This document shows positions 1-64,000 of a stretch of 64,000 nt of DNA, piece after piece; position 1 is the first letter of the stretch; every line of letters starts with the position of its first letter. The stretch comes from Sutcliffiella horikoshii DSM 8719. Its GTDB lineage: Bacteria > Bacillota > Bacilli > Bacillales > Bacillaceae_I. The stretch is taken from positions 1 to 64,000 of the forward strand of contig LQXN01000067.1 in assembly GCA_001648575.1 (NCBI GenBank), given 5' to 3'. The notes beneath the pieces are model-generated. The model did not search any database, was not told where the DNA came from, and worked only from the letters and a program-made list of their open reading frames with translations. The translations under genes were made by a program, and so were the position numbers.

Positions 1-262
1 GTCTAAATCATTGATTCTTCGGCTTAATTTGAGAACTACTGATACTCTCAATTCCAATATCTTTCATGAGATCGGAATACGCACGCATTTTGATATCAAA
101 TTCCGGATATGATTCCCAATGATCTAATTGAGCTGTGATAAAAAGCTTTACCAATTGTTCTACAGATAGCTTTTTCATCTCATAATTTAGGAGGGGACAA
201 GCTAAATCTTCTGTAGGTAATAAAGATAAACATTGACTTATAACTGATTTATGAGCTATCAT
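1..262 (-). pseudogene. IS4-type transposase, N-terminal fragment, frameshifted and cut by window edge
   Basis: The minus-strand reading starts near 262 (an upstream in-frame start at 313 is also possible). It encodes an N-terminal segment like those of IS4-type transposases: CQCLSLLPTEDLACPLLN-like residues, then a stretch of the type KLSVEQLVKLF..AQLDHW, ending SISSSQ. The frame then meets a stop at 8-10. In the next frame the sequence continues LSRRINDLD, which is what this family has after the Ser-Ser-Gln motif. One extra base near 27-32 therefore breaks the gene. The rest lies outside the window. Family assignment is by motif memory; the frameshift is seen directly. Confidence 0.6.
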
Positions 263-402
263 AATATTGCTTTTGTGCTCCTTTGTAGGTGGATTGTTTA
301 TGGGAACAAACATCCAACATACCTACAATAGGAGCTTTTTTTGTATTTGTCTAGAAATAATATGGATAATTTTACATATAAAGGAACTCATGCAAAGCTA
401 GT

Positions 403-530
403 GGGGAAGACCCCGCAGGGCGTAAGCCCGAGGAGGCTTCCGGACCGCCCGCGAAAAGCGAAGCGCCTGGAACGAAGATCAACAGTAGGATGCAAATTTA
501 AAAATATTTAGGGCTTTTTCAACAGTCTGA
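403..530 (+). repeat. Interspersed structured repeat, copy A, 5'-truncated
   Basis: This holds the right-hand part of a repeat found at least six more times in the window. It has a GTAAGCC..GGCTT hairpin, the segment GCGAAGCGCCTGGAACGAAG followed by ATCAAC, and the right outer end CAACAGTCTG. The left half present in other copies is missing. The IS4-like fragment lies to the left, so the insertion or its decay may have removed that half. Confidence 0.75.
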
Positions 531-559
531 GATAAGTCCCCTGACTTATCTTTTTTTTT
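531..559 (+). terminator. Rho-independent terminator abutting repeat copy A
   Basis: GATAAGT and ACTTATC form a 7-bp stem followed by nine T residues. It begins where the right end of repeat copy A stops, as seen for the other copies. Confidence 0.75.
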
Positions 560-618
560 GTTCTCAATTAGTATTATGCCGAATAACTCATAATAAGCCT
601 TTTAAAGGAGAGAAAATT

Positions 619-1050
619 ATGGGACATGATCAAGATCCGAATTTGAACTCGTCAGATAAAGTGATTATCGGCATATCCATGGCAATTCTTATTGCACTCG
701 GGCTTCTAGTAATGGGAGGGGTCTTTTTATTTGGTTTTGCAGGTCTATTTCAGTTATTCAGTGTCCACTATGAAACTAAAAGTTCGCTGGTGTATTATAT
801 CCTTTGCCTTTTTCCGTTGACCATATTATTCGAACTTGGGGCAATGCTCATAATGATTAAGGTAAGATTCATAGTGAAAATAAGGTGGTTGGAAATTTCT
901 TTAAAAACAAGCCTTACGCTATTATTCATTTGGATACCATTATATTTAACAGATGAAGTAATAAAGGGAATAACAGTTCCCCTGCATACAGAGCTTATAG
1001 CAACTGTACTCTTGTTTTTACTAGATAGCTTAGTTGAAAGAAGGTATTAA
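619..1050 (+). CDS. yrvL: YrvL-family regulatory membrane protein
   Basis: A 143-residue hydrophobic protein with about four membrane segments (roughly residues 17-42, 55-80, 95-110 and 122-138). The GFAGLFQLFSVHYET-type stretch after the first segment and the overall length fit the YrvL family. In Bacillus subtilis, YrvL is a negative regulator of the SigO-RsoA system. The start ATG has the ribosome site AAAGGAGAG upstream. No sigO, rsoA or oxdC gene lies nearby, so a role as a sigma modulator here is only inferred. The following gene is separated by a Fur-boxed promoter region. Assignment is from recalled family features; any small four-helix membrane protein is the alternative. Confidence 0.6.
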   Translation: MGHDQDPNLNSSDKVIIGISMAILIALGLLVMGGVFLFGFAGLFQLFSVHYETKSSLVYYILCLFPLTILFELGAMLIMIKVRFIVKIRWLEISLKTSLTLLFIWIPLYLTDEVIKGITVPLHTELIATVLLFLLDSLVERRY

Positions 1051-1090
1051 TGTTAACCAGAAAGATATTAATATCCTAATATAGTTGCAA

Positions 1091-1107
1091 TTGATAATCA
1101 TTATCAA
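1091..1107. promoter_or_regulatory. Fur box upstream of btr-like regulator
   Basis: TTGATAATCATTATCAA contains a perfect 7-1-7 Fur motif (TGATAAT-C-ATTATCA), 46 bp before the regulator start. Iron-bound Fur would repress the regulator gene. Confidence 0.88.
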
Positions 1108-1152
1108 TTATAATTATTTTATTAACAAACTGTTGTAAGGAGACTAATTGGA

Positions 1153-2655
1153 ATGACCAGAATATCTAAATACTTTTTAGAAGAAGGAGAAGAGATTATA
1201 GTTTCTTCTTCAATAATTTATGTTGTAGGAAATGATGCATATATAAAAGATCCTGATCATCTTTCCATGATCACCATTTTAGAAGGAAAGGCTTATTGGG
1301 TAAAAGATGAATCAATCGTAACGTCAACAAGCAAATACTTAAAATTATATATGATTGAATTACATGTGATGAAACAAGATGGGACCATATTCTCTCCTTT
1401 TGAGCCCAATAAAGTTTGCCCCATATTAGATGAACTGCTTCATATCCAAGATAGCAGGTCATTTAGTGAGCACTGTCAGTTTCAAACAAAGCTTTGGAAG
1501 CTTCTTGGTGACATGACTGAAAATCAACCATTAGATGATCTAGATCATACTTTAAGGTACCTTTCGTCTCATGTTCATAAGAATTTTTCTGTTCAAGAAC
1601 TTGCTTCAAGGACAAGGATGACACCTGCATCTTTTGCCAGGGCGTTCAAGAAGAAGACAGGGGTCCCTCCAAAAGAATACCTTCTTGATAATAAGATGAA
1701 AATGGCCAAAGCACTAATTGTACAAAATAAAGGTATTAACATAAAAGATGTGGCGGGACAAGTTGGCATAGATGATGAATTTTACTTTAGCCGTTTATTT
1801 AAAAAAAGAGAAGGAATATCTCCGACCATATATATAAAGAAAATTCAAAATCGGGTAGCTGTTGTCAGCCAGCTTTTATTACAGGATCACTTGTTATCCA
1901 TTGGAATACAGCCCGTAGCTGCTCCTATGTATCCAAGTGTTTATCCAAAGACCAATGGAGTTCCTTCCTATTTAGAAAAACCATTGGAAGGTACATTGCT
2001 CATTAATGCAGAAAAATCTATCAGCTCTAAAGAAATAATGACCGTCAATCCTGATTGTATTATTAAAACATCTCTTCACCATGGTGAACAGCAGGCACTA
2101 ACATGGACGAAGAACAAAGAAGTTCATTCCATCGATTTTCAGAATTCCTGGATTGATTATCTGATACAAATTGCCTGTTTTTTCGGGAAAGAAGAGATTG
2201 TTACTTCTATAAAAAAGGAAATGAATCATTTGGAGCAACAGGCTAAAAAACAGCTAATAGGCGTTACTGAAAGTGGGGAATGGGCTGTGATTTGGGTCAG
2301 AGATGAAGAAATAAGGCTTTACGGCCATACCAATCATGCTTGTATGGATCTTATCTATCAAACTCTCGGATTCACACCGCATAAAGGCTTGCCAGAAAGT
2401 GGGTATATTGCCATAACCGTTCAAGAATTATTAGAGTTGAATCCTGACAAATTACTATTTCTATGGAGTACAAAATCAGCAATAGATAAGATTGCCAGCG
2501 ATCGATACTGGAATGAACTCAATGCTGTAAAAAATAAAGAAATACATATACCAAACAGTCAAGAATGGGATCCTTGGGGGCCATTGGGCAGAAAAAATAT
2601 GATAAAAGATTTAGTGAACTATTTTAAAGAAGGAACAACATTACTTAATACCTAG
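1153..2655 (+). CDS. btr: AraC-type siderophore-responsive activator with C-terminal periplasmic-binding-protein domain (Btr-like)
   Basis: A 500-residue cytoplasmic regulator. After an N-terminal ligand or dimer region (about 1-130) comes an AraC helix-turn-helix pair (about 134-232, with FSVQELASRTRMTPASFARA and GINIKDVAGQVGIDDEFYF-like elements). A domain of about 250 residues follows that resembles iron-siderophore periplasmic binding proteins (about 250-495). This is the layout of B. subtilis Btr (YbbB), which binds bacillibactin and activates its uptake genes. Here the gene is followed by the asb operon, so the likely coactivator is petrobactin or its iron complex (inference). The start ATG has AAGGAG upstream. 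A Fur box precedes the gene and a terminator follows it, so it is probably its own transcript. Confidence 0.88.
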   Translation: MTRISKYFLEEGEEIIVSSSIIYVVGNDAYIKDPDHLSMITILEGKAYWVKDESIVTSTSKYLKLYMIELHVMKQDGTIFSPFEPNKVCPILDELLHIQDSRSFSEHCQFQTKLWKLLGDMTENQPLDDLDHTLRYLSSHVHKNFSVQELASRTRMTPASFARAFKKKTGVPPKEYLLDNKMKMAKALIVQNKGINIKDVAGQVGIDDEFYFSRLFKKREGISPTIYIKKIQNRVAVVSQLLLQDHLLSIGIQPVAAPMYPSVYPKTNGVPSYLEKPLEGTLLINAEKSISSKEIMTVNPDCIIKTSLHHGEQQALTWTKNKEVHSIDFQNSWIDYLIQIACFFGKEEIVTSIKKEMNHLEQQAKKQLIGVTESGEWAVIWVRDEEIRLYGHTNHACMDLIYQTLGFTPHKGLPESGYIAITVQELLELNPDKLLFLWSTKSAIDKIASDRYWNELNAVKNKEIHIPNSQEWDPWGPLGRKNMIKDLVNYFKEGTTLLNT

Positions 2656-2704
2656 AAGGAATTTCGTCTATGTTGAAAGTTAAATTTGTGCATGGTTTTG
2701 TTAA

Positions 2705-2721
2705 TTGATAATAGTTATCAT
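2705..2721. promoter_or_regulatory. Fur box upstream of asbA (distal)
   Basis: TTGATAATAGTTATCAT contains TGATAAT-A-GTTATCA, a 7-1-7 Fur motif with one mismatch. It lies between the regulator stop and its terminator, about 105 bp before asbA. Confidence 0.72.
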
Positions 2722-2724
2722 TGA

Positions 2725-2757
2725 GAATGAATTTCAACAAGGGTTCATTCTTTTTTT
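2725..2757 (+). terminator. Terminator after btr-like gene
   Basis: GAATGAA pairs with TTCATTC across a 12-base loop, followed by seven T residues. It separates the regulator transcript from asbA. Confidence 0.72.
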
Positions 2758-2765
2758 GATTACTA

Positions 2766-2782
2766 TTGATAATCATTATCAA
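2766..2782. promoter_or_regulatory. Fur box upstream of asbA (proximal)
   Basis: TTGATAATCATTATCAA is the same 17-base site as the one before the regulator, 46 bp before the asbA start. Regulator and operon thus share an identically placed Fur site. Confidence 0.88.
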
Positions 2783-2827
2783 CGAAAAGGAATTTAATAG
2801 ATAGCCGATAGAAGAAAGGGTGGAAAT

Positions 2828-4645
2828 ATGCAGTATTCAGCTAAAAAAATTGCAGAAAACGCCTCCTACCAAGCTTTTATGAATTGTTTTATCAGAGAAG
2901 CCGGAGATGTGAAATGGGTGAAAAAAGAAGAATGGCTAAAGCTGAATAAACAAACCTATTTCTTGATTGGTGAGGAAGCACTCGAATTAGTGTTACCTTA
3001 CCAACAACTAAGAATATTATTGGAGGTCGAATATCACTCTTTAGTGGGAAGGCATTCATTGGGAAGAATCTATATGTATCACGAAGGAAAAAAAGAGTGG
3101 AAAGAAGAAGAACCATTAAATTGTATGATTTCATGCATTCAGGAACTGCATCTGCAAGCGAAGGAAAATGATCGACAAGAAATGGCCTCCCATTATGATG
3201 AACTGATCCTGCTAGTAATTGATAGCTATCATACTATGCAAACATATATCACCAAAAGTATAGAACAGAATGATATCAACATTAAAGATTACCATTTTAT
3301 ACAGTCTGAACAATCATTACTATTTGGTCATTGGTTGCACCCTACCCCAAAAAGTAGAGTAGGGATGGCTACTTGGCAACATGACCTTTATGCTCCAGAG
3401 CTAAGAGGATTTTTTCAGTTGCATTATTTCGAAGTGGACCCAGCCATTGTAATCACACAATATAATAAATTTGGTCAATCGGTTACGATACTAGATCAAC
3501 TATTAGAAAAGTCTGCAGAGAATAGATACCTATACCCAATGCATCCCTTACAAGCACTATGGCTATTACAACAGGAACACGTGCAGAAAGCTATACATGA
3601 TGGCCAAATCAAATACATAGGACCAAGGGGCAAACCGTTCCTTCCCACTTCATCAATAAGGACTGTTTATAATGAAAAGGAAAAATGGATGTATAAATTC
3701 TCGATTCCTGTAAAAGTGACCAATTCCTTAAGGGTGAATAAAATCCATGAGCTGAAAGCCGGAGTAGTAATGTCGGAGCTTTTTGATTCCATTGATTTTC
3801 TGAAGAGATATCCATGCTTTCACGTAATTGATGATCCTATTTCCTTATCACTGAACATTCCGGTAAAGGAGGAAACAGGATTCGAGGTTATTATACGCAC
3901 AAATCCGTTTCAAAAGGATAAAGGAAAAGGTATTCATTCCATTGCCGCATTAGTACAAGATCCCCTGCCAGATCAAGAATCACTTTTAAAAAAGTTAGTA
4001 ATAGATTTTAGCCTGACATTTCAACTTACACTTGAAGAAGCAAGCATTGAATGGTTCAAAAAGTACTGGAAATGTGCAGTTGAGCCCATGTTTGTCCTTT
4101 ATGATGAATATGGATTGGCATTAGAGGCACACCAACAAAATAGTTTGGTGGATGTCTCAAATAGCTTTCCAACGGCATTTTACTTCCGAGATAATCAGGG
4201 CTATTATCTTGCGGAGTCAAAACGTAACAAACTTGAAGAGATTGTAGGTAATTTGAAGAATACATCAAATTTATTTTATGAAGAAGAACTTATACAAGAA
4301 CGTTTCACGTATTACCTTTTTATAAATCATATATTCTCCCTTATCCATCGAATGGGTACAGATGATTTAATCGAAGAAAGCAAGTTAGTGAGTTGGATGC
4401 TTGAAGAGTTAAAAGAATCTGAAAAAAGATTCTCTGGGGAAGGAAAAAGATTTATCGTCTCCCTTTTATCGAAAAACAGACTCCCTTGTAAGGCAAATCT
4501 TCTAACTCGTTTTCATGATGTTGATGAGCTAATGACAGACTTAGAGCAGGCAGTATATACCACTTTACCGAACCCTTTATACGATGATGGCTCCAGGGGA
4601 ATAGAAGGAGAGGAGAAGCATTATGCTGCAGCAAGTTCCGTCTAA
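2828..4645 (+). CDS. asbA: Petrobactin synthetase AsbA (NIS siderophore synthetase)
   Basis: A 605-residue IucA/IucC-family synthetase, close to the usual AsbA length of about 600. NIS synthetases adenylate citrate carboxylates and join them to polyamines; AsbA makes the first citryl-spermidine amide of petrobactin in the cytoplasm. Family features include the HPLQALWLLQQEH stretch, PTSSIRTV (about residues 275-282), a central substrate region SIPVKVTNSLRV, and LALEAHQQNSLVD near 430. ATG 2828 has AGAAAGGGTGG upstream. It is the first gene of a tight six-gene operon behind two Fur boxes and overlaps asbB. With asbC-F present, an aerobactin-type role is unlikely. Confidence 0.93.
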   Translation: MQYSAKKIAENASYQAFMNCFIREAGDVKWVKKEEWLKLNKQTYFLIGEEALELVLPYQQLRILLEVEYHSLVGRHSLGRIYMYHEGKKEWKEEEPLNCMISCIQELHLQAKENDRQEMASHYDELILLVIDSYHTMQTYITKSIEQNDINIKDYHFIQSEQSLLFGHWLHPTPKSRVGMATWQHDLYAPELRGFFQLHYFEVDPAIVITQYNKFGQSVTILDQLLEKSAENRYLYPMHPLQALWLLQQEHVQKAIHDGQIKYIGPRGKPFLPTSSIRTVYNEKEKWMYKFSIPVKVTNSLRVNKIHELKAGVVMSELFDSIDFLKRYPCFHVIDDPISLSLNIPVKEETGFEVIIRTNPFQKDKGKGIHSIAALVQDPLPDQESLLKKLVIDFSLTFQLTLEEASIEWFKKYWKCAVEPMFVLYDEYGLALEAHQQNSLVDVSNSFPTAFYFRDNQGYYLAESKRNKLEEIVGNLKNTSNLFYEEELIQERFTYYLFINHIFSLIHRMGTDDLIEESKLVSWMLEELKESEKRFSGEGKRFIVSLLSKNRLPCKANLLTRFHDVDELMTDLEQAVYTTLPNPLYDDGSRGIEGEEKHYAAASSV

Positions 4646-6341
4646 GACAGGATTCAGGGTGATCAAGCAACTTTTAGAGGCCGTCATATTTGAAAAACTG
4701 TTACCATTCGATTTGAAAATGCTTAGTGGCAATGAGGTTTCAGTCAACATACACGGTCAGAAGTACAATTTTCAATCCCAAGGAATCCATTCTTCATTTG
4801 GAAGAATTCGTTTAAGAGAAGAAACAATAAGGTTTATAGGAAATGATGGCGAACAAACAATTCCCAACTTACTTGATATCGTCAATGAACTCACAACCAA
4901 TAAAGGAATCAAGAAATGCTTGATGGAGGAATTACAACAAACCATCTGTTTGAGCGATTGGAATGAAGTCAATATCCAACCTGTTTCGAGGAGGGGAATC
5001 GTATATGAGGAGATGGAATCAGCCCTGATAGAAGGGCATCCATATCATCCTTGTTTTAAAGCGAGAACAGGGTTCTCCTTAAATGATCATCAGATGTATG
5101 GTCCAGAAGCAAGTGGCTCCTTTCAATTAAGGTGGATAGCAGTAAAAAAGGAGTATATTAAAAGCTCCTTTCCATGTAAGGAGGAACAGTTCATGAAGGA
5201 AGAAATAGGGGAGGAAACGTATGAAGAACTTATTGTCCGGTTAAAAAAAGAGGGAGTCCGACATGATAACTACTCTATTATTCCAGTTCATCCTTGGCAA
5301 TGGGAAAACAAGATCATTCATGAAGTGAAACGATTTTACCATAAGGAAATCATATCTTTAGGAATCGCAGGGGATTTTTACAGGGCAACCCAATCAGTTA
5401 GAACGATTTGGAATATAACAGATCCTTCAAAAGCACACATAAAGTTACCATTAAATATGGTCAATACTTCTTCTTTGAGACTTATGGAATCAAACTCTGT
5501 TTGTGTTGCTCCTGCGCTTTCTAGTTGGTTGGTACAGGTGATTGAGGCCGATAGCTATTTGAATGATAAACTAAACGTCTTGTCTGAATATGCAGGTATG
5601 GTGGCAATGGAGGATGATATGAACCTGTCTGGTCATCTCGCAGCATTATGGAGGGAAAGCCCTAAAATCTACCTTAACGGTGAAGAAGAAGCTATTCCAT
5701 TAAACACATTGTCTTTAGTGGAGGAAGACAATTCACTATACATACAGCCATGGATTGATAATTTTGGGTTGGAGAAATGGATGGATCAGTTAGTGAAAGT
5801 CACGATTATACCTGTATGGCATTTACTTGTTTCTGAAGGGTTGGCTCTTGAAGCACACGCTCAAAATATGATACTTGTGCATGAACATGGATGGCCAAAA
5901 CGATTTATCATGCGGGATTTCCATGAAAGTCTTGAATATGTAGAAGGATTTCTCAAGCATCCTGAATTAGTACCCGATTTTTCAACATTACATCAATCAT
6001 ACAAAGAGGCCCCCTCAGATAAATATTATTGGATGTCTTCTATAGAGGCGTTGAGGGAATTAGTTATGGATACATTATTCGTCTTTCATTTCAGTGAACT
6101 TTCCTACAAGCTCAGCCTGCACCTTGATTATCCAGAAACGAGTTTTTGGCAATTGATTCGTAAAGCCATACATTCTCATATCCAGTCTCATCCAGAATTA
6201 GAGGAAAGACATAATCTACTTAAATCCGAGAAAAAGGCAATATATGCAGAATCCCTTTTCAGTAGAAAAATAGGGATAAATGAAAAGGAGTTTCGCCACC
6301 AGGTCCCAAACAGCCTTTATCATGTCAAGGAGTTGACTTAG
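4623..6341 (+). CDS. asbB: Petrobactin synthetase AsbB (NIS siderophore synthetase)
   Basis: A 572-residue IucA/IucC-family protein, somewhat shorter than the usual AsbB of about 610. Motifs seen are GHPYHPCFKARTGF (about 137-150), IIPVHPWQWENKI (about 218-230), RATQSVRTIWN (about 256-266), LPLNMVNTSSLR and LALEAHAQNMILV (about 415-427). AsbB forms the second amide, completing the bis-spermidine citrate backbone, and with AsbE-related steps yields petrobactin. The start ATG lies inside asbA (23-bp overlap) behind GGAGAGGAG, so translation is probably coupled. It is followed at once by asbC. Confidence 0.93.
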   Translation: MLQQVPSKTGFRVIKQLLEAVIFEKLLPFDLKMLSGNEVSVNIHGQKYNFQSQGIHSSFGRIRLREETIRFIGNDGEQTIPNLLDIVNELTTNKGIKKCLMEELQQTICLSDWNEVNIQPVSRRGIVYEEMESALIEGHPYHPCFKARTGFSLNDHQMYGPEASGSFQLRWIAVKKEYIKSSFPCKEEQFMKEEIGEETYEELIVRLKKEGVRHDNYSIIPVHPWQWENKIIHEVKRFYHKEIISLGIAGDFYRATQSVRTIWNITDPSKAHIKLPLNMVNTSSLRLMESNSVCVAPALSSWLVQVIEADSYLNDKLNVLSEYAGMVAMEDDMNLSGHLAALWRESPKIYLNGEEEAIPLNTLSLVEEDNSLYIQPWIDNFGLEKWMDQLVKVTIIPVWHLLVSEGLALEAHAQNMILVHEHGWPKRFIMRDFHESLEYVEGFLKHPELVPDFSTLHQSYKEAPSDKYYWMSSIEALRELVMDTLFVFHFSELSYKLSLHLDYPETSFWQLIRKAIHSHIQSHPELEERHNLLKSEKKAIYAESLFSRKIGINEKEFRHQVPNSLYHVKELT

Positions 6342-7580
6342 ATGTTCTTTATTAACGAAGATTTATATACAAATGCTGATTTAGAAGAGCAATATGAACA
6401 ATTAGACAACCTCCAGATCTTTCAAGATTGCAATAAAAAAAGGATTGCAGTTTGTACTTCAGATCTATTTGAATATCTGTCAATATGCCTCTATATAAGG
6501 AAAAAAGGTGGATCCTTGGTACCAATCCATGCCGCCACACCAAGAGATGTGGCAATAAGACTGGCTCATAAGTGCTCTTCCCACATTTTGATTTACGGGA
6601 CATTACGGACCCCAATTCTGATGGTAAATGACATCGAGGAGAAACAGGGTGTGCTCGTCCAAATGAGTTCTGGCACGACAGGGGATCCCAAATGCCTGGA
6701 GCGGCCTTGGGAGGATATACAATTGGAAATGGACGCCTATAATATTAGCCTTCCTGTTGAAAAGGATACTGTATCACTCATATCATGTCCTATCACTCAC
6801 TCTTATGGGCTTATTAGTGGTGTTCTATCTGCATTGGAGCGTAATACCATTCCTATCATACTCAGTAATTTAAACCCTAGATATGTGTTAAAAAAATTGG
6901 TAGAAAATCCTAATCATCTTTTATATGCAGCCCCAGCATATTTGAATATTTTATACAAACTCTCGCATCCAACTTTTTCTTTTCACTATATCATGACATC
7001 TGGAACATTGATATCTGCAAAATGGTTGGATGAAATAGCGCTAAAGTCAAAGAGAGTGTTGCAACAGTATGGGTGTTCGGAGACCGGATGCATTGCAATC
7101 AACCCTGATGTACATAGTCCTGAAGTCATGGGTTTTGTGCTTCCACATATCCAAGTAAAAGCCGGGATTGATAGAAACCACCCAGAGGAGATAATCATAT
7201 CCGGCAAACAAGGGGGCATCCATACAAAAGATTTCGGATACTTCAATGAAGTTGGTTCCCTTTGCCTCCTTGGAAGAATAGATGACATGATAAATGTTGC
7301 CGGACTAAATGTATACCCCCAAGAAATCGAAGAAGTTATTTTGAAATCACCGGAAATTCAAGAGGTGATTGCTTATAAAAAACCTGATGAGTATGCAGGA
7401 GAAAGGGTTTGTGTACAATATGTTGCTTCGGCGTTTATAGAGGAATCCCGATTAAGGGAATGGTGTGTAAAGCAACTTGCACCACACCAAATCCCCGTTG
7501 AATTTATACAGGTTGAATTTATTCCAAAGCTACCAAACGGGAAGATTAGCAGAAAGTTAGTAGGAGAGGTGTCTGGATGA
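6342..7580 (+). CDS. asbC: 3,4-dihydroxybenzoate-AMP ligase AsbC
   Basis: A 412-residue adenylate-forming enzyme. The phosphate-binding loop VQMSSGTTGDPK (about 103-114), the QQYGCSETG segment (about 240-248), GRIDDMINVAGLNVYPQEIE (about 316-335) and the C-terminal catalytic lysine in LPNGKISRKL are visible. In the petrobactin pathway AsbC activates 3,4-dihydroxybenzoate and loads it onto AsbD. It starts on the base after the asbB stop codon, behind AAGGAG, and overlaps asbD by 4 bp. Length matches AsbC of the B. cereus group. Confidence 0.92.
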   Translation: MFFINEDLYTNADLEEQYEQLDNLQIFQDCNKKRIAVCTSDLFEYLSICLYIRKKGGSLVPIHAATPRDVAIRLAHKCSSHILIYGTLRTPILMVNDIEEKQGVLVQMSSGTTGDPKCLERPWEDIQLEMDAYNISLPVEKDTVSLISCPITHSYGLISGVLSALERNTIPIILSNLNPRYVLKKLVENPNHLLYAAPAYLNILYKLSHPTFSFHYIMTSGTLISAKWLDEIALKSKRVLQQYGCSETGCIAINPDVHSPEVMGFVLPHIQVKAGIDRNHPEEIIISGKQGGIHTKDFGYFNEVGSLCLLGRIDDMINVAGLNVYPQEIEEVILKSPEIQEVIAYKKPDEYAGERVCVQYVASAFIEESRLREWCVKQLAPHQIPVEFIQVEFIPKLPNGKISRKLVGEVSG

Positions 7581-7870
7581 GAGAACTATTAAACCGTAAA
7601 CAACTTTATAACGCTGTTTACGAAATCATGGAACATAAATTGAATCTTCCAATGATTGCGGATTTCAAGGAGAATGCAAGATTAAATGAGGACCTCTACA
7701 TGGACTCCGTAATGATTCTACAACTGATTTTACATTTGGAATTGGATCTAGGAGTACATATTCCCGATGAGATGCTTGTTCCAAAGGACTTTCATACCGT
7801 AAGTTCTCTATTGGATTTTTTAGAAGGGTTGAGCCCAAGCTCCCCCCTAAAAAAGGAGAAGGGGATATGA
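7577..7870 (+). CDS. asbD: Aryl carrier protein AsbD
   Basis: A 97-residue acyl-carrier-type protein. The phosphopantetheine attachment serine is Ser44 in the motif LYMDSVMIL, followed by helix LELDLGVHIPDEML. It carries 3,4-dihydroxybenzoyl as a thioester between AsbC and AsbE. ATG overlaps the asbC stop (ATGA), and the next gene overlaps its stop the same way, so the three are translationally coupled. Confidence 0.9.
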   Translation: MRELLNRKQLYNAVYEIMEHKLNLPMIADFKENARLNEDLYMDSVMILQLILHLELDLGVHIPDEMLVPKDFHTVSSLLDFLEGLSPSSPLKKEKGI

Positions 7871-8838
7871 TTAAAGTTCACTGCTTTGTGAGTTGTGTTT
7901 GCGAAGTAATTAAAAACACGGATGGAGTTGACCACCGCCCTTTTTACTTCGGGGTTTGGGACGCTGATTTTGATATAACTTCAGAGGGGAAATTAAGCTA
8001 CCATTCAGAAAACATAGATCATCACTTCTTTAAAACTTGGTATGAACTACTTTATGGTATTAAGATCCATAAATGGTATGACGAGGGGAAATCAAAAAAA
8101 GAAAATATAGAGATGTTCTTGGAACTACTAGAAAACAAACAATCTTCTCGGCATATTATGGTCATGCTCGACCTTTCCATGCTTCCGGAAAGGGAAAATA
8201 AATTCCATGAGAGCCCATTTCCGCATTATGTAATGATAGAGGAGACTGACGACAGGGATGAGTGGTTTATGTATGATCCTGATTTCAGATGGGAAGGGAA
8301 ATTGGCCAAGCAAAAAATACTAGATGCTATCATGGTTCCATCCGTAAAAGGAGGTTATTACTTTGACGCAGAAAAAATCGGGCCGACAAGTCCAGATGTA
8401 GTGAAATCATATTTTCTAACTTGCATGAAACTCAAAGATAATCCAATGACATCTGCTATTAGAAGTATCGTCCAATTATACTCGCAAGGTTTAAAGAAAC
8501 ATAGAAGGCAAGAGTTGTCAGATGCATTAAAGCAAATACCTGTCCTGGCAATCCGAAAATATGCATATGAACATGCCTTCGCATTTTTTTTGGAAGCCAA
8601 CAGCTATTCGGAGGAATGGTTTGAGGCTTGGTGTGATGAAATAGAAAAACTAGTCAAAGGTTACACAACCATTCAATATCGTGCAATGAAATATGGATTA
8701 ACCGGGGATATAGGGGTATTGGAAGAAATCCATATCAAATTAAATGAACAAGATAAGCTAGAATACTTCATAAAAATTGGCTTGCAAGAATGTTTTCAAG
8801 CCTGGTTGACAGAACAACAAACCAAATCCCTTGTTTAA
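7867..8838 (+). CDS. asbE: Petrobactin aryl transferase AsbE
   Basis: A 323-residue protein with the AsbE length and position. AsbE transfers 3,4-dihydroxybenzoyl from AsbD to a spermidine amine. The N-terminal region, with the Cys-rich stretch VHCFVSCVCEVI, the segment FYFGVWDADFDI and a central HYVMIEE/WFMYDPDFRW part, resembles BtrH-type acyltransferases. The active-site residue cannot be named with certainty from sequence alone. It overlaps the asbD stop by 4 bp, and asbF begins 16 bp after its stop. Confidence 0.88.
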   Translation: MIKVHCFVSCVCEVIKNTDGVDHRPFYFGVWDADFDITSEGKLSYHSENIDHHFFKTWYELLYGIKIHKWYDEGKSKKENIEMFLELLENKQSSRHIMVMLDLSMLPERENKFHESPFPHYVMIEETDDRDEWFMYDPDFRWEGKLAKQKILDAIMVPSVKGGYYFDAEKIGPTSPDVVKSYFLTCMKLKDNPMTSAIRSIVQLYSQGLKKHRRQELSDALKQIPVLAIRKYAYEHAFAFFLEANSYSEEWFEAWCDEIEKLVKGYTTIQYRAMKYGLTGDIGVLEEIHIKLNEQDKLEYFIKIGLQECFQAWLTEQQTKSLV

Positions 8839-8854
8839 AAGGAGGATTATTTCA

Positions 8855-9691
8855 ATGAAACTATCAGTATGCACCATTTCATTCAGACACCACCTACATT
8901 CGATAAGTCAATTGGCTGAATGGGCACAGGTTAAGGACTTCCAAGGTATCGAATTGTGGGGTGTTCATGCCAAAAACCTGAAAAAAGACCCTTCATATAA
9001 TAAGCACTGGTTGTCTTCTTACAGCTTAAATACAAGCATGATCAGTGATTACCTTCCATTACATTTACCTAACTGTGACCTTATGAGAGCAACCAGGGAC
9101 TTGAGTGAATTAGGGAATATATGGGGAACAAACAAACTAAGAACATTTGCCGGGCAACAAAGCAGCCTTACGACAAGTGACCAAGATAGGAAATCCATTG
9201 TGTTAAATCTTAAAAAAATCTGCAAGGAATTAGAAAAGGAGGATCAGTACCTGCTACTCGAAACTCATCCCAATACGCTGACAGATACAGTACCGTCAAC
9301 GCTTCAATTATTGAATGAGGTGGATCATCCTTCCTTGCGGGTAAATTTCGATGTTTTACATATATGGGAATCAGGGGTGGATCCAGTAGATGCACTAATC
9401 AAATTAAAACCATTTGTAATGCACTATCACTTTAAAAATATTAGTTCAAGGGATAAGTTAGATGTATTTAGCCCAGATAATGTATATGCAGCAGCAGGAT
9501 CAAGGGATGGAATGGTACCGTTATTTGAAGGTGTCTTGAATTATCACGATTTCATTACGTCTGCTCTTTCTATGACTGACGTCGAAGCATCTTTGGAGTG
9601 GTTTGGAGGAAATGTGAAAGAGGTTCTTGAAAAAGATGCTGAGCAAATAAGAAAACTCGCAAAGAAAAGAAGCAGATTAAATGTAAGCTGA
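8855..9691 (+). CDS. asbF: 3-dehydroshikimate dehydratase AsbF
   Basis: A 278-residue TIM-barrel (xylose-isomerase-like) enzyme that converts 3-dehydroshikimate to 3,4-dihydroxybenzoate, the catechol precursor of petrobactin. Motifs with likely metal-binding residues are YLLLETHPNTLTD, LRVNFDVLHIWESG, FVMHYHFKNI and a late ASLEWFGGN. ATG 8855 is preferred over an upstream in-frame start at 8831, because AAAGGAGG lies 9 bases before it and the upstream start would overlap asbE without a ribosome site. It is the last gene of the asb operon; a terminator/repeat unit follows. Confidence 0.93.
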   Translation: MKLSVCTISFRHHLHSISQLAEWAQVKDFQGIELWGVHAKNLKKDPSYNKHWLSSYSLNTSMISDYLPLHLPNCDLMRATRDLSELGNIWGTNKLRTFAGQQSSLTTSDQDRKSIVLNLKKICKELEKEDQYLLLETHPNTLTDTVPSTLQLLNEVDHPSLRVNFDVLHIWESGVDPVDALIKLKPFVMHYHFKNISSRDKLDVFSPDNVYAAAGSRDGMVPLFEGVLNYHDFITSALSMTDVEASLEWFGGNVKEVLEKDAEQIRKLAKKRSRLNVS

Positions 9692-9707
9692 TGGTAAATG
9701 AACCATA

Positions 9708-9927
9708 CTTATGAAGTGTAGGGCTTTGTGTAGACAAAGTTCAAATATGATCAAAATCCCTAGTTGATTGCAGTGGAAGGCGCGCGGACTCCCGCGGGAG
9801 GAAGGGACATGTAAGAACCCGCAGGCGTAAGCCGAGGAGGCTTACGGACCGCCCTTCGGATAAGCGAAGCGCCTGTAACGAAAATTAACTGTTCCTACAG
9901 CTACCTTATGAAGCATGGGGCTTTTTT
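9708..9927 (+). repeat. Interspersed repeat copy B between two copies of a terminator-like sequence
   Basis: The structured core runs from GTTGATTGCAGTGGAAGGCG (about 9763) to GCGCCTGTAACG and AATTAAC (about 9888), with the CGTAAGCC/GGCTTACG hairpin near 9826-9846. A left outer end, TGTGTAGACAAAG, starts at 9727. The flanks are direct repeats: CTTATGAAGTGTAGGGCTTT (9708-9727) and CTTATGAAGCATGGGGCTTT (9905-9924). The right one continues into a T run and serves as the terminator after asbF. This fills the asbF-to-oxidoreductase gap. Confidence 0.78.
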
Positions 9928-9999
9928 GGTGTAGATTTGAGTACAGAAACCAATTCCTGTAGAATTGTCCATATAGAACTTAGAAAAAGGTGCATATGA

Positions 10000-11124
10000 A
10001 TGAAGAATATAGTAATAATCGGGGCAGGCATACTTGGGGCCTCTGCCGCTTACCATCTTTCTAAAACGGGCGTCAAAGTACATGTTGTAGACAGATTTGA
10101 TAAAGGTCAGGCGACGGATGCTGCAGCAGGGATCATCTGTCCTTGGATTTCTCAGAGACGTAACAAGGCTTGGTACAATCTTGTTAAAAAAGGAGCAGCA
10201 TACTACACCTCCCTTATAAACCAACTAGAGCAGGACGGGGAAACTGAAACAGGGTACGATCGGGTAGGAGCGATCAGTTTACATAAAGATCAGGAAAAAC
10301 TAAAGAAAATGGCGGAAAGAGCTATTAAGCGTCGGGAAGATGCACCTGAAATTGGGGAAATAAAAGTGTTGACACCCGCTCAAACAAAAGAGCTTTTTCC
10401 AGTATTGTCAGGAGACTATGGATCGGTTTTTGTCAGTGGAGGAGCAAAGGTGAATGGCAGAGCATTACGGAATGCTCTAATTAGTGCATCAAAGAAAAAT
10501 GGGGTCACATATGTTTCTGGTAATGCCAGCCTTTTTAAAGAAGAAAACGTGGTGACAGGAGTCCAGGTGGATGAGAAGCTTCTCCCTGCAGATCAGGTAA
10601 TACTTACGGGTGGCGCTTGGTCAAGCGAAGTCCTCTTTCCACTGGGGGTTCAATTTAAGGTAGTTCCGCAAAAAGCTCAAATCATCCATTTGGAACTTGA
10701 TAACAAGGAAACGCGGCATTGGCCAGTGGTAATGCCGCCTAATAATCAGTATATCCTTACTTTTGAGAACGGGCTGGTAGTGGTCGGAGCCACACACGAA
10801 GATGAAGCCGGGTTTGATACACGAGTGACCGCAGGAGGCATGAATGAAATCTTGAGCAAGAGCCTAGAGGTTGCCCCTGGCTTGACTGAAAGCACAGTTT
10901 TGGAAACAAGGGTTGGTTTCCGTCCCTTTACCCCTGGATTCCTCCCGGTCATTGGTAAACTCCCAGAGCATGAGAATATTATAATCGCAAATGGATTGGG
11001 GGCATCGGGTCTAACCAGCGGCCCTTATTTAGGTGCCGAGCTTGCAAGACTAGCCATGGGACTGCCAATGGAGCTAGAGATAAACGACTACGATGTCACA
11101 GGTGCGATAAGTAACCTTGTATAA
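10000..11124 (+). CDS. FAD-dependent oxidoreductase, DadA/glycine-oxidase type
   Basis: A 374-residue DAO-superfamily flavoprotein. The N-terminal dinucleotide-binding motif is IVIIGAGILGASAAYHLSKTG with an acidic residue in VVDRFDKG. The AAAGIICPW segment and the C-terminal VGFRPFTPGFLPVIG..NGLGASGLTSGP segment are typical of D-amino-acid dehydrogenase or glycine/sarcosine oxidase-like enzymes, which deaminate small amino acids using FAD. The substrate cannot be told from sequence. It is a single gene, ATG 10000, with only a weak ribosome site (AAAAGGTG). No thiazole-synthesis genes are adjacent, so a ThiO role is not supported. Confidence 0.82.
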   Translation: MKNIVIIGAGILGASAAYHLSKTGVKVHVVDRFDKGQATDAAAGIICPWISQRRNKAWYNLVKKGAAYYTSLINQLEQDGETETGYDRVGAISLHKDQEKLKKMAERAIKRREDAPEIGEIKVLTPAQTKELFPVLSGDYGSVFVSGGAKVNGRALRNALISASKKNGVTYVSGNASLFKEENVVTGVQVDEKLLPADQVILTGGAWSSEVLFPLGVQFKVVPQKAQIIHLELDNKETRHWPVVMPPNNQYILTFENGLVVVGATHEDEAGFDTRVTAGGMNEILSKSLEVAPGLTESTVLETRVGFRPFTPGFLPVIGKLPEHENIIIANGLGASGLTSGPYLGAELARLAMGLPMELEINDYDVTGAISNLV

Positions 11125-11206
11125 ACGCCCAAAAATAAAACGCAATAGCTATTATAATCTGAATGTGTTACCATTTATCTTTAATGAAAAAAGGACGTGA
11201 AATCTA

Positions 11207-11581
11207 TTGATAAACATATCTATACCAAAACCGAGCGTTTCGATAACTGAACGCGAACAAATCCGTGTCCAAGATGAACCAATCATAACACCTATCAACG
11301 GGTTTATTGATTTTCATAAAATCCCAAGGGACCAAGGCGGAATCTTCATGTTTTTTAATATTAATGATGATTTGCTTTACGTAGGGAAAGCGAGAAAGCT
11401 GCGCCAACGAATCAAGAAGCATTTTGAAGATAATGTGTCCCCGATAAAACATCATCGAGATGAAGTTTATCGCATCGATGTTTGTATTGTAGAAGACCCA
11501 ATGGAAAGAGAAATCTACGAAACATATATCGCCAATACTTTAAGATCTAAATACAATGTCGAGAAAGTTTTTTACAAGTAG
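11207..11581 (+). CDS. Stand-alone GIY-YIG nuclease-domain protein
   Basis: A 124-residue protein. Residues about 44-115 form a GIY-YIG domain: GGIFMFFNINDDLLYVGKA (the family's G-I-Y becomes G-I-F), then RKLRQRIKKHF with the catalytic-type arginine, and a later glutamate region EREIYETYIA. It resembles the N-terminal nuclease of UvrC but has no other UvrC domain. The start is TTG 11207, behind AGGACGTGA at good spacing. The role is unknown; a DNA nicking or repair function is an inference. A strong terminator follows. Confidence 0.75.
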   Translation: MINISIPKPSVSITEREQIRVQDEPIITPINGFIDFHKIPRDQGGIFMFFNINDDLLYVGKARKLRQRIKKHFEDNVSPIKHHRDEVYRIDVCIVEDPMEREIYETYIANTLRSKYNVEKVFYK

Positions 11582-11588
11582 AATCAAT

Positions 11589-11631
11589 AAAGCTGTTTTT
11601 TCACCAAATATGGTGGAAGAACAGCTTTTTT
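11589..11631 (+). terminator. Terminator after GIY-YIG gene
   Basis: AAAGCTGTT pairs with AACAGCTTT, and an inner CACCA/TGGTG stem and T run follow. Confidence 0.85.
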
Positions 11632-11657
11632 AAAAAGATAAGAAAGTATAAAAATTT

Positions 11658-11790
11658 TTTTGATTTCCGTTCCAGGCGCTTCGCTTATCCGAATGGCGGT
11701 CCGTAAGCCTCCTCAGGCTTTCGCCCTGCGGGGTCTTACATGTCCCTTCCTCCCACGGGAGTCTGCGCGGATTCCACTCCAATCAACAAA
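11658..11790 (-). repeat. Interspersed repeat copy C (reverse orientation)
   Basis: This is the same core as copies B, E, F and H, read on the minus strand. CGTTCCAGGCGCTTCGCTT marks its right end and ATTCCACTCCAATCAAC its left end. It carries the CGTAAGCC-type hairpin in slightly degraded form. No duplicated terminator could be recognised beside it. Confidence 0.75.
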
Positions 11791-11873
11791 GTGGCTCCAT
11801 TTACAAAAGAAGTTGAAAAACCATTCTACCAAAGAGATGGAAATAACCGTTAACCTCACTTATTTCAGTCTTT

Positions 11874-12004
11874 AGCTGTGGATTGGAGCAAATGGTGAAG
11901 ACTCCAGCGGGGGAGTAGCGACAATCTTGAGATCCCGCAGCGTAACGAGGATCAAGGTCGCCTCGCGGAAAGCAAGCCATTTGTGGAAAGGAACAGCGGC
12001 GCAT
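11874..12004 (+). repeat. Second, different family of structured repeat (copy D)
   Basis: A palindromic element bounded by GCTGT..CAAATGG and CCATTTG..ACAGC. The inside has GAAGACTCCAGCGGGGGAGT and GATCCCGCAGCG segments and a run GGTCGCCTCGCGGAAAGC. It shares the general style of the other repeats (CTCC-GCGGG, CCCGCAG, GCGGAAAGC) but not their sequence. With copy C, it fills most of the 600-bp gap before the lipoprotein gene. Confidence 0.6.
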
Positions 12005-12027
12005 TACTATACATGAAGTTTTGTAGG

Positions 12028-12054
12028 ACCGGGCGGTTTTTGCCTGGTTTTTTT
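12028..12054 (+). terminator. Rho-independent terminator after repeat copy D
   Basis: ACCGGGC pairs with GCCTGGT, followed by seven T residues. It stands 20 bp beyond copy D. Confidence 0.65.
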
Positions 12055-12182
12055 ATGCTTTTTAGGTGTAGATCTAATAGGAAAATGTATCCAGTTTAGG
12101 ACTTATGGTTTATGTTTGGAAATTTATGTGTATTTAACCAAATATAGAATGAACTTACAAAAATAATAAACTGGAGGCTTCT

Positions 12183-13667
12183 ATGAAAAATTCTTTTTAT
12201 TTTACGACCCTAGTCATATTTATGCTCACTTTATCAGGATGCAATAATGAATTGGTAGATGAAACAACAGCGGAAGCTGAAACTGCGAGAGAAGTTTTAA
12301 CAGTGGAAGAAATAGTAGATGAGTTGATGAAATCCCATGATAACCTTAAAAACTATGAAGTTAGTTTTGAAGAAAACGTTAAATTACCAGAAGAATACAA
12401 AACGAAAGGTTCAATGCAAGTCGACTTGGAAAATGATCAATCCTATTTGGAAAATATAGAGGATGATGGGACAACCATCATGTTCAGAGATAAAGAATCG
12501 GTAATCGTAAGCACGGGTGATTTTACAGAATCAAGTATGGGCCAAGAACTGGAACAATTGCTTATGATCATCCAATTAGAACAAGAGATGCATAGCAACT
12601 CCATTTCATTTTATCAAAAGTATGATCCTGATTTTACAAATAGGCTTAGCCTCCTTGAAGAAAACGATGAATACTATGTGCTGACCTATGACGCAGAACC
12701 GGAAGAAAGAGAACAATTGATAAAAGATGTCATGATTGACTATTATTTTAATGAAAATGGCAGTTCCATATTTCCGGGCATTACTCAGGATGAATTAGAA
12801 GGCAAAGAGTTCGCCTATAAAATACACGTTGCCAAAGATACATTTCTTACAATAGAAGTGGAAGAAACAATCGGATATATATTTTCTACTTCAGGAGAAA
12901 ATATGGAGTGGGAAGCAACCAGTAATTATATTTACTCCTTTAATGAAACAGATCAAATAAAAACTTTAGCTATCGAAAATGAGAACACTGCAAAGGAAGA
13001 GGAGAGCGAAGAGATAACTTCGATTGAAAATAGCAACACATATGAAAGCGATCCTGAAAAGGAACTCCATGTTCTCGAGTCAAAGCTTTATGTTGATGCA
13101 CTCATACAGGCTACAGTATTTCAGGATGTAGAGGCCTTTGTCAACTTGCATCCATATTCTGAAGATATGGAGTTTGTGAGAAAAAAAGGGGAAAACCATC
13201 AAAAGATGTTTAATGATATCTTCATCTCCGACTTTATGAGGGGCTTTAATGAAAATTCCATCTCTCATTTCATTAGCGATGAACAGGCAAGTGAATTCCT
13301 TGAAGCATTCTTATCTGCACTAAGTCAAACAAGATACTATACCGAAGATGCAGTATATGACGAAATGAACGATCTCTTCCTAGTAAGTGTTTCAATAGAA
13401 GGCTTCAGTATGGAAAAGTTAATTACAGAAGTTCTGCTTCCTATAGCTTATCGCATTGAAAACGGAGAACTGAGTGAGTCACAAGCAATGGAAATGTACA
13501 TCACCAACCTTACAAAGCGACTTAGGGAACCAATCGTTCTTGAAGCTCCATCGACAGCTGAATTACTCGTTGTCAGAAATGGAGACGGTCACTATGAGGT
13601 ACTGATGCAAGATTCCTATTTAAGCCATTTTGTTAAATGGACGGAACAGGAAACGGAAGCATGGTAA
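12183..13667 (+). CDS. Secreted lipoprotein of unknown function (DUF6612-like N-terminal region)
   Basis: A 494-residue lipoprotein. The signal peptide ends in the lipobox LSGC (Cys20), so it should be anchored outside the membrane. Residues about 40-260 (VDELMKSHDNLKNYEVSFEENV and the following beta-rich stretch) resemble the LolA-like DUF6612 lipoproteins. A Glu/Ser-rich linker (about 265-300) leads to a helical C-terminal domain (about 300-470) that resembles lipoproteins with DUF5105-type tails. No catalytic motif was seen. ATG 12183 has CTGGAGG upstream. It is a single transcript with its own terminator; the next gene starts a separate operon. Domain names are from memory and tentative. 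Confidence 0.7.
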   Translation: MKNSFYFTTLVIFMLTLSGCNNELVDETTAEAETAREVLTVEEIVDELMKSHDNLKNYEVSFEENVKLPEEYKTKGSMQVDLENDQSYLENIEDDGTTIMFRDKESVIVSTGDFTESSMGQELEQLLMIIQLEQEMHSNSISFYQKYDPDFTNRLSLLEENDEYYVLTYDAEPEEREQLIKDVMIDYYFNENGSSIFPGITQDELEGKEFAYKIHVAKDTFLTIEVEETIGYIFSTSGENMEWEATSNYIYSFNETDQIKTLAIENENTAKEEESEEITSIENSNTYESDPEKELHVLESKLYVDALIQATVFQDVEAFVNLHPYSEDMEFVRKKGENHQKMFNDIFISDFMRGFNENSISHFISDEQASEFLEAFLSALSQTRYYTEDAVYDEMNDLFLVSVSIEGFSMEKLITEVLLPIAYRIENGELSESQAMEMYITNLTKRLREPIVLEAPSTAELLVVRNGDGHYEVLMQDSYLSHFVKWTEQETEAW

Positions 13668-13687
13668 GTGAAGTCATATAAAGGTAT

Positions 13688-13730
13688 TACGCCTTCATCC
13701 ACTGGCATCATTGTGGATGAGGGTATTTCT
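13688..13730 (+). terminator. Terminator after lipoprotein gene
   Basis: CCTTCATCCAC pairs with GTGGATGAGGG over 11 bp, then a T-rich tail. Confidence 0.82.
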
Positions 13731-13835
13731 TTTGCAACTTTTGGAAAAGAGCTTAAATAAAACTCGAATTTTGATAGATTAATGGTAAAATAGTCGATAT
13801 GACAACATATGGAATAGTAAGTTAAAGGAGGAAAA

Positions 13836-14747
13836 GTGTTGAATAACCAATTGAATAAACCTAAGGGATTCGGCGAGATTTTAGATCAAACATTCCGAAT
13901 AAGCAAGTACAGGTTTAAAGATTTTTTTATGATCTTATTAATCCTGGTAGGGCCTGTATATATCTTGCAGGCGATTATAGATTTGGCGACCGGTAAAAAC
14001 TTTTTGCGCCAAGAGTCCACTGGGGGAACTTGGTATGAGAATATGTTGAACAACTTTGAGTTGGCTGAAGTGTCATCTACCAATCTTGCAGCGGATATAG
14101 GATTTGCTATTGTATCCTTGTTGGTTCTTTTTACATATCCAGTGGCACAAGCTGCCATTTTAATAGGGGTTAATCATATAAAACAAAATCGTGAATTCAC
14201 CATAGGTTCTTTGATTAAACAGGCAATGGGCCGTTTCTTTCCAATGATCGGGTCAACCATTGTCTATATACTGATTGCAATTGGTATCTTTTTCGGACTT
14301 ATTTTTATTAGTGTTTTTGCTTCTATGATTTTCATTATGCTGGATTTTGTGATTGGTTTGATCTTATCCATTGTTCTAGGCATTTTCTTATTCCTGGTGG
14401 GGGCATTCTTGTTAACTAGATGGAGTTTTTATTTTGGTTCGGTTGTAATGGATAGGAACTCACCCGGATTGACCCGCAGTTGGAGGCTTTCAAAGGGAAG
14501 GACATTTAGATTGATCGGCCTGTATCTAATTTTCATTTTTATTACCTTTTCCATCGCTGTATCTTTACAGTTCTCTTTCCAGGCAATTTTAGGGGATAGT
14601 GTACTTCTTGGATTGATTGTAAGTTTTACCACCTTGCTTACGACTCTCATCATGGCAGTCGGATATGCTGTCATGTACCTGGACTTGAAAGTTCGTCACG
14701 ATGCGGACGATTTGAGAGATTTAATTGATGACTATCACATTGGTTAA
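13836..14747 (+). CDS. Integral membrane protein, glycerophosphodiester-phosphodiesterase membrane-domain type
   Basis: A 303-residue protein with about six hydrophobic segments (near residues 30-50, 85-110, 130-165, 170-200, 225-250 and 255-280). It begins with NKPKGFGEILDQTFRISKYRF, which is typical of the membrane-domain family often found beside DUF4129 and MoxR genes; no phosphodiesterase catalytic domain is present. GTG 13836 and TTG 13839 both follow AAAGGAGG; the TTG has the better spacing. It leads a five-gene membrane/MoxR cluster. Molecular function is unknown. Confidence 0.75.
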   Translation: MLNNQLNKPKGFGEILDQTFRISKYRFKDFFMILLILVGPVYILQAIIDLATGKNFLRQESTGGTWYENMLNNFELAEVSSTNLAADIGFAIVSLLVLFTYPVAQAAILIGVNHIKQNREFTIGSLIKQAMGRFFPMIGSTIVYILIAIGIFFGLIFISVFASMIFIMLDFVIGLILSIVLGIFLFLVGAFLLTRWSFYFGSVVMDRNSPGLTRSWRLSKGRTFRLIGLYLIFIFITFSIAVSLQFSFQAILGDSVLLGLIVSFTTLLTTLIMAVGYAVMYLDLKVRHDADDLRDLIDDYHIG

Positions 14748-14781
14748 TGTTTGAAACGTTTTATAGGGCAGGTGTTAAACA

Positions 14782-15414
14782 GTGCTTAAAGAAGAAGAGG
14801 CAAAAGAAAAACTGGAAGAAATATTGAACCAGGATGAGTATAGGATTTATTATGCCGACACTAGAAACTCTTTGCAAATTTGGTGGGATGAATTAGTAGC
14901 CTGGCTGGCAGACTTACTTTCCAGGCTATTTCCTTCTATGGAAAATACTAATGGGACTGCCGGGAATATATTAATACTTCTACTGGGGCTAGTTATCATT
15001 TTTATGATAGTAATGCTCATTTTCTACATAAGCAAGTACAGAAGAAACCAAACCATTAGAAAGAAACAGCCGTTTTCCACCAATGAAATGGAATGGTCCT
15101 ATCATCAGCATATTACAGAGGCAAAAACATATGAAGAAGCGGAAGATTATTCGCTTGCGACCCGTCATCTGTTTTTGGGGACGTTACTTTATTTTCATGA
15201 GAAAGAATGGCTTGTAGCAAAAATATGGAAAACAAACTGGGAGTATTATGAAGAGTTAAATAAAGGGGATAAAGGTCGTGCAGATCTGTTCTTCGACTTT
15301 GCCCTGTTATTTGATCGGGCAACATATGGGAAACAACAGGTCCTAAAAGAGGATTATCAAGAATACCGTGATATTGTTATGAACTGGATCAATGCTTCAA
15401 ATGAGAAAAGGTAG
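14782..15414 (+). CDS. DUF4129 domain membrane protein
   Basis: A 210-residue protein with a single central membrane segment (about 60-84) and a C-terminal cytosolic domain, SYHQHITEAKTYEEAEDYSL then ATRHLFLGTLLYFHEKEWL, as in DUF4129 proteins. These commonly occur beside DUF4350, MoxR and DUF58 genes in gene sets linked to cell-envelope or transglutaminase-like systems. GTG 14782 follows GGGCAGGTG. No catalytic residues are known for the family. It is in the same operon as its neighbours. Confidence 0.82.
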   Translation: MLKEEEAKEKLEEILNQDEYRIYYADTRNSLQIWWDELVAWLADLLSRLFPSMENTNGTAGNILILLLGLVIIFMIVMLIFYISKYRRNQTIRKKQPFSTNEMEWSYHQHITEAKTYEEAEDYSLATRHLFLGTLLYFHEKEWLVAKIWKTNWEYYEELNKGDKGRADLFFDFALLFDRATYGKQQVLKEDYQEYRDIVMNWINASNEKR

Positions 15415-15432
15415 ACGGAAGGAGGGAAGCAA

Positions 15433-16569
15433 TTGCAGAGTAATGCTTCAAAGAAAAAAGGTTGGATATGGCTCAGCCTTTTATTCTGTATATTCTTGAT
15501 CTGTATTTACCTTGTTATATCTAAGCAGCCACAGGAATACGCCCCATACGATTCCATGTCACCTTCACCTAGTGGCATAAAGGCATTCTATACCTATTTG
15601 GCTGATGAAACATCTGCTGTGGACAGATGGGAACAGCCATCAAATCTACTTCCCACATCTTCAGGACGTCAATTATTGCTGATGGTGGAACCTTATTTCA
15701 CCCCTGACTCTCAGGATATGGAAGACTACATAGATTTTATGGAAGCAGGAAATACCATTCTTCTAATGAAGAGCAACCCGCGGGGATATTTTGATATTCG
15801 TACAAATTATGCAGAAATGATGTTCCCTGAAGTTACGATTTCTGATTCCACCGATTCAAAATACCTTGCAGACATCTATTCTTCCGTCCGAATAGAAGAA
15901 TCAGAGGATGATAAGGTTCTATTTTCTGATATTCACGGAACTATTGCTTTAAAGCGGGAATATGGGGAAGGGGCACTAATTGTTTCCTTGGCACCGCACT
16001 GGATCATGAATAAAGAAATACTGTCAAAGGATCATCTTCCTCTGATACTCGGTCTTTTACAGGAAGACGGAATGGATTATTCCCAGATATTCTTTGATGA
16101 ATACAACCATGGAGAAACAGGTACATCCTTCCTTGATGTCTATCAAAATTGGTTCCTGCTTCTACTTCTTCAAAGCTTTTTAGGCACAATATTGTTACTA
16201 TGGATGCTTGGTAAAAGGTTTGGACCTATCTTACATCCACGTGAAGAAACTGTCAGATTCAGTGACGAAAGCATCCGGGCTTTGGCAGCTTGGCATATGA
16301 AGGGTAACGTGTATCAAAGTTCCCTGAAAACACAGGCTGAATATGTAAAATACCTGATGCAGGAAAAATGGGGTATCCCTTTTAATAAAGAATGGAAAGA
16401 TTGTTCGATTGTTCTTCAAAAGAAATGGAGAACGAAGGATAACGGAGAGATAGATTTGTTTTTGCACCAATTAACAGTTGTGTTAGAGAAAGATAAGATT
16501 TCCAAACAGGATTACCTACTATGGTCCAAACAATTGGATAAACTACGGAAAGAGGTGGAAGAGGGATGA
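15433..16569 (+). CDS. DUF4350 domain membrane protein
   Basis: A 378-residue protein. It has an N-terminal membrane helix (about 10-30), an extracytoplasmic domain with SPSPSGIKAFYTYL and the Rossmann-like GEGALIVSLAPHWIMN stretch, FDEYNHG near 220, a second membrane helix (about 235-257), and a cytosolic tail. This is the DUF4350 layout. TTG 15433 follows GGAGGGAAGC. It overlaps the MoxR start by 4 bp (ATGA), so the two are coupled. Exact role unknown. Confidence 0.82.
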   Translation: MQSNASKKKGWIWLSLLFCIFLICIYLVISKQPQEYAPYDSMSPSPSGIKAFYTYLADETSAVDRWEQPSNLLPTSSGRQLLLMVEPYFTPDSQDMEDYIDFMEAGNTILLMKSNPRGYFDIRTNYAEMMFPEVTISDSTDSKYLADIYSSVRIEESEDDKVLFSDIHGTIALKREYGEGALIVSLAPHWIMNKEILSKDHLPLILGLLQEDGMDYSQIFFDEYNHGETGTSFLDVYQNWFLLLLLQSFLGTILLLWMLGKRFGPILHPREETVRFSDESIRALAAWHMKGNVYQSSLKTQAEYVKYLMQEKWGIPFNKEWKDCSIVLQKKWRTKDNGEIDLFLHQLTVVLEKDKISKQDYLLWSKQLDKLRKEVEEG

Positions 16570-17495
16570 AACCGGAATTAACATCTCTACTTGAGAAATA
16601 TGAGGAAAGAATATTAGGTCAAAAGTTGAATGTCAGGCTTTTATTAGCTTCTGTATTAGCTGGTGGGCACGTCCTGTTAGAAGGTGTGCCCGGTACCGGG
16701 AAAACACAAATGGTCCGTACACTAGCAACTTTATTGGGGGGTACATTCAATAGAATACAGTTTACCCCTGATCTTTTGCCAAGTGATATTACGGGAAGCT
16801 CCATTTATAATATGAAGGAGGGGACTTTCGAGACATTAAAAGGCCCCATATTTTCCAACATCATGCTTGCCGATGAAATCAATCGTACCCCGGCAAAGAC
16901 GCAAGCTGCATTGCTTGAGGCAATGGAGGAGAAGCAGGTAACCATTCAAGGTGAAACCTATTCATTGCCAGATGTGTTCTTTGTCGTAGCAACACAGAAT
17001 CCAATTGAGTATGAAGGAACATACCCGCTACCAGAAGCACAGCAGGACCGTTTCCTTTTCAAGTTACATATCAACTTTCCAAGTCTTGAAGAAGAGACCG
17101 CAGTTTTGAAACAGGTGATCAGCAGGGAATTTTCACACTCTGATGACCAACAAGTGCTCGACATGGAAACCTTTCTTTCCATTAGAGAAGAGATACAACA
17201 AATCACACTAAGTGACAGCATCATGGATTATATCATGCAAATTGTCAGGAAGACACGTGAGTCTGATTCTATTCGTATGGGCGCTAGCACTCGGGCAGGC
17301 ATCTCCATCGGTAAGGCTGCACAATCATGGGCATACTTAAACAACCGAAATTATGTAACACCAGATGATGTAAAAATGGTCACCAAGCCTGCTCTACGCC
17401 ACCGTTTACAATTATCTCCACATACGGAATTGGAGGGATCGACTGTTGAGCAAATCATTGAAGAACTTGTGGGGGCGATTCCTGTTCCAAGATAA
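16566..17495 (+). CDS. MoxR-family AAA+ ATPase
   Basis: A 309-residue AAA+ ATPase. Walker A is GVPGTGKT (residues 40-47), Walker B is MLADEINR (about 101-108), followed by KTQAALLEAMEEKQV and the sensor segment ATQNPIEYEGTYPLPEAQQDRF (arginine finger region), then the lid domain. MoxR ATPases act as chaperones that assemble or activate partner complexes, commonly with a DUF58/VWA-like protein. That partner follows here, overlapping or abutting the stop. Confidence 0.93.
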   Translation: MKPELTSLLEKYEERILGQKLNVRLLLASVLAGGHVLLEGVPGTGKTQMVRTLATLLGGTFNRIQFTPDLLPSDITGSSIYNMKEGTFETLKGPIFSNIMLADEINRTPAKTQAALLEAMEEKQVTIQGETYSLPDVFFVVATQNPIEYEGTYPLPEAQQDRFLFKLHINFPSLEEETAVLKQVISREFSHSDDQQVLDMETFLSIREEIQQITLSDSIMDYIMQIVRKTRESDSIRMGASTRAGISIGKAAQSWAYLNNRNYVTPDDVKMVTKPALRHRLQLSPHTELEGSTVEQIIEELVGAIPVPR

Positions 17496-18807
17496 AGGTA
17501 TTTTGCCTACTAGAAAACTGATACTGTTACATGCATCCCTTTCGTTGATTTTAATCATCTCTAGCTTTTTCTTTGCCATTTCTTGGCCGATCATCTTCTT
17601 ACTGAACGGGTTTTTCGTTCTTTTTACCTTGGTGGACATAGTATTGTCTCCAAGCAAAAAAGCGGTGAAAGTGACAAGGGTCCTACCTGCTGAGATGGAG
17701 CGTGGGATTACATATCCTGTTCAAATTGTCGTGGATAATCCAACCGATCAGGACATGAACTGCACCTTAAAAGATGGGGTGCCACAATCCTTTTTAAGAC
17801 CGTTTCCGATAAAAGGGCTGGTGGAGAGAGGTGTTCGTAAAAAGTTCACCTACCATACGGTTGCACCTGCAAGAGGTGATTATAAAGTAGAGAAACTCTA
17901 TTTAAGATACAAAAGCAGAATTGGTTTGTGGCAAAAACAAATGGCTGTGGAGCAAGTGTTTTCGGTAAAAGTGATTCCTGATATGACGGAAACCAAACAA
18001 TTATTGGAGAATGCTCAGAGATTTCTCATTCATGAGGGTGTCAATGTCCGCAAGCAAAAAAGCGGAGTCGGTGAATTTGCGAAAATCCGTACCTATGTTG
18101 TCGGTGATGACCCACGGAAGATTAACTGGCGTCAAACTGCAAAACTGCAGGAGGTCATGACAAACGAATTTGAACCAGAACATGGAAAGTATATTACGAT
18201 ACTTGTGGATTGCGGAAGAATGATGGGGGCTGAACTCAAAAAAGGAAATCGATTGGAAAGGTCAATTGAAGCAGCCCTTACCGTTGCAGCTGCTGCATTG
18301 AAAAAAGGGGACTATGTAGCTGTTCTGGCTTTCTCAAAAAAGGTGAAAGCCTATGTGCCGCCTGCCAAAGGGATGCCGCATTTGCAGACAATCCTGCAGG
18401 CTATCTACAACGTTCAAGTTGATGCGGCAGAATCCAATTATGCAGAGGTTTTCCAATATCTGCAGCTAGTTCAGAAGAAACGAAGCCTCATTCTTTTGTT
18501 CAGTGATGTAAAAACCTTTTTATATGAAGAAAGCGCCCTTATCTACTTAAAAAAAGTCAGACAGAGGCACCTTTTCTTCATGATCGGAGTCGAGGATGAG
18601 ACATTGATTTCCAGAGCAAAAGAAGCTTCCAACACCTTGGAAGAAACCATGGTCAAAGGGATAGCGCAACAACAGATTCTAATAAAGAAACGTGAGAAAA
18701 CAAAATGGGAAAAACAAGGTCTACTTATGATGGAAGCCCGTGAAGAGCGGCTTGCAACTGCCGCTGTATCCCATTATATTGACACGATAAACAGAGGTCT
18801 ATTGTAA
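17446..18807 (+). CDS. DUF58 protein, MoxR partner (YeaD type)
   Basis: A 453-residue protein. It has two N-terminal membrane helices (about 25-65), a beta-rich region, then the DUF58 core GVGEFAKIRTYVVGDDPRKINWRQTAK. A VWA-like domain follows, with ITILVDCGRMMGAE near 250. The open frame starts at TTG 17446, 50 bp inside the MoxR gene; TTG 17503 (after AAAGG) is an alternative start that would remove the overlap. The end overlaps the convergent SpoIIM-type gene by 9 bp. Such proteins work with MoxR ATPases; the substrate is unknown. Confidence 0.87.
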   Translation: MSKSLKNLWGRFLFQDKGILPTRKLILLHASLSLILIISSFFFAISWPIIFLLNGFFVLFTLVDIVLSPSKKAVKVTRVLPAEMERGITYPVQIVVDNPTDQDMNCTLKDGVPQSFLRPFPIKGLVERGVRKKFTYHTVAPARGDYKVEKLYLRYKSRIGLWQKQMAVEQVFSVKVIPDMTETKQLLENAQRFLIHEGVNVRKQKSGVGEFAKIRTYVVGDDPRKINWRQTAKLQEVMTNEFEPEHGKYITILVDCGRMMGAELKKGNRLERSIEAALTVAAAALKKGDYVAVLAFSKKVKAYVPPAKGMPHLQTILQAIYNVQVDAAESNYAEVFQYLQLVQKKRSLILLFSDVKTFLYEESALIYLKKVRQRHLFFMIGVEDETLISRAKEASNTLEETMVKGIAQQQILIKKREKTKWEKQGLLMMEAREERLATAAVSHYIDTINRGLL

Positions 18808-19760
18808 TTGCGCTTTCTGCAGTTTGAATTTACCTATCGCCACATAAAGAATCAGACCGATGACCGTCAAACCTGCCACAAGATATTTAGCTTCCAACGG
18901 TATAGCAGCAGGGGTAATGAAACCTTCAATTATCCCTGCTATGATGAACAATGGAACGGTCCCAAGCAATAATTGGACAGAGCGCTTCGCATTTAATTTC
19001 AGCTGATAGCCCCGTGAGTATTCTCCGGGTACAAATAGCTTATAACCCATTAAAAGTCCGGCACCTCCAGCTATAAAAATCGCAGTTAATTCTATCATTC
19101 CATGTGGAACGATATATGCCCAGAATTCATAAGTCATCCCATGATGCCAAAACAATCCGGCAATGGCTCCGACGATGATTCCATTGTAAATCAGTACATA
19201 AACCGTCAATAAGCCAAAGGTGATCCCACCGGCAAACGCAAGAATTGCAACTTGGATATTATTTGTCAAGATACTGGCTGACATCACAGGTGCATCCTGC
19301 ATCCCATCATTTGTACCGAGCTTTTCCGGATCTATGCTTTGGGCCATATCAGGGGAGAGAATAGAATATACATAAAGAGGGTCTTGCAACACGGCAAAGA
19401 AAGCGCCTAGCCCCCCAATAGTGAACAGCAACATGGCAACCACCACGAACTTCCACTGTTCATAAAGCAGCCCGATGAATTTATGTCCGAAAAAATCAGC
19501 CGCCTGCTTCCAGCTCGTAATTTGATCTTTGTAAAGGAGATTATGAGATTTGGATACAAGGCCGTTTAAATAAGCTGTCACTTCCTCTTCAGGAAAATAG
19601 GTCTGACTATATGAAAGATGTTGTGCAGCTTTTTGGTAGAGACGATGGAACCTTTCCAGGTTTTCACCGGTAATCTTCTTTTTTTATGTAAGTCCGAAGC
19701 CAGCTGTTCAAGCTCTTTCCACTGTACACGGTGCTGTTTAATAAATTGTTTAACGTTCAT
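18799..19760 (-). pseudogene. Stage II sporulation protein M family membrane protein, one-base frameshift
   Basis: Two minus-strand frames together make one SpoIIM-family protein of about 320 residues. The N-terminal part starts at ATG 19760 behind GAGGTG (NVKQFIKQHRVQWKELEQL). The remainder runs to 18799 with several membrane helices, including HGMIELTAIFIAGGAGLLMG. The break is at a run of seven A residues (19679-19685, read on the minus strand) after a His codon. Eight A residues would restore HKKKKITGENLERFHRLYQ and join the halves. It may be a true frameshift, phase variation or a sequence error. The family often accompanies MoxR and RDD genes; the protein's role in sporulation is not implied. 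Confidence 0.82.
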
Positions 19761-19867
19761 ATCTTTACACCTCGTGTCTGATTTCATCAATCTACTCCAT
19801 TATAGTAATATTGTAGAAAAATAGAAACACTTCCAGTTAAATTTATCCATAGAAAGAGGGAATCATC

Positions 19868-20671
19868 TTGAATACAGAACAAGTGGATATCAAAACACCC
19901 GAATATGTCTCATTACAATTCCATGCAGCAGGTTTGGGTAGTCGGGCAGCAGCCTTTATTATAGATACTCTTATCCTGCTCGCAGTCAATCTACTCATTT
20001 TTATAGCACTCGTTTTCGGACTGAATGCAAGTTTATTTGATTACTTCGAGTCCGACATACCATCCTACCTGTTTGCAGGAGTCATCATTCTCATGTTTGT
20101 CCTTAATTGGAGCTACTACTTCCTGTTGGAGTATTTTACAGGTGGACGAACAATTGGCAAGAAAGCACTTGGTATCCGGGTCATCCAGGAAAACGGCCAC
20201 AGTATAACTCTTTTGTCGAGCTTAATAAGAAACTTTCTCCGAATCATCGATATGTTGCCTGTCAATTACCTGGTAGGAATGCTGATGATATTCTTTCACT
20301 CCAAACACAAGCGGCTCGGCGACCTTGTAGCTGGTACCATTGTCGTTCATGAAAGAAGAGGAAAGAAGAAAAAGAAGGCCTCAAAGCTGGACAAATTGAT
20401 TGCTGAAAAAGGCCTCGGTGCCAATCAACACCTTGTGGAAGAATGGGCATTAAAAGCACTCGGGTCTAAGGATTGGAAACTCCTGAAAACATATGCGGAA
20501 CGCATTAACTCATTAAGTACAGACGATCGCATTGTATTGACAAGAAAGATGGCTGATATTTTGTTTCCAAAGATCGGCCTTGATCCAGAAAGTAAACGTT
20601 ACGACGAATTGGAAGATATGCTTCTGTTGCTTTATTTGCAGATGAAAGAAGAGTGGGAGTACGACTTGTAG
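19868..20671 (+). CDS. RDD-family membrane protein
   Basis: A 267-residue protein with an N-terminal RDD domain: SRAAAFIIDTLILLAVN (helix 1, conserved Arg and Asp), a second helix near 55-80, GRTIGKKALGIRVI, LIRNFLRIIDMLP and HSKHKRLGDLVAGTIVV. A charged cytosolic tail of about 110 residues follows. TTG 19868 follows GAGGGAATCAT. It is divergent from the SpoIIM-type gene, with about 107 bp between the two starts. RDD proteins are proposed ion or small-molecule transporters; the substrate is not known. Confidence 0.88.
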   Translation: MNTEQVDIKTPEYVSLQFHAAGLGSRAAAFIIDTLILLAVNLLIFIALVFGLNASLFDYFESDIPSYLFAGVIILMFVLNWSYYFLLEYFTGGRTIGKKALGIRVIQENGHSITLLSSLIRNFLRIIDMLPVNYLVGMLMIFFHSKHKRLGDLVAGTIVVHERRGKKKKKASKLDKLIAEKGLGANQHLVEEWALKALGSKDWKLLKTYAERINSLSTDDRIVLTRKMADILFPKIGLDPESKRYDELEDMLLLLYLQMKEEWEYDL

Positions 20672-20787
20672 AAATCAGTATTATGTACAAAAAGGAAGTC
20701 AGCTGCCTTATACAAAAGACTGGCGAATTTTAATTGTTTATTAGAGTTCGCCAGATAGCACTATGATCAGCTCCATCTCCCGATAAT

Positions 20788-20816
20788 TTGACATTGTATA
20801 CCAACCGCGATATAAT
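20788..20816 (+). promoter_or_regulatory. Consensus sigma-A promoter for the dioxygenase gene
   Basis: TTGACA (20788-20793), a 17-bp spacer and TATAAT (20811-20816) are an exact consensus match, 66 bp before the gene start. Confidence 0.9.
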
Positions 20817-20837
20817 TATCTCGAATTCAAGATAATT
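20814..20837. promoter_or_regulatory. MhqR-like operator overlapping the -10 region
   Basis: A 24-bp near-perfect palindrome with centre GAATTC and arms AATTATCT and AGATAATT, one mismatched pair. Its core TATCTCGAATTCAAGATA matches my memory of the B. subtilis MhqR box (TATCTCGAATTCGAGATA). It covers the end of the -10 and the start site, where a repressor would block initiation. Confidence 0.78.
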
Positions 20838-20881
20838 AATTCCACCTGATTTTTTGAAAAACATTAAAAGGGGAGATCTTT

Positions 20882-21862
20882 ATGATAAACGGTTTAAAAG
20901 GGATTCACCACGTAACGGCGATAACAAGCAGTGCGGAGAAAAACTATGATTTCTTCACCTATGTGTTAGGGATGAGACTTGTTAAGAAGACAGTTAATCA
21001 AGACGACATCCAAACATACCACTTGTTCTTTGCCGATGATTCAGGCAGTCCAGGCACAGATATGACTTTCTTTGATTTTCCCGGCATACCTAAAGGTAAC
21101 CATGGAACGAATGAAATATTCAGAACCGGCTTCAGAGTCCCATCAGACAATGCATTAGTATATTGGAAGGATCGTTTCGACCGATTAAATGTTAAGCACG
21201 ATGGTATAAGAGAGGAGTTTGGTACAAAAACCCTTTCTTTCGTTGATTTTGATGATCAGCAGTACCAATTGGTTTCAGATGAAAACAACCATGGGGTGGA
21301 GCCGGGCACACCTTGGCAAAAGGGGCCGATACCTTTAGAACATGCAATCACTGGATTAGGGCCACTCCATATTCGGGTCGCAAATTTTGATTTCTTTAAG
21401 GAAGTACTAGAGAAGGTATTACTTTTCAAAGAAATTGCACAAGAAGGTGACACTCATTTATTTGAGGTAGGAGAAGGAGGCAACGGGGCACGACTGGTTG
21501 TAGAACACAATGCTACACTGCCTCAAGCCCAGCAAGGATACGGGACTGTACACCATGCCGCGTTCCGAGTGGAAGACCGCTCCGTTATCGATGAGTGGGA
21601 TGCGAGGTTAAAAGGTTTCGGCTTTAATACCTCAGGTCATGTTGACCGCTATTTCTTTGAGTCACTATATGCAAGGGTTGCACCGCAAATTTTATTTGAG
21701 TTCGCAACGGACGGTCCGGGATTCATGGGAGACGAACCTTACGAAACGTTAGGGGAGAAACTTTCTTTACCACCGTTCCTTGAACCGAAGCGTGAACAAA
21801 TCGAAAAGCTTGTTAGACCGATTGATACTGTTAGAAGTACAAAAGATTTTACAAAAGAATAA
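20882..21862 (+). CDS. Ring-cleaving (catechol-type) dioxygenase, VOC family, MhqO/MhqA-like
   Basis: A 326-residue protein with two VOC (glyoxalase) modules, 4-150 and 150-300. Candidate metal ligands are His10/His11 in GIHHVTAITS, the second-module His in GLGPLHIRVANF / GTVHHAAFRV, and the late glutamate in ILFEFATDGPGF. In B. subtilis, MhqO, MhqE and relatives protect from hydroquinones and are repressed by MhqR, which fits the operator here. ATG 20882 follows AGGGGAGA. The gene stands alone and ends at a strong terminator. Substrate is inferred from regulation, not shown. Confidence 0.88.
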   Translation: MINGLKGIHHVTAITSSAEKNYDFFTYVLGMRLVKKTVNQDDIQTYHLFFADDSGSPGTDMTFFDFPGIPKGNHGTNEIFRTGFRVPSDNALVYWKDRFDRLNVKHDGIREEFGTKTLSFVDFDDQQYQLVSDENNHGVEPGTPWQKGPIPLEHAITGLGPLHIRVANFDFFKEVLEKVLLFKEIAQEGDTHLFEVGEGGNGARLVVEHNATLPQAQQGYGTVHHAAFRVEDRSVIDEWDARLKGFGFNTSGHVDRYFFESLYARVAPQILFEFATDGPGFMGDEPYETLGEKLSLPPFLEPKREQIEKLVRPIDTVRSTKDFTKE

Positions 21863-21873
21863 TCATGATGTAA

Positions 21874-22157
21874 AACCAGTCTCTTTTTATATATAGAGAC
21901 TGGTTTCAGTGTGTAGACAAAATTATTTTATCTTTAAGATATGCAAAACCTGTGTTGATCGTAGTGGAAGGCGCGCAGACTTCTGCGGGAGGAAGGGAAA
22001 GGGAAGACCCCGCAGGCATGCCGAGGAGGCTTACGGACCGCCCGCTGGAAAGCGAAGCTCCTGCAACGAAGAGCAACTGTTCCCACAGATAACTTAACTC
22101 ATTTATAGTTTGTCAACAGTCTGACCAGTCTCTTTTTATATATAGAGACTGGTTTTT
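21874..22157 (+). repeat. Interspersed repeat copy E flanked by two near-identical terminators
   Basis: A terminator hairpin (stem ACCAGTCTC/GAGACTGGT) lies at 21875-21906 and again, nearly identical over 32 bases, at 22124-22157. Between them is a 217-bp element, from CAGTGTGTAGACAAAA at 21907 to GTTTGTCAACAGTCTG at 22108-22123. The two outer ends are imperfect inverted repeats. Inside are the core with GTGGAAGGCGCGCAGACTTC, the GCCGAGGAGGCTTACGG region, and CGAAGCTCCTGCAACG. Transcripts of the dioxygenase would stop at the first copy. Confidence 0.88.
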
Positions 22158-22242
22158 GTTTGGAGAAAATATACCCATTCCAAAGTACATTCCCAGATGA
22201 AATGCATAAGATAATTCAATGACATTTGAAGGAGTTGAAGGA

Positions 22243-23022
22243 ATGTATTCATATCCAAATATGTATGCTTATCCATACTTATATAATGCTAACTATGCAA
22301 GAAACAGCTACTGGACATATCCGAACTATTACTACAATAATCACTATCATAATGGTTTCAGGGCGATTGAACTTAAGGACTATGGGCCAAACCCATTCGC
22401 TGAAAATATTACCGAACTCACTTTGCAAAACAATAACTTTAGAACCGCTTTATGGACTGGACCACATTTTCAAATTACGTTAATGAGTTTAAATCCTGGT
22501 GAAGATATAGGATTGGAGATGCACCCGGATGTGGACCAGTTCCTGCGTTTAGAGCAAGGGCAGGGAAGAGTTCAGATGGGTGAGAGCAAGGATGATTTAA
22601 GTTTTGAAAAAATGGTATCGGATGACTTTGCGATAGTGATTCCAGCTGGCACCTGGCACAACTTGACCAATACTGGAAATACTCCGCTGAAACTATACTC
22701 TATCTATGCCCCGCCAAACCATCCATTTGGTACGGTACATGTTACGAAAGAAGATGCGGAGGCAGCAGAAGAGCATGGAGACGAACCAACGGTCATTGAT
22801 GGAAAAACCCCAGATGAATGGATTCAATATACCGAATTTTTAGTAAAGGAAGGCTTAGAGGATGTGAAAAGAGGTATAAATTCTCTTCATATTCTACAAG
22901 AATTCATTCTAATGGGAGTACTTGTCGGAAAAGGTTACTCTCCTCAGAAAGCCTATGAAACTGTAGAAGCGTGGGAGAGAACGGGGGAATCCAAGCTCCT
23001 GCAGCAAAGCAAAAATATGTAG
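22243..23022 (+). CDS. Cupin-domain protein with Tyr-rich N-terminus
   Basis: A protein of about 259 residues. The first 45 residues are rich in Tyr, Asn and Pro (MYSYPNMYAYPYLYN and similar), unlike the soluble cupin that follows. The cupin core has LNPGEDIGLEMHPDVDQFLRLEQGQG and VIPAGTWHNLTNTG, with metal-type His and Glu residues. A helical region (about 190-259) ends the protein. ATG 22243 is preferred over 22219 because GAAGGAG lies 9 bases before it. The Tyr-rich end resembles spore-coat or envelope proteins; function unknown. A partner with a Tyr-rich C-terminus lies at 62927-63532. Confidence 0.82.
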   Translation: MYSYPNMYAYPYLYNANYARNSYWTYPNYYYNNHYHNGFRAIELKDYGPNPFAENITELTLQNNNFRTALWTGPHFQITLMSLNPGEDIGLEMHPDVDQFLRLEQGQGRVQMGESKDDLSFEKMVSDDFAIVIPAGTWHNLTNTGNTPLKLYSIYAPPNHPFGTVHVTKEDAEAAEEHGDEPTVIDGKTPDEWIQYTEFLVKEGLEDVKRGINSLHILQEFILMGVLVGKGYSPQKAYETVEAWERTGESKLLQQSKNM

Positions 23023-23030
23023 GAAGAAAT

Positions 23031-23058
23031 AGCACCGATTGATACGGTGCTGTTTTTC
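23031..23058 (+). terminator. Terminator after Tyr-rich cupin
   Basis: AGCACCG pairs with CGGTGCT, followed by TGTTTTTCTT. Confidence 0.82.
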
Positions 23059-23105
23059 TTGTTGCCTTGAAGAGGTTTCCTACAAGACATATTTTTCAAG
23101 ATTCA

Positions 23106-23246
23106 TCAGTCAATCAGATCATCCAAGCGGCGGGCTACCCTTTTAATGACTCTCTTCGCCATTCTTGCACGTCTTTCCAAATATTCCTCGCCCTCTTCGA
23201 TAAGGTTTTCCCCTAACCTAGTGACATAACGGTAATAACGCAACAT
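23106..23246 (-). CDS. Small basic protein of 46 residues, unknown
   Basis: A reading frame of 47 codons with ATG 23246 behind a strong AAAGGGGGTGACA ribosome site, ending TGA at 23106. The protein begins MLRYYRYVTRLGENLIEEGE and continues as a highly charged helix rich in Arg and Glu (about 10 Arg). No family is recognised. The good ribosome site and clear end support a real gene; nothing downstream is co-transcribed. Confidence 0.55.
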   Translation of the reverse strand: MLRYYRYVTRLGENLIEEGEEYLERRARMAKRVIKRVARRLDDLID

Positions 23247-23458
23247 ATTGTCACCCCCTTTGTTTCTATCATATGAAAGTTGATAGAATCGGACAGGGTA
23301 AATACCTGTTTCCTATCATATTTTTAATAAACTATTAAAATTTGCAAGTGAAAGGAATAATAAACGTGCGAGATGCTAGAGCTGACAAGCTTGAAGCTGC
23401 TTAGTATTTTATGATAGAGTTTTCGGGAGGCTCATACAAAGAAAAAGGGGGGCAAGAT

Positions 23459-23617
23459 ATGATTGAGAATGGATATTTTGTAGGATGGGGGACATTGGCT
23501 CTGATTAATGCAGGATTAGCGCAGGGGAAGAATCGAAGTGGTCTTAACTGGTTTATCCTTTCCATTTTCTTCGGCCCATTGGCAACATTCTTATTGTTAT
23601 TTGTAGAAAAGAGATAA
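23459..23617 (+). CDS. Small membrane protein of 52 residues
   Basis: ATG 23459 follows GGGGGGCAAG. The protein begins MIENGYFVGWGTLALINAGL, has a charged AQGKNRSGLN loop, and ends in a second hydrophobic segment (WFILSIFFGPLATFLLLFVEK). That is the two-helix layout of short Bacillus membrane proteins with a K/N-R-S/G loop. An upstream in-frame ATG at 23411 has poor context. A bidirectional terminator follows. Function unknown. Confidence 0.6.
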   Translation: MIENGYFVGWGTLALINAGLAQGKNRSGLNWFILSIFFGPLATFLLLFVEKR

Positions 23618-23648
23618 AAAGTAGGGTTCGTTTTAATTTCCAATATGT

Positions 23649-23690
23649 AAAGCAGAGTAAATGTTGCCTGACAATCACTCTGCTTTCTTG
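23649..23690. terminator. Bidirectional terminator between small ORF and DUF3307 gene
   Basis: AAAGCAGAGT pairs with ACTCTGCTTT across an 18-base loop. T/A tails on both sides suit both converging transcripts. Confidence 0.75.
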
Positions 23691-23693
23691 GTT

Positions 23694-24560
23694 TCATCCA
23701 AACAAAACTAGTTTCAAAATGACCCCATATATGATAGCCAATAGGAAGGAAGTCAAGGTCCCCAGAAGAAAATATTCAGCCCAATCTCGATCATCCATTT
23801 GTTTAAATCGGGTTAGGGACTTAGCGGCAACGATGAAACCAACCGCATGAAAAGACCCCATAAGGATCAATGCCACCACAAGCAACCTTTCCAAATAACC
23901 GATTACCTTTCCGCGTGAAAGATCCTGGTGTTTCATCACCATATAGGTATATTCTTCTGACATGTTTTTTTCACTATTGGGGCTGACTGCCAAATCGCGT
24001 AATGTATATTTCCCTTCAAAAAGGGAGATATGCTTGGTAAGTGATCCGAGCATGATACGGATAAAGTGACCGGTTACTGTAGTACATAAGATGAACATAA
24101 TCAGTAAGAAGAGCAGGGTGTTTACAAGCCCAAGCTCAATCCTTACACCTTCTGCTAATTTCATAGTTATGAGCAGCTGATGGAAAACCTCATACAAATC
24201 TATCCGAAATGCAAAATAGCAAACTGTCAAAATAGTAAGTATATGTAAGACTTGGTCACCTACAAATAGCCCAAGATTCCATGTATTTCTCTTCGTCCAC
24301 CTTATACTTTTTTGTTGCAGGGCTACTTTTAAGAAATCAATCAATCCATGAGATAACACCAGGAGAGCAGAAGGAATCACCACTTCATTAAAAAAATACT
24401 CCCCTTGTATAAAAAATAGGATCGAAAGTGAGATAACTATCATTGCAGCGTGGTGAAAAAGATGGAGTATTAGATATTTTCTTTTCTCCTTTACCATTTT
24501 CTCTGTTTGAAAATAAAAATCAGCTATTAAATGAGCTAAAATAAGTAATAAAACAATCAT
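23694..24560 (-). CDS. DUF3307 family membrane protein
   Basis: A 288-residue protein with about six hydrophobic segments. The N-terminal half has the DUF3307 features LLILAHLIADFYFQTEKMVKEK (conserved His, Asp, Gln) and LSHGLIDFLKVALQ. It lies 23 bp downstream of the SatD-like gene on the same strand, and this pair is often seen together in Firmicutes. It is probably an inner membrane partner of SatD; the biochemical role is unknown. Confidence 0.85.
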   Translation of the reverse strand: MIVLLLILAHLIADFYFQTEKMVKEKRKYLILHLFHHAAMIVISLSILFFIQGEYFFNEVVIPSALLVLSHGLIDFLKVALQQKSIRWTKRNTWNLGLFVGDQVLHILTILTVCYFAFRIDLYEVFHQLLITMKLAEGVRIELGLVNTLLFLLIMFILCTTVTGHFIRIMLGSLTKHISLFEGKYTLRDLAVSPNSEKNMSEEYTYMVMKHQDLSRGKVIGYLERLLVVALILMGSFHAVGFIVAAKSLTRFKQMDDRDWAEYFLLGTLTSFLLAIIYGVILKLVLFG

Positions 24561-24583
24561 TCAAACCCTCCTTACAATCCAGT

Positions 24584-25330
24584 TCAGAAAGAGATAATAT
24601 TGTTGATATTCTGATGAAGCTGGTTTTTAATTGTTTTCGTTAATTCCTTCGTGATATTGTGCGGATAGTTCCCTATCGCCGCTGCTTCAAGATAATCCAG
24701 TGTTTCTTGAAGGGTTTTCAGGGTTTTCAATATTATCTCACAATTCCCTTTCTTGTAGTGGCTGGAAATAGTAGATGGCGACTTATTTACTAGCTTTGCA
24801 ATTGCTTTTTGCTCATCCAGTATTGAAAAAAGCATTGTTATAAGATGCTGTAGCTCGGTTTGTTCACTCATTAATTTATCCTGATAGGTCAATAATAAAT
24901 TCCCCATATCCAAAGAAGGTTTAGATACTAACTCGTTCTCAGGTAATATCACCATGGATGTACGCTGAACAGATTGTTTAATGTTTTCATTCGCAGTGCG
25001 TGCAAGCCCCATTAATGGATGATTCCATTTATCAAGATTTATTTGCTTAATGTCCTCATCAACCATACCAAAAGTGATTCCGAAATAGGGCGGCTGCTCT
25101 CTGTATTTCCAAAACTGGCTGATATAAAACGCCAATGTATAAGCGGTAGAAAAATGATCGAAGATGCCAACCAACTCATCACCAAGACGATGCTTTACTT
25201 TGGCATTGGGCAACCCTCTTGTCCACATTTTGGCCATTCCTTCTATTTCCTCCAGATATTCAGTTATTTCATTCCAGTTCTTTGATGAGTTTGTCACATC
25301 CATTATAAATATGGAAACAGGCTTCTTCAT
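24584..25330 (-). CDS. satD: SatD-family protein with HTH
   Basis: A 248-residue protein. The N-terminal part (about 1-140: SIFIMDVTNSSKNWNEITEY, KHRLGDELVGIFDHF) has a nucleotide-cyclase or palm-like look with DxT and GDE elements. The region about 170-200 (DEQKAIAKLVNKSPSTISSHYKKG) is a helix-turn-helix. This is the SatD layout; the satCDE genes were described in Streptococcus mutans acid tolerance and secretion. ATG 25330 follows AAAGGATTGTG. The operon partner is DUF3307. Autoregulation through the upstream inverted repeat is an inference. Confidence 0.8.
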   Translation of the reverse strand: MKKPVSIFIMDVTNSSKNWNEITEYLEEIEGMAKMWTRGLPNAKVKHRLGDELVGIFDHFSTAYTLAFYISQFWKYREQPPYFGITFGMVDEDIKQINLDKWNHPLMGLARTANENIKQSVQRTSMVILPENELVSKPSLDMGNLLLTYQDKLMSEQTELQHLITMLFSILDEQKAIAKLVNKSPSTISSHYKKGNCEIILKTLKTLQETLDYLEAAAIGNYPHNITKELTKTIKNQLHQNINNIISF

Positions 25331-25417
25331 CTGCTCACAATCCTTTCTTACGTACTTTTCATATAATAATCTTCCTACATTTTATTACAATTCGATTATT
25401 TAATCAACATACGTAAA

Positions 25418-25437
25418 ATTCGATAGATTAATCGAAT
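25418..25437. promoter_or_regulatory. Inverted repeat between satD and yeeE-like gene
   Basis: ATTCGAT-6-ATCGAAT, with a further AATTCGATTATTTAATC about 30 bp to the left. It lies 88 bp before satD and about 140 bp before the YeeE gene, so it is a candidate operator, possibly for the HTH of SatD. Confidence 0.5.
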
Positions 25438-25576
25438 TATAGATAAGTAGATGAAATAGTCAAATTTTTAAAGAAAAATAGAATACAAGCTGTATGGTTT
25501 ACAACGATATCAAAAAAAGTTATCATAGCAACTAACGTAAATTCCGATAAAAACAATAGGAGAAGGTGAGATTATA

Positions 25577-26839
25577 ATGGCTTTCACAACTTCAACAACG
25601 GAACATGCCGTTGGACCGGAAAATCCAAAAACAACGATTGTAACAAAGTTAAATCCAATACAGAAACCCTTTTTAACACTTGGATCGGCAATCGGGATCC
25701 TGTTGCTGGTCGCAATAGTCCTCACAACAGATTGGATACAAGGATTTCTTTATATAATTGGTTTGGCGCTTGGTATTACCTTGCTTCATGCAAGATTTGG
25801 CTTCACTTCAGTATTCAGACGATTGATGTCCGTAGGCAATGTTCAAGGATTGCAAGCACATATGCTGATGCTTGCCGTTGCTACAACCTTGTTTGCCGTC
25901 ATTTTGAGTACAGGCTTCAGTTTTACAGGTAACACACCCGCAGGATATGTATCTCCAGTGGGAATAAGCGTACTTGTGGGAGCATTTATTTTCGGGATTG
26001 GCATGCAGCTCGGTAGTGGCTGTGCATCAGGAACGCTATATTCGGTCGGCGGGGGATCCTCATCCATGATTCTGACTTTGATATCTTTTATAATAGGTTC
26101 GGTTATAGGTGCGTATCATTTCACATTCTGGATGGAAGATACCCCTGCACTACCGCCAATTTCCATTGCAGAGTCAACAGGTCTTGGCTTCTTTGGGGGC
26201 TGGGTGATTCAAATGCTTTTATTTGCAGGGATCTATTGGATTACAGTGCAGATAGCAAAGAAAAAGAAACCGCCCCATATGAAGCCTTTAGCGACAACAA
26301 CAGGATGGAAAAAGATTGTTCGAGGTTCATGGCCTTTATTTGCTGCTGCCATTATACTTGCATTGCTAAATGCCCTTACACTTGCAGTCAGGGGTAACCC
26401 TTGGGGCATCACGTCCGCCTTCGCTCTTTGGGGGGGGAAGGCTCTTATGGCAGTAGGGGTAGATGTATCAAGTTGGGGATATTTTTCTGGTGAAAATGGA
26501 GCAGCATTGACACAGACGGTTCTGGCGGATTCGACAAGTGTCATGAACTTTGGAATCATCATAGGCGCCTTTCTTGCCGCTGCTGCTCAAGGTAACTTCA
26601 AGCCTAAGAAAATAAAGCCCGGCATAGCAGGTGCATCCATTATAGGAGGCCTATTGATGGGGTACGGGGCACGCCTTGCTTTCGGTTGCAACATCGGAGC
26701 ATATTTCGGCGGCATTGCATCCTTCAGCTTACATGGTTGGGTATGGATGGTCATGGCCATGCTGGGTACACTACTAGCTTTATTTATCAGACCAATATTC
26801 GGATTGAAAAACCCTAAGCCTACAGATTCAGTTTGCTGA
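25577..26839 (+). CDS. YeeE/YedE-family sulfur-compound transporter
   Basis: A 420-residue integral membrane protein with 9-11 helices. Two cysteine motifs typical of the YeeE/YedE (DUF395) family are present: LGSGCASGTLYSVGGG (about 147-162) and RLAFGCNIGAYFGG (about 370-383). YeeE transports thiosulfate in other organisms; YedE-like members move other sulfur or selenium species. ATG 25577 follows AGGAGAAGGTGA. No TusA-like partner gene follows. The substrate is inferred from family only. Confidence 0.88.
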   Translation: MAFTTSTTEHAVGPENPKTTIVTKLNPIQKPFLTLGSAIGILLLVAIVLTTDWIQGFLYIIGLALGITLLHARFGFTSVFRRLMSVGNVQGLQAHMLMLAVATTLFAVILSTGFSFTGNTPAGYVSPVGISVLVGAFIFGIGMQLGSGCASGTLYSVGGGSSSMILTLISFIIGSVIGAYHFTFWMEDTPALPPISIAESTGLGFFGGWVIQMLLFAGIYWITVQIAKKKKPPHMKPLATTTGWKKIVRGSWPLFAAAIILALLNALTLAVRGNPWGITSAFALWGGKALMAVGVDVSSWGYFSGENGAALTQTVLADSTSVMNFGIIIGAFLAAAAQGNFKPKKIKPGIAGASIIGGLLMGYGARLAFGCNIGAYFGGIASFSLHGWVWMVMAMLGTLLALFIRPIFGLKNPKPTDSVC

Positions 26840-26844
26840 CTATT

Positions 26845-26876
26845 TAAAGCGACTCGATAGCCGAGTCGCTTTTTTA
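26845..26876 (+). terminator. Terminator after YeeE-type gene
   Basis: AAAGCGACTC pairs with GAGTCGCTTT, followed by a T run. Confidence 0.88.
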
Positions 26877-27095
26877 TATGACTGACGGGAAATAATTTGA
26901 CTGAAGTTATACTGCATATTATTTATTATTATTTCAGGAAAATACAATCGAAAATTATGAAATAATGAAACTATTGCACAAAAACAACTGCGTTATCTGA
27001 AGATAGAATATTTCCCAAAGAGCAAAAAGTGTCAAAATAAATAGAATATTGAAGGAGAATATTATAGAATAAGAAGAACTCAGGGGGAGATATGG

Positions 27096-28736
27096 ATGAG
27101 ACTAAAAATAATGCCGGTACGTCTGCAAACTAAGATAATTATCCTTATTGTCTCGTTATTATTTAGCATTATATTCGTCATCTGCGGTGTATTCTTTTAC
27201 CTGGAAATGAAAGAGCTTAAAGCCAATACAGGCAACCGGGCACTACAGATGGCAAAAGTCATAGCAGGGATGCCTGAAGTGATGGAATCCATGGAGTCGG
27301 ACAATCCAAGTATGAGGCTCCAGCCTTTAGCAGTGAACATTCAAAAGGAGATTAAGGCCCAATTTGTCGTGATTGGGAATATTGAGGGGATAAGGTATAC
27401 CCATCCGGACGCTGACAAACTAGGACAGCACATGGTAGGTGGCGATAATACCAGGGCACTGAGGGAGGGAGAAGCGTACATCTCTGAAGCAACAGGATCT
27501 CTTGGATTATCTATCAGAGGGAAAGCACCTATTTTTGCTCAAGATGGAAGGATTCTCGGAGTAGTGTCAGTCGGTTTTCTAATGGAAAATTTAAATAGCC
27601 GGATGGAAGAAAAGCTGGTGGAAATATCGTTGATTGCTCTATTGGCAATAAATATGGGAATAGCAGGAGGCTATGTACTGGCCAGGAACATCCGCCAAGA
27701 CATACTGGGCCTCGAACCACATGAAATCGCTTCCTTGTACAGAGAAAGAACAGCCATACTACAATCCGTCAAGGAAGGAATCATAGCAATTGATGCTGAC
27801 GGGTATATAACCATGGCAAATCCTTCAGCCCTTGAAATACTAGAGCTAGGAGAAAGTGAGTTGCTACATAAAAAAATAACCGACATTGTACCCGGTACAG
27901 ACCTGCTCGAGGTTGCTAAGTCAGGTCATGCTCAAGTGAACAAGGAAGTATTTATATTTGATAAAGATATATTCGTAAATAGGATTCCCATTTTGGAAAG
28001 AGGAAAAGTGGTGGGAGTGGTATCGAGCTTCCGTGACAAAACGGAAATGAAGAAGTTGCTTAACACCTTGACAGAGGTTAAAAAATATTCGGAGGAATTG
28101 CGAGCGCAGACTCATGAATTCACAAACAAATTGTATGTTATATCGGGGATGTTGGAACTAGGGAAATTCAACGAAGCTCTAGATTGGATACAGAAGGAAT
28201 ACAAAATTAACCAAGAACGGAATGACATTTTATTTGACAGGATAAAAGATGAAAGATTACAGGCCATCCTATTGGGCAAACTTGCGGTGGCATCAGAAAA
28301 GAAAGTGCTGCTTCAACTCGATGAGGGTAGTTCGGTTAATATGATTCCAACGAATATAGAGTTTTCAAGTTTAGTAGCGATTATTGGTAATCTGCTAGAA
28401 AATGCTCTGGAGGCTGTTGAACAGAAGGAGGGGGGAGTCGTATCCTTTTTTGCTGTTGATTATGGGAACGACTTAATATTGGAGGTCAGCGATAACGGGC
28501 CAGGTTTTCAGGGCGAGGAGATTGATCGTATATTCATGAAGGGATATAGCACAAAACAAGTTGATCAGCAAAGGGGATACGGTCTTTCTATCGTGAAAAA
28601 AGAGGTAAATCAACTGGGTGGAACAGTGGAAGTACAAAGAACCTCGGACAACACTACTGTGTTTACCGTTTACCTTCCCAAAAATCAAAGCTATGGGGGT
28701 GGAAGATATGATAAATGTAGCGATAGCAGAGGATGA
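27096..28736 (+). CDS. DcuS/CitA-type sensor histidine kinase
   Basis: A 546-residue kinase. It has membrane helix 1 (about 14-37), an extracytoplasmic PAS-like sensor (about 38-175), helix 2 (about 176-198), a cytosolic PAS (about 210-310), then TQAHEFTNKL-like phosphoacceptor (RAQTHEFTNKLYVISG) and HATPase_c (NLLENALEAVE, VSDNGPGF, STKQVDQQRGYGLSIV). This family senses C4- or citrate-type carboxylates. ATG 27096 is weakly supported by GGGGAGATATGG. It overlaps the response regulator by 29 bp. The tctCBA transporter follows 1.5 kb downstream, so a carboxylate signal is likely. Confidence 0.9.
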   Translation: MRLKIMPVRLQTKIIILIVSLLFSIIFVICGVFFYLEMKELKANTGNRALQMAKVIAGMPEVMESMESDNPSMRLQPLAVNIQKEIKAQFVVIGNIEGIRYTHPDADKLGQHMVGGDNTRALREGEAYISEATGSLGLSIRGKAPIFAQDGRILGVVSVGFLMENLNSRMEEKLVEISLIALLAINMGIAGGYVLARNIRQDILGLEPHEIASLYRERTAILQSVKEGIIAIDADGYITMANPSALEILELGESELLHKKITDIVPGTDLLEVAKSGHAQVNKEVFIFDKDIFVNRIPILERGKVVGVVSSFRDKTEMKKLLNTLTEVKKYSEELRAQTHEFTNKLYVISGMLELGKFNEALDWIQKEYKINQERNDILFDRIKDERLQAILLGKLAVASEKKVLLQLDEGSSVNMIPTNIEFSSLVAIIGNLLENALEAVEQKEGGVVSFFAVDYGNDLILEVSDNGPGFQGEEIDRIFMKGYSTKQVDQQRGYGLSIVKKEVNQLGGTVEVQRTSDNTTVFTVYLPKNQSYGGGRYDKCSDSRG

Positions 28737-29436
28737 TTTCCGAGTGGCACACATCCACGAACAATTCTTGGATAAATTAGAAGGGATAAGAATGGTCGAT
28801 AAAGCCCTAAATGCCACTCAAGCGATGGAGCTGCTTGCAAAAGGGAAGACCGATCTCATCCTCTTGGACAATTATATGCCTGATGAATGCGGAGCTTCAC
28901 TGCTTCCAGCGATCCGTGAAAGATTTGCTGAAGTGGACATCATCATGATTACAGCTGCTGCAGACAAGGAGGTAGTAGAAGCTGCCCTGCATTATGGAGT
29001 GATGGATTACCTAATTAAACCGGTGACCTTTGAAAGGTTCCAACATGCAATAAGAAACTACTTAGAGAAAAGGGCTTTTATCAAACAAAATGAAGCGTAT
29101 AACCAAACGATAATAGATCAACTCTTTCATCCTACCGAATTAAAAGCGAGCAAGAAAGAAGAATGTGACTCTCTGCCAAAAGGGATTGATCAATTAACTT
29201 TAGGTAAAGTGGAAGAACTTCTTCAAAACAATTCAGGGAATGGGTGGACAGCCGAACAAATGGGGGAAATGATGGGAGCATCGAGGACAACTGCAAGGAG
29301 GTATCTTGAATACTTGATTTCAAGGGGAAAAGCAAAAGCTGAGTTGGAATACGGTATGGTGGGGAGACCAGAACGAAAATACTATAAGATAGGAAATGAA
29401 GTCAATGGAAGAGTTAAAGATTTTCAAAAAAGATAG
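28708..29436 (+). CDS. CitB/DcuR-type response regulator
   Basis: A 242-residue response regulator. The receiver has IAEDDFRVA acidic pocket residues, the phosphoacceptor Asp in DLILLDNYMPDE, MITAAAD and YLIKPV lysine. The C-terminal helix-turn-helix is GWTAEQMGEMMGASRTTARRYLEYL. ATG 28708 is chosen over an upstream frame start at 28618, because GGGGGTGG precedes it and the receiver motif begins there. It is paired with the kinase upstream. The likely target is tctCBA. Confidence 0.9.
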   Translation: MINVAIAEDDFRVAHIHEQFLDKLEGIRMVDKALNATQAMELLAKGKTDLILLDNYMPDECGASLLPAIRERFAEVDIIMITAAADKEVVEAALHYGVMDYLIKPVTFERFQHAIRNYLEKRAFIKQNEAYNQTIIDQLFHPTELKASKKEECDSLPKGIDQLTLGKVEELLQNNSGNGWTAEQMGEMMGASRTTARRYLEYLISRGKAKAELEYGMVGRPERKYYKIGNEVNGRVKDFQKR

Positions 29437-30022
29437 AACCTATATAGGTACAGCAACCAGAGATGAGATACATATTAAGGGACTCTGGCATGAAACCTTT
29501 CACTGCTGGATAATGGCAGAGATCGAGGGTAAGGAATACCTCTATTTTCAATTGAGGAGCAAGAGGAAAAAGGATTACCCAGGCCTATTGGATATCACAG
29601 CAGCCGGGCACTTATTATCAAATGAAAATGTGGAAGATGGAATCAGGGAATTAAAGGAGGAAATAGGGATTAAAGTGACCATGGATGAATTAACTTATCT
29701 TGGTGTCATTCCTTATGAAAAAGAATTAGAGGGTTTTATCGATAGGGAGCATGCACATGTGTATTTGTTGCAACGAGAAATCCCCTTTGAATATTTTACT
29801 CTGCAAGCAGAAGAGGTAAGCGGGATCTTCCTTGTTCCATTCGAGGAATTTTATCAGCTTTGGTTCGGAAATGACAAGCATGTGGCTATGGTCGGAATCA
29901 AAGAGAAAGAAAACGGCGAAAGAGTAAGGATTACTATGAAAGCAGACAAAGATATGTTCGTTCCGCACAACGATTCATTTTACAAGGATACTTTGGATGC
30001 TATAAAGTCAGGCAGGAACTAA
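29405..30022 (+). CDS. Nudix hydrolase (isopentenyl-diphosphate-isomerase/YfcD-like group)
   Basis: A protein of about 205 residues. The Nudix-box stretch is AAGHLLSNENVEDGIRELKE followed by EIGI, with a spacing one residue shorter than the classic box, as in the YfcD-like subgroup. ATG 29405 follows AGGAA; an ATG at 29396 is less likely. It overlaps the response-regulator end and would be translated from the same mRNA. Substrate unknown; a housekeeping role for nucleoside diphosphates is only an analogy. Confidence 0.82.
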   Translation: MEELKIFKKDRTYIGTATRDEIHIKGLWHETFHCWIMAEIEGKEYLYFQLRSKRKKDYPGLLDITAAGHLLSNENVEDGIRELKEEIGIKVTMDELTYLGVIPYEKELEGFIDREHAHVYLLQREIPFEYFTLQAEEVSGIFLVPFEEFYQLWFGNDKHVAMVGIKEKENGERVRITMKADKDMFVPHNDSFYKDTLDAIKSGRN

Positions 30023-30032
30023 AAATGCAATA

Positions 30033-30081
30033 AAAAGAGGTTGTCCTGGGAGAATTTTTCCTAATGGGCAGCCTTTTTATT
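30033..30081 (+). terminator. Terminator after Nudix gene
   Basis: GAGGTTGTCC pairs with GGGCAGCCTTT (imperfect), followed by a TTTATT tail. It separates the regulatory operon from tctCBA. Confidence 0.65.
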
Positions 30082-30155
30082 ATGTATTCAGAATCGATAG
30101 TCCTCTGTGAACAAAATGAACAAAATAATCAATATATCTTTTATAAAGTTTATAT

Positions 30156-30169
30156 TGTAAACGGTTACA
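30156..30169. promoter_or_regulatory. Catabolite-responsive element (cre) upstream of tctC
   Basis: TGTAAACGGTTACA matches the cre consensus (TGWNANCGNTNWCA) completely, 98 bp before the tctC start. CcpA repression during growth on glucose is expected. Confidence 0.8.
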
Positions 30170-30267
30170 TTTATGAGAATATTCTTTACGATCACTAACA
30201 AGGGATGGCTCATATACCTTACACCCGGATTCTTTCAACAGATAAAAACGGCAAAGGGGAGTTCTAA

Positions 30268-31275
30268 ATGAAAATGAAGAAAAAGGCAGGAATAATTGGG
30301 TTAACAATGTTGTTATCCATAACGGCAGCATGCTCCAGCTCAACTGGAGGAGCGAACTCTGATGGAACATGGTCTCCTCAAAAACCAGTTGAAATGGTGG
30401 CACCAGCAGGGGCAGGTGGTGGATGGGATACTACCGCAAGGATGGTGGCCCAGACATTTGAACAAGAGAAAATGATTGATAAAAGGATGCCAGTTGTAAA
30501 TAAACCTGGTGGTGGCGGCGCTGTGGCATGGTCTTACATCGCAAAGAAAAATGGTGATCCTCATCATTTATTTGTTTCTTCTCCTCCTTTATTATTAGTT
30601 CCGCTAAATGGGCAATCGGACAATACATTTGAGGACTTCACACCAATAGCGAATGTTATTGCGGACTATGGAGCTTTTGCGGTTAGAGAAGATGCAAAGT
30701 GGGATAATTTGAATGAGTTATTTGACGATATGAAGAAAGATCCATCCTCTGTAACTGTAATAGGGGTATCCTCCCCCGGAAGCATGGATCATATCCAGTT
30801 CGTCAAAATAGCAAAAGCAGCAGGAGTGGATATCAGTAAAATAAAGTATGTTTCTGAACAAGAGGGCGGGACATTGACCGCACTACTGAACGGGAGTGTA
30901 GATGTCTATTCTGCAGGTACGGCAGAAACGGTGGAGCAGGTGAAAGCCGGGAAGATCAAAGTCTTGGGTATAACTGCGGAAGAACGCCTTGAAGGGGAAG
31001 TCCTCTCAGACTTCCCGACTGCCAAAGAACAGGGAATCGATGAAACTTTTGTGAACTGGAGAGGTTTCTTCGGCCCGGCCGACATGGATCAGGCGGCAAT
31101 CGATTATTATGTAGAAAAGTTTTCGGAGTTGAATGAATCTGATGCTTGGGATGAAATCCGAAAAAAATACGGTTGGAATGAGCTGTATATGACAGGAGAG
31201 GAATACCAAGAATTCCTCAAAAAGGAAAATGAAGAAATGCAATTATTGCTAGAAGAGCTCGGCTTAGGTAACTAA
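30268..31275 (+). CDS. tctC: Tripartite tricarboxylate transporter substrate-binding lipoprotein TctC
   Basis: A 335-residue solute-binding lipoprotein with lipobox TAACSS (Cys23 region). The mature part starts with the TTT signature KPVEMVAPAGAGGGWDTTARM, followed by VNKPGGGGAVAWSYI, and contains ALLNGSVDVYSAGT near 210. TctC-type proteins bind di- or tricarboxylates outside the membrane and pass them to TctAB. ATG 30268 follows AAAGGGGAG. Followed by tctB and tctA in one operon. Confidence 0.92.
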   Translation: MKMKKKAGIIGLTMLLSITAACSSSTGGANSDGTWSPQKPVEMVAPAGAGGGWDTTARMVAQTFEQEKMIDKRMPVVNKPGGGGAVAWSYIAKKNGDPHHLFVSSPPLLLVPLNGQSDNTFEDFTPIANVIADYGAFAVREDAKWDNLNELFDDMKKDPSSVTVIGVSSPGSMDHIQFVKIAKAAGVDISKIKYVSEQEGGTLTALLNGSVDVYSAGTAETVEQVKAGKIKVLGITAEERLEGEVLSDFPTAKEQGIDETFVNWRGFFGPADMDQAAIDYYVEKFSELNESDAWDEIRKKYGWNELYMTGEEYQEFLKKENEEMQLLLEELGLGN

Positions 31276-31341
31276 TTGTTAAGGTGTCCCGCTTCCTCAC
31301 CTCAAGAGGGAGCGGAACCTTATAACGTGGAGGGATGTTGC

Positions 31342-31803
31342 ATGGTTCTTAAACCGATTAATCGTAAAATTGGTTTGGTCCTAGCCGGTTTTGCAGGATT
31401 ATACTTATTTTTGAGCTACCAGATACCAAGTTATTCCTATGCATTGGTTGATGCGGATGTGGTGCCAAAGGGACTAGGTTTCTTGCTTTTATTATTGTCC
31501 ATTCTACTTTTTTCACAAAAAAAAGTAGAAACAGAACAAGAAAAACAAAAAAGGACCATACCTAAAAAGGAAATATATATTTTGTTGGGAGTCGCTGCAT
31601 TCATTTTGATATATATCTTTTTGCTTGAAATAGTAGGCTTTGTCATAATGACTTCCCTGTTTGTTTTTACATGTTCTTCGTTTCTTGGTTACAAAAACTA
31701 TAAAACAAGTGCGCTTGTTGCAATCATATTTTCAACGCTCATTTATTTTCTGTTCAATTACTTGCTCCTTATTCATTTACCACCAGGAGTATTACCATTT
31801 TAG
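31342..31803 (+). CDS. tctB: Tripartite tricarboxylate transporter small membrane subunit TctB
   Basis: A 153-residue protein with four hydrophobic segments, the usual length and layout of TctB. ATG 31342 follows GGAGGGATG; a start at 31276 further upstream would overlap tctC without a ribosome site. tctA begins 12 bp downstream. Sequence conservation is low in this family, so the call rests on position and size. Confidence 0.88.
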   Translation: MVLKPINRKIGLVLAGFAGLYLFLSYQIPSYSYALVDADVVPKGLGFLLLLLSILLFSQKKVETEQEKQKRTIPKKEIYILLGVAAFILIYIFLLEIVGFVIMTSLFVFTCSSFLGYKNYKTSALVAIIFSTLIYFLFNYLLLIHLPPGVLPF

Positions 31804-31815
31804 GAGGTGAGTCAG

Positions 31816-33324
31816 ATGGGGTCTATGGAAGGTCTTTTTTCCGGCTTTCAGGTTGCCTTTAGTATTGAAGGAATTTTATTTGTATTTCTAGGTGTTTTTA
31901 TTGGTACATTTATCGGGATGATGCCGGGTCTTGGCCCAATCAGCGCCATTGCTATCATGATTCCTGTCACTTACAGCATGGACCCGGCACTGGCGCTGGT
32001 CATGATGGCGGGAGTATACTATGGGGCGGTCTTTGGAGGGTCTTCATCCTCGATACTTCTGAATGCTCCAGGCATCTCAGGCACAGTAGCGACAGCCTTT
32101 GATGGTTATCCAATGGCGCAGCAGGGAAAGGCAGGAAAAGCGTTGGCCATTGCAGCCATAGCTTCCTTCACGGGAGGTACGGTAAGTGTAATCCTGCTAA
32201 TGCTTTTCACCCCCTTACTAGCTTCCGTCGCTGTCGTATTCGGGCCAGTTGAGTACTTTGCTTTAATGCTGATGGGACTTACTGCCATATCGAGTCTGTC
32301 AGATGGATCCACAGTAAAAGCAATGATTTCAGCTGTTTTGGGCTTTATGGCTGTAACGATCGGTATAGATGCACAAACAGGAACTCAACGCTTTACTTTT
32401 GGTAACATCAACCTCCTTGAAGGTATCGATTTTCTTGTAATTGCTCTCGGATTATTCGCTTTAGCTGAAGTTTGCATTTTAATTTTCAACCGTAAAGACA
32501 GTTCCGGAGGTATGAGTGGAAACATCGGGAGTCTGAAACTTTCCAGACATGATGTAAATGAAATGAAAGGTCCTGTTACGCGGCAATCATTTCTCGGCTT
32601 TCTGCTGGGTGTTTTACCTGGGGCAGGTGCGACCATCGCTTCTTTCATTGCATATGTGACAGAGAAAAGAATAGCAAAAAATCCGGAAGAGTTCGGGAAA
32701 GGTTCCATTAAAGGTCTTGCCGCACCCGAGGCAGCTAACAATGCAGCAACTGGCGGGGCCTTTGTGCCCCTGTTAAGTTTAGGGATCCCAGGGTCGGGTA
32801 CAACAGCGGTCCTGCTAGGTGCCTTCCTTGTCCTCGGCGTACAGCCAGGTCCGCTCCTTGTACAGGATAATCCTGAAGTGTTCTGGGGAATCATCGCCAG
32901 TATGTATATTGGAAATATATTCCTTTTGGTCTTGAACCTGCCGCTTATCCCTTATATCGCTAAGATCCTTAAAGTACCAAGGCCACTGTTGATTTCCTTG
33001 GTTATCATGTTTAGTCTTATCGGTGTTTATGCAATCAGTTTTAATACATTTGATTTATATGTATTGCTGTTATTCGGGGTGGCAGGTTTCCTAATGAGGA
33101 TATTCTCCTTTCCTGCAGCTCCGTTCATTCTGGCATTTATCCTAGGAGGTATGATGGAGCAGGCAATGCGACAATCGTTGACTATTTCCAATGGGGACTG
33201 GATGGTCTTCATAAAGAGTCCGATTTCCGCTACTTTAATCGCTTTAGCATTACTATCGCTTATCATTCCACTAATCAAAAAGAAACCACAATTGGTTTCT
33301 GAAGATAAAAAATTGGATGTATAA
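31816..33324 (+). CDS. tctA: Tripartite tricarboxylate transporter large membrane subunit TctA
   Basis: A 502-residue membrane protein with about 12 helices. The TctA signature GTFIGMMPGLGPISAIAIMI (residues about 30-49) and the second repeat LGVLPGAGATIASFIAY are clear, as is YGAVFGGSSSSILLNAPG. It carries out sodium- or proton-coupled carboxylate uptake with TctB and TctC. ATG 31816 follows AGGAGGTGA. A terminator and repeat copy F follow. Confidence 0.94.
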   Translation: MGSMEGLFSGFQVAFSIEGILFVFLGVFIGTFIGMMPGLGPISAIAIMIPVTYSMDPALALVMMAGVYYGAVFGGSSSSILLNAPGISGTVATAFDGYPMAQQGKAGKALAIAAIASFTGGTVSVILLMLFTPLLASVAVVFGPVEYFALMLMGLTAISSLSDGSTVKAMISAVLGFMAVTIGIDAQTGTQRFTFGNINLLEGIDFLVIALGLFALAEVCILIFNRKDSSGGMSGNIGSLKLSRHDVNEMKGPVTRQSFLGFLLGVLPGAGATIASFIAYVTEKRIAKNPEEFGKGSIKGLAAPEAANNAATGGAFVPLLSLGIPGSGTTAVLLGAFLVLGVQPGPLLVQDNPEVFWGIIASMYIGNIFLLVLNLPLIPYIAKILKVPRPLLISLVIMFSLIGVYAISFNTFDLYVLLLFGVAGFLMRIFSFPAAPFILAFILGGMMEQAMRQSLTISNGDWMVFIKSPISATLIALALLSLIIPLIKKKPQLVSEDKKLDV

Positions 33325-33340
33325 AACTAAAAATAATAAA

Positions 33341-33604
33341 AGCCCTACCTTTCAATCGGTAGGGCTGAGTGTGTGGACAAAGTTAAAATATGATGAAAGT
33401 CTTTAGTTGATCGCAGTGGAAGGCGCGCAGACTCCCTCGGGAGGAAGGGACATGTAAGACCCCGCAGGCGAAGCCGAGGAGGCTTACGGACCGCCCGCAG
33501 GAAAGCGAAGCGCCTGGAACGAAGATCAACCGTTCCAACAGATAACTTAACTAATTTTTAGTTTATCAAAAAATATGAGCCCTACCTTTCAGTCGGTAGG
33601 ACTC
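33341..33604 (+). repeat. Interspersed repeat copy F flanked by two terminators
   Basis: The left hairpin AGCCCTACC..GGTAGGGCT (33341-33366) is repeated as GAGCCCTACC..GGTAGGACTC (33577-33604), with loops TTTCAATC and TTTCAGTC. The element between them runs from GAGTGTGTGGACAAAG to GTTTATCAAAA. Its core has GATCGCAGTGGAAGGCGCGC at the left and GCGCCTGGAACGAAGATCAA at the right, plus a GCCGAGGAGGC hairpin. TctA transcription would end at the first hairpin; the second also serves the converging cydABS transcript. Confidence 0.88.
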
Positions 33605-33615
33605 ATGTTGTTCTA

Positions 33616-33714
33616 TTAATATTTTTCCTTGCCTTTTGCTCCCCATAAGAACAAAAGAACAATACCAGTAACAACAATCAATGGTGCTGCATACATAATC
33701 AAGAAATTTTCCAA
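33616..33714 (-). CDS. cydS: Cytochrome bd oxidase small subunit CydS
   Basis: A 32-residue single-helix protein starting with TTG 33714 behind AAGGAGGT, 13 bp after the cydB stop. It begins ENFLIMYAAPLIVVTGIVL and ends in a short Lys-rich tail. The MYAP-type entry and the length match Geobacillus CydS, which covers the heme region of CydA in the membrane. It is too short for most ORF callers. Confidence 0.85.
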   Translation of the reverse strand: MENFLIMYAAPLIVVTGIVLLFLWGAKGKEKY

Positions 33715-33727
33715 AAGATTGACCTCC

Positions 33728-34741
33728 TTATTTTTTTCCCTGTACGTATTTGTTATCAAATAAGAACAAACGCATCAAGAGGTATAATGAAGGAATCAGC
33801 AGGCAAAGCCCTGCGATGAAGGCGGAAATCAACGCAATGGCCATCGCTTCGTTTGTAAATCCGTCATAAATGGTGAGGTACGGATATAAAAGATACGGCA
33901 TATGAGATGCACCGTAGCCGAAAAAAGCAGTTGCAAACTGCAGCATAACCAAAATAAATGCGACACCGAGATGTTTCTTTTTCCACATAAGATAAACCGC
34001 TCCTAGGAAAAAGAGAAAGGAAAGACTGAACATCCATGAAAGCTCCAGCATTTTATCAAAGTGGACCGGGTTATGATCACTTAATGCAAAGAACACAAGC
34101 ACACTTGCTAAAATCGTTGGAAGGCTCCAGTTTAAAGCATATTTCCTTAATACCTCAAAAGCCTTTTCATCCTGAGCTGCTCTGGCATAATATGCAAGGA
34201 AATAAGCAGAAATGTAAAGTACACTTACCAAAGCTAAAATGACGACAGCCCAAGAATAGAAACTGGTGAACAATGCTGCATAATCAAGCCACACTGTATC
34301 TTCGTACTTGTAGATGAATCCGCCCTCTGAAATTGTCAGAACTACAGAAAGGGAAGCAGGAATCAATAAGCCTGTTGCTCCATATAATGCCTGATAAAAG
34401 GTGTTCCCTTTTTCCCCGTAATGATGGAAGGCGTAATATGAACCACGAATCGCCAATAGTACGATAGCAATACTGCCTGGAACCAATAAAGTTGTTCCAT
34501 AATAATAGGCGGTAGAAGGGAAGAAGCCCACAATTCCTATAAAAAAGAATACGAGAAAAACATTTGTTACCTCCCAGACAGGGGAGAGGTAACGGACAAT
34601 TACTTTATTGATTAAATGATTCTTCTTTGTGATTGTAGAATAGTAGCTGAAAAAGCCGGCTCCAAAATCGATGGAGGCTACAATCAAGTATCCGTACAGA
34701 AATGTCCACAGTACCGTGATGCCAATAACTTCATAACTCAT
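33728..34741 (-). CDS. cydB: Cytochrome bd ubiquinol oxidase subunit II CydB
   Basis: A 337-residue protein with about nine membrane helices, as in Bacillaceae CydB. The conserved N-terminal FLYGYLIVASIDFGAGFFSY (acidic residue in helix 1) and VTNVFLVFFFIGIVGFFPS are visible. It is the structural partner of CydA in the quinol oxidase that reduces oxygen to water. ATG 34741 lies 12 bp after the cydA stop with AAGGAGG upstream. Operon order is cydA-cydB-cydS. Confidence 0.93.
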   Translation of the reverse strand: MSYEVIGITVLWTFLYGYLIVASIDFGAGFFSYYSTITKKNHLINKVIVRYLSPVWEVTNVFLVFFFIGIVGFFPSTAYYYGTTLLVPGSIAIVLLAIRGSYYAFHHYGEKGNTFYQALYGATGLLIPASLSVVLTISEGGFIYKYEDTVWLDYAALFTSFYSWAVVILALVSVLYISAYFLAYYARAAQDEKAFEVLRKYALNWSLPTILASVLVFFALSDHNPVHFDKMLELSWMFSLSFLFFLGAVYLMWKKKHLGVAFILVMLQFATAFFGYGASHMPYLLYPYLTIYDGFTNEAMAIALISAFIAGLCLLIPSLYLLMRLFLFDNKYVQGKK

Positions 34742-34753
34742 CCGTTATCCTCC

Positions 34754-36085
34754 TTACTTCATGCCCCTCTCGTGAAGCTCTTTCTCCACAGGGTTATTTT
34801 TAAACATTTTCCTTAGGATTGTTGCGCATGTTGTACATAAGACGATATATAGCAGAACAAACAAGATGATCATCAGGTCAACATGCTCCGACGTAGTTGC
34901 GCCTTCCTCCACTGTCATATAACCAACCAGGAGCCAAGGTTGTCTGCCGAGTTCAGCAAAGAACCATCCCATTTCAATGGCCAGGAAGGCTAGTGGACCA
35001 CCAGCAACAATAGCCCATAATAATGGCTTGTTCCACTCATTCCATTTTCGGACCTTAGCAAACAAAACATATAAGATGGATACAAACGCAAGGAACATCC
35101 CTATCCCCACCATCATGTCAAAGAAATAATGGACTATAAGCGGCGGTAGCTCATCTTCAGGAAACTCTTCCAAGCCAATGACCTCAGCATCAGGTGTTCC
35201 ATGTGCCAATATACTTAAAGCGTATGGGATTTCCAATGCATATTTAACTTTATTATCGTCTTGTAAGACTCCTCCTAAGATAAGAGGAGCTTCTGTTGAT
35301 GTTTCAAAATGCCATTCTGCCGCAGCTAGTTTTTCAGGTTGATATTTTGCAAGATATTTACCGGAGAAATCCCCGATCAGCGCGGTAGAAATTGCGAAAA
35401 CCGCTGCAGCAGTCATGGTAAGGTGCAATGCTTTCTTATGATAAACATGATCTTTTCCTCTAAGTATTGCAAATGCAGCTATTGCTGCTAGAAGAAAGGC
35501 TGTTGCTAAATAGGCAGAGGACAACACATGAGCAACCTTCGTCGGAGTTGCAGGATTGAACATTGCTTCTAATGGACGAATGTTTGTAAGTACACCGTTC
35601 TCTAGATCAAATCCTCTAGGTGCGTTCATGAATCCATTTACCGTGGTGATGAAAAAACCTGAAGCTGTCGCTCCAAGTGCGACTGGAACCAATATGAAAA
35701 AATGGTAGATTTTCTTTTTAAAGCGATCCCAAGTATATAAATAAATCCCGAGGAATATAGCCTCAAAGAAGAAGGCAAATGTTTCCATAAACAATGGGAG
35801 GCTTATTACATGACCAGCCATTTGCATAAAATTGGGCCAGAGCAAGCTTAATTGAAGCCCGATGGCTGTACCTGTAACAACGCCGATTGCTACCGTTATC
35901 ACAAATCCGCGAGCCCAGCGTCTGGCAAGAAGGTGATAATGTTCATCGTTCCTTTTTATCCCCATCCACTCAGCCAAGAGAATCATCAGAGGTACCCCAA
36001 CACCAATTGTTGCGAAAATGACGTGAACAGCCAGGGTAATACCCGTTAATATTCGGCTGTATAAGACCGGATCATATTCCAACAT
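34754..36085 (-). CDS. cydA: Cytochrome bd ubiquinol oxidase subunit I CydA
   Basis: A 443-residue heme-bearing subunit, of the short Q-loop length. GITLAVHVIFATIGVG holds the likely heme b595 His (about 20). KVAHVLSSAYLATAF holds the His for heme b558, and PLFMETFAFFFEAIFLGIYLY and GGPLAFLAIEMGWFFAELGRQPW are conserved segments. It forms the oxygen-reducing centre with CydB and CydS. ATG 36085 follows AAAGGAGTGAG; an ATG 5 bases earlier is out of frame. Confidence 0.95.
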   Translation of the reverse strand: MLEYDPVLYSRILTGITLAVHVIFATIGVGVPLMILLAEWMGIKRNDEHYHLLARRWARGFVITVAIGVVTGTAIGLQLSLLWPNFMQMAGHVISLPLFMETFAFFFEAIFLGIYLYTWDRFKKKIYHFFILVPVALGATASGFFITTVNGFMNAPRGFDLENGVLTNIRPLEAMFNPATPTKVAHVLSSAYLATAFLLAAIAAFAILRGKDHVYHKKALHLTMTAAAVFAISTALIGDFSGKYLAKYQPEKLAAAEWHFETSTEAPLILGGVLQDDNKVKYALEIPYALSILAHGTPDAEVIGLEEFPEDELPPLIVHYFFDMMVGIGMFLAFVSILYVLFAKVRKWNEWNKPLLWAIVAGGPLAFLAIEMGWFFAELGRQPWLLVGYMTVEEGATTSEHVDLMIILFVLLYIVLCTTCATILRKMFKNNPVEKELHERGMK

Positions 36086-36153
36086 CCATACTCACTCCTT
36101 TAAACCATACAAAATAGTCAATAAAAATATTATCTCTCTCATTATACAACAGT

Positions 36154-36171
36154 TTGCTCAATACTTCACAA
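36154..36171 (-). promoter_or_regulatory. Rex-like operator upstream of cydA
   Basis: Read on the minus strand, TTGTGAAGTATTGAGCAA matches the Rex motif TTGTGAA-4-TTCACAA in one arm and partly in the other (15 of 18 on my count against a model site). It lies 69-86 bp before cydA. Rex would relieve repression when NADH is high. Confidence 0.6.
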
Positions 36172-36450
36172 TATAAATTCCAAGCAAACTCTCTTTCTAG
36201 TATATTCCCTAAATCAAATATGCAAAACCGGGTAAAGGCACTTGTTTATGACATCTTTATGGCGAAGTTTCGGCTAAATTGTGACAGTACCTTTTTCAGA
36301 AGAGTGAACAAATTATGAGATGGTCGGCTTGGATATATTCAATGATGATAAAGAAAGAATTGAAAAAAATAGGAAAAATGAGGAAAAGTGTATAATTTTG
36401 ATGAATATGGTGGTAAAATATTCTTATAATTCACACAAAGGGTGTTTGCG

Positions 36451-37662
36451 ATGAGAAATATTTACAATAACATAATGGATCTGAGACCTGACAATAGTTC
36501 TTTTCATTTCAGTAGAATCGCCGACACTGCTGGATTAACAGAAGGATATGGCAATCATTCTAGACTAAATTCCGCCAGGAGAATCAGCTGTCCGCTCGAG
36601 GAGCTTCTCTACTCCATTTATGATTTCACAGTAAAACAGGATAAAAAAGCTGCAAAAGAAAAATTCACCTATTTGAATGATGAATTCAGCTTGGTAAAGG
36701 ATAAGATCCCCCAAGAAACTTTATTGTTGTATCTGGTGGTTAAATTAAAATACTTCATATTAATAAATGATAAAAAGCTTTATATACCTACCTTCGAACA
36801 GATTAACGAACTGCCTACAAGCTTGAACCTCTCCATAGAATATATTCAATACAAAACTCTAGGAATCTTTTATTACAGAACTGATAATTTTGTCGAATCC
36901 ACTCTAGCACTTGCACATGCTCTTAATCTATTAAAAGAGCTACCATTCATTTCAGAGGAAGATAAAGCGGAATTATATTATCAAACCGCATTAACTAAAC
37001 TTAAAACTAGTGATACGTTTGATTCTATCCATTATGCAGAAGCAGCACTGACAATATACCAAGGTCTTTATTATAATAAGAGGTCGGCTGAATGTCATAT
37101 CATACTAGGTATAAATTACAATTTTTCGAAACGATTTGACCTGGCAGAAAATCATTATGTATCAGCCAAGAATATCGGAGAAAGCATCCAAGATAGATAC
37201 TTGGAATCAATGGCCTTGAACAATCTAGGTAAAATAAAATCCAATTTGAAGGAGTCAGAAGAGGCCATCTTTTATTATTTGGAATCCTTGAAATTAAGAA
37301 AGGATGAAGAAAGAAGTGTTTTTTCTATACTTGGACTTGTTGAGGAGTATTATTTCCTGGACCAGAAAGAGTTTTCTAAAGAATGGGCAGAGCAGGGTCT
37401 TTGTTTGGCAAAGAGACTCTGTCTGAAGGAGTATATCTTACATTTTACTGCACATCTCTACTTAATAGAGGAAAGCGACAAGCTTGAGGATTACGTTTTG
37501 AATCAAGTGCTCCCTTATTTTAAACGGGCAGGTAACGAGAGATATACAAACAAATACACAGAAATGCTGGCGCACTATTATTATGAAAACAACCAATATA
37601 AATTGGCGAGTGATTTTTATAATGATTGCCTTCAAAATATAAAAGCCAAATTAGCCTATTGA
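36451..37662 (+). CDS. TPR-repeat protein, Rap/response-regulator-phosphatase-like
   Basis: A 403-residue all-helical protein. After an N-terminal helix bundle (about 45-140) come TPR-like repeats (about 150-390), including YLESMALNNLGKIKSNLKES and EEAIFYYLESLKLRK. The layout and length resemble Rap-type phosphatases or NprR-type peptide sensors, but no phosphatase Gln/Asp motif can be assigned with confidence, and no phr-like peptide gene follows. ATG 36451 follows AAAGGG; a GTG at 36442 is an alternative. A terminator follows at 37741. Confidence 0.65.
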   Translation: MRNIYNNIMDLRPDNSSFHFSRIADTAGLTEGYGNHSRLNSARRISCPLEELLYSIYDFTVKQDKKAAKEKFTYLNDEFSLVKDKIPQETLLLYLVVKLKYFILINDKKLYIPTFEQINELPTSLNLSIEYIQYKTLGIFYYRTDNFVESTLALAHALNLLKELPFISEEDKAELYYQTALTKLKTSDTFDSIHYAEAALTIYQGLYYNKRSAECHIILGINYNFSKRFDLAENHYVSAKNIGESIQDRYLESMALNNLGKIKSNLKESEEAIFYYLESLKLRKDEERSVFSILGLVEEYYFLDQKEFSKEWAEQGLCLAKRLCLKEYILHFTAHLYLIEESDKLEDYVLNQVLPYFKRAGNERYTNKYTEMLAHYYYENNQYKLASDFYNDCLQNIKAKLAY

Positions 37663-37740
37663 CATATTAATAACAAATTAACATTAATCCCGTATCAATA
37701 AAGTGTAAGGGGAATTGCAGCTACCATTCACATCGAAAAT

Positions 37741-37781
37741 AAGCAGGCTGATTCTTCGAAAGGAATTGGACCTGCTTTTTG
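37741..37781 (+). terminator. Terminator after TPR protein gene
   Basis: AAGCAGG pairs with CCTGCTT across a long loop, with an inner TTCGAAAGGAA segment, then a T run. Confidence 0.7.
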
Positions 37782-37866
37782 TTTGGTTAAAATTTTTTAA
37801 CTATGAACCTTATATTGATAAGTATAGATCAACTAAAAAGTAGAATATTCATAAGAGGTTATAAAA

Positions 37867-38718
37867 ATGGATTATGTAAAAGCCGAAAATATTAGAAAAA
37901 GCTTAACAGCTGATTGTTCAAAATGCTTTGGACTTTGCTGTACAGCCCTTAACATTATAGCATCAAGTGATTTTCCGATAAACAAACCAGCAGGCACACC
38001 GTGTGTAAATTTACAATCAGATTACAAATGTCAACTTCACAGTAATCTACGTGAGAGTGGTTTTAAGGGCTGTACAGTATTTGATTGTTTGGGTGCGGGT
38101 CAAGTCGTCTCTCAATTCACTTATAAAGGGCAAAGCTGGCGGGAATATCCCGAAATCGGAAGGGAAATGTTCAAAGTTTTTCCGATCATGGAACAAATTC
38201 ATGAAATGATTGCCTACACGGCAGAAGCCTTGTCGTATAAAATTCCACATGATCTATCTGAACATCTGAGTGTACAATTAGAAGAATTGCAGAATCTAAC
38301 TAAACTTGACCCAGATCAATTATTATCACTTGATCTTGTAATGTACAGGTTTCCTATTAACAGATTGCTTGCCCAAACAAGCGATTATATCAGAGAAAGT
38401 TTAATCTCAGAGTTACCTGGAATGAAAAATACCAAAGACATAAATTATGAAAGAGCCGACTTGGCAGGTAAAAAATTAAACGGAAGAGATTTAAGGGCAA
38501 TAAATTTTAGGGGATCATATTTGATCGCTGCTGATATGAGGAATACCGATTTAAGGGGTGCAGATTTTATTGGAGCTGATTTACGGGATACAAAATTAAT
38601 GGGGTCAAACTTATCTACAGGTATGTTTTTAACGCAAATGCAAATTAATTCAGCTATAGGAGATATGAAGACACTACTACCATCTCATATTCAAAGACCA
38701 ACTCATTGGTTAGACTGA
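37867..38718 (+). CDS. Cys-cluster plus pentapeptide-repeat protein
   Basis: A 283-residue protein with two visible parts. The N-terminal part has a tight cysteine cluster (DCSKCFGLCCTAL, residues 18-30), then CVNLQSDYKCQLH and GCTVFDCLG, which suggests an Fe-S or zinc site like those of Fe-S carrier domain proteins (YkgJ type). The C-terminal part (about 195-260) has pentapeptide repeats of the A(D/N)LxG type (YERADLAGKKLNGRDL, RNTDLRGADFIGADLRDT). Together they make an unusual two-part protein. It starts at ATG 37867, behind AGAGGTT, and appears to be a single gene. Function unknown. Confidence 0.72.
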   Translation: MDYVKAENIRKSLTADCSKCFGLCCTALNIIASSDFPINKPAGTPCVNLQSDYKCQLHSNLRESGFKGCTVFDCLGAGQVVSQFTYKGQSWREYPEIGREMFKVFPIMEQIHEMIAYTAEALSYKIPHDLSEHLSVQLEELQNLTKLDPDQLLSLDLVMYRFPINRLLAQTSDYIRESLISELPGMKNTKDINYERADLAGKKLNGRDLRAINFRGSYLIAADMRNTDLRGADFIGADLRDTKLMGSNLSTGMFLTQMQINSAIGDMKTLLPSHIQRPTHWLD

Positions 38719-38829
38719 TCTTTATTCTTGATTACGTATGGCGGGAGCGCTGATTTATAAGTATTTCAGCATTAAATCTTGTTGTTAAAATTATGAAACC
38801 ACATTCGCTATTTAGAAAGGGGAATGACC

Positions 38830-39363
38830 ATGATTCTTTGGTTTCGACACTTACCACAGACCAGTAAAGATTTGTCGGAATGGACTCCTTTCATACATAG
38901 TGATTGGTACAGAAAACATTATATGAAGTTTGTATACCTTCTTCAGATAATCATTTTATCGATTCCATACTTCTTTAGTAAAGGATTCACTAATATTCAT
39001 ATCTTTTTACTAATCATAACAGGTATTCTTGTGTTCATTATCCATGAATGTATTCACATTTTTGTTATACACAAAAAAGGGGATATCAGCCTAACTTTTA
39101 GCGGTATATTCTTTTGGATAAACACAAATGCAGTCCTCTCTAAATATAGATTCTGGGCGATTATGAGCTTTCCTTTCCTAATATTATCAGTTGTCCCTTT
39201 CATTCTATCGTTATATGTTTCAGGAAATATCAAAGTCATTCTCTTATACATAGGCTGGCTGAACACTTTAATCTCAGCCTCTGACATCATTAATTCATTC
39301 CACATAGCAATTAAACCAAAGAACACATTTTTCCACAGAGGCTATTATCGAAAAACACATTAA
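38830..39363 (+). CDS. DUF3267-family HExxH membrane protein
   Basis: A 177-residue protein with four membrane helices (about 40-60, 65-85, 110-135 and 145-165). The motif IIHECIHIF (HExxH) lies in helix 2, as in DUF3267 putative site-2-protease-like zinc metalloproteins. ATG 38830 lies 7 bases after AAAGGGG and is preferred over 38824. Substrate unknown. It is followed after 10 bp by a truncated DUF2268 remnant. Confidence 0.78.
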   Translation: MILWFRHLPQTSKDLSEWTPFIHSDWYRKHYMKFVYLLQIIILSIPYFFSKGFTNIHIFLLIITGILVFIIHECIHIFVIHKKGDISLTFSGIFFWINTNAVLSKYRFWAIMSFPFLILSVVPFILSLYVSGNIKVILLYIGWLNTLISASDIINSFHIAIKPKNTFFHRGYYRKTH

Positions 39364-39373
39364 TATTTTGAGA

Positions 39374-39703
39374 ATGAAGTTATTATTAGCTCTTTCTTTA
39401 TACCCCGATAAAAGATGGTGGAAAAACAACCTTCCAACTGAAATGGAGTCAACGTATTGGAATGAATGTAGGGACCATCTTAAATCAACCAACGATAATA
39501 TTAAGGGACCTTTATGTTTTGGTAACAACCAAAAAGGAATCCCTGTTTTTGCGGGGTATTCATTCGCCTTAAAAGTAGTTTCAAATTATGTATTAGATAA
39601 TAAGATAAATAATATTAAAGATTTATTTTCGATTGAGCCTTCAACATTATTGATGATTTATGAAACACACTCCACGTCAGCTGAATCTCCGTCTTTAAAG
39701 TAG
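39374..39703 (+). pseudogene. DUF2268 (YjaZ-type) protease, C-terminal remnant
   Basis: A frame of about 110 residues. It looks like only the C-terminal third of a DUF2268 zinc protease: YWNECRDHL, then LCFGNNQKGIPVFAGYSFA and VVSNYV. The HExxH core and N-terminal part are absent. It may be a decayed gene, as no strong ribosome site precedes it. The call rests on my memory of the family's C-terminal pattern. Confidence 0.5.
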
Positions 39704-39735
39704 CGGTGATTAATGAGAAATTTGGGGGGATAGGT

Positions 39736-40257
39736 GTGAAAACAGCACTTTTAGTTATTGATGTTCAAAAGGGGATGTTTCCCGAAAATAATGGAGTATA
39801 TAAAGGCGAAATGTTAATTAATAATTTAAAATTTCTACTAACAAAAGCACGTTCAAAAAATACTTCTATTTTTTATATACAACATAATGCTGGAGAGGGG
39901 AAAGCTTTAGAGACTGGTACAGATGGATGGTATATCCATCCTGAAATTAAACCCCACAAAAATGATGGCATTATTCAGAAGTTTACTCCAGATTCTTTCC
40001 TGAATACTTTACTTGATGATGAATTTAAAAAACAAAATATTAAACATGTTATCTTAACTGGAATTCAAACTGAAGCATGTGTCGATACAACTTGTCGACG
40101 GGCTTTTAGTATGGGATATAAGGTGACATTAGTTTCCGATACACATAGTACATGGGATTCAGGAGAAATAACAGCACAGCAAATTATTAACCACCATAAC
40201 AGAGTTCTACAATGGTTTGCAGAGGTTATTCCTGCTGGTGAAATAAAATTCATCTAA
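39736..40257 (+). CDS. Isochorismatase-family cysteine hydrolase
   Basis: A 173-residue alpha/beta hydrolase of the isochorismatase/nicotinamidase group. The triad is visible: Asp in LLVIDVQKGMF, Lys in IIQKFTPDSF, Cys in LTGIQTEACVDTTCRRA. GTG 39736 follows GGGGGGATA and is preferred over the frame start at 39706. The substrate is unknown. No siderophore 2,3-dihydroxybenzoate genes are adjacent, so it is not a typical DhbB. Confidence 0.85.
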   Translation: MKTALLVIDVQKGMFPENNGVYKGEMLINNLKFLLTKARSKNTSIFYIQHNAGEGKALETGTDGWYIHPEIKPHKNDGIIQKFTPDSFLNTLLDDEFKKQNIKHVILTGIQTEACVDTTCRRAFSMGYKVTLVSDTHSTWDSGEITAQQIINHHNRVLQWFAEVIPAGEIKFI

Positions 40258-40288
40258 CTTTTTTTAGGTAATGAGAGGAGAATGATGT

Positions 40289-41353
40289 ATGGGGTTATCT
40301 TTTTCAAAGTTTGCAAGAAACCATAGAAAAGAAGCCCACTCTACAATTAACCACATTCTCAACATGTCGAATATATCAAGTCATTTGTTTGAAAAAGCTG
40401 TGATTCATTTAAAGACTAATGCACGGATTGGTTTACACTTTCATCCAGATCGACCCATTCCCAATATGAATAGTGTAGCTGAAGCTCTCTTTGAACAGGG
40501 AGAATATAAAAGTCAGTTTGAAACATTAATCTCGAATGGGAGTGTTTCTGCTTACACAGGTGGAGCTCGCGACTTATGGGAAAAGAAATTATTTGGAGGA
40601 GCTTATCAGCAGGAAGGCACATCCATGAGCGAACGACCGAAATATGGGGCATTAAATTTAATGTTACATCCAGATGGCCCTTCTCCACGTTTTGGCTCAT
40701 GCTATTTTTTATTGTCTCCTAGTGTCTCATATCGGTCTACATATACTTACCTAGATTCGCATCAAGATCCCGGAGAAAAAGGTACCTATGAAGAATTTGA
40801 CATGATTTTAGCTGCATTATTGGAGGAAACTTTCACAAGAGATTTTGCAATTGGAGAGAAAAATTTGACTCCAACGAATCTAATCAATCATTTATTATAC
40901 AACCTTAAAAAGAGCATAAAGGATACGAGTAATAGTGAAGCTAATAGAAATCTTAACCACTATATTGAAGCTCAAATTCACGGTCCAGTATCTCTTAGAG
41001 AGGATGTTGAAGTTCTAGTCGCAGACCCTTCCTTTAGGAGGACTAATGTAGGGAAAATACTTGAACAAATATGCCAAAAATATTCCATAGACCTTGAATG
41101 GCATAAGGGATTTATGCTTAAGGTAGATTCAGTACCTTCTGATTTCAAGGGCCCATCCATGCCATCTTTAGCAGATAGGATTGCAAAAAATGGTACTATC
41201 GATGCATATCAAATAGGATTAGCTGTAATGAACTTGAAACGAAATCCAGATTCTTGGAGTGATCGAGGTACTTATGAAGAAGTCCTTCAAGAATTAAAAT
41301 TATTGTGGCATGTATTAGTTAGATATGGAAACCCAGTTAATCAATTCAAATAA
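40289..41353 (+). CDS. DUF3626 family protein
   Basis: A 354-residue soluble protein. Conserved-looking parts are LHFHPDRPIP (about 50-59), SAYTGGARDLWEKKLFGGAYQ (about 87-107), PKYGALNLMLHPDGPSPRFGSC (about 117-138), FLLSPSVSYRSTY and EAQIHGPVSL. I place it in DUF3626 from memory of such segments. ATG 40289 follows GAGAGGAG. No neighbour suggests a pathway; a transferase-like (ADP-ribosyl-type) fold is a guess only. Confidence 0.6.
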   Translation: MGLSFSKFARNHRKEAHSTINHILNMSNISSHLFEKAVIHLKTNARIGLHFHPDRPIPNMNSVAEALFEQGEYKSQFETLISNGSVSAYTGGARDLWEKKLFGGAYQQEGTSMSERPKYGALNLMLHPDGPSPRFGSCYFLLSPSVSYRSTYTYLDSHQDPGEKGTYEEFDMILAALLEETFTRDFAIGEKNLTPTNLINHLLYNLKKSIKDTSNSEANRNLNHYIEAQIHGPVSLREDVEVLVADPSFRRTNVGKILEQICQKYSIDLEWHKGFMLKVDSVPSDFKGPSMPSLADRIAKNGTIDAYQIGLAVMNLKRNPDSWSDRGTYEEVLQELKLLWHVLVRYGNPVNQFK

Positions 41354-41485
41354 GTTGAGTTAAATAAGCTAGTTTATTGTCTCGATTCCGAGTCTTCCAG
41401 AAAGGGCGCGATCCTGTAACAAGGGTTTTAGGATTACCAGTATATTACTTATTCCATTATAGCGCGCATTTGTTGAAAAAAATTT

Positions 41486-41534
41486 AAGGCCATATAATAT
41501 ACTTAGTGTGACTATATTATATGACCTTTTTTTA
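41486..41534 (+). terminator. Strong terminator before OsmC gene
   Basis: AAGGCCATATAATATA pairs with TATATTATATGACCTT in a long stem, followed by seven T residues. Confidence 0.85.
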
Positions 41535-41567
41535 TTAACAAAATGATAAATGCAAGGAGGAATGAAA

Positions 41568-42014
41568 TTGGCAGAACATCATTTTCATTTAAAGGCGCAT
41601 TGGCCAGGACTACGTAATGATATAGGGAATATCGAAGCCGAACATTTAGTGACAAAAATCTCTATACCAAAAGAAATGAACGGTCCCGGTATTGGTACAA
41701 ATCCCGACGAAATGCTCCTTGGCGCAGCAGCAACATGTTATATTATTACACTAGCTGCGATGATGGAACGTAGTCAGATAGAGAAAGATGGATTAACGAT
41801 GGAATCAGAAGCAATTGTTGATGTGACAGATGGTGTATTTACATATAAAAAAATTATCCATCGACCAGTAATAGTATTGAAACAGAATGCTTCTCATCAA
41901 GACAAAAAAGTGGCACAAAAGATTGCGGAAAAAGCGGAAAAATCTTGTATGATTAGCCGTGCAATTCAAGGCAATGTGGATATTCAATTAGAAGTAACTA
42001 TTAAAACTGCTTAA
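41568..42014 (+). CDS. OsmC/Ohr-family peroxiredoxin-like protein
   Basis: A 148-residue protein. The two redox cysteines of the OsmC family are in GAAATCYIITLAAMMER and EKAEKSCMISRAI. It resembles the SACOL1771/YhfA subgroup, which reduces organic peroxides. TTG 41568 is chosen because AAGGAGG lies 7 bases before it; ATG 41550 and ATG 41562 precede or abut that site. A decayed GNAT remnant follows. Confidence 0.8.
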   Translation: MAEHHFHLKAHWPGLRNDIGNIEAEHLVTKISIPKEMNGPGIGTNPDEMLLGAAATCYIITLAAMMERSQIEKDGLTMESEAIVDVTDGVFTYKKIIHRPVIVLKQNASHQDKKVAQKIAEKAEKSCMISRAIQGNVDIQLEVTIKTA

Positions 42015-42019
42015 TCAGT

Positions 42020-42139
42020 AAAAAGGATCAGCGCTCGTTTCTATATGGCCAAAATAAATTTGATTATTATAGAAAACTAGGTTGGACTTATGTTGATACC
42101 GTCTCTGATGAAAAATACGAAAAATATACATGTATTTAA
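42020..42139 (+). pseudogene. GNAT acetyltransferase, C-terminal remnant
   Basis: A 39-codon open stretch ends in TAA at 42139. Its translation has SFLYGQNKFDYYRKLGWTYV, the typical last strand-helix of GNAT acetyltransferases (F..Y.KLGW). No start codon and no N-terminal domain are present, so it is a leftover of a lost gene. Confidence 0.6.
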
Positions 42140-42240
42140 AATATATTGTATTGAATCAAATTAACTTGCTAAAATACATTTCCAAACTGTCTTAAATTTA
42201 AACTAACTGGTTCAGGAAGTCCCAGTGCGGAGGGAACTTG

Positions 42241-43032
42241 ATGTCAAAGCATGGAAACGAAGAAATTCTAACAGGTGGGAATGTCTCAGATGTTTATCGC
42301 TCCGGAGATACTGTACTGCGTAGATTAAAGCCAGATAGCCCTAAAATTCATAAGTTGTTAAAGCATTTGGATGATAAAGGTTTTAATTATGCACCAAAGT
42401 TTTTAGGAATTGATGAAGTAGGGAGAGAGAAATTATCCTTTATTGAAGGAGAAGCTGGTAATTATCCTATAAAAAGATATATGTGGTCTGATGATGTTTT
42501 AATAGATATAGCGAAGATGCTTCGGAAATATCATGAAGCTGTGAGTGATTTTGCAATATCTGATGAATGGAAACCAATTGATAACACTCCCAAGTCGTTT
42601 GAGGTACTATGTCATAACGATTTTGCCATTTACAATATTATTTTTAATAATAATAAACCCGTAGGTATTATTGATTTTGATGTAGCTGGTCCTGGTCCTA
42701 GACTTTGGGATATAGCCTATACTCTGTACACTTGTATCCCATTAAGTAGAGTCTATTATTCTGAAACAGGCGATGCTGTTCATTATAATACATTACTGCA
42801 TGCTGACCTATTAAAACGAAGAGTTAAATTATTTTTTGAATCATACGGGGAGGAAAAGTATGAAGATTACTTGGAGATGGTATTACTAAGGTTGGATGGG
42901 TTATGTAAAACAATTAAAAGAAAAGCTAAAGAGGGGGATATTGCTTTTCAAAAGATGATAGATGAAGGGCATATTGAGCATTATCAAAAAGATATAAAAT
43001 TCATTACAGAACATGTGAATGAATGGATCTAG
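42241..43032 (+). CDS. Aminoglycoside/choline phosphotransferase-family kinase
   Basis: A 263-residue APH-family kinase. The catalytic loop is VLCHNDFAIYNIIFNN (HxD...N, about 127-142) and the metal-binding Asp is in GIIDFDVAGPGPRLWDIAY (about 147-165). The N-terminal lobe has GGNVSDVYRSGDTVLRR. Family members phosphorylate antibiotics, choline or similar alcohols. ATG 42241 follows GGAGGG, 6 bases away; TTG 42238 is also possible. Substrate not identified. Confidence 0.82.
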   Translation: MSKHGNEEILTGGNVSDVYRSGDTVLRRLKPDSPKIHKLLKHLDDKGFNYAPKFLGIDEVGREKLSFIEGEAGNYPIKRYMWSDDVLIDIAKMLRKYHEAVSDFAISDEWKPIDNTPKSFEVLCHNDFAIYNIIFNNNKPVGIIDFDVAGPGPRLWDIAYTLYTCIPLSRVYYSETGDAVHYNTLLHADLLKRRVKLFFESYGEEKYEDYLEMVLLRLDGLCKTIKRKAKEGDIAFQKMIDEGHIEHYQKDIKFITEHVNEWI

Positions 43033-43547
43033 ATTTCATTCAATTATAGGACGTTCAGTAGTAACGAAAGCTCCTTTTCCTATGTTTCCCAACCTCTAAG
43101 TACTATCCTAAAGTAAACAATTCTATTAAATAAGGTAACGGGATACTATTGGCAAGTATTTGGATGTTGTAGTTGTGTGGCACCAAACTTCCTTTATCTA
43201 CCGAGTCGGATTAGTGCTTGGTTTATTTCTGCTGTTTTAGACGGGGTTGGCTTTGGTTGTGAAAAAGCTATATAAGAGAACTTATAAAATGCTAATGTAG
43301 TGAGAAATAACCACTTTCGCCGGTTCCCCCGTGCCCAAAACTCCCATAGTCCCCTTTGCCTCCCCTGGAGGGTTTCTTTGATTTCATTAATAATGACAAT
43401 AGTGTTATTGATTAAAAAAAGAAAAAATTGCAAAGACGCTTGCTTCCTATATAAGATTTTGGCAGGATTGCAATTTAAAGTTTTGGATAAAGGTTTTTGG
43501 TCGAATGACATATATTGATTTACAGCATTTATTGAGGAGGAAACTAT
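43033..43547 (+). other. Unassigned intergenic stretch
   Basis: Open frames occur on both strands (minus 43194-43511, plus 43300-43518), but neither has a ribosome site or recognised family. The part about 43320-43370 is C-rich on the plus strand, unlike its surroundings. It may be a worn mobile fragment or part of a lost gene. Nothing else could be supported. Confidence 0.4.
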
Positions 43548-43994
43548 TTGAACTTAACAAAGGATAATGGAATAGAATTTCTTGATTTCATTAGTTTGTC
43601 TGAAGAAGATATGTTTCAATTTCAACCATTAGCTGGTTCCTTTGCAGTAATTAAATGTGAAGGTAAATATCTTATGTGCTACAACGCATGGCGTGAACAA
43701 TGGGAATTACCAGCTGGACGTAGAGAAGGTGATGAAACACCAAAAGAATGTGCGATAAGAGAGTTGTTTGAGGAAACGGGACAAGTAGAGACTGGTTTAG
43801 AATTTAAGGGATTACTAAAGTCAAAAAAAGCAACAAGTGGCGAAATTAGATACAATCCAGTTTACTTGACAGAAGTGGAAAAACTACAACCTTTTATAGA
43901 AAATGATGAAACTTCTGAGATTAGACTTTGGGACTTAAAAGAAGAGTTAGGTTACCTAGATTCGGTCGATATAAGGATATTTGAATTTATTTAA
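43548..43994 (+). CDS. Nudix hydrolase
   Basis: A 148-residue protein with a canonical Nudix box: GRREGDETPKECAIRELFEE followed by TG (G-x5-E-x7-RELxEE-TG), about 57-79. Nudix enzymes cleave nucleoside diphosphates linked to X. TTG 43548 follows GAGGAGG. It stands alone. Substrate unknown. Confidence 0.86.
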   Translation: MNLTKDNGIEFLDFISLSEEDMFQFQPLAGSFAVIKCEGKYLMCYNAWREQWELPAGRREGDETPKECAIRELFEETGQVETGLEFKGLLKSKKATSGEIRYNPVYLTEVEKLQPFIENDETSEIRLWDLKEELGYLDSVDIRIFEFI

Positions 43995-44113
43995 CATATT
44001 ACTGCTGTATGATTAAGTTGAAAGAGAACTCACACTATTAGTTTGGCTGCTAAGACAACTTTTAAAAAGTTTAATGATAATTAGGTCGATTGATAAAACA
44101 GAGGTGGTTGGTG

Positions 44114-44968
44114 TTGAGGAAAAAAACTAAAAGGAAATGGATATATTTTTTGAGTGGAATCGCTTTGTTAATTTTCTTTTTTTATTTTCAAAACAATTCT
44201 ATTGTAATAAGTAATTATACAATTAGCTCAGATAAGATTCCCCCAATTTTTAATGGATACAAAATTGTCCAACTATCTGACTTACACAGTAAGTCTTTTG
44301 GAAATGACCAAAAAAACTTAGTTAAAAAAATCAAAAACTTAGAACCAGATTCTATTGTATTTACAGGTGACTTAATAGATTCATATAGGTATGACGAGGA
44401 GACGAGTCTAATATTGATGGAAAGATTGGTTCAAATTGCACCTGTTTATTATGTCACTGGTAATCACGAATGGTGGTCTGGAAAATTCGATTCCTTAGAA
44501 GATAAATTAAAAATCATCGGTGTACAAGTGATGAGAAATAAGACAGAGGAAATTACCATTGGAACAGACAAAATTCAAATTATCGGAATTGATGACCCAG
44601 CCAATGTAGAAGAGTCTTATGAAGAAACAGGCAAAACAGAAAAAAATATTACCGATTTAATTGATATAGAGGGGGAAGATTATTTTCAAATTTTGTTATC
44701 TCATAGACCTGAAATGTTTTCTTTATATGATAAATATGGATTTGATATTGTTTTTTCAGGTCATGCACATGGTGGACAATTTAGAATTCCATTCGTGGGT
44801 GGTTTAATTGCTCCAGATCAAGGATTTTTTCCAGAGTATACATCTGGGAAATACACATCAGATAATACTACAATGATTGTTAATAGAGGACTTGGAAACA
44901 GTATTATTCCGATAAGGATATTTAATCGCCCCGAAATTGTCGTAGTGACATTGAGTTCTGTTGAATAA
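44114..44968 (+). CDS. Membrane-anchored metallophosphoesterase (YkuE/YaeI type)
   Basis: A protein of about 284 residues with an N-terminal membrane helix (about 8-26) and a calcineurin-like phosphoesterase domain outside: QLSDLHSKSFG (DxH), VFTGDLID (GD), YVTGNHEWW (GNHE), LLSHRPE and FSGHAHGGQFRIP (GHxH). TTG 44114 follows GAGGTGG, preferred to 44090. The YkuE-like group has been linked to cell-wall or lipid phosphate removal. Terminator at 45035. Confidence 0.88.
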   Translation: MRKKTKRKWIYFLSGIALLIFFFYFQNNSIVISNYTISSDKIPPIFNGYKIVQLSDLHSKSFGNDQKNLVKKIKNLEPDSIVFTGDLIDSYRYDEETSLILMERLVQIAPVYYVTGNHEWWSGKFDSLEDKLKIIGVQVMRNKTEEITIGTDKIQIIGIDDPANVEESYEETGKTEKNITDLIDIEGEDYFQILLSHRPEMFSLYDKYGFDIVFSGHAHGGQFRIPFVGGLIAPDQGFFPEYTSGKYTSDNTTMIVNRGLGNSIIPIRIFNRPEIVVVTLSSVE

Positions 44969-45034
44969 TAAGTTTAAAAATAAGTTAGTGACTGCCAGTT
45001 CATACATAAATGAAATGCCAAAGACAAATTATGC

Positions 45035-45068
45035 GAAACCCAGTGCCATTAGGTACTGGGTTTTCGTC
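45035..45068 (+). terminator. Terminator after phosphoesterase gene
   Basis: GAAACCCAGT pairs with ACTGGGTTTTC, with a short T run. Confidence 0.82.
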
Positions 45069-45256
45069 GTTGCCCTATTAGAAATAGGAGATGTATAAAG
45101 AATACCATAGCTTTATGAGTAATGTATTTTTGGAGTTTCTAAGATGAGGATAAAGACTTAGTTTGAAATTTTTATTCATTTTCTAGTTTGTTTTTTGTGA
45201 ATCGGGTATGGTATGACTATTTAATTCTAATTCTGCATGTAAGGGGTGTGCTTCTA

Positions 45257-45742
45257 TTGTTCGGCTTCAATGATTTATGGAAATTCTTTTTATCCTTTTT
45301 TCTAGTACTGCCCATGGTGACCATTATTCATGAAATGGGGCATTATTTTTTCGCCAGGCTTTTTGGTGGTAAGGTGATTGTGCATATTGGTACTGGCAAT
45401 GTTTTGTTCGATCTTGGATCCATCAGGATCAGAAAGTTATATTTTTATGATGGATGGTGTGAATATATTTCACTTGGCAAGAAAGCTACTAAACTAGAAA
45501 AAGTATTTGTCTATCTTGGAGGATCTATCTTCAATATATTGTCTATACTTTTGTTAAATGCACTTATGTTTAATGGTGTTTTGGCACCAAGCATCTTTTT
45601 CTATCAGTTTACCTACTTTTCATTCTATTTCATTTTCTTTTCGTTGTTTCCGATCAATCATTTGAATGGCAGTCCAAGTGATGGCATGGCTGCGCTGAAT
45701 ATAATAACGAACAAACGGTTTGATAAAAATCCATCTAACTAA
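45257..45742 (+). CDS. M50-like HExxH membrane protein
   Basis: A protein of about 161 residues (the frame is open back to 45188). The motif TIIHEMGHYFFARLFGG carries HExxH in a membrane helix, and a second segment HLNGSPSDGMAAL has the Asn-x-x-Pro-x-x-Asp-Gly arrangement of site-2 proteases. TTG 45257 follows AAGGGGTG; the earlier start lacks a ribosome site. Possibly a short site-2 protease relative; partner unknown. Confidence 0.68.
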   Translation: MFGFNDLWKFFLSFFLVLPMVTIIHEMGHYFFARLFGGKVIVHIGTGNVLFDLGSIRIRKLYFYDGWCEYISLGKKATKLEKVFVYLGGSIFNILSILLLNALMFNGVLAPSIFFYQFTYFSFYFIFFSLFPINHLNGSPSDGMAALNIITNKRFDKNPSN

Positions 45743-45761
45743 GAATAATGAAATAAGTAAT

Positions 45762-45800
45762 TGAGCGGGTATCTCTATGCATCAGAGATTCCGCTCTAAT
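45762..45800 (+). terminator. Hairpin, probable terminator
   Basis: GAGCGG..ATCTCT pairs with AGAGAT..CCGCTC in a nested stem. The T run is short, so termination may be partial. Confidence 0.55.
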
Positions 45801-45810
45801 TGTGTTACCA

Positions 45811-45863
45811 TGACATTTGTCATTATTCGGACATGACACATATGACTGTGTCCATTATTGATA
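45811..45863. promoter_or_regulatory. Palindrome cluster upstream of desK
   Basis: ATGACATTTGTCAT (45811-45824) is an inverted repeat, followed by GACATGACACATATGACTG and GTGTC, with ATGACA repeated. This lies about 110-160 bp before desK. A DesR binding site is a possible reading; it is inference. Confidence 0.45.
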
Positions 45864-45974
45864 AATGGAGTAATATAATATAAAAATGAGAAATCGGTAG
45901 GTTTTTACATAACTTTCCTTTTGATTATGGTAGAATGGTTGTACAACATAGAAAATTTAAAATGAGGGTGCTCT

Positions 45975-47111
45975 ATGAGAAAAAGATTCTCTATTTTTCA
46001 AAAAGGATCAGGTATTTCTCCATATATTTGGAGCGTTTTTAGTATTCTTCCTTTTTATTTTATTTTTCAATCTTCTTCAAAAACTGAATTTATTGTCGGA
46101 TTCATACTTACTATTTTATTTTTCGTAGCATACAGATTTGCTTTCATTTCAAATAAATGGCCGGTATATTTGTGGACTTGCTTGCTGATTGCAATTTCGA
46201 TCACGATGACCATTTGGTTTCATTTTATTTATTTTGCATTCTACATAGCTTACTACAATGGAAAAATCAAGAATAAAATTGCATTTATAGTCTTGTATAT
46301 AATTCATTTAATTGCCACTACGGTTGCGATCAATATTAATGTTGTTATGAGGGATGACTTGTTTTTACAACAGATTCCTTTTGTAGTCATCATTTGGATC
46401 GCTGTCATACTGCTTCCATTTAACCTTTATAACAAACGAAAACAAGACCAATTAGAAGAACAGCTGGATGTGGCAAATAAAAGGATTTCAGAATTGATCA
46501 TTCAAGAGGAACGGCAACGAATTGCAAGAGATCTGCATGATACCCTAGGGCAGAAACTATCTTTGATAGGCTTAAAAAGTGATCTCGCTAGAAAGGTCCT
46601 TAATAAAAATCCTGAACAGGCAAAATTGGAATTGAAAGATGTCCAGCAGACAGCCCGTACTGCTTTGAATGAAGTGAGACAGATGGTGTCTCAAATGAGA
46701 GGCATTCGATTAAAAGAGGAATTCATCAGAATCCGACAGATTCTGGATGCAGCAGAAATTGAACTAAAATTAGATCACGACCTGCCTTTAAAGAACAATT
46801 CCTTGTTTCTAGAGAACATCTTGAGCATGTGTTTAAAGGAAGCTGTCACAAATGTGGTAAAGCATAGTAAAGCATCCCTTTGCCATATAAGACTAGAACA
46901 GCTCGGAGATGAAATCAGGGTCACCATTCAGGATGATGGGATTGGCATGATGGAAGAAAAGGATATGGTGAAAGGGAGCGGGCTCCTTGGTATGAAGGAA
47001 AGACTGGAATTTGTGAATGGTTTTATGGATTTACAGGGAAACAATGGGACAACCATTGTCATCAAGGTGCCAAAGATGGTCAATCAAAGGGAACAGGAGG
47101 AGCAAGTATGA
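45975..47111 (+). CDS. desK: DesK-type membrane histidine kinase
   Basis: A 378-residue kinase with about five N-terminal membrane helices (1-155), the HisKA_3 phosphoacceptor RIARDLHDTLGQKLSLIGLK (His near 188), and HATPase_c with ECLKEAVTNVVKHSKA-type N box (CLKEAVTNVVKHSKAS), IQDDGIGM and KGSGLLGMKERL. It is the B. subtilis DesK layout, which senses membrane thickness on cold shift. ATG 45975 follows GAGGGTG. It overlaps desR (ATGA). No des desaturase gene is adjacent. Confidence 0.85.
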   Translation: MRKRFSIFQKGSGISPYIWSVFSILPFYFIFQSSSKTEFIVGFILTILFFVAYRFAFISNKWPVYLWTCLLIAISITMTIWFHFIYFAFYIAYYNGKIKNKIAFIVLYIIHLIATTVAININVVMRDDLFLQQIPFVVIIWIAVILLPFNLYNKRKQDQLEEQLDVANKRISELIIQEERQRIARDLHDTLGQKLSLIGLKSDLARKVLNKNPEQAKLELKDVQQTARTALNEVRQMVSQMRGIRLKEEFIRIRQILDAAEIELKLDHDLPLKNNSLFLENILSMCLKEAVTNVVKHSKASLCHIRLEQLGDEIRVTIQDDGIGMMEEKDMVKGSGLLGMKERLEFVNGFMDLQGNNGTTIVIKVPKMVNQREQEEQV

Positions 47112-47707
47112 TTCGTATAGTAATAGCAGAAGACCAACGCATGATGTTAGGTGCCTTAGGTTCATTACTAGCTCTAGAAGAAGACATGGAAGTAGTGGGT
47201 ATGGCAGGGAATGGAAAAGAGGCAGTGGAGCTTTATCATGAATTGAAGCCTGATGTCTGTATCATGGATATAGAAATGCCGGAAAAAACGGGGCTTGAAG
47301 CAGCGGAGGATATTAAGGGGCTTGGTTGTAAAGTGATCATACTGACAACCTTTGCCAGATCTGGTTACTTTCAAAGAGCATTAAAGGCAGGGGTTTCCGG
47401 CTATCTTCTTAAAGATAGTCCAAGTGAAGACCTGGCTAATTCTATCCGGAGCATCATGTCAGGAAGAAGAATATATGCTCCTGAATTGATGGATGATTTT
47501 TACGGGGAGGAAAATCCGCTCACAGAAAGAGAGAAAGCAGTTTTGGAGCTTGTGGCAGATGGAAAAAACACACAAGAAATAGCTGATGAACTGAGTTTAA
47601 AATCTGGTACCGTGCGAAACTACATTTCTACCATACTTGACAAACTCGAAGTAAAGAACCGAATTGAAGCAATTACCCAATCCAAGGAAAAAGGTTGGTT
47701 CAAGTAA
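47108..47707 (+). CDS. desR: DesR-type response regulator
   Basis: A 199-residue protein, exactly the length of B. subtilis DesR. The receiver has AEDQRMMLGALGSLL, the phospho-Asp in DVCIMDIEMPEKTGLEAAED, TTFARSGYFQRALKAG and YLLKDSPSEDLA. The NarL-type HTH is TEREKAVLELVADGKNTQEI. DesR activates des when phosphorylated by DesK. Here the target may lie elsewhere in the genome. Terminator at 47730. Confidence 0.88.
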   Translation: MIRIVIAEDQRMMLGALGSLLALEEDMEVVGMAGNGKEAVELYHELKPDVCIMDIEMPEKTGLEAAEDIKGLGCKVIILTTFARSGYFQRALKAGVSGYLLKDSPSEDLANSIRSIMSGRRIYAPELMDDFYGEENPLTEREKAVLELVADGKNTQEIADELSLKSGTVRNYISTILDKLEVKNRIEAITQSKEKGWFK

Positions 47708-47729
47708 AACTGGATAGAATGAAATAATG

Positions 47730-47757
47730 ACCGATCTGGAAAAACGGATCGGTTTTT
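47730..47757 (+). terminator. Terminator after desR
   Basis: ACCGATC pairs with GATCGGT, then TTTTTG. Confidence 0.85.
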
Positions 47758-47828
47758 GTTTATACTCCACTTTGTTATATGATATAGTTATTGGAGCTAT
47801 TTTTTAAGGCTATAAAGAGAAAAGAGAC

Positions 47829-49064
47829 GTGATAAGTGTGACTGATTTTTTAAATTTAGGGGTTCGTAAAGGGATAAATCATTCGTTGAAATCCATGGGG
47901 ATAAATTCTCCGACCCCGATACAGGAACAAACCATCCCACCGGTACTTGAAGGACATGATGTAATAGCGCAAGCTCAAACAGGCACAGGGAAAACATTGG
48001 CTTTTGTTCTTCCTATTCTGGAAAAAGTGGACGTAAATAACCCTGATACACAAGCACTGGTCCTGACACCAACTAGAGAATTGGCTCACCAGATTACTAA
48101 AGAGATAAAAAAACTAAAGGAAAACATAGAGGACCTGAATGTTCTTGCTGTGTACGGTGGGCAAGATGTACAAGCACAGATGAAAAAGCTAAAAGGTGCC
48201 CAGCATATTGTCGTGGCAACACCCGGCCGTCTTTTGGATCATGTGAGAAGAGGAACCATCGATCTATCCACGATCTCCATGCTTGTCATCGATGAAGCGG
48301 ATCAGATGCTATTGATGGGATTCCTTCCGGATATTGATACCATTACTGCTGAGACTTACCCTTCCAGACAGACAATGCTTTTCTCTGCCACTATACCGAA
48401 TGAAATACATGGACTTGCTAAAAAATATATGAAGAACCCAAAACACATTGAGATAAAAGAAAAGCAAGTAACTGTAGAGACGATTAACCATTATGCCGTT
48501 GAGACGACTGACCGACGCAAAGAGGGCACTATGCTTCACCTGATCAAGGAACAAAATCCTTATCTGGCAATAATTTTCTGCCGCACAAAAGCACGGGTTC
48601 AGAAGCTTACCGAGGTATTAAAACATGAGGGCATTGAATGTGAAGCATTGCATGGGGACATCCCGCAGTCTAAACGGAACAGAGCGATGAAATGGTTCCG
48701 CGAAGCAAAACTTCAGTATCTGGTCGCAACAGATGTAGCTGCTCGAGGGCTGGATGTAGAAGGCGTGACACACGTATATAATTATGACATTCCACAGGAT
48801 TTGGAAACATATATCCACCGCACTGGCCGTACTGGTCGTGCAGCTGGATCTGGAGACGCATACACTTTATATGCTCCAAGGGATGTGGATTTTCTTCATA
48901 TGATAGAGAAGGGAATTGACATGCCTCTTGAAAAGCTCGTTTTTAAAGGCATCAGTATTCCTGATCGAGATGATTACGAAGATGAGCGCAAGTTAAATAT
49001 TGCGAAAGCAAGAAAAGAGAAGGCAAGAAAACATGATTCCACTAACAGAAATTACAAAAGATAG
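47829..49064 (+). CDS. DEAD-box RNA helicase
   Basis: A 411-residue helicase. All motifs are seen: Q motif SPTPIQEQTIP, I AQTGTGKT, Ia PTRELA, Ib TPGRLLD, II VIDEADQML, III SAT, IV IIFCRTKAR, V ATDVAARGLDV, VI HRTGRTGRAAGSG. It has a short Lys/Arg-rich tail, so it is not a long CshA- or DbpA-type protein. GTG 47829 and GTG 47838 are both possible starts (GACGTGAT precedes the second). It unwinds RNA; specific targets unknown. Confidence 0.92.
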   Translation: MISVTDFLNLGVRKGINHSLKSMGINSPTPIQEQTIPPVLEGHDVIAQAQTGTGKTLAFVLPILEKVDVNNPDTQALVLTPTRELAHQITKEIKKLKENIEDLNVLAVYGGQDVQAQMKKLKGAQHIVVATPGRLLDHVRRGTIDLSTISMLVIDEADQMLLMGFLPDIDTITAETYPSRQTMLFSATIPNEIHGLAKKYMKNPKHIEIKEKQVTVETINHYAVETTDRRKEGTMLHLIKEQNPYLAIIFCRTKARVQKLTEVLKHEGIECEALHGDIPQSKRNRAMKWFREAKLQYLVATDVAARGLDVEGVTHVYNYDIPQDLETYIHRTGRTGRAAGSGDAYTLYAPRDVDFLHMIEKGIDMPLEKLVFKGISIPDRDDYEDERKLNIAKARKEKARKHDSTNRNYKR

Positions 49065-49082
49065 AAAGGAAGGGTTGTTACT

Positions 49083-49373
49083 ATGAACATTAAAAAGTAT
49101 GAAGCAGAGAAAATAAATGATCCAACAGGAATTATCGAAGGAGACAGATATGAATTTTTTCTAGAGCTGGAAGTTGATGAGGAAGATGAGTTATTCTCTG
49201 AAGAAGGCGTTTATTTAAAAGTCATTTTTGCAGTCGAAGAGTCAGGATTCAGGATTGCTCAATACCAATTCTATGAAGAAAATACGAATACCTCTCTGGA
49301 TTTTGAGATGGAAGAAGAGGAAGAGCAGGCAGTCCTTGCTTATTGTGGGGAGCATTATAAAGAGGTGCTCTAA
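49083..49373 (+). CDS. Small acidic protein, DUF6509-like
   Basis: A 96-residue acidic protein beginning MNIKKYEAEKINDPTGIIEG and ending with a Glu-rich stretch (EMEEEEEQAV) and CGEHYKEVL. ATG 49083 follows AAAGGAAGG, 18 bp after the helicase stop, so it may share its transcript. The DUF6509 name is from memory. Function unknown. Confidence 0.65.
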   Translation: MNIKKYEAEKINDPTGIIEGDRYEFFLELEVDEEDELFSEEGVYLKVIFAVEESGFRIAQYQFYEENTNTSLDFEMEEEEEQAVLAYCGEHYKEVL

Positions 49374-49383
49374 CTAAAACCAT

Positions 49384-49412
49384 TTGCATTTTTACCAGTT
49401 CTCCTGTACTAT
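49384..49412 (+). promoter_or_regulatory. Promoter of 6S RNA
   Basis: TTGCAT (49384-49389), a 17-bp spacer and TACTAT (49407-49412) place a start near 49418-49420, where the closing stem of the RNA begins. Confidence 0.7.
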
Positions 49413-49417
49413 AGGGA

Positions 49418-49608
49418 AACAAGCTACGATGTTCGTAACCATAACAAAGTTTTAACCTTTATACTTAGCTAGGGAGTTTTATATAAAAGCAGGAATGTCA
49501 TGCCTCCACAGATAGAGGACGACAGGAATGTTTTTGCGAACACCCACTTTCAGGAGTGGTGGTTTAAAACTTTCTTATACTAAGTTACGGCAGTTGTGGC
49601 TTGTTCCT
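49418..49608 (+). ncRNA. 6S RNA (SsrS/BsrB type)
   Basis: About 191 nt. The ends AACAAGCUAC and GUGGCUUGUU form a 10-bp closing stem. The 5' side of the bubble has AACAAAGTTTTAACCTTT, whose complement AAAGGTTAAAACTTTG matches my memory of the product RNA of Bacillus 6S-2. The 3' side has GTGGTTTAAAACTTTCTTAT. 6S RNA binds housekeeping RNA polymerase and acts as a promoter mimic. A promoter before and a terminator after support an independent gene. No open frame explains the stretch. Confidence 0.83.
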
Positions 49609-49621
49609 TTAAAAACACACT

Positions 49622-49663
49622 AAAAAACGAGCTTCCATCTTAGTGATGGAGGCTCGTTTTTAT
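49622..49663 (+). terminator. Terminator of 6S RNA gene
   Basis: AAAAACGAGC..TCCATC pairs with GATGGA..GCTCGTTTTT, followed by T residues. Confidence 0.88.
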
Positions 49664-49790
49664 TTTTACATATCTTCATTTATTACAACGATTCAGTGTG
49701 TTAAGATTAGGAAGTTCTATAAAGAGTATAGAATAACGAATACTAGGAAAAGACTTACAGGAAGAATAGTAATCGAAGGGAGATATTATA

Positions 49791-50060
49791 ATGGAAAAGA
49801 TAGAAGTAGGAGATATTTTCATTGTGACTGATGAAAATGATCAAGAGCAGGAGCTAGAGGTGCTTGGCACTATGGACGTAGAAGGTTCTGTATACGTAGC
49901 TGTCGGTTTTGTGGAAGAAATTGCAAAAGAAACAACGGGAGACGTCGATATTTTCTTCTTGAAAGTGGAAGAGGATGGAGAGCTATCTGAAATCGAAACG
50001 GATGAAGAGTTTGATAAAGTTTCTGCAGCATTTGAAGCAATGGTTGATAACGAACAATAA
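49791..50060 (+). CDS. DUF1292 (YrzB-type) small acidic protein
   Basis: An 89-residue acidic protein. VGDIFIVTDENDQEQELEVL, then VYVAVGFVEE and a final ETDEEFDKVSAAFEAMVDNE match the DUF1292 family (YrzB), typical of Bacilli. ATG 49791 follows GAAGGGAGA. Function unknown. Own terminator follows. Confidence 0.85.
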   Translation: MEKIEVGDIFIVTDENDQEQELEVLGTMDVEGSVYVAVGFVEEIAKETTGDVDIFFLKVEEDGELSEIETDEEFDKVSAAFEAMVDNEQ

Positions 50061-50067
50061 GGTCATG

Positions 50068-50106
50068 GAGGTTGTCCAATAAAAAAGGACAGCCTCTTTT
50101 TCTATT
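50068..50106 (+). terminator. Terminator after DUF1292 gene
   Basis: GAGGTTGTCC pairs with GGACAGCCTC, followed by TTTTTCTATTT. Confidence 0.85.
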
Positions 50107-50253
50107 TGATGGGCATGTATTAGAATAAGCTAAATACATTAAACAAAGAGAATAATTTTTCCATGGAAAGTTATTCTTCTTTATCCAATTCCTACTTGAC
50201 AGGGATGTTTTAGTGGATTAAAGTAATTTCATATGATAGAAGGGGGAGAGAGT

Positions 50254-51648
50254 ATGGATACTTTGTTTATTGTACTTAATATTATTTTATTACTTTTACT
50301 TTGCTTTGGACTTTACACCATGCAAAAGAAAGGCGTCTCTTTTTCTAAGCGTGTATTCTCCGCATTAGGAATCGGTATTGTGTTTGGCTTGGGTCTACAG
50401 TTTGTTTATGGATCAGGTTCAGAAGTTTTGGGCGGATCCATTGATTGGTTCAACATAGTAGGATCAGGATATGTAAAATTCCTTCAGATGATTGTCATGC
50501 CTTTAGTATTCATAAGCATCATCGCTGCATTCACGAGACTTACTTTAAAAAGTAACATAGGGAAAATCAGCGGATTAATCATTGGTATCTTGATCGGTAC
50601 GACTGCGGTGGCAGCTGCCGTTGGTATCGGTACCACACTTGTCTTCGATTTAGAAGCCATTCAGATTGAGCAAGGTGAAGCGGAAACAGCCAGAGGGGAA
50701 CAGATGGAACAACGGGCAGATGAACTTGCATCAAAAACCTTCCCTCAGCAGATGCTTGATTTCATTCCGTCCAATGTTTTCCTGGATTTTACCGGAGCAC
50801 GTTCCACATCCACGATAGCCGTGGTTATTTTTGCAGCATTCATAGGTATTGCTTATTTAGGTGTTAGACGTAAAAATCCTGAACAAGCGGAATCCTTCGC
50901 AAAAATTGTTGATACTTTCTATACCATAATAATGAGAGTGGTTACACTGATTCTTCGCTTAACTCCATATGGTGTATTAGCATTAATGACCAGAGTAACA
51001 GCAACCAGTGATTACGGAGCCATTGCGAAACTAGGGCAATTTGTAGCAGCATCTTATGTGGCGTTGGCAATTGTGTTCGGTATCCACTTGATTCTTTTGG
51101 CAATCGCGGGCTTGAATCCATTGACATATGTCCGTAAAGCGATTCCTGTCCTATCATTTGCTTTTACATCAAGAACAAGTGCAGGGGCATTACCATTGAA
51201 CATCAAGACACAAACGAAGGAATTTGGTGTATCAGATGGAATTGCCAATTTTGCCGGTTCTTTCGGCTTATCCATCGGGCAAAATGGTTGTGCCGGGGTA
51301 TATCCGGCCATGCTGGCAGTTATGATAGCACCAACAGTGGGTATTAACCCTCTAGATCCATCCTTTTTGTTCATGCTGATTGTCATCGTAGCAATCAGTT
51401 CCTTTGGAGTGGCCGGTGTAGGAGGCGGTGCAACATTCGCAGCTATCCTTGTACTCTCTGCAATGGACTTGCCGATTGCACTTGCAGGTCTATTGATTTC
51501 CGTTGAACCGCTTATCGATATGGGACGCACTGCCGTGAATGTAAGTGGTAGTATGACCGCGGGAGTCCTTACAAGTAAAGTGACGAATGATTTAGATACT
51601 TCTATTTATAACAAAGAAGCTTCAACAGATATGGAGTTGGATGTTTGA
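50254..51648 (+). CDS. tcyP: L-cystine transporter TcyP
   Basis: A 464-residue sodium:dicarboxylate-family symporter. It begins MDTLFIVLNIILLL, and has the family segments VSGSVKFLQMIVMPLVFISI-like (GSGYVKFLQMIVMPLVFISI), SRTSAGALPLNIK and SIGQNGCAGVYPAMLAVMI. B. subtilis TcyP has the same length and N-terminus and imports cystine. ATG 50254 follows GAAGGGGGAGA and is preferred over 50233. No S-box or CymR-type site was recognised. Confidence 0.9.
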   Translation: MDTLFIVLNIILLLLLCFGLYTMQKKGVSFSKRVFSALGIGIVFGLGLQFVYGSGSEVLGGSIDWFNIVGSGYVKFLQMIVMPLVFISIIAAFTRLTLKSNIGKISGLIIGILIGTTAVAAAVGIGTTLVFDLEAIQIEQGEAETARGEQMEQRADELASKTFPQQMLDFIPSNVFLDFTGARSTSTIAVVIFAAFIGIAYLGVRRKNPEQAESFAKIVDTFYTIIMRVVTLILRLTPYGVLALMTRVTATSDYGAIAKLGQFVAASYVALAIVFGIHLILLAIAGLNPLTYVRKAIPVLSFAFTSRTSAGALPLNIKTQTKEFGVSDGIANFAGSFGLSIGQNGCAGVYPAMLAVMIAPTVGINPLDPSFLFMLIVIVAISSFGVAGVGGGATFAAILVLSAMDLPIALAGLLISVEPLIDMGRTAVNVSGSMTAGVLTSKVTNDLDTSIYNKEASTDMELDV

Positions 51649-51659
51649 TAATTAAACTT

Positions 51660-51838
51660 TTTTGGTGGAGCAGTTGATCTCCGTTGCAGGAGCTTCGCTT
51701 TCCAGCGGGCAGTCCGTAAGCCTCCTCGGTTTACGCCTGCGGGGTCTTACCAGTCCTTTTCTCCCGCAGGAGTCTTTGCTCCTTCCACTGCCGATCAACT
51801 AGAGAATTATATTATTTAAAGTCTTGTCAAAATACTGA
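51660..51838 (-). repeat. Interspersed repeat copy G (reverse orientation) beside a terminator
   Basis: Minus-strand version of the core: TTGATCTCCGTTGCAGGAGC at the left and CCTTCCACTGCCGATCAACT at the right, with CCGTAAGCCTCCTCGGTTTACG inside. The outer end GTCTTGTCAAAATACTG is a degraded form of the ends of copies E and H. It lies right after tcyP. GGAGCAG at 51667-51673 may be the last trace of a left terminator copy, since GAGCAG also begins the right terminator. Confidence 0.72.
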
Positions 51839-51867
51839 GAGCAGCTGGGGTGCTGCTCTTTTTCTTG
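51838..51867 (+). terminator. Terminator after tcyP/repeat G
   Basis: GAGCAGC pairs with GCTGCTC, followed by TTTTTCTT. It sits immediately outside the repeat end. Confidence 0.82.
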
Positions 51868-51890
51868 TTTGCTTTTCTTCCGGATTTCGA

Positions 51891-51985
51891 AATGTCGCAA
51901 TAACTGCTGCAAAAGTCACAATAAATTAAGCAAATGTCACAATAACCTCGGGAAAAGTCACAATAATCTACGGAAAAATCATAAT
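51891..51985. repeat. Iteron array, four to five units of 21 bp
   Basis: Units start with GTCACAATAA or close variants (TGTCGCAATAA near 51893, GTCACAATAA near 51915, 51936 and 51957, ATCATAATA near 51978), followed by a variable part ending in GAAAA or CAAAT. Spacing is 21-22 bp, two helical turns. The array lies between the tcyP terminator and the HTH fusion gene, ending 107 bp before that gene. Confidence 0.75.
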
Positions 51986-52092
51986 ACGAGCTAATATCAA
52001 TACAAGTAAGAATAATTACCTTCTAGCGTAAAAAATGCATTGCTTTTTGAGAGAAAATAATTTACTCTAGAAAGTAACAGGAGGTGAAAATA

Positions 52093-53139
52093 ATGGAAAA
52101 TGTGAGATTGAATGTAGCTTTATTGCGGAGAAAGGTGCCAAACCTCACGAGTGCAGCTAAATCTGTCGGTTTAAGACCAGCAACAGTTTCAAATCTTTGC
52201 ACAGGAAAAATTCCTGTTGGAAGGGCAGAGGTACGCACCATTATCGCTTTAGCGGAATTAGCAGAATGTAGCTTGGATGATTTGATATTGAGAGGGGAGA
52301 AAGTAGACATGATTGAAACGAAAATAAAAGCAATCGACTTGTTTGCTCCATTGACAAAAGGAGGGACCAATGGCCTTGTTGCCCGCCCAGGAATGGGTCA
52401 ACTTGTAGTGTTGGCAGAGTTGTTTTATCGTCTTAAGCGTGATGGACATATTACACTTTTACTTTCACCCAAGGGAGAACACCCTGAAGTGCAAGACATC
52501 CTTGAGCATGTGGATTACACCGTTCAGACAACTGATGAAGCTTACAGTAAAATCATGGGAGTTGGAGCAAATCAAGAAATAGTTTTTGCTGCAGACCGTG
52601 GTCATGTAGCAAATGGGACCATCCAAGAGCTTCACGATAAACTTGAAAGTGTGGGGATGACGTCTGTTACAACATTCCTCCTTGATCTAAGTGGCCAAGT
52701 GGTTGATGAAGACCTTCCATATGGGCCATTAGAAACATTATGGCAATTTGATGCAGACCTTGCAGCAAGACATAAATTCCCAGCAATCAATCCGATACAA
52801 TCCACCTCATCCGTATTAGAGGGTGCTCACCTAGATCAACACCACTTATCCATCCAGCAACGCTCTCAAAAGCTCTTAAGACGATACCGTGAATTACGCT
52901 CACTTGTTCAAGTAAGAGGAATCGAATTACTTCCAGATACGGAGGTACAAACATTTAAAAGAGGGGAAAGATTAGAAGCTTACCTGACCCAGCCATTCTT
53001 TGTAGCGGAACAATTCTCCGGTATAAAAGGAGAAGATGTTGAGATGCAGGCGATGCTTGAGGATATTAGAAAAATCCTTGATGGTTCCTATGATTCTGCA
53101 GAGGTAGATTCCTTATCTTATATAGGTTCAATCAGATAA
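52093..53139 (+). CDS. HTH protein fused to degenerate F1-ATPase beta-like domain
   Basis: A 348-residue protein. Residues about 1-65 form a Cro/XRE-like helix-turn-helix (PNLTSAAKSVGLRPATVSNL and CTGKIPVG). Residues about 75-345 resemble ATP synthase beta. KAIDLFAPLTKGGTNGLVA aligns with KVVDLLAPYAKGGKIGLFG, followed by PGMGQLVV where the P-loop GVGKTV should be, so the lysine is lost. INPIQSTSSVL aligns with VDPLDSTSRIL, and YLTQPFFVAEQFSG, then EDIRKILDGSYD with the beta C-terminus. About 70 residues holding Walker B appear missing. ATG 52093 follows AGGAGGTGA; GTG 52084 lies inside that site. It is a single gene with an iteron array upstream. Probably a non-catalytic sensor/regulator; function unknown. 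Confidence 0.82.
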   Translation: MENVRLNVALLRRKVPNLTSAAKSVGLRPATVSNLCTGKIPVGRAEVRTIIALAELAECSLDDLILRGEKVDMIETKIKAIDLFAPLTKGGTNGLVARPGMGQLVVLAELFYRLKRDGHITLLLSPKGEHPEVQDILEHVDYTVQTTDEAYSKIMGVGANQEIVFAADRGHVANGTIQELHDKLESVGMTSVTTFLLDLSGQVVDEDLPYGPLETLWQFDADLAARHKFPAINPIQSTSSVLEGAHLDQHHLSIQQRSQKLLRRYRELRSLVQVRGIELLPDTEVQTFKRGERLEAYLTQPFFVAEQFSGIKGEDVEMQAMLEDIRKILDGSYDSAEVDSLSYIGSIR

Positions 53140-53157
53140 GGCCAAATTAATAGAGAA

Positions 53158-53186
53158 AAAAGAGCAGCACGACACTGCTCTTTTCC
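53158..53186. terminator. Bidirectional terminator between HTH fusion gene and DUF3131 gene
   Basis: AAAAGAGCAG pairs with CTGCTCTTTT across a 7-base loop, serving both converging genes. Confidence 0.85.
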
Positions 53187-53189
53187 TCT

Positions 53190-54566
53190 TTATTCTTTAA
53201 TCCCAAAATCCTCTAATTCCAGTAGATGTTCAGGATTTTTCCCAATTGGATCTTGGTGAAAATATTCTCTGATGACTCCACTTTTCAAATAATTGGTTAT
53301 AGAAGCTAGTATCATACCTTGATCCAATGAAAGGTAGGTATGAGCCACTTCACCGGTTTGAAGATTCACGGTGTCATAATAGCCATAATCATCTCCATTG
53401 AGACCCATATTCTTAAGCTTTAATAGATTTTCATATACTTCTTCAGGAGAATGATCTAAAGCGAGAAAGCTGGCATGAGGTGTGACAGTAGCGTTAGCTT
53501 CATATCCTTCTGCCCCAAGTACCGGAGCGCCAAACTCTCCATAGTTATTTTTGATAGCTGCCGGAGAAAATCCCCAAGCCTCCAAGTCATTTTCCTTCGC
53601 GTATAGTATTTGTCCTTGAACATGATGAGAGTTGTTCATGCCGAGTCCATTGACACCAAGTTCATTCTCTTTCATGACGAGACTAGGCATCAATGCTTCA
53701 AACATACTGCCTCCCCAACTAGGTACATACTTTATTCCTTCATATTCATAAATTCCTTGGTATACTGTGATACCGTCATACTCCTTTTTTTCACCGGTAG
53801 GAATTTGGGATTGCCAATCAAACTCAGGAGGGAAGGCACGGAACAGCTTCCACCAATGCTCCTCAGGTACATCTCCTTTTCCGATTGCCAAATAACTGGC
53901 CACACGGGGTTCCGTATATAATAGACCATAGTGATGAGGAGTCAGACTCTCCTTCGCCTTATCATAACCTCCATGAAGGTGGCCTACAGTAGGGTCATAT
54001 AGTGTGGAATAATCCATTTGCTCCACAAGAGGGTCCGTTAATTCTTTCAAGTTTTCAAAATACTGACCGGTAACAATCAGGCCGGCAGTCAACCACCCAT
54101 TATCGACGCTTGAGATGAACTGTCCCCAATCTGTTTTTTGCGATCCATCCTTCGTGAAATACCAATTATAATAAAGGCCGTTCCAGGTTTCCATTTCCTT
54201 CAGTGTGTGCAAGGTTTTTTCAAGATCTTGCTCTGCTTCTTTTTTTGTAACAAGCCCGAGTTCCACCCCAGAAACCATGCTTAACATATACATGGCAATA
54301 TTAGTAGGGGAGGTATGTTCCGCTTTCACCTCATTCTGTTCGAAGTCAACCCGATCCATGGTAAGTCCCGTATTTTCATCTGTATAATCCACAAAAAATC
54401 GAAACGTTTTTTCTGCCGTTTCTAACAGCTCTTCTTCCAATTCATTTGCAGGTTGGACAGCTGTGTTTATTGAATCGCCTTTAAAATAAAGATATAAACC
54501 GCCTGCAACAAGAAATATAAATAAGATAGAAACTGTTAGAATTACCCCGGTTAATTTTTTGATCAT
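53190..54566 (-). CDS. Membrane-anchored DUF3131/glucoamylase-like protein
   Basis: A 458-residue protein with an N-terminal signal anchor (about 7-28). The rest fits the GH144-like/DUF3131 glucoamylase fold: FVDYTDENTGLTMDR, NGLYYNWY (about 129-136), SVDNGWLTAGLIVTGQ (about 151-166), SWGGSMFEALMPSLV, and DDYGYYDTVN near the end. Such proteins hydrolyse beta-glucans. ATG 54566 is 21 bp before the first membrane helix. A palindrome lies just upstream. Confidence 0.78.
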   Translation of the reverse strand: MIKKLTGVILTVSILFIFLVAGGLYLYFKGDSINTAVQPANELEEELLETAEKTFRFFVDYTDENTGLTMDRVDFEQNEVKAEHTSPTNIAMYMLSMVSGVELGLVTKKEAEQDLEKTLHTLKEMETWNGLYYNWYFTKDGSQKTDWGQFISSVDNGWLTAGLIVTGQYFENLKELTDPLVEQMDYSTLYDPTVGHLHGGYDKAKESLTPHHYGLLYTEPRVASYLAIGKGDVPEEHWWKLFRAFPPEFDWQSQIPTGEKKEYDGITVYQGIYEYEGIKYVPSWGGSMFEALMPSLVMKENELGVNGLGMNNSHHVQGQILYAKENDLEAWGFSPAAIKNNYGEFGAPVLGAEGYEANATVTPHASFLALDHSPEEVYENLLKLKNMGLNGDDYGYYDTVNLQTGEVAHTYLSLDQGMILASITNYLKSGVIREYFHQDPIGKNPEHLLELEDFGIKE

Positions 54567-54597
54567 CCGCTCAACTCCATAAACTTCTTATTTTAGT

Positions 54598-54607
54598 GAA
54601 ACGTTTC
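54598..54607. promoter_or_regulatory. Palindrome GAAACGTTTC upstream of DUF3131 gene
   Basis: A perfect 10-bp palindrome within GTGAAACGTTTCGAC, 32 bp before the gene. It resembles part of a cre site but does not fit the 14-base consensus. The rest of 54567-54841 shows nothing I can assign. Confidence 0.35.
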
Positions 54608-54841
54608 GACAAAAATGTTGGAAACGCCTTCATTTCTGTAAAATATACCTTTATTCTAAAAGTAAAGCAATACATTTTCGACAAATACTAAATTTTCCAC
54701 GTTAACCCTTATGAGATAGTAAGAAATGCTTGTCATACTCCCGATCTTTTTGATATAGTAATATGTTGTAACTTCTTATATTAACAAACAAATTTGTTCA
54801 CAATGTAAATAGATAATTTAAAAAAGGTTATGGTGATAACA

Positions 54842-55801
54842 ATGAGTCAAGATTATAGAATATTATTGTATTATAAATATGTAGACATAGAGAATCCGGA
54901 AGAGGTCACGCAAGAGCATATAGAATTTTGTAATAGCCTTGGTCTGAAAGGACGGGTATTGATTGCGAATGAAGGAATCAATGGAACCGTTTCTGGAACG
55001 ATCGAACAGACAGATGCTTATGTAGAATATATGAATGCCCACCCGCTCTTTTCTGATATCACATATAAAGTTGATGAGGCAAGCGAGCATGTATTTCCTA
55101 AAATGAAGGTGCGTTACCGACCTGAACTTGTAACGCTTCGTTTGGAAAATGATATTGATCCACGTAAAACAACCGGCAAACACCTTAACCCGAAAGAATG
55201 GTTTGAAGCCCTTCAGCGAGAAGATACCGTCGTGATTGATGCACGTAATGATTATGAATTTGACCTTGGTCATTTCCGCGGTGCTGTAAGACCTGATATC
55301 AATACATTCAAAGAGCTTCCACAGTGGATTAAAGAAAACAAAAAAGATTTTGAAGGCAAAAAGATCCTTACGTACTGTACAGGCGGGGTTCGATGTGAAA
55401 AATTTTCCGGATGGCTGTTAGAAGAAGGTTTTGAAGATGTTTCACAACTGGATGGTGGAATTGTCACTTACGGAAAAGATCCGGAAGTACAAGGAGAGTT
55501 ATGGGATGGCCAATGCTACGTGTTTGACGAGCGCATCAGCGTTCCAATCAATCAGAAAGAACATGTGGTAGTCGGGAAGGATCATTTTTCCGGCGAGCCA
55601 TGTGAACGCTATGTAAACTGTGCGAATCCTGCGTGCAATAAGAAAATATTAAGCTCAGAGGAGAATGAACAAAAATATCTACGAAGCTGCTCCCATGAGT
55701 GCCGTGTAAACCCAAGAAACCGTTATATTATAGAACATGGTTTAACAGAAGAAGAAGTTAATAAAAGAATGAATGCAATTCAAGAAGAAGTTACAACCTG
55801 A
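54842..55801 (+). CDS. trhO: tRNA uridine(34) hydroxylase TrhO, rhodanese family
   Basis: A 319-residue protein. It has an N-terminal acylphosphatase-like region with [16 protein letters not shown], a rhodanese domain with the active cysteine in [18 protein letters not shown], and a C-terminal zinc-type cluster (CANPACNKK and CSHECR). TrhO hydroxylates U34 of tRNAs at the wobble position. ATG 54842 lies after GGTGAT and is preferred over ATG 54830. Terminator follows. Confidence 0.92.
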
Positions 55802-55813
55802 TACTTTGTCGAA

Positions 55814-55848
55814 TAACCTGTTTCTCACTAGGAGAAGCAGGTTATTTT
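55814..55848 (+). terminator. Terminator after trhO
   Basis: AACCTGTTTCTC pairs with GAGAAGCAGGTT, followed by ATTTTTAT. Confidence 0.82.
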
Positions 55849-55948
55849 TATATAGAGATAGAAATACTTATCAAAAGGCCACGTTTTTCTTTTTTTATTA
55901 GAGGTAAGTAAATAGTAGCTGCATCAATAAAGAAAGGGGACTACATAC

Positions 55949-57334
55949 ATGGAATATCGAATAGAAAAGGATACAATGGGAGAGATAAACGTTCCAAAAG
56001 AAAAATTATGGGGAGCACAAACGCAAAGGAGTATCGAGAATTTTGCCATAGGTTCCGAAAAGATGCCAATTGAGATCATCCACGCATTTGCTTTATTAAA
56101 AAAAGCGGCAGCAATAAGCAATGAAAAATTAAACAAGCTTTCTAAGGAAAAAACACAAGCAATAACAAAAGCCGCAGACGAAATCATGAACGGAAGATGG
56201 GATGATCACTTTCCGCTATCTGTATGGCAGACTGGTAGCGGGACACAGTCCAATATGAACGTTAATGAAGTTATCGCCAACCGGGCAAATCAATTCTTGA
56301 AGGAGAACAATTCACGGGAACATATACACCCCAATGATGATGTCAATATGTCGCAAAGTTCAAACGACACCTTTCCGACTGCATTGCATATTGCCGGGGT
56401 ATTAGCTGTAGAAGAGCGCCTTCTACCCGCATTAATAAGATTAAAAGAAATCCTTTTCCAAAAGTCGCAAGCTTTCATGGATGTGATTAAAATTGGCAGA
56501 ACGCACTTACAGGATGCTACTCCACTTACGCTTGGCCAAGAAATAAGCGGTTGGCATCATATGCTTGTAAAAAGTGAGCAAATGATCATAGAGAGCCTTC
56601 CACATATGAAAGAGCTGGCTATTGGAGGTACAGCGGTAGGTACAGGTATTAACGCCCATCCTGAATTCGGGAAGATGGTGGCAGAGGAAATTTCTACACT
56701 TACCGAAAAGAACTTCATTTCAGCCACTAATAAATTTCATGCCCTTACAAGTCATGACCAAGTTGTTTATGTACATGGTGCATTAAAGGCGCTTGCGGCA
56801 GATCTTATGAAGATTGCCAATGATGTGAGATGGTTATCCAGCGGTCCTAGAAGTGGAATCGGAGAGATAACGATACCTGAAAATGAACCGGGAAGCTCCA
56901 TCATGCCCGGCAAGGTTAATCCCACTCAAAGTGAAGCATTAACGATGGTGGCAACGCAGGTCATGGGCAATGATGTGACAATTGGAATAGCTGCAAGTCA
57001 AGGCAACTTCGAATTGAATGTATACAAGCCTGCCATCATCTACAATTTTCTACAATCTGCAACCCTATTAACAGACAGTATGAACAGCTTTAATGATAAA
57101 TGCATAGCAGGATTGGAACCTAATCTTGAAAAAATAGCATTACATCTTCAAAATTCCCTGATGCTTGTCACATCTCTTAATCCGCATATCGGCTATGAAA
57201 AAGCTGCTCGAATTGCCAAGCTTGCCCATAAAGAAGGGACGACACTGAAAGAGGCTGCAACTAAATTGGAGTTGTTAACAGAAGAGGAATTTGATTCTTT
57301 GGTAGATCCAAGTAAAATGGTTCACCCACAGTAA
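55949..57334 (+). CDS. fumC: Fumarate hydratase class II FumC
   Basis: A 461-residue enzyme, the usual class II length. The fumarase signature [16 protein letters not shown] (about 316-331) and [19 protein letters not shown] are present, with the helical lyase-1 domain and [11 protein letters not shown]. It hydrates fumarate to malate in the citric-acid cycle. ATG 55949 follows AAAGGGGAC. Terminator follows. Confidence 0.95.
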
Positions 57335-57341
57335 TTAACAA

Positions 57342-57375
57342 AGCCTGTTTGGAAAGCTGATTTCCAGACAGGCCA
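57342..57375. terminator. Bidirectional terminator between fumC and coiled-coil gene
   Basis: GCCTGTTTGGAAA pairs with TTTCCAGACAGGC (13 bp, one mismatch). Confidence 0.82.
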
Positions 57376-57381
57376 ATACCT

Positions 57382-57705
57382 TTATTTCTCTACAATTTCC
57401 GATTCACTGACCTTATCAATCTTGTCAACAAACATTTGAAATACCTTGCGTTTTTCATCTAATTCTTTTATGTACTGCTTCAGTTCATTGAACTTCTCTT
57501 CATATGGTCTATGATAAGATGTCTTGATGTTTTCTATAATTTCATCGTTGATGGTGGATTGTATCACTTGTTTGGTGATACTGAACTTTATCGAGTAAAG
57601 CTGAAGGTCAGATTTTACTTTTTCATACTCTTCATCAATCTCTTTCTTCTGTTTCAGCATTTCTTCTTTCCAATCCAATAAAGAATCCTTTACATACGTT
57701 TGCAT
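57382..57705 (-). CDS. Small coiled-coil protein, unknown
   Basis: A 107-residue charged protein. ATG 57705 follows TTGGAGGTAAAT. It is nearly all helix, with Lys/Glu/Gln periodicity and long coiled-coil stretches (KEEMLKQKKEIDEEYEKVKS, ELKQYIKELDEKRKVF). No family recognised. It is divergent from the sigma factor gene, about 195 bp away. Confidence 0.6.
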   Translation of the reverse strand: MQTYVKDSLLDWKEEMLKQKKEIDEEYEKVKSDLQLYSIKFSITKQVIQSTINDEIIENIKTSYHRPYEEKFNELKQYIKELDEKRKVFQMFVDKIDKVSESEIVEK

Positions 57706-57900
57706 ATTTACCTCCAATTGCATATTAATAACTGGTTGAGTATTATACCTATACTATTAAGGAATATAGTTACCTTTGTGGGGGTAATTTCATTTACATT
57801 ATAATTACAACGGACCAAACAAAAATTTTGATCACCCCGTATCTTTCTAGGACTGATAAAACGTTTATATAATAGAGTGGAGTTAAAGGAGTGTTTCTCA

Positions 57901-58584
57901 GTGAAAAGCGCAAACAAAAATGTGTTGGACCAAACCAGCTTGTATCAAGAAGAATTCCTTCAGCATAACTATCATAAATTGCTCCGATATTGTCTCTTTC
58001 TAACAAAAAACGAATGGGATGGAAGTGACCTTGCACAGGAAACGATGGCAAAAACCATTCAGCATTATAGTTCTGCAGTTATTAGTCAAAATCTACTCAA
58101 GAAAGTTGCTTACAACAAATGGATTGATATTGTACGTAAGCGTCAAAAAGAAACATTACAAGATGTTCTCAAGGAAGAGACATATCATCATCATTTGGAG
58201 AAAGCCCTCATCATTACAGATTTACTACTTGCAAATACAACACCAAAGCAAGCAGTGATCTTCTTTCTTACAGAAGCATTTGAATTTCAATCAGCTGAAA
58301 TCGCCGGCATGTTAGGCATGACAGAAGGGGCGGTAAAGGCTGCTTTGCATCGTTCGAGGAGGAGACTGGAGAAAAAAGAGCAATCTAGTGGTGAGCTTAT
58401 TGACGGTTTCTGGAGCCAAGAAGAAAAAGAGTTGCTACCACCTCTTTTTCAGGAAAGTCTGCAAGAAGAAGATCCTGCCGTCCTGATTGATGCCTTGCCT
58501 TCTATCTTCCAAAACAATGCCTTTGACACGACATACACACTTCCTACTCACACTCCGAGCAATGCATTTAAATGTGTTGCTTAA
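57901..58584 (+). CDS. ECF-like RNA polymerase sigma factor
   Basis: A 227-residue protein. Region 2 is YHKLLRYCLFLTKNEWDGSD plus LAQETMAKTI. Region 4 is FEFQSAEIAGMLGMTEGAVK plus AALHRSRRRLEK. A C-terminal tail of about 60 residues has no clear match. GTG 57901 follows GGAG at 9 bases and is preferred over TTG 57877. It lies 18 bp before clpP, with no gap for a terminator, so the two are probably one operon. No anti-sigma gene was seen beside it. Confidence 0.78.
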   Translation: MKSANKNVLDQTSLYQEEFLQHNYHKLLRYCLFLTKNEWDGSDLAQETMAKTIQHYSSAVISQNLLKKVAYNKWIDIVRKRQKETLQDVLKEETYHHHLEKALIITDLLLANTTPKQAVIFFLTEAFEFQSAEIAGMLGMTEGAVKAALHRSRRRLEKKEQSSGELIDGFWSQEEKELLPPLFQESLQEEDPAVLIDALPSIFQNNAFDTTYTLPTHTPSNAFKCVA

Positions 58585-58602
58585 TAAAGGAGGAAATGAA
58601 AC

Positions 58603-59187
58603 ATGAATACAATTCCTTATGTGATTGAGCAATCAAGTAAAGGAGAACGTTCCTACGATATCTACTCACGCTTGCTTAAAGACCGCATCATCATGATCGG
58701 GGATGAAATAAATGACCCAATGGCCAATAGTGTAGTTGCCCAGCTCCTGTTCCTGGCAGCAGATGACCCTGAAAAAGATATTTCCATCTACATTAACAGT
58801 CCTGGCGGATCCACTACTGCTGGATTTGCCATATTAGATACGATGCACTATATCAAACCAGATATCAGGACCATCTGCATTGGAATGGCTGCCTCTTTTG
58901 GGGCTATGTTGTTGATGGCGGGAACGAAAGGGAAGAGGCTGGCTCTGCCAAACAGTGAAATAATGATTCATCAACCACTTGGCGGTGCAAGAGGGCAAGC
59001 CACCGAAATTGAAATTTCCGCTAGACGCATCCTCAAATTGAAAGATGATCTTCATAGAATGATCTCTGAATATACCGGTCAACCAATTGAAAAAGTGGAG
59101 CGCGATACCGACAGAGACAATTTCATGACAGCAGAGGAAGCAAAGAAATATGGGATAATTGATGAAGTAATTACAAAGGGATATTAA
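58603..59187 (+). CDS. clpP: ATP-dependent Clp protease proteolytic subunit ClpP (paralogue)
   Basis: A 194-residue serine peptidase with the full triad: Ser98 in [10 protein letters not shown], His123 in IMIHQPLGG and Asp172 in [18 protein letters not shown] is also conserved. The GMAASF sequence replaces the usual GMAASM. ATG 58603 follows AAAGGAGGAA. It is coupled to a sigma factor gene, unlike the usual stand-alone clpP, so it may be a second ClpP. Repeats follow its terminator. Confidence 0.92.
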
Positions 59188-59193
59188 GAAATT

Positions 59194-59605
59194 AGGCACA
59201 CCGCATAACATGTGGTGTGCCTCAGTGTGTAGACAAAGTCTTTAATCTTCAGGAACATGTAAGACCCATGTTGATCGTAGTGGAAGGCGCGCAGACTCCA
59301 GCGGGAGGAAGGGACAAGTAAGACCCCGCAGGCAAAGCCGAGGAGGCTTACGGACCGCCAGCAGGAAAGCGAAGCGCCTGGAACGAAGATCAACATGAAA
59401 ATGCAATTCAAAAGATGATTAGAGTTTGTCAACAGTCTGGGGCACACCTCTTAGCATGTGGTGTGTCTTAATTCGTAGCCAAAGATTAAAAATTTTGCAA
59501 TTCTCTAGTTGATCGCAGAGGAATGAACGTAGCTCATGCAGCGGAGATTAACTGTTCAAAAAGATAATCTAACTAGTGCATAACACTTATCCTGGGGTGT
59601 GCCTA
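59194..59605 (+). repeat. Two tandem repeat elements (copies H and I) among three terminator copies
   Basis: First terminator AGGCACACC..GGTGTGCCT at 59194-59222. Element H is 59223-59439 with outer ends CAGTGTGTAGACAAAG and GTTTGTCAACAGTCTG. Second terminator GGGCACACC..GTGGTGTGTC is at about 59440-59467. Element I (about 59471-59586) is a strongly shortened or decayed copy (TTCTCTAGTTGATCGCAGAG near its left end, GGAGATTAACTG). Half of a third terminator, CTGGGGTGTGCCT, is at about 59592-59604. The gap between clpP and the TetR gene is filled by this. Confidence 0.82.
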
Positions 59606-60190
59606 ATTTCTTTCTTTACCCACTATTCCGTAAAACAGTATATTGGAGATGTCTTCAGTTAGAGGGAGAATTTTTGTATAAACTTCCTCCCGTTGCATAT
59701 AGTCTTTCAACATATGTATATAGAAAAAGATCGCTTCTTGAGAAATGTTCGGATCTACATGACCTTGTTGCTTTCCTTCTTCAAAAAGCTTTGCAAAGTA
59801 TGGAATTGCAGTTTCTTGGTAGATTTTCTCGATAACATTCCCTTGTTCGGCATATTCCTTCATCAGGAAATGATAGAATTCTTCATGAATCTGTTTGGAA
59901 GCTATCGTTTTATTAAATATAATCTGCTTTATTTTTTCTGGAAACGGTATGTCACTGGTGACAATCTTTTCAAAATCCCTTGTAGCTTTCATGACGTAAT
60001 ATTCAAATACATCTATGGATAATTTATGTTTACTCTCAAAATAATTATAAATCGTGACTTGTGAAACATTCGCTTTATGGGCAATCTCAGAAATCGCCAC
60101 TTTTTGAATGCCATACTCCATAAACAGAGAAAGGGCTGCCTCTAAAATATCCTGTTTTTTTTGCTCTTTCCGGCGTTTAAAACCATCCAT
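59603..60190 (-). CDS. TetR-family regulator
   Basis: A 195-residue repressor. The N-terminal HTH is ILEAALSLFMEYGIQKVAIS plus EIAHKANVSQVTIYNYFESKHKL. The C-terminal domain binds ligand and dimerises. ATG 60190 follows GGAGGTG and is preferred over GTG 60199. It is divergent from the ABC exporter genes, with a bipartite operator between them, so it likely represses the transporter and itself until a drug binds. Confidence 0.88.
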   Translation of the reverse strand: MDGFKRRKEQKKQDILEAALSLFMEYGIQKVAISEIAHKANVSQVTIYNYFESKHKLSIDVFEYYVMKATRDFEKIVTSDIPFPEKIKQIIFNKTIASKQIHEEFYHFLMKEYAEQGNVIEKIYQETAIPYFAKLFEEGKQQGHVDPNISQEAIFFYIHMLKDYMQREEVYTKILPLTEDISNILFYGIVGKERN

Positions 60191-60242
60191 ATCTTTCACC
60201 TCCTCTTTATTTTAATCAAAAATATGTAATATAACAAACAAA

Positions 60243-60293
60243 ATAGTTCATAAACTCTTGTCAAAGATGTTTTTTATTTATATTATGAACTAT
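60243..60293. promoter_or_regulatory. Exporter promoter with flanking TetR operator arms
   Basis: Promoter TTGTCA (60258-60263), 17-bp spacer, TATTAT (60281-60286). Operator arms ATAGTTCATAA (60243-60253) and TTATGAACTAT (60283-60293) are perfect inverted repeats, one before the -35 and one over the -10. A dimer pair or loop could block the promoter. Confidence 0.75.
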
Positions 60294-60357
60294 ATAAGTT
60301 AAAATATTTCATAATTTTTCTGTGTGATTTTCATATCAGAAAAGGGGAGGGTCTGCT

Positions 60358-61272
60358 ATGACCATTTTAGAAATAAACAATTTAGGAAAATCTTTCGGGA
60401 AATTTACTGCATTAAACGGGGTCAGCATGAATGTAAACCGTGGGGAGGTATACGGTTTTATCGGACCGAATGGAGCGGGTAAATCGACAACCATCCGGAT
60501 ATTATTAGGAATTCTCAAAGCATCGCATGGAGAGGCCAAGATTTTTGGATTAGATGCCTGGAAGGATGCTGTAGAAATCCATAAAAGAATTGCCTATGTC
60601 CCAGGAGATGTGACATTATGGCCGAACCTTACAGGTGGAGAAGTAATTGACCTTTTCATGAAACTCCGAGGAGGACTGAATACAAGTAAAAAACAAGAAT
60701 TAATCGAACGATTTAAATTAGATCCATCCAAAAAATGCAGAACTTATTCAAAAGGTAATCGTCAAAAGGTAGCATTAGTAGCAGCTTTTGCATCAAATGC
60801 CGATTTGTTTATCCTTGATGAGCCGACTTCCGGATTAGATCCCTTAATGGAAAAAGTGTTTCAAGAAAGCGTCATGGAAGTAAAATCAGCGGGTAAAAGT
60901 GTTCTTCTATCCAGCCATATCCTATCTGAAGTGGAAAAACTATGCGATCGTATCGGAATTATCCGTCAAGGGAGCATCATTGAAACAGGTACCCTGCAAG
61001 AGTTGAGACACTTGACTAGAACAAATCTTCTCATAGAAACGAAGCAACCTGTAGAGGATCTACATTCACTTAAAGGTGTATATGAAATAGAACAAAAAGA
61101 AGCTTCCTTGAGTTTTCAAGTGGATTCAGATGATCTAGATGCCGTTATGAAACATATAAGCAATTTTGGATTAGTGAAGTTGGAGAGTTCCCCGCCGACT
61201 TTAGAGGATCTTTTTATGCGTCACTATGAAGGCAGCACTACCTCCAGTTTAGGAGTGGGAGGGGAATCTTGA
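60358..61272 (+). CDS. ABC exporter ATPase
   Basis: A 304-residue ATPase. Walker A GPNGAGKST (about 35-43), Q-loop in YVPGDVTLWPN, signature YSKGNRQKVALV, Walker B DLFILDEPTSGLD, and the switch His in LLSSHILSEVE. The C-terminal part is an exporter-type extension. ATG 60358 follows AGGGGAGGG. It partners with the permease that overlaps its stop. Confidence 0.93.
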   Translation: MTILEINNLGKSFGKFTALNGVSMNVNRGEVYGFIGPNGAGKSTTIRILLGILKASHGEAKIFGLDAWKDAVEIHKRIAYVPGDVTLWPNLTGGEVIDLFMKLRGGLNTSKKQELIERFKLDPSKKCRTYSKGNRQKVALVAAFASNADLFILDEPTSGLDPLMEKVFQESVMEVKSAGKSVLLSSHILSEVEKLCDRIGIIRQGSIIETGTLQELRHLTRTNLLIETKQPVEDLHSLKGVYEIEQKEASLSFQVDSDDLDAVMKHISNFGLVKLESSPPTLEDLFMRHYEGSTTSSLGVGGES

Positions 61273-62876
61273 TGTGGAAGCAGCGTTTTCATCATACATG
61301 GAACCTCATACGTTTTATTTTAAGACGAGATAGAGTCCGCATACCGATATGGTTAGTTTCCATTACTTTAATTACAGTAATGACTGCTACATCCTTTACA
61401 GGACTGTACGCCACAGATCAGGATAGGCAAGCTATAGCAGAAACGATGAAAAATCCTGCCATGACAGCTATGGTTGGCAAAGGCTATGGTTTAGAAAATT
61501 ATACCGAAGGACCGATGATGGCACACCAGATGCTTTTATTCACTGCCATCGTGGTAGCGATCATGAGTATTTTACTCGTTACACGCCATACACGCACAGA
61601 TGAAGAAGAGGGAAGGGTGGAATTGATTCGATCCTTGCCTGTAGGGCGTTTGGCAACATTATCAGCAACAATCATTGTGATGGTAGGAACTTATCTTTTA
61701 TTAACTGTATTAATTGGATTCAGCTTATACTCATTGGGTATTGAAAGCATGGATTTGAATGGGTCCCTATTATATGGAGCCGCATTAGGGGCAACTGGTA
61801 TCTTTTTCACAAGCATTACTGTTTTCTTTGCACAACTTTCTTCAAATGCACGCGGAACAATCGGTTTCTCCTTTATAGTACTCGGTCTGGCATACTTATT
61901 GCGAGCCATAGGGGACGTAGGAAATGAATCATTGTCCTGGGCATCTCCACTTGGGTGGATACTTGGAACCGAAGTATATGTGAATAACTATTGGTGGCCA
62001 ATCATCCTGACAATAGGAATTGCATTTCTTATAGCCATTATTGCTCTGTTCTTATATGCTGTTAGAGATTTAGGCTCTGGATTCATTGCTACTAAGCCTG
62101 GCAGGGTTCATGCATCAAAGACATTGATGAGTCCTCTTGGATTGGCATTTCGGCTTCAAAGAACCGGAATCATTGCATGGGCGATAGGAATGTTCATTTT
62201 AGGTGTTTCATACGGGTCAGTACTCGGTGACTTAGAGTCATTTTTTTCAAGCAACGAAATGATGGCGCAAATGCTGACACCTGCGGAAGGATATACCCTG
62301 ACAGAACAATTCATCACCATGCTTATGGCTGTGATTTCTATGCTTTGCACCATTCCGCCAATCATTTTCCTTTTGAAGATAAAAGGGGAAGAGAAGAGGG
62401 GGCATCTTGAGAATATCCTTTCACGGGCAATTTCCCGAACAAGATTATTAGGCAGTTATTTCGTACTGTCGCTTGTGTCAGGGGCACTTATGTTGTTTCT
62501 TGCCATAATTGGCTTATGGGTAGCTGCAGATGCGGTAATGGAAGCCCCAATCCCTCTACAATCCTTTTTGAAGGCTGGGCTAGTCTACTTACCTGCAATT
62601 TGGGTGATGATCGGCCTCGGGGTATTGACATATGGAATGAGACCAAGGTTCACCGGACTAACATGGCTGTTGTTGGGCTATTCATTCTTCGTTGTTTATT
62701 TGGGTCGTATGCTGCAACTACCCGAATGGATGGAAACATTATCTCCATACGGGTATATTCCTCAAGTGCCAGTAGAGGAAATTCACTTTTGGACTTTGGC
62801 AGCCTTAACCGTTTTGGCAAGCATATTAATCTTTTTTGGATTTACCGGGTTCAAAAGACGCGATATTGTGGAATAA
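61272..62876 (+). CDS. ABC exporter permease
   Basis: A 534-residue protein with about 12 membrane helices, arranged as in ABC-2 antibiotic/drug permeases of the TnrB2/polyketide exporter type. The conserved RHTRTDEEEGRVELIRSLPVGR loop lies at about 99-120, and LRRDRVRIPIWLVSITL near the start. ATG 61272 overlaps the ATPase TGA by one base; TTG 61269 is less likely. Function: export of hydrophobic drugs or antibiotics (inference). Confidence 0.88.
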   Translation: MWKQRFHHTWNLIRFILRRDRVRIPIWLVSITLITVMTATSFTGLYATDQDRQAIAETMKNPAMTAMVGKGYGLENYTEGPMMAHQMLLFTAIVVAIMSILLVTRHTRTDEEEGRVELIRSLPVGRLATLSATIIVMVGTYLLLTVLIGFSLYSLGIESMDLNGSLLYGAALGATGIFFTSITVFFAQLSSNARGTIGFSFIVLGLAYLLRAIGDVGNESLSWASPLGWILGTEVYVNNYWWPIILTIGIAFLIAIIALFLYAVRDLGSGFIATKPGRVHASKTLMSPLGLAFRLQRTGIIAWAIGMFILGVSYGSVLGDLESFFSSNEMMAQMLTPAEGYTLTEQFITMLMAVISMLCTIPPIIFLLKIKGEEKRGHLENILSRAISRTRLLGSYFVLSLVSGALMLFLAIIGLWVAADAVMEAPIPLQSFLKAGLVYLPAIWVMIGLGVLTYGMRPRFTGLTWLLLGYSFFVVYLGRMLQLPEWMETLSPYGYIPQVPVEEIHFWTLAALTVLASILIFFGFTGFKRRDIVE

Positions 62877-62891
62877 ACATTAAGACCTATA

Positions 62892-62923
62892 CAAAAAAGT
62901 CCCTTTTGAGTGGGGACTTTTTT
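62892..62923. terminator. Bidirectional terminator between permease and cupin genes
   Basis: AAAAAAGTCCC pairs with GGGACTTTTTT. Confidence 0.85.
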
Positions 62924-62926
62924 GTG

Positions 62927-63532
62927 TTAATAGTAATAGTATGGACTTTTGTAAGCGTATGGTGCCTGCTGATAATACGGATTCACTCTATGGTAGCTAC
63001 GATCACAAGACTGAGGTGGACCTATGAAAATAGACGGCTGGAGAGGCTTTATCGCCTCTTTCCATTTCTTTTCATCCAAACAATAAGTATGGGCCATCAC
63101 ATTAGCAGGAGTGAATGCCAATAAATCCGATCCCAATATGACATCAGGTGTTGATGCGTTAAAAACAGCCAATAAATGCGTTTTATTTTCCCTTGCTATT
63201 TCATAATGCCACCAGCCTTGAGGAACATTGGTTACTTGACCTGGTGTAATGGTATAAGTCAGAAGCTGTTTCGTAAAAGGATTGAACAAAGAAACATCAG
63301 CAGATCCTCTTATGCAATAGACAAGCTCCGCAGCATTTTGATGGTAATGGGGTTCCACCACATTATTTGCATCAAGGAATATATCCAATAAAGAGGTTCC
63401 TGATAATGTATTTAACTGTTCGACACCTAATACATTAATATAATTCTGATTATCCTTTGTAAAAGCCCTGCTGCTATTGACATCATGAAAGAATTGTACT
63501 GAAGGGGAGGTATAGTCCATTTCTTTTGACAT
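62927..63532 (-). CDS. Cupin-domain protein with Tyr-rich C-terminus
   Basis: A 201-residue cupin. The cupin motifs NVVEPHYHQNAAELVYCIRG and TPGQVTNVPQGWWHYEIA carry His, Glu and Trp residues as in oxalate-type cupins. The last 25 residues are Tyr/Pro/Asn-rich (HRVNPYYQQAPYAYKS..YYYY). ATG 63532 follows GGAAGGTG and is preferred over the frame start at 63568. Like the cupin at 22243, it may sit on the spore or cell surface; this is inference. Confidence 0.8.
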   Translation of the reverse strand: MSKEMDYTSPSVQFFHDVNSSRAFTKDNQNYINVLGVEQLNTLSGTSLLDIFLDANNVVEPHYHQNAAELVYCIRGSADVSLFNPFTKQLLTYTITPGQVTNVPQGWWHYEIARENKTHLLAVFNASTPDVILGSDLLAFTPANVMAHTYCLDEKKWKEAIKPLQPSIFIGPPQSCDRSYHRVNPYYQQAPYAYKSPYYYY

Positions 63533-63656
63533 AGTTGTCACCTTCCTTTTCCTGATTATATAGCCCAAATTATTCTACATTAACTGTTTGGTGCATGTCC
63601 CCTTGAATAAAACATCATTCCTAAGAGCACTATACAAAGGAAAAGGAGTGAAAAAC

Positions 63657-64000
63657 ATGAAACATTTTATGCCAATATTGATAAAATTCATTGTAAGCTT
63701 TTTAATTCTATCCTTCTTCTTAACCCCATTCGGAGAGATTTCATTTCTAGACATCCTTCTGACTACAGCAATACTAGTCACACTTACCTACTTTGCAGGG
63801 GATAATATGTTACTTCCCAGAACAAATTATATTTTAGCAGGTCTGTTTGATTTCCTGTTCAATTTTGCCACCATTGCATTTATCGTATATATTTTGACCA
63901 ATCTCAAAACAGGGTTTTTAATGCCTTCTTTATTTGCTGCGGTGGCCATTACCGTGTTTGAGGTGTTCTTTCATCTATACTTAGTAAAAAACATCTTTCC
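63657..64000 (+). CDS. DUF2512 membrane protein (YndM-type), partial
   Basis: ATG 63657 follows AAAGGAGTG. At least 114 residues are in view and the 3' end lies beyond the window. It begins MKHFMPILIKFIVSFLILSF and has about four hydrophobic segments with TYFAGDNMLLPRTNYILAGL between, typical of DUF2512 (YndM). Function unknown; such proteins are common in Bacilli. Confidence 0.8.
   Translation, partial: MKHFMPILIKFIVSFLILSFFLTPFGEISFLDILLTTAILVTLTYFAGDNMLLPRTNYILAGLFDFLFNFATIAFIVYILTNLKTGFLMPSLFAAVAITVFEVFFHLYLVKNIF

Follow-up and report, generated by a model that had tools for sequence, protein, structure and literature searches.

The short repeat element that lies behind a tctA-like gene of Sutcliffiella horikoshii DSM 8719 is very probably a MITE moved by a DDE transposase of the IS1182 family, which targets stem-loop palindromes and duplicates the whole hairpin; this is the reading to which the observations jointly point. 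The duplication of a whole hairpin appears to be new, the targeting of hairpins by the IS1182 family is known, and the element is not a new system. Sequence comparison shows the ends of the element, the partner transposase, the duplication around MITE and IS alike, the boundaries at the feet of the stem, the empty sites and the repeated hits on one target.

The focal site and the other copies in the window

The window, as the term is used here, is the whole stretch of 64,000 nucleotides analysed (contig LQXN01000067.1, positions 1 to 64,000). The focal site is made up of the following features.

31807..33324, + strand: tctA-like gene (ORF call; relatives by tblastn; named after the first-pass annotation)
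33341..33366, no strand: tctA terminator stem-loop, left copy, which forms the left half of the target-site duplication, AGCCCTACCTTTCAATCGGTAGGGCT
33367..33577, + strand: focal MITE copy, 211 bp, older, right end decayed, left end GAGTGTGTGGACAAAG
33404..33534, + strand: inner repeat core GTTGATC...GATCAAC, present in congeners outside these ends too
33578..33603, no strand: right copy of the tctA terminator stem-loop, AGCCCTACCTTTCAGTCGGTAGGACT

In the window sequence 16 nt separate the tctA stop codon from the left hairpin, and the terminator of the tctA-like gene was the target of the focal insertion. AGCCCTACCTTTCAATCGGTAGGGCT and AGCCCTACCTTTCAGTCGGTAGGACT differ at 2 positions in 26 bp. 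The boundaries of the focal element were set by comparison with the other copies; its left end reads GAGTGTGTGGACAAAG where the family sequence is CAGTGTGTAGACAAAG, and the copy is old. The first-pass annotation had described the tctA hairpin on each side of a recurring element of about 210 bp, and this is what was found, with 26-bp hairpin copies, a 211-bp element and recurrence across the genome. The interval it had given, 33341-33604, does hold the hairpin-element-hairpin arrangement, except that its last base lies one past the right hairpin.

The same arrangement is present at a second site with a hairpin that differs from that of tctA, at a third site, and in part at three decayed relatives.

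21875..21906, no strand: second site, left hairpin, 32 bp (sequence repeat)
21907..22123, + strand: second-site MITE of 217 bp with two good ends, which contig C42 lacks
22124..22155, no strand: second site, right hairpin, identical to the left copy (sequence repeat)
59194..59222, no strand: third site, left hairpin (sequence repeat)
59223..59439, + strand: third-site MITE, 217 bp (end matches)
59440..59469, no strand: third site, right hairpin, diverged (sequence repeat)
9725..9900, + strand: decayed relative without a right end, its left end and core still discernible (read by eye, approximate limits)
51673..51830, - strand: decayed relative in which one hairpin and one end can still be discerned (read by eye, approximate limits)
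407..540, + strand: decayed relative without a left end, its core and right end adjoining a hairpin (read by eye, approximate limits)

The flanks of the relative at 9725..9900, (A)CTTATGAAG.GTAGGGCTT / CCTTATGAAGCATGGGGCTT, resemble an old duplication when compared by eye.

The fold of the focal stretch had a z of -2.7 against shuffled sequences, with 2 of 200 shuffles equally good. We did not read this as a sign of an RNA function, the orientation of the element relative to termination being unbiased. Rfam searched over the window at E 0.1 gave no match at the element, and its sole match was a 6S RNA gene at 49418-49606 (87.5 bits). Two further observations were made in the window. A membrane-like ORF of 32 codons with a TTG start was read by eye at 33616-33714 on the - strand, next to the gene at 33728-34741; similar sequence is present in congeners, and the ORF resembles CydS-like small subunits of cytochrome bd. 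At 51890-51973 there are four imperfect direct repeats, with units of 21 bp that contain GTCACAATAA or a near-variant.

Copy number and duplication of the hairpin

The genome holds about 150-190 MITE copies. In its 4.68 Mb the end CAGTGTGTAGACAAA was matched 150 times with at most 1 mismatch, against 1 match for the reversed control pattern, and 193 times with at most 2 mismatches, against 5; the figure of 193 is an upper estimate, as some of the 2-mismatch matches may be the other end type. That other end, CAGACTGTTGACAAA, gave 145 matches with at most 1 mismatch and none for its control. Element matches in the genome numbered at least 42, with 40 of 294 first-look candidates scored. The loci analysed contain 114 distinct end matches out of the 193 (98 exact and 16 with 1-2 mismatches), and the MITE is mostly 207-221 bp long. 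In 15 congeners CAGTGTGTAGACAAA was found 59 times in G016, 53 times in G010 and 36 times in G011, with 0-5 matches in each of the others; the congener loci analysed cover 30 of 86 exact end matches.

Two-ended copies were defined by at most 3 mismatches at each end and a length of 100-500 bp, which gave 99 distinct copies in the own genome. Copies with a single recognisable end stand outside this set, the focal one among them because its right end is too decayed. A direct repeat anchored at both element ends was present in 92 of the 99 copies, and the repeat is the local stem-loop. None of 493 flank pairs taken across loci passed the same test (same-locus pairs excluded). The congeners G010, G011 and G016 gave the same picture, with an anchored repeat in 28 of 29 paired copies and in 0 of 140 control pairs. 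The repeats were both identical and flush in 45 of 120 MITE copies. Among the seven own-genome copies that failed, five have a visible repeat that is shifted or decayed, and L040 and L072 (4038-4257) showed no visible repeat in the anchored test. L072 has a different hairpin at either side, and its flanks look as recombination between two copies would leave them.

The suggestion of the first-pass annotation that the element either targets terminators or copies them is thus borne out on both counts, and the flank comparison it proposed turned up duplicated hairpins at most copies (92 of 99).

The partner transposase and a possible origin of the MITE

The MITE has no transposase gene, has ends in common with an IS and is present in high copy number. 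The own genome contains a decayed IS at locus L061 (locus positions 463-1960), with a PF13751 match at E 2e-25. It lies between two GAAGCAGTA...TACTGCTTTC hairpin copies that differ by an indel, and it fails the strict repeat score. In L332, a second IS fragment, an end of the L061 type adjoins a hairpin. The 67 contigs of the own assembly yielded no intact IS with such ends. Congener G009 carries an intact one at L219, which encodes a transposase of 448 aa and sits within a perfect 30-bp hairpin repeat. Its ORF scored 477.4 bits with the IS1182-family model NF033551 (cut-off 270) and contains the Pfam domains DUF772, DDE_Tnp_1_6 and DDE_Tnp_1. The terminal inverted repeats of L061 and L219 are CAGCTTGTAGACAAA / CAGACCGTAGACAAA at both ends. 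The IS of L219 is also present on the Sutcliffiella horikoshii plasmid pBH-BAT-167, with the same flanks and 99.8% protein identity, and congener G013 has four IS copies with perfect hairpin repeats of 24, 20, 22 and 27 bp. At L215 524-1884 of G013 the transposase is split in two ORFs (193 + 254 aa) within a perfect hairpin repeat, either by frameshifted expression or by recent decay.

MITE and IS ends, compared side by side, have 2 mismatches in 15 positions at either end. The shared ends and the shared unusual duplication argue for mobilisation of the MITE in trans by the IS1182-family transposase. Another candidate helper of the own genome, L062, is an intact IS1182-like gene of 451 aa that scored 262.8 bits, below the cut-off of 270, and was rejected as its ends differ. 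In contig C67 (about 29,400) this gene has an end of different sequence, CAGGGCTTCTGGACAAC, beside a small hairpin, and the partial copies L063-L065 were also seen.

The core at 33404-33534 has many matches in congeners without MITE ends, and in none of 19 congener core loci were MITE ends found at the usual place. In the genus the GTTGATC...GATCAAC core forms a repeat in its own right, often close to terminators. On two Peribacillus plasmids (L359 792-899; L360 about 2150-2260) an IS1182 element contains a similar core between its end and its transposase gene. To judge by these arrangements, the MITE may plausibly derive from a core-bearing IS that lost its transposase gene.

Spread across the genus and the Bacilli

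Relatives of the L219 transposase were found in 226 of 398 Bacilli genomes searched. We examined 56 IS loci, 30 of them one per best-scoring genome and 26 from four genomes picked for high copy number; both ends and both flanks could be evaluated in 47. A mismatch-free repeat of 18-33 bp surrounds the IS in 37 of the 47, being flush in 35 and within 2 nt in two. In 34 of these 37 repeats the two arms, matched end to end, are paired at no fewer than 70% of positions, and in L289, L292 and L298 the palindrome is offset by 1-2 nt. The cross-locus control passed 2 of 2162 pairs, both from L348/L351. These two loci (G405 C1, about 2,200,500-2,203,500) are adjacent IS1182 copies with swapped flanking hairpins, X-IS-Y-IS-X, as if a two-IS unit around a hairpin had moved jointly.

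Ten of the 47 copies have no matched pair. Eight have a different hairpin at each end (L348 and L351 included), which we read as probable recombination between copies; L294 has a hairpin at one side only and L296 has none. When the PF13751 loci of the genus were scanned for exact repeats, a hairpin repeat was found in 5 of 18 (L215, L219, L220, L223 and L226) and in none of the other 13 (L213, L214, L216, L217, L218, L221, L222, L224, L225, L227, L229, L230 and L232), some of which appear to be cut by contig ends and others to belong to other subgroups or to be too decayed. In the single ISEfa7 copy examined (L314) the left end lacked a hairpin, and the pattern used identified no right end. 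Hairpin duplication is thus a trait of a clade and not of every transposase with the domain.

Empty sites and repeated insertion

A second contig of the same assembly, C42, shows 100% identity with the window along 11,298 and 1,534 bp in the part compared (12,800 of its 21,263 bases, C42 1-12800 vs window 20373-33421). The sole difference lies at 21.9 kb, where C42 lacks the 217-bp element and one 32-bp hairpin and keeps one hairpin. C42 may represent an allele that was never occupied, the element may have been excised precisely when the two repeats recombined, or the assembly may have run through the 32-bp repeat. That C42 duplicates the window at all suggests a mixed culture, a living polymorphism or assembly redundancy.

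At the tctA site the congeners G006, G007, G009 and G016 have a single hairpin. A decayed element lies between two hairpins in G010, a related element with one hairpin seen is present in G005, and in G013 the two genes are 947 bp apart; the other eight congeners had no tctA match beside the site in the loci analysed. At the 21.9-kb site one related hairpin follows the same gene in G005, G006, G007, G008, G009, G010, G012, G014 and G015, and one hairpin of other sequence is present in G011 (the comparison covers all congeners but G003, G004, G013 and G017). The empty sites that the first-pass annotation had proposed to inspect in relatives therefore carry one hairpin and not two. In G016 an element of opposite orientation lies at the 21.9-kb site, flanked on either side by the orthologous hairpin; this terminator was therefore hit in two species by separate insertions.

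Arrays of the form hairpin-element-hairpin-element-hairpin occur at three loci. Neighbours within an array are 82% identical at L010, 79% at L052 and 95% at L085. Every array member of L010 and L052 has a relative elsewhere at 97-99.5%, and the relatives of the two members of L085 stand at 99.5% and 95.7%. As the members of L010 and L052 are closer to copies elsewhere than to their neighbours, at least two of the arrays are repeat insertions and not tandem duplications. Judged from these sequences, the target hairpin is not consumed by insertion and one terminator can be hit again.

Geometry of the duplication and its proposed mechanism

The repeat starts flush (0 nt) with the 5' foot of the stem in 95 of 120 copies. 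Its left copy ends exactly at the 3' foot in 87 of 120, and at most 1 nt away in 103 of 120. Repeat length follows the span of the stem-loop (r = 0.83, n = 118, two outliers dropped whose stem was called more than 12 nt from the element), with a difference of 0 in 65 copies; the repeats of the own genome measure between 17 and 39 bp. The target is thus a stem-loop, the repeat boundaries standing at the feet of the stem, a tested feature shared with the IS1272 type. The view of the first-pass annotation that this is not a usual target-site duplication agrees with a length that follows the hairpin.

We propose the following course of events. The target would be a palindrome able to form a stem-loop, which for nearly all insertions means an intrinsic terminator hairpin. 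Both 3' ends of the element would be joined to the 5' feet of the stem-loop on opposite strands, with a stagger between the joins equal to the whole palindrome, and repair of the two hairpin-long gaps would leave a complete hairpin at each side. With such a stagger the length of the duplication would not be fixed but would equal that of the hairpin. The substrate is probably an extruded cruciform or a single-stranded hairpin and not duplex DNA; the order of the chemical steps of joining is one that we infer. Of the two copies, the left would retain the A-tract that precedes the hairpin and the right the T-tract that follows it; a bidirectional terminator should therefore work both ways, and the upstream transcript would gain a 3' extension of roughly 235 nt.

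A symmetric target in duplex DNA would also be expected to give symmetric joins and no orientation bias. The palindromes could then be read as duplex by their sequence or shape, by a flexible transpososome that makes wide staggered joins with no extruded hairpin. Against this, within a single genome the stagger takes values between 17 and 39 bp and tracks the stem-loop span, and we know of no duplex transpososome with such a range. We consider this explanation unlikely.

The position of the insertions brings up an alternative in which the transposase reads the terminator through transcription (a paused RNA polymerase, the nascent hairpin or the U-tract) and not the palindrome in DNA. From 92 sites, 90 were rebuilt after 2 too close to the end of a locus were removed, and the ORFs used were called mechanically with a minimum of 90 codons and are not annotated genes. 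Eighty of the 90 sites were free of ORF overlap (31 between convergent, 45 between co-directional and 4 between divergent gene pairs), and 76 of these 80 adjoin the 3' end of a gene; the median distance from stop codon to hairpin was 13 nt over 107 gene ends. The remaining 10 sites overlap an ORF, 7 of them only in its last 10-15 bases, and 3 of the 90 insertions span one, although 36 of the 49 perfect hairpins of at least 7 bp in the window lie inside ORFs; strong hairpins outside repeats are few in the window for a comparison of palindromes with terminators (49 of at least 7 bp in all). The sequence is A-rich before and T-rich after the feet of the stem. All this would fit a reading through transcription, but the same intergenic bias is expected from selection against insertions in genes. 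Moreover, sites with a tract at one side only split 37:37 relative to the orientation of the element, which shows no T-tract bias, and by a 5-of-8 rule 30 of the 120 sites have both tracts and 16 have neither. The boundaries follow the palindrome at both sides. We regard transcriptional targeting as rather improbable.

Chimeric flanks, as at L072 and L348/L351, would fit an alternative in which transposition does not make the second hairpin and recombination or gene conversion adds it later. This deserves hardly any credence, given that repeats are identical and flush in so many MITE copies (45/120) and mismatch-free around most IS copies (37/47, 35 flush), and that repeat boundaries coincide with the element ends. 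The idea that the hairpins are parts of the element, a terminator at each end and both carried along, would account for a hairpin at either side of nearly every listed copy, but is next to impossible once it is seen that hairpins agree within a site and not between sites (0/493 cross-site pairs), that orthologous empty sites already have one related hairpin, and that C42 keeps exactly one.

We return to the joint reading of a hairpin-targeting IS1182-family transposase. In its wider form it says that one clade of IS1182-family transposases, spread across Bacilli, targets the extruded hairpin, that the hairpin and not the geometry of the protein sets the length of the duplication, and that terminators stay intact and targets unspent. 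We lean towards this wider form with some reserve.

Relation to known elements

The length of a target duplication is normally near-constant for a given transposase. ISfinder reportedly lists repeats of 0-60 bp for the IS1182 family. Elements of the IS1634/IS1549 type also make long, variable target duplications, as the present element does; those duplications are not known to be tied to hairpin boundaries and the transposase is of another group. Other IS of the IS1182 family, such as ISEfa7 and ISPse1, have the transposase family in common with the element described here. As far as the accessible text goes, ISPse1 is apparently listed with a 4-bp duplication (PMC3281130), which would be short compared with the hairpin-long ones found here.

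The first-pass annotation went too far in supposing a possibly undescribed mobile system: the ends, the NF033551 transposase and the targeting of hairpins are those of the IS1182 family. Nothing seen in these comparisons pointed to the maintenance system that it had named as another possibility. In the portions of the papers available, IS1272/TnSha1 of this family is published as hairpin-targeting (PMC4923244, PMC5678879), for TnSha1/IS1272 with partial deletion of targets that include RNA-seq-supported terminators (PMC4923244). Some IS1182 members target palindromes according to Siguier et al. 2015, as cited in the available part of PMC4923244. For IS1272, the text at hand reports replacement of the stem-loop and draws its duplication as a possible 'pathway b' of a model (PMC5678879), and IS1182 transposition is described, in the portion available, as occurring with or without target duplication and by way of the sequence or the structure of the target (PMC12056078). 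From these same portions, IS1272 and TnSha1/TnSha2 of staphylococci resemble the present element in having an IS1182-family transposase, hairpin targets, several of them RNA-seq-supported terminators, little sequence preference and one target hit in both orientations. They are described there as deleting or replacing the stem-loop without duplication, whereas the present element duplicates all of it. Stem-loop deletion of the IS1272 type was not what we found, hairpins being duplicated in 92 of 99 MITE copies and 37 of 47 IS copies.

MITEAba12 (PMC6382973) and the pneumococcal BOX/RUP/SPRITE repeats (PMC3049150) are, in the extracts available, likewise short, of high copy number and mostly intergenic, and MITEAba12 has ends in common with a resident IS. 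The same extracts give MITEAba12 duplications of 9 bp (PMC6382973), unlike the hairpin-long ones here, and describe no terminator duplication for MITEAba12 (PMC6382973) or BOX/RUP/SPRITE (PMC3049150). No report of whole-terminator duplication by an IS1182 element or a MITE was found in the portion of the open literature available, and an earlier notice elsewhere is possible.

A duplication that runs from 17 to 39 bp in one genome and follows the fold of its target makes the attack of a DDE transposase on DNA secondary structure directly testable. It is also a warning that insertions alter the 3' UTRs of such genomes and the number of terminators counted in them, and it indicates a naturally neutral integration site. 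With a stop signal left at each side, insertion is probably nearly harmless, and the large repeat load at gene ends is explained as a low-cost lodging strategy. If the wider reading for a clade across Bacilli is true, it is terminators that stay unspent and unbroken that let the MITE load 150-190 sites in one genome.
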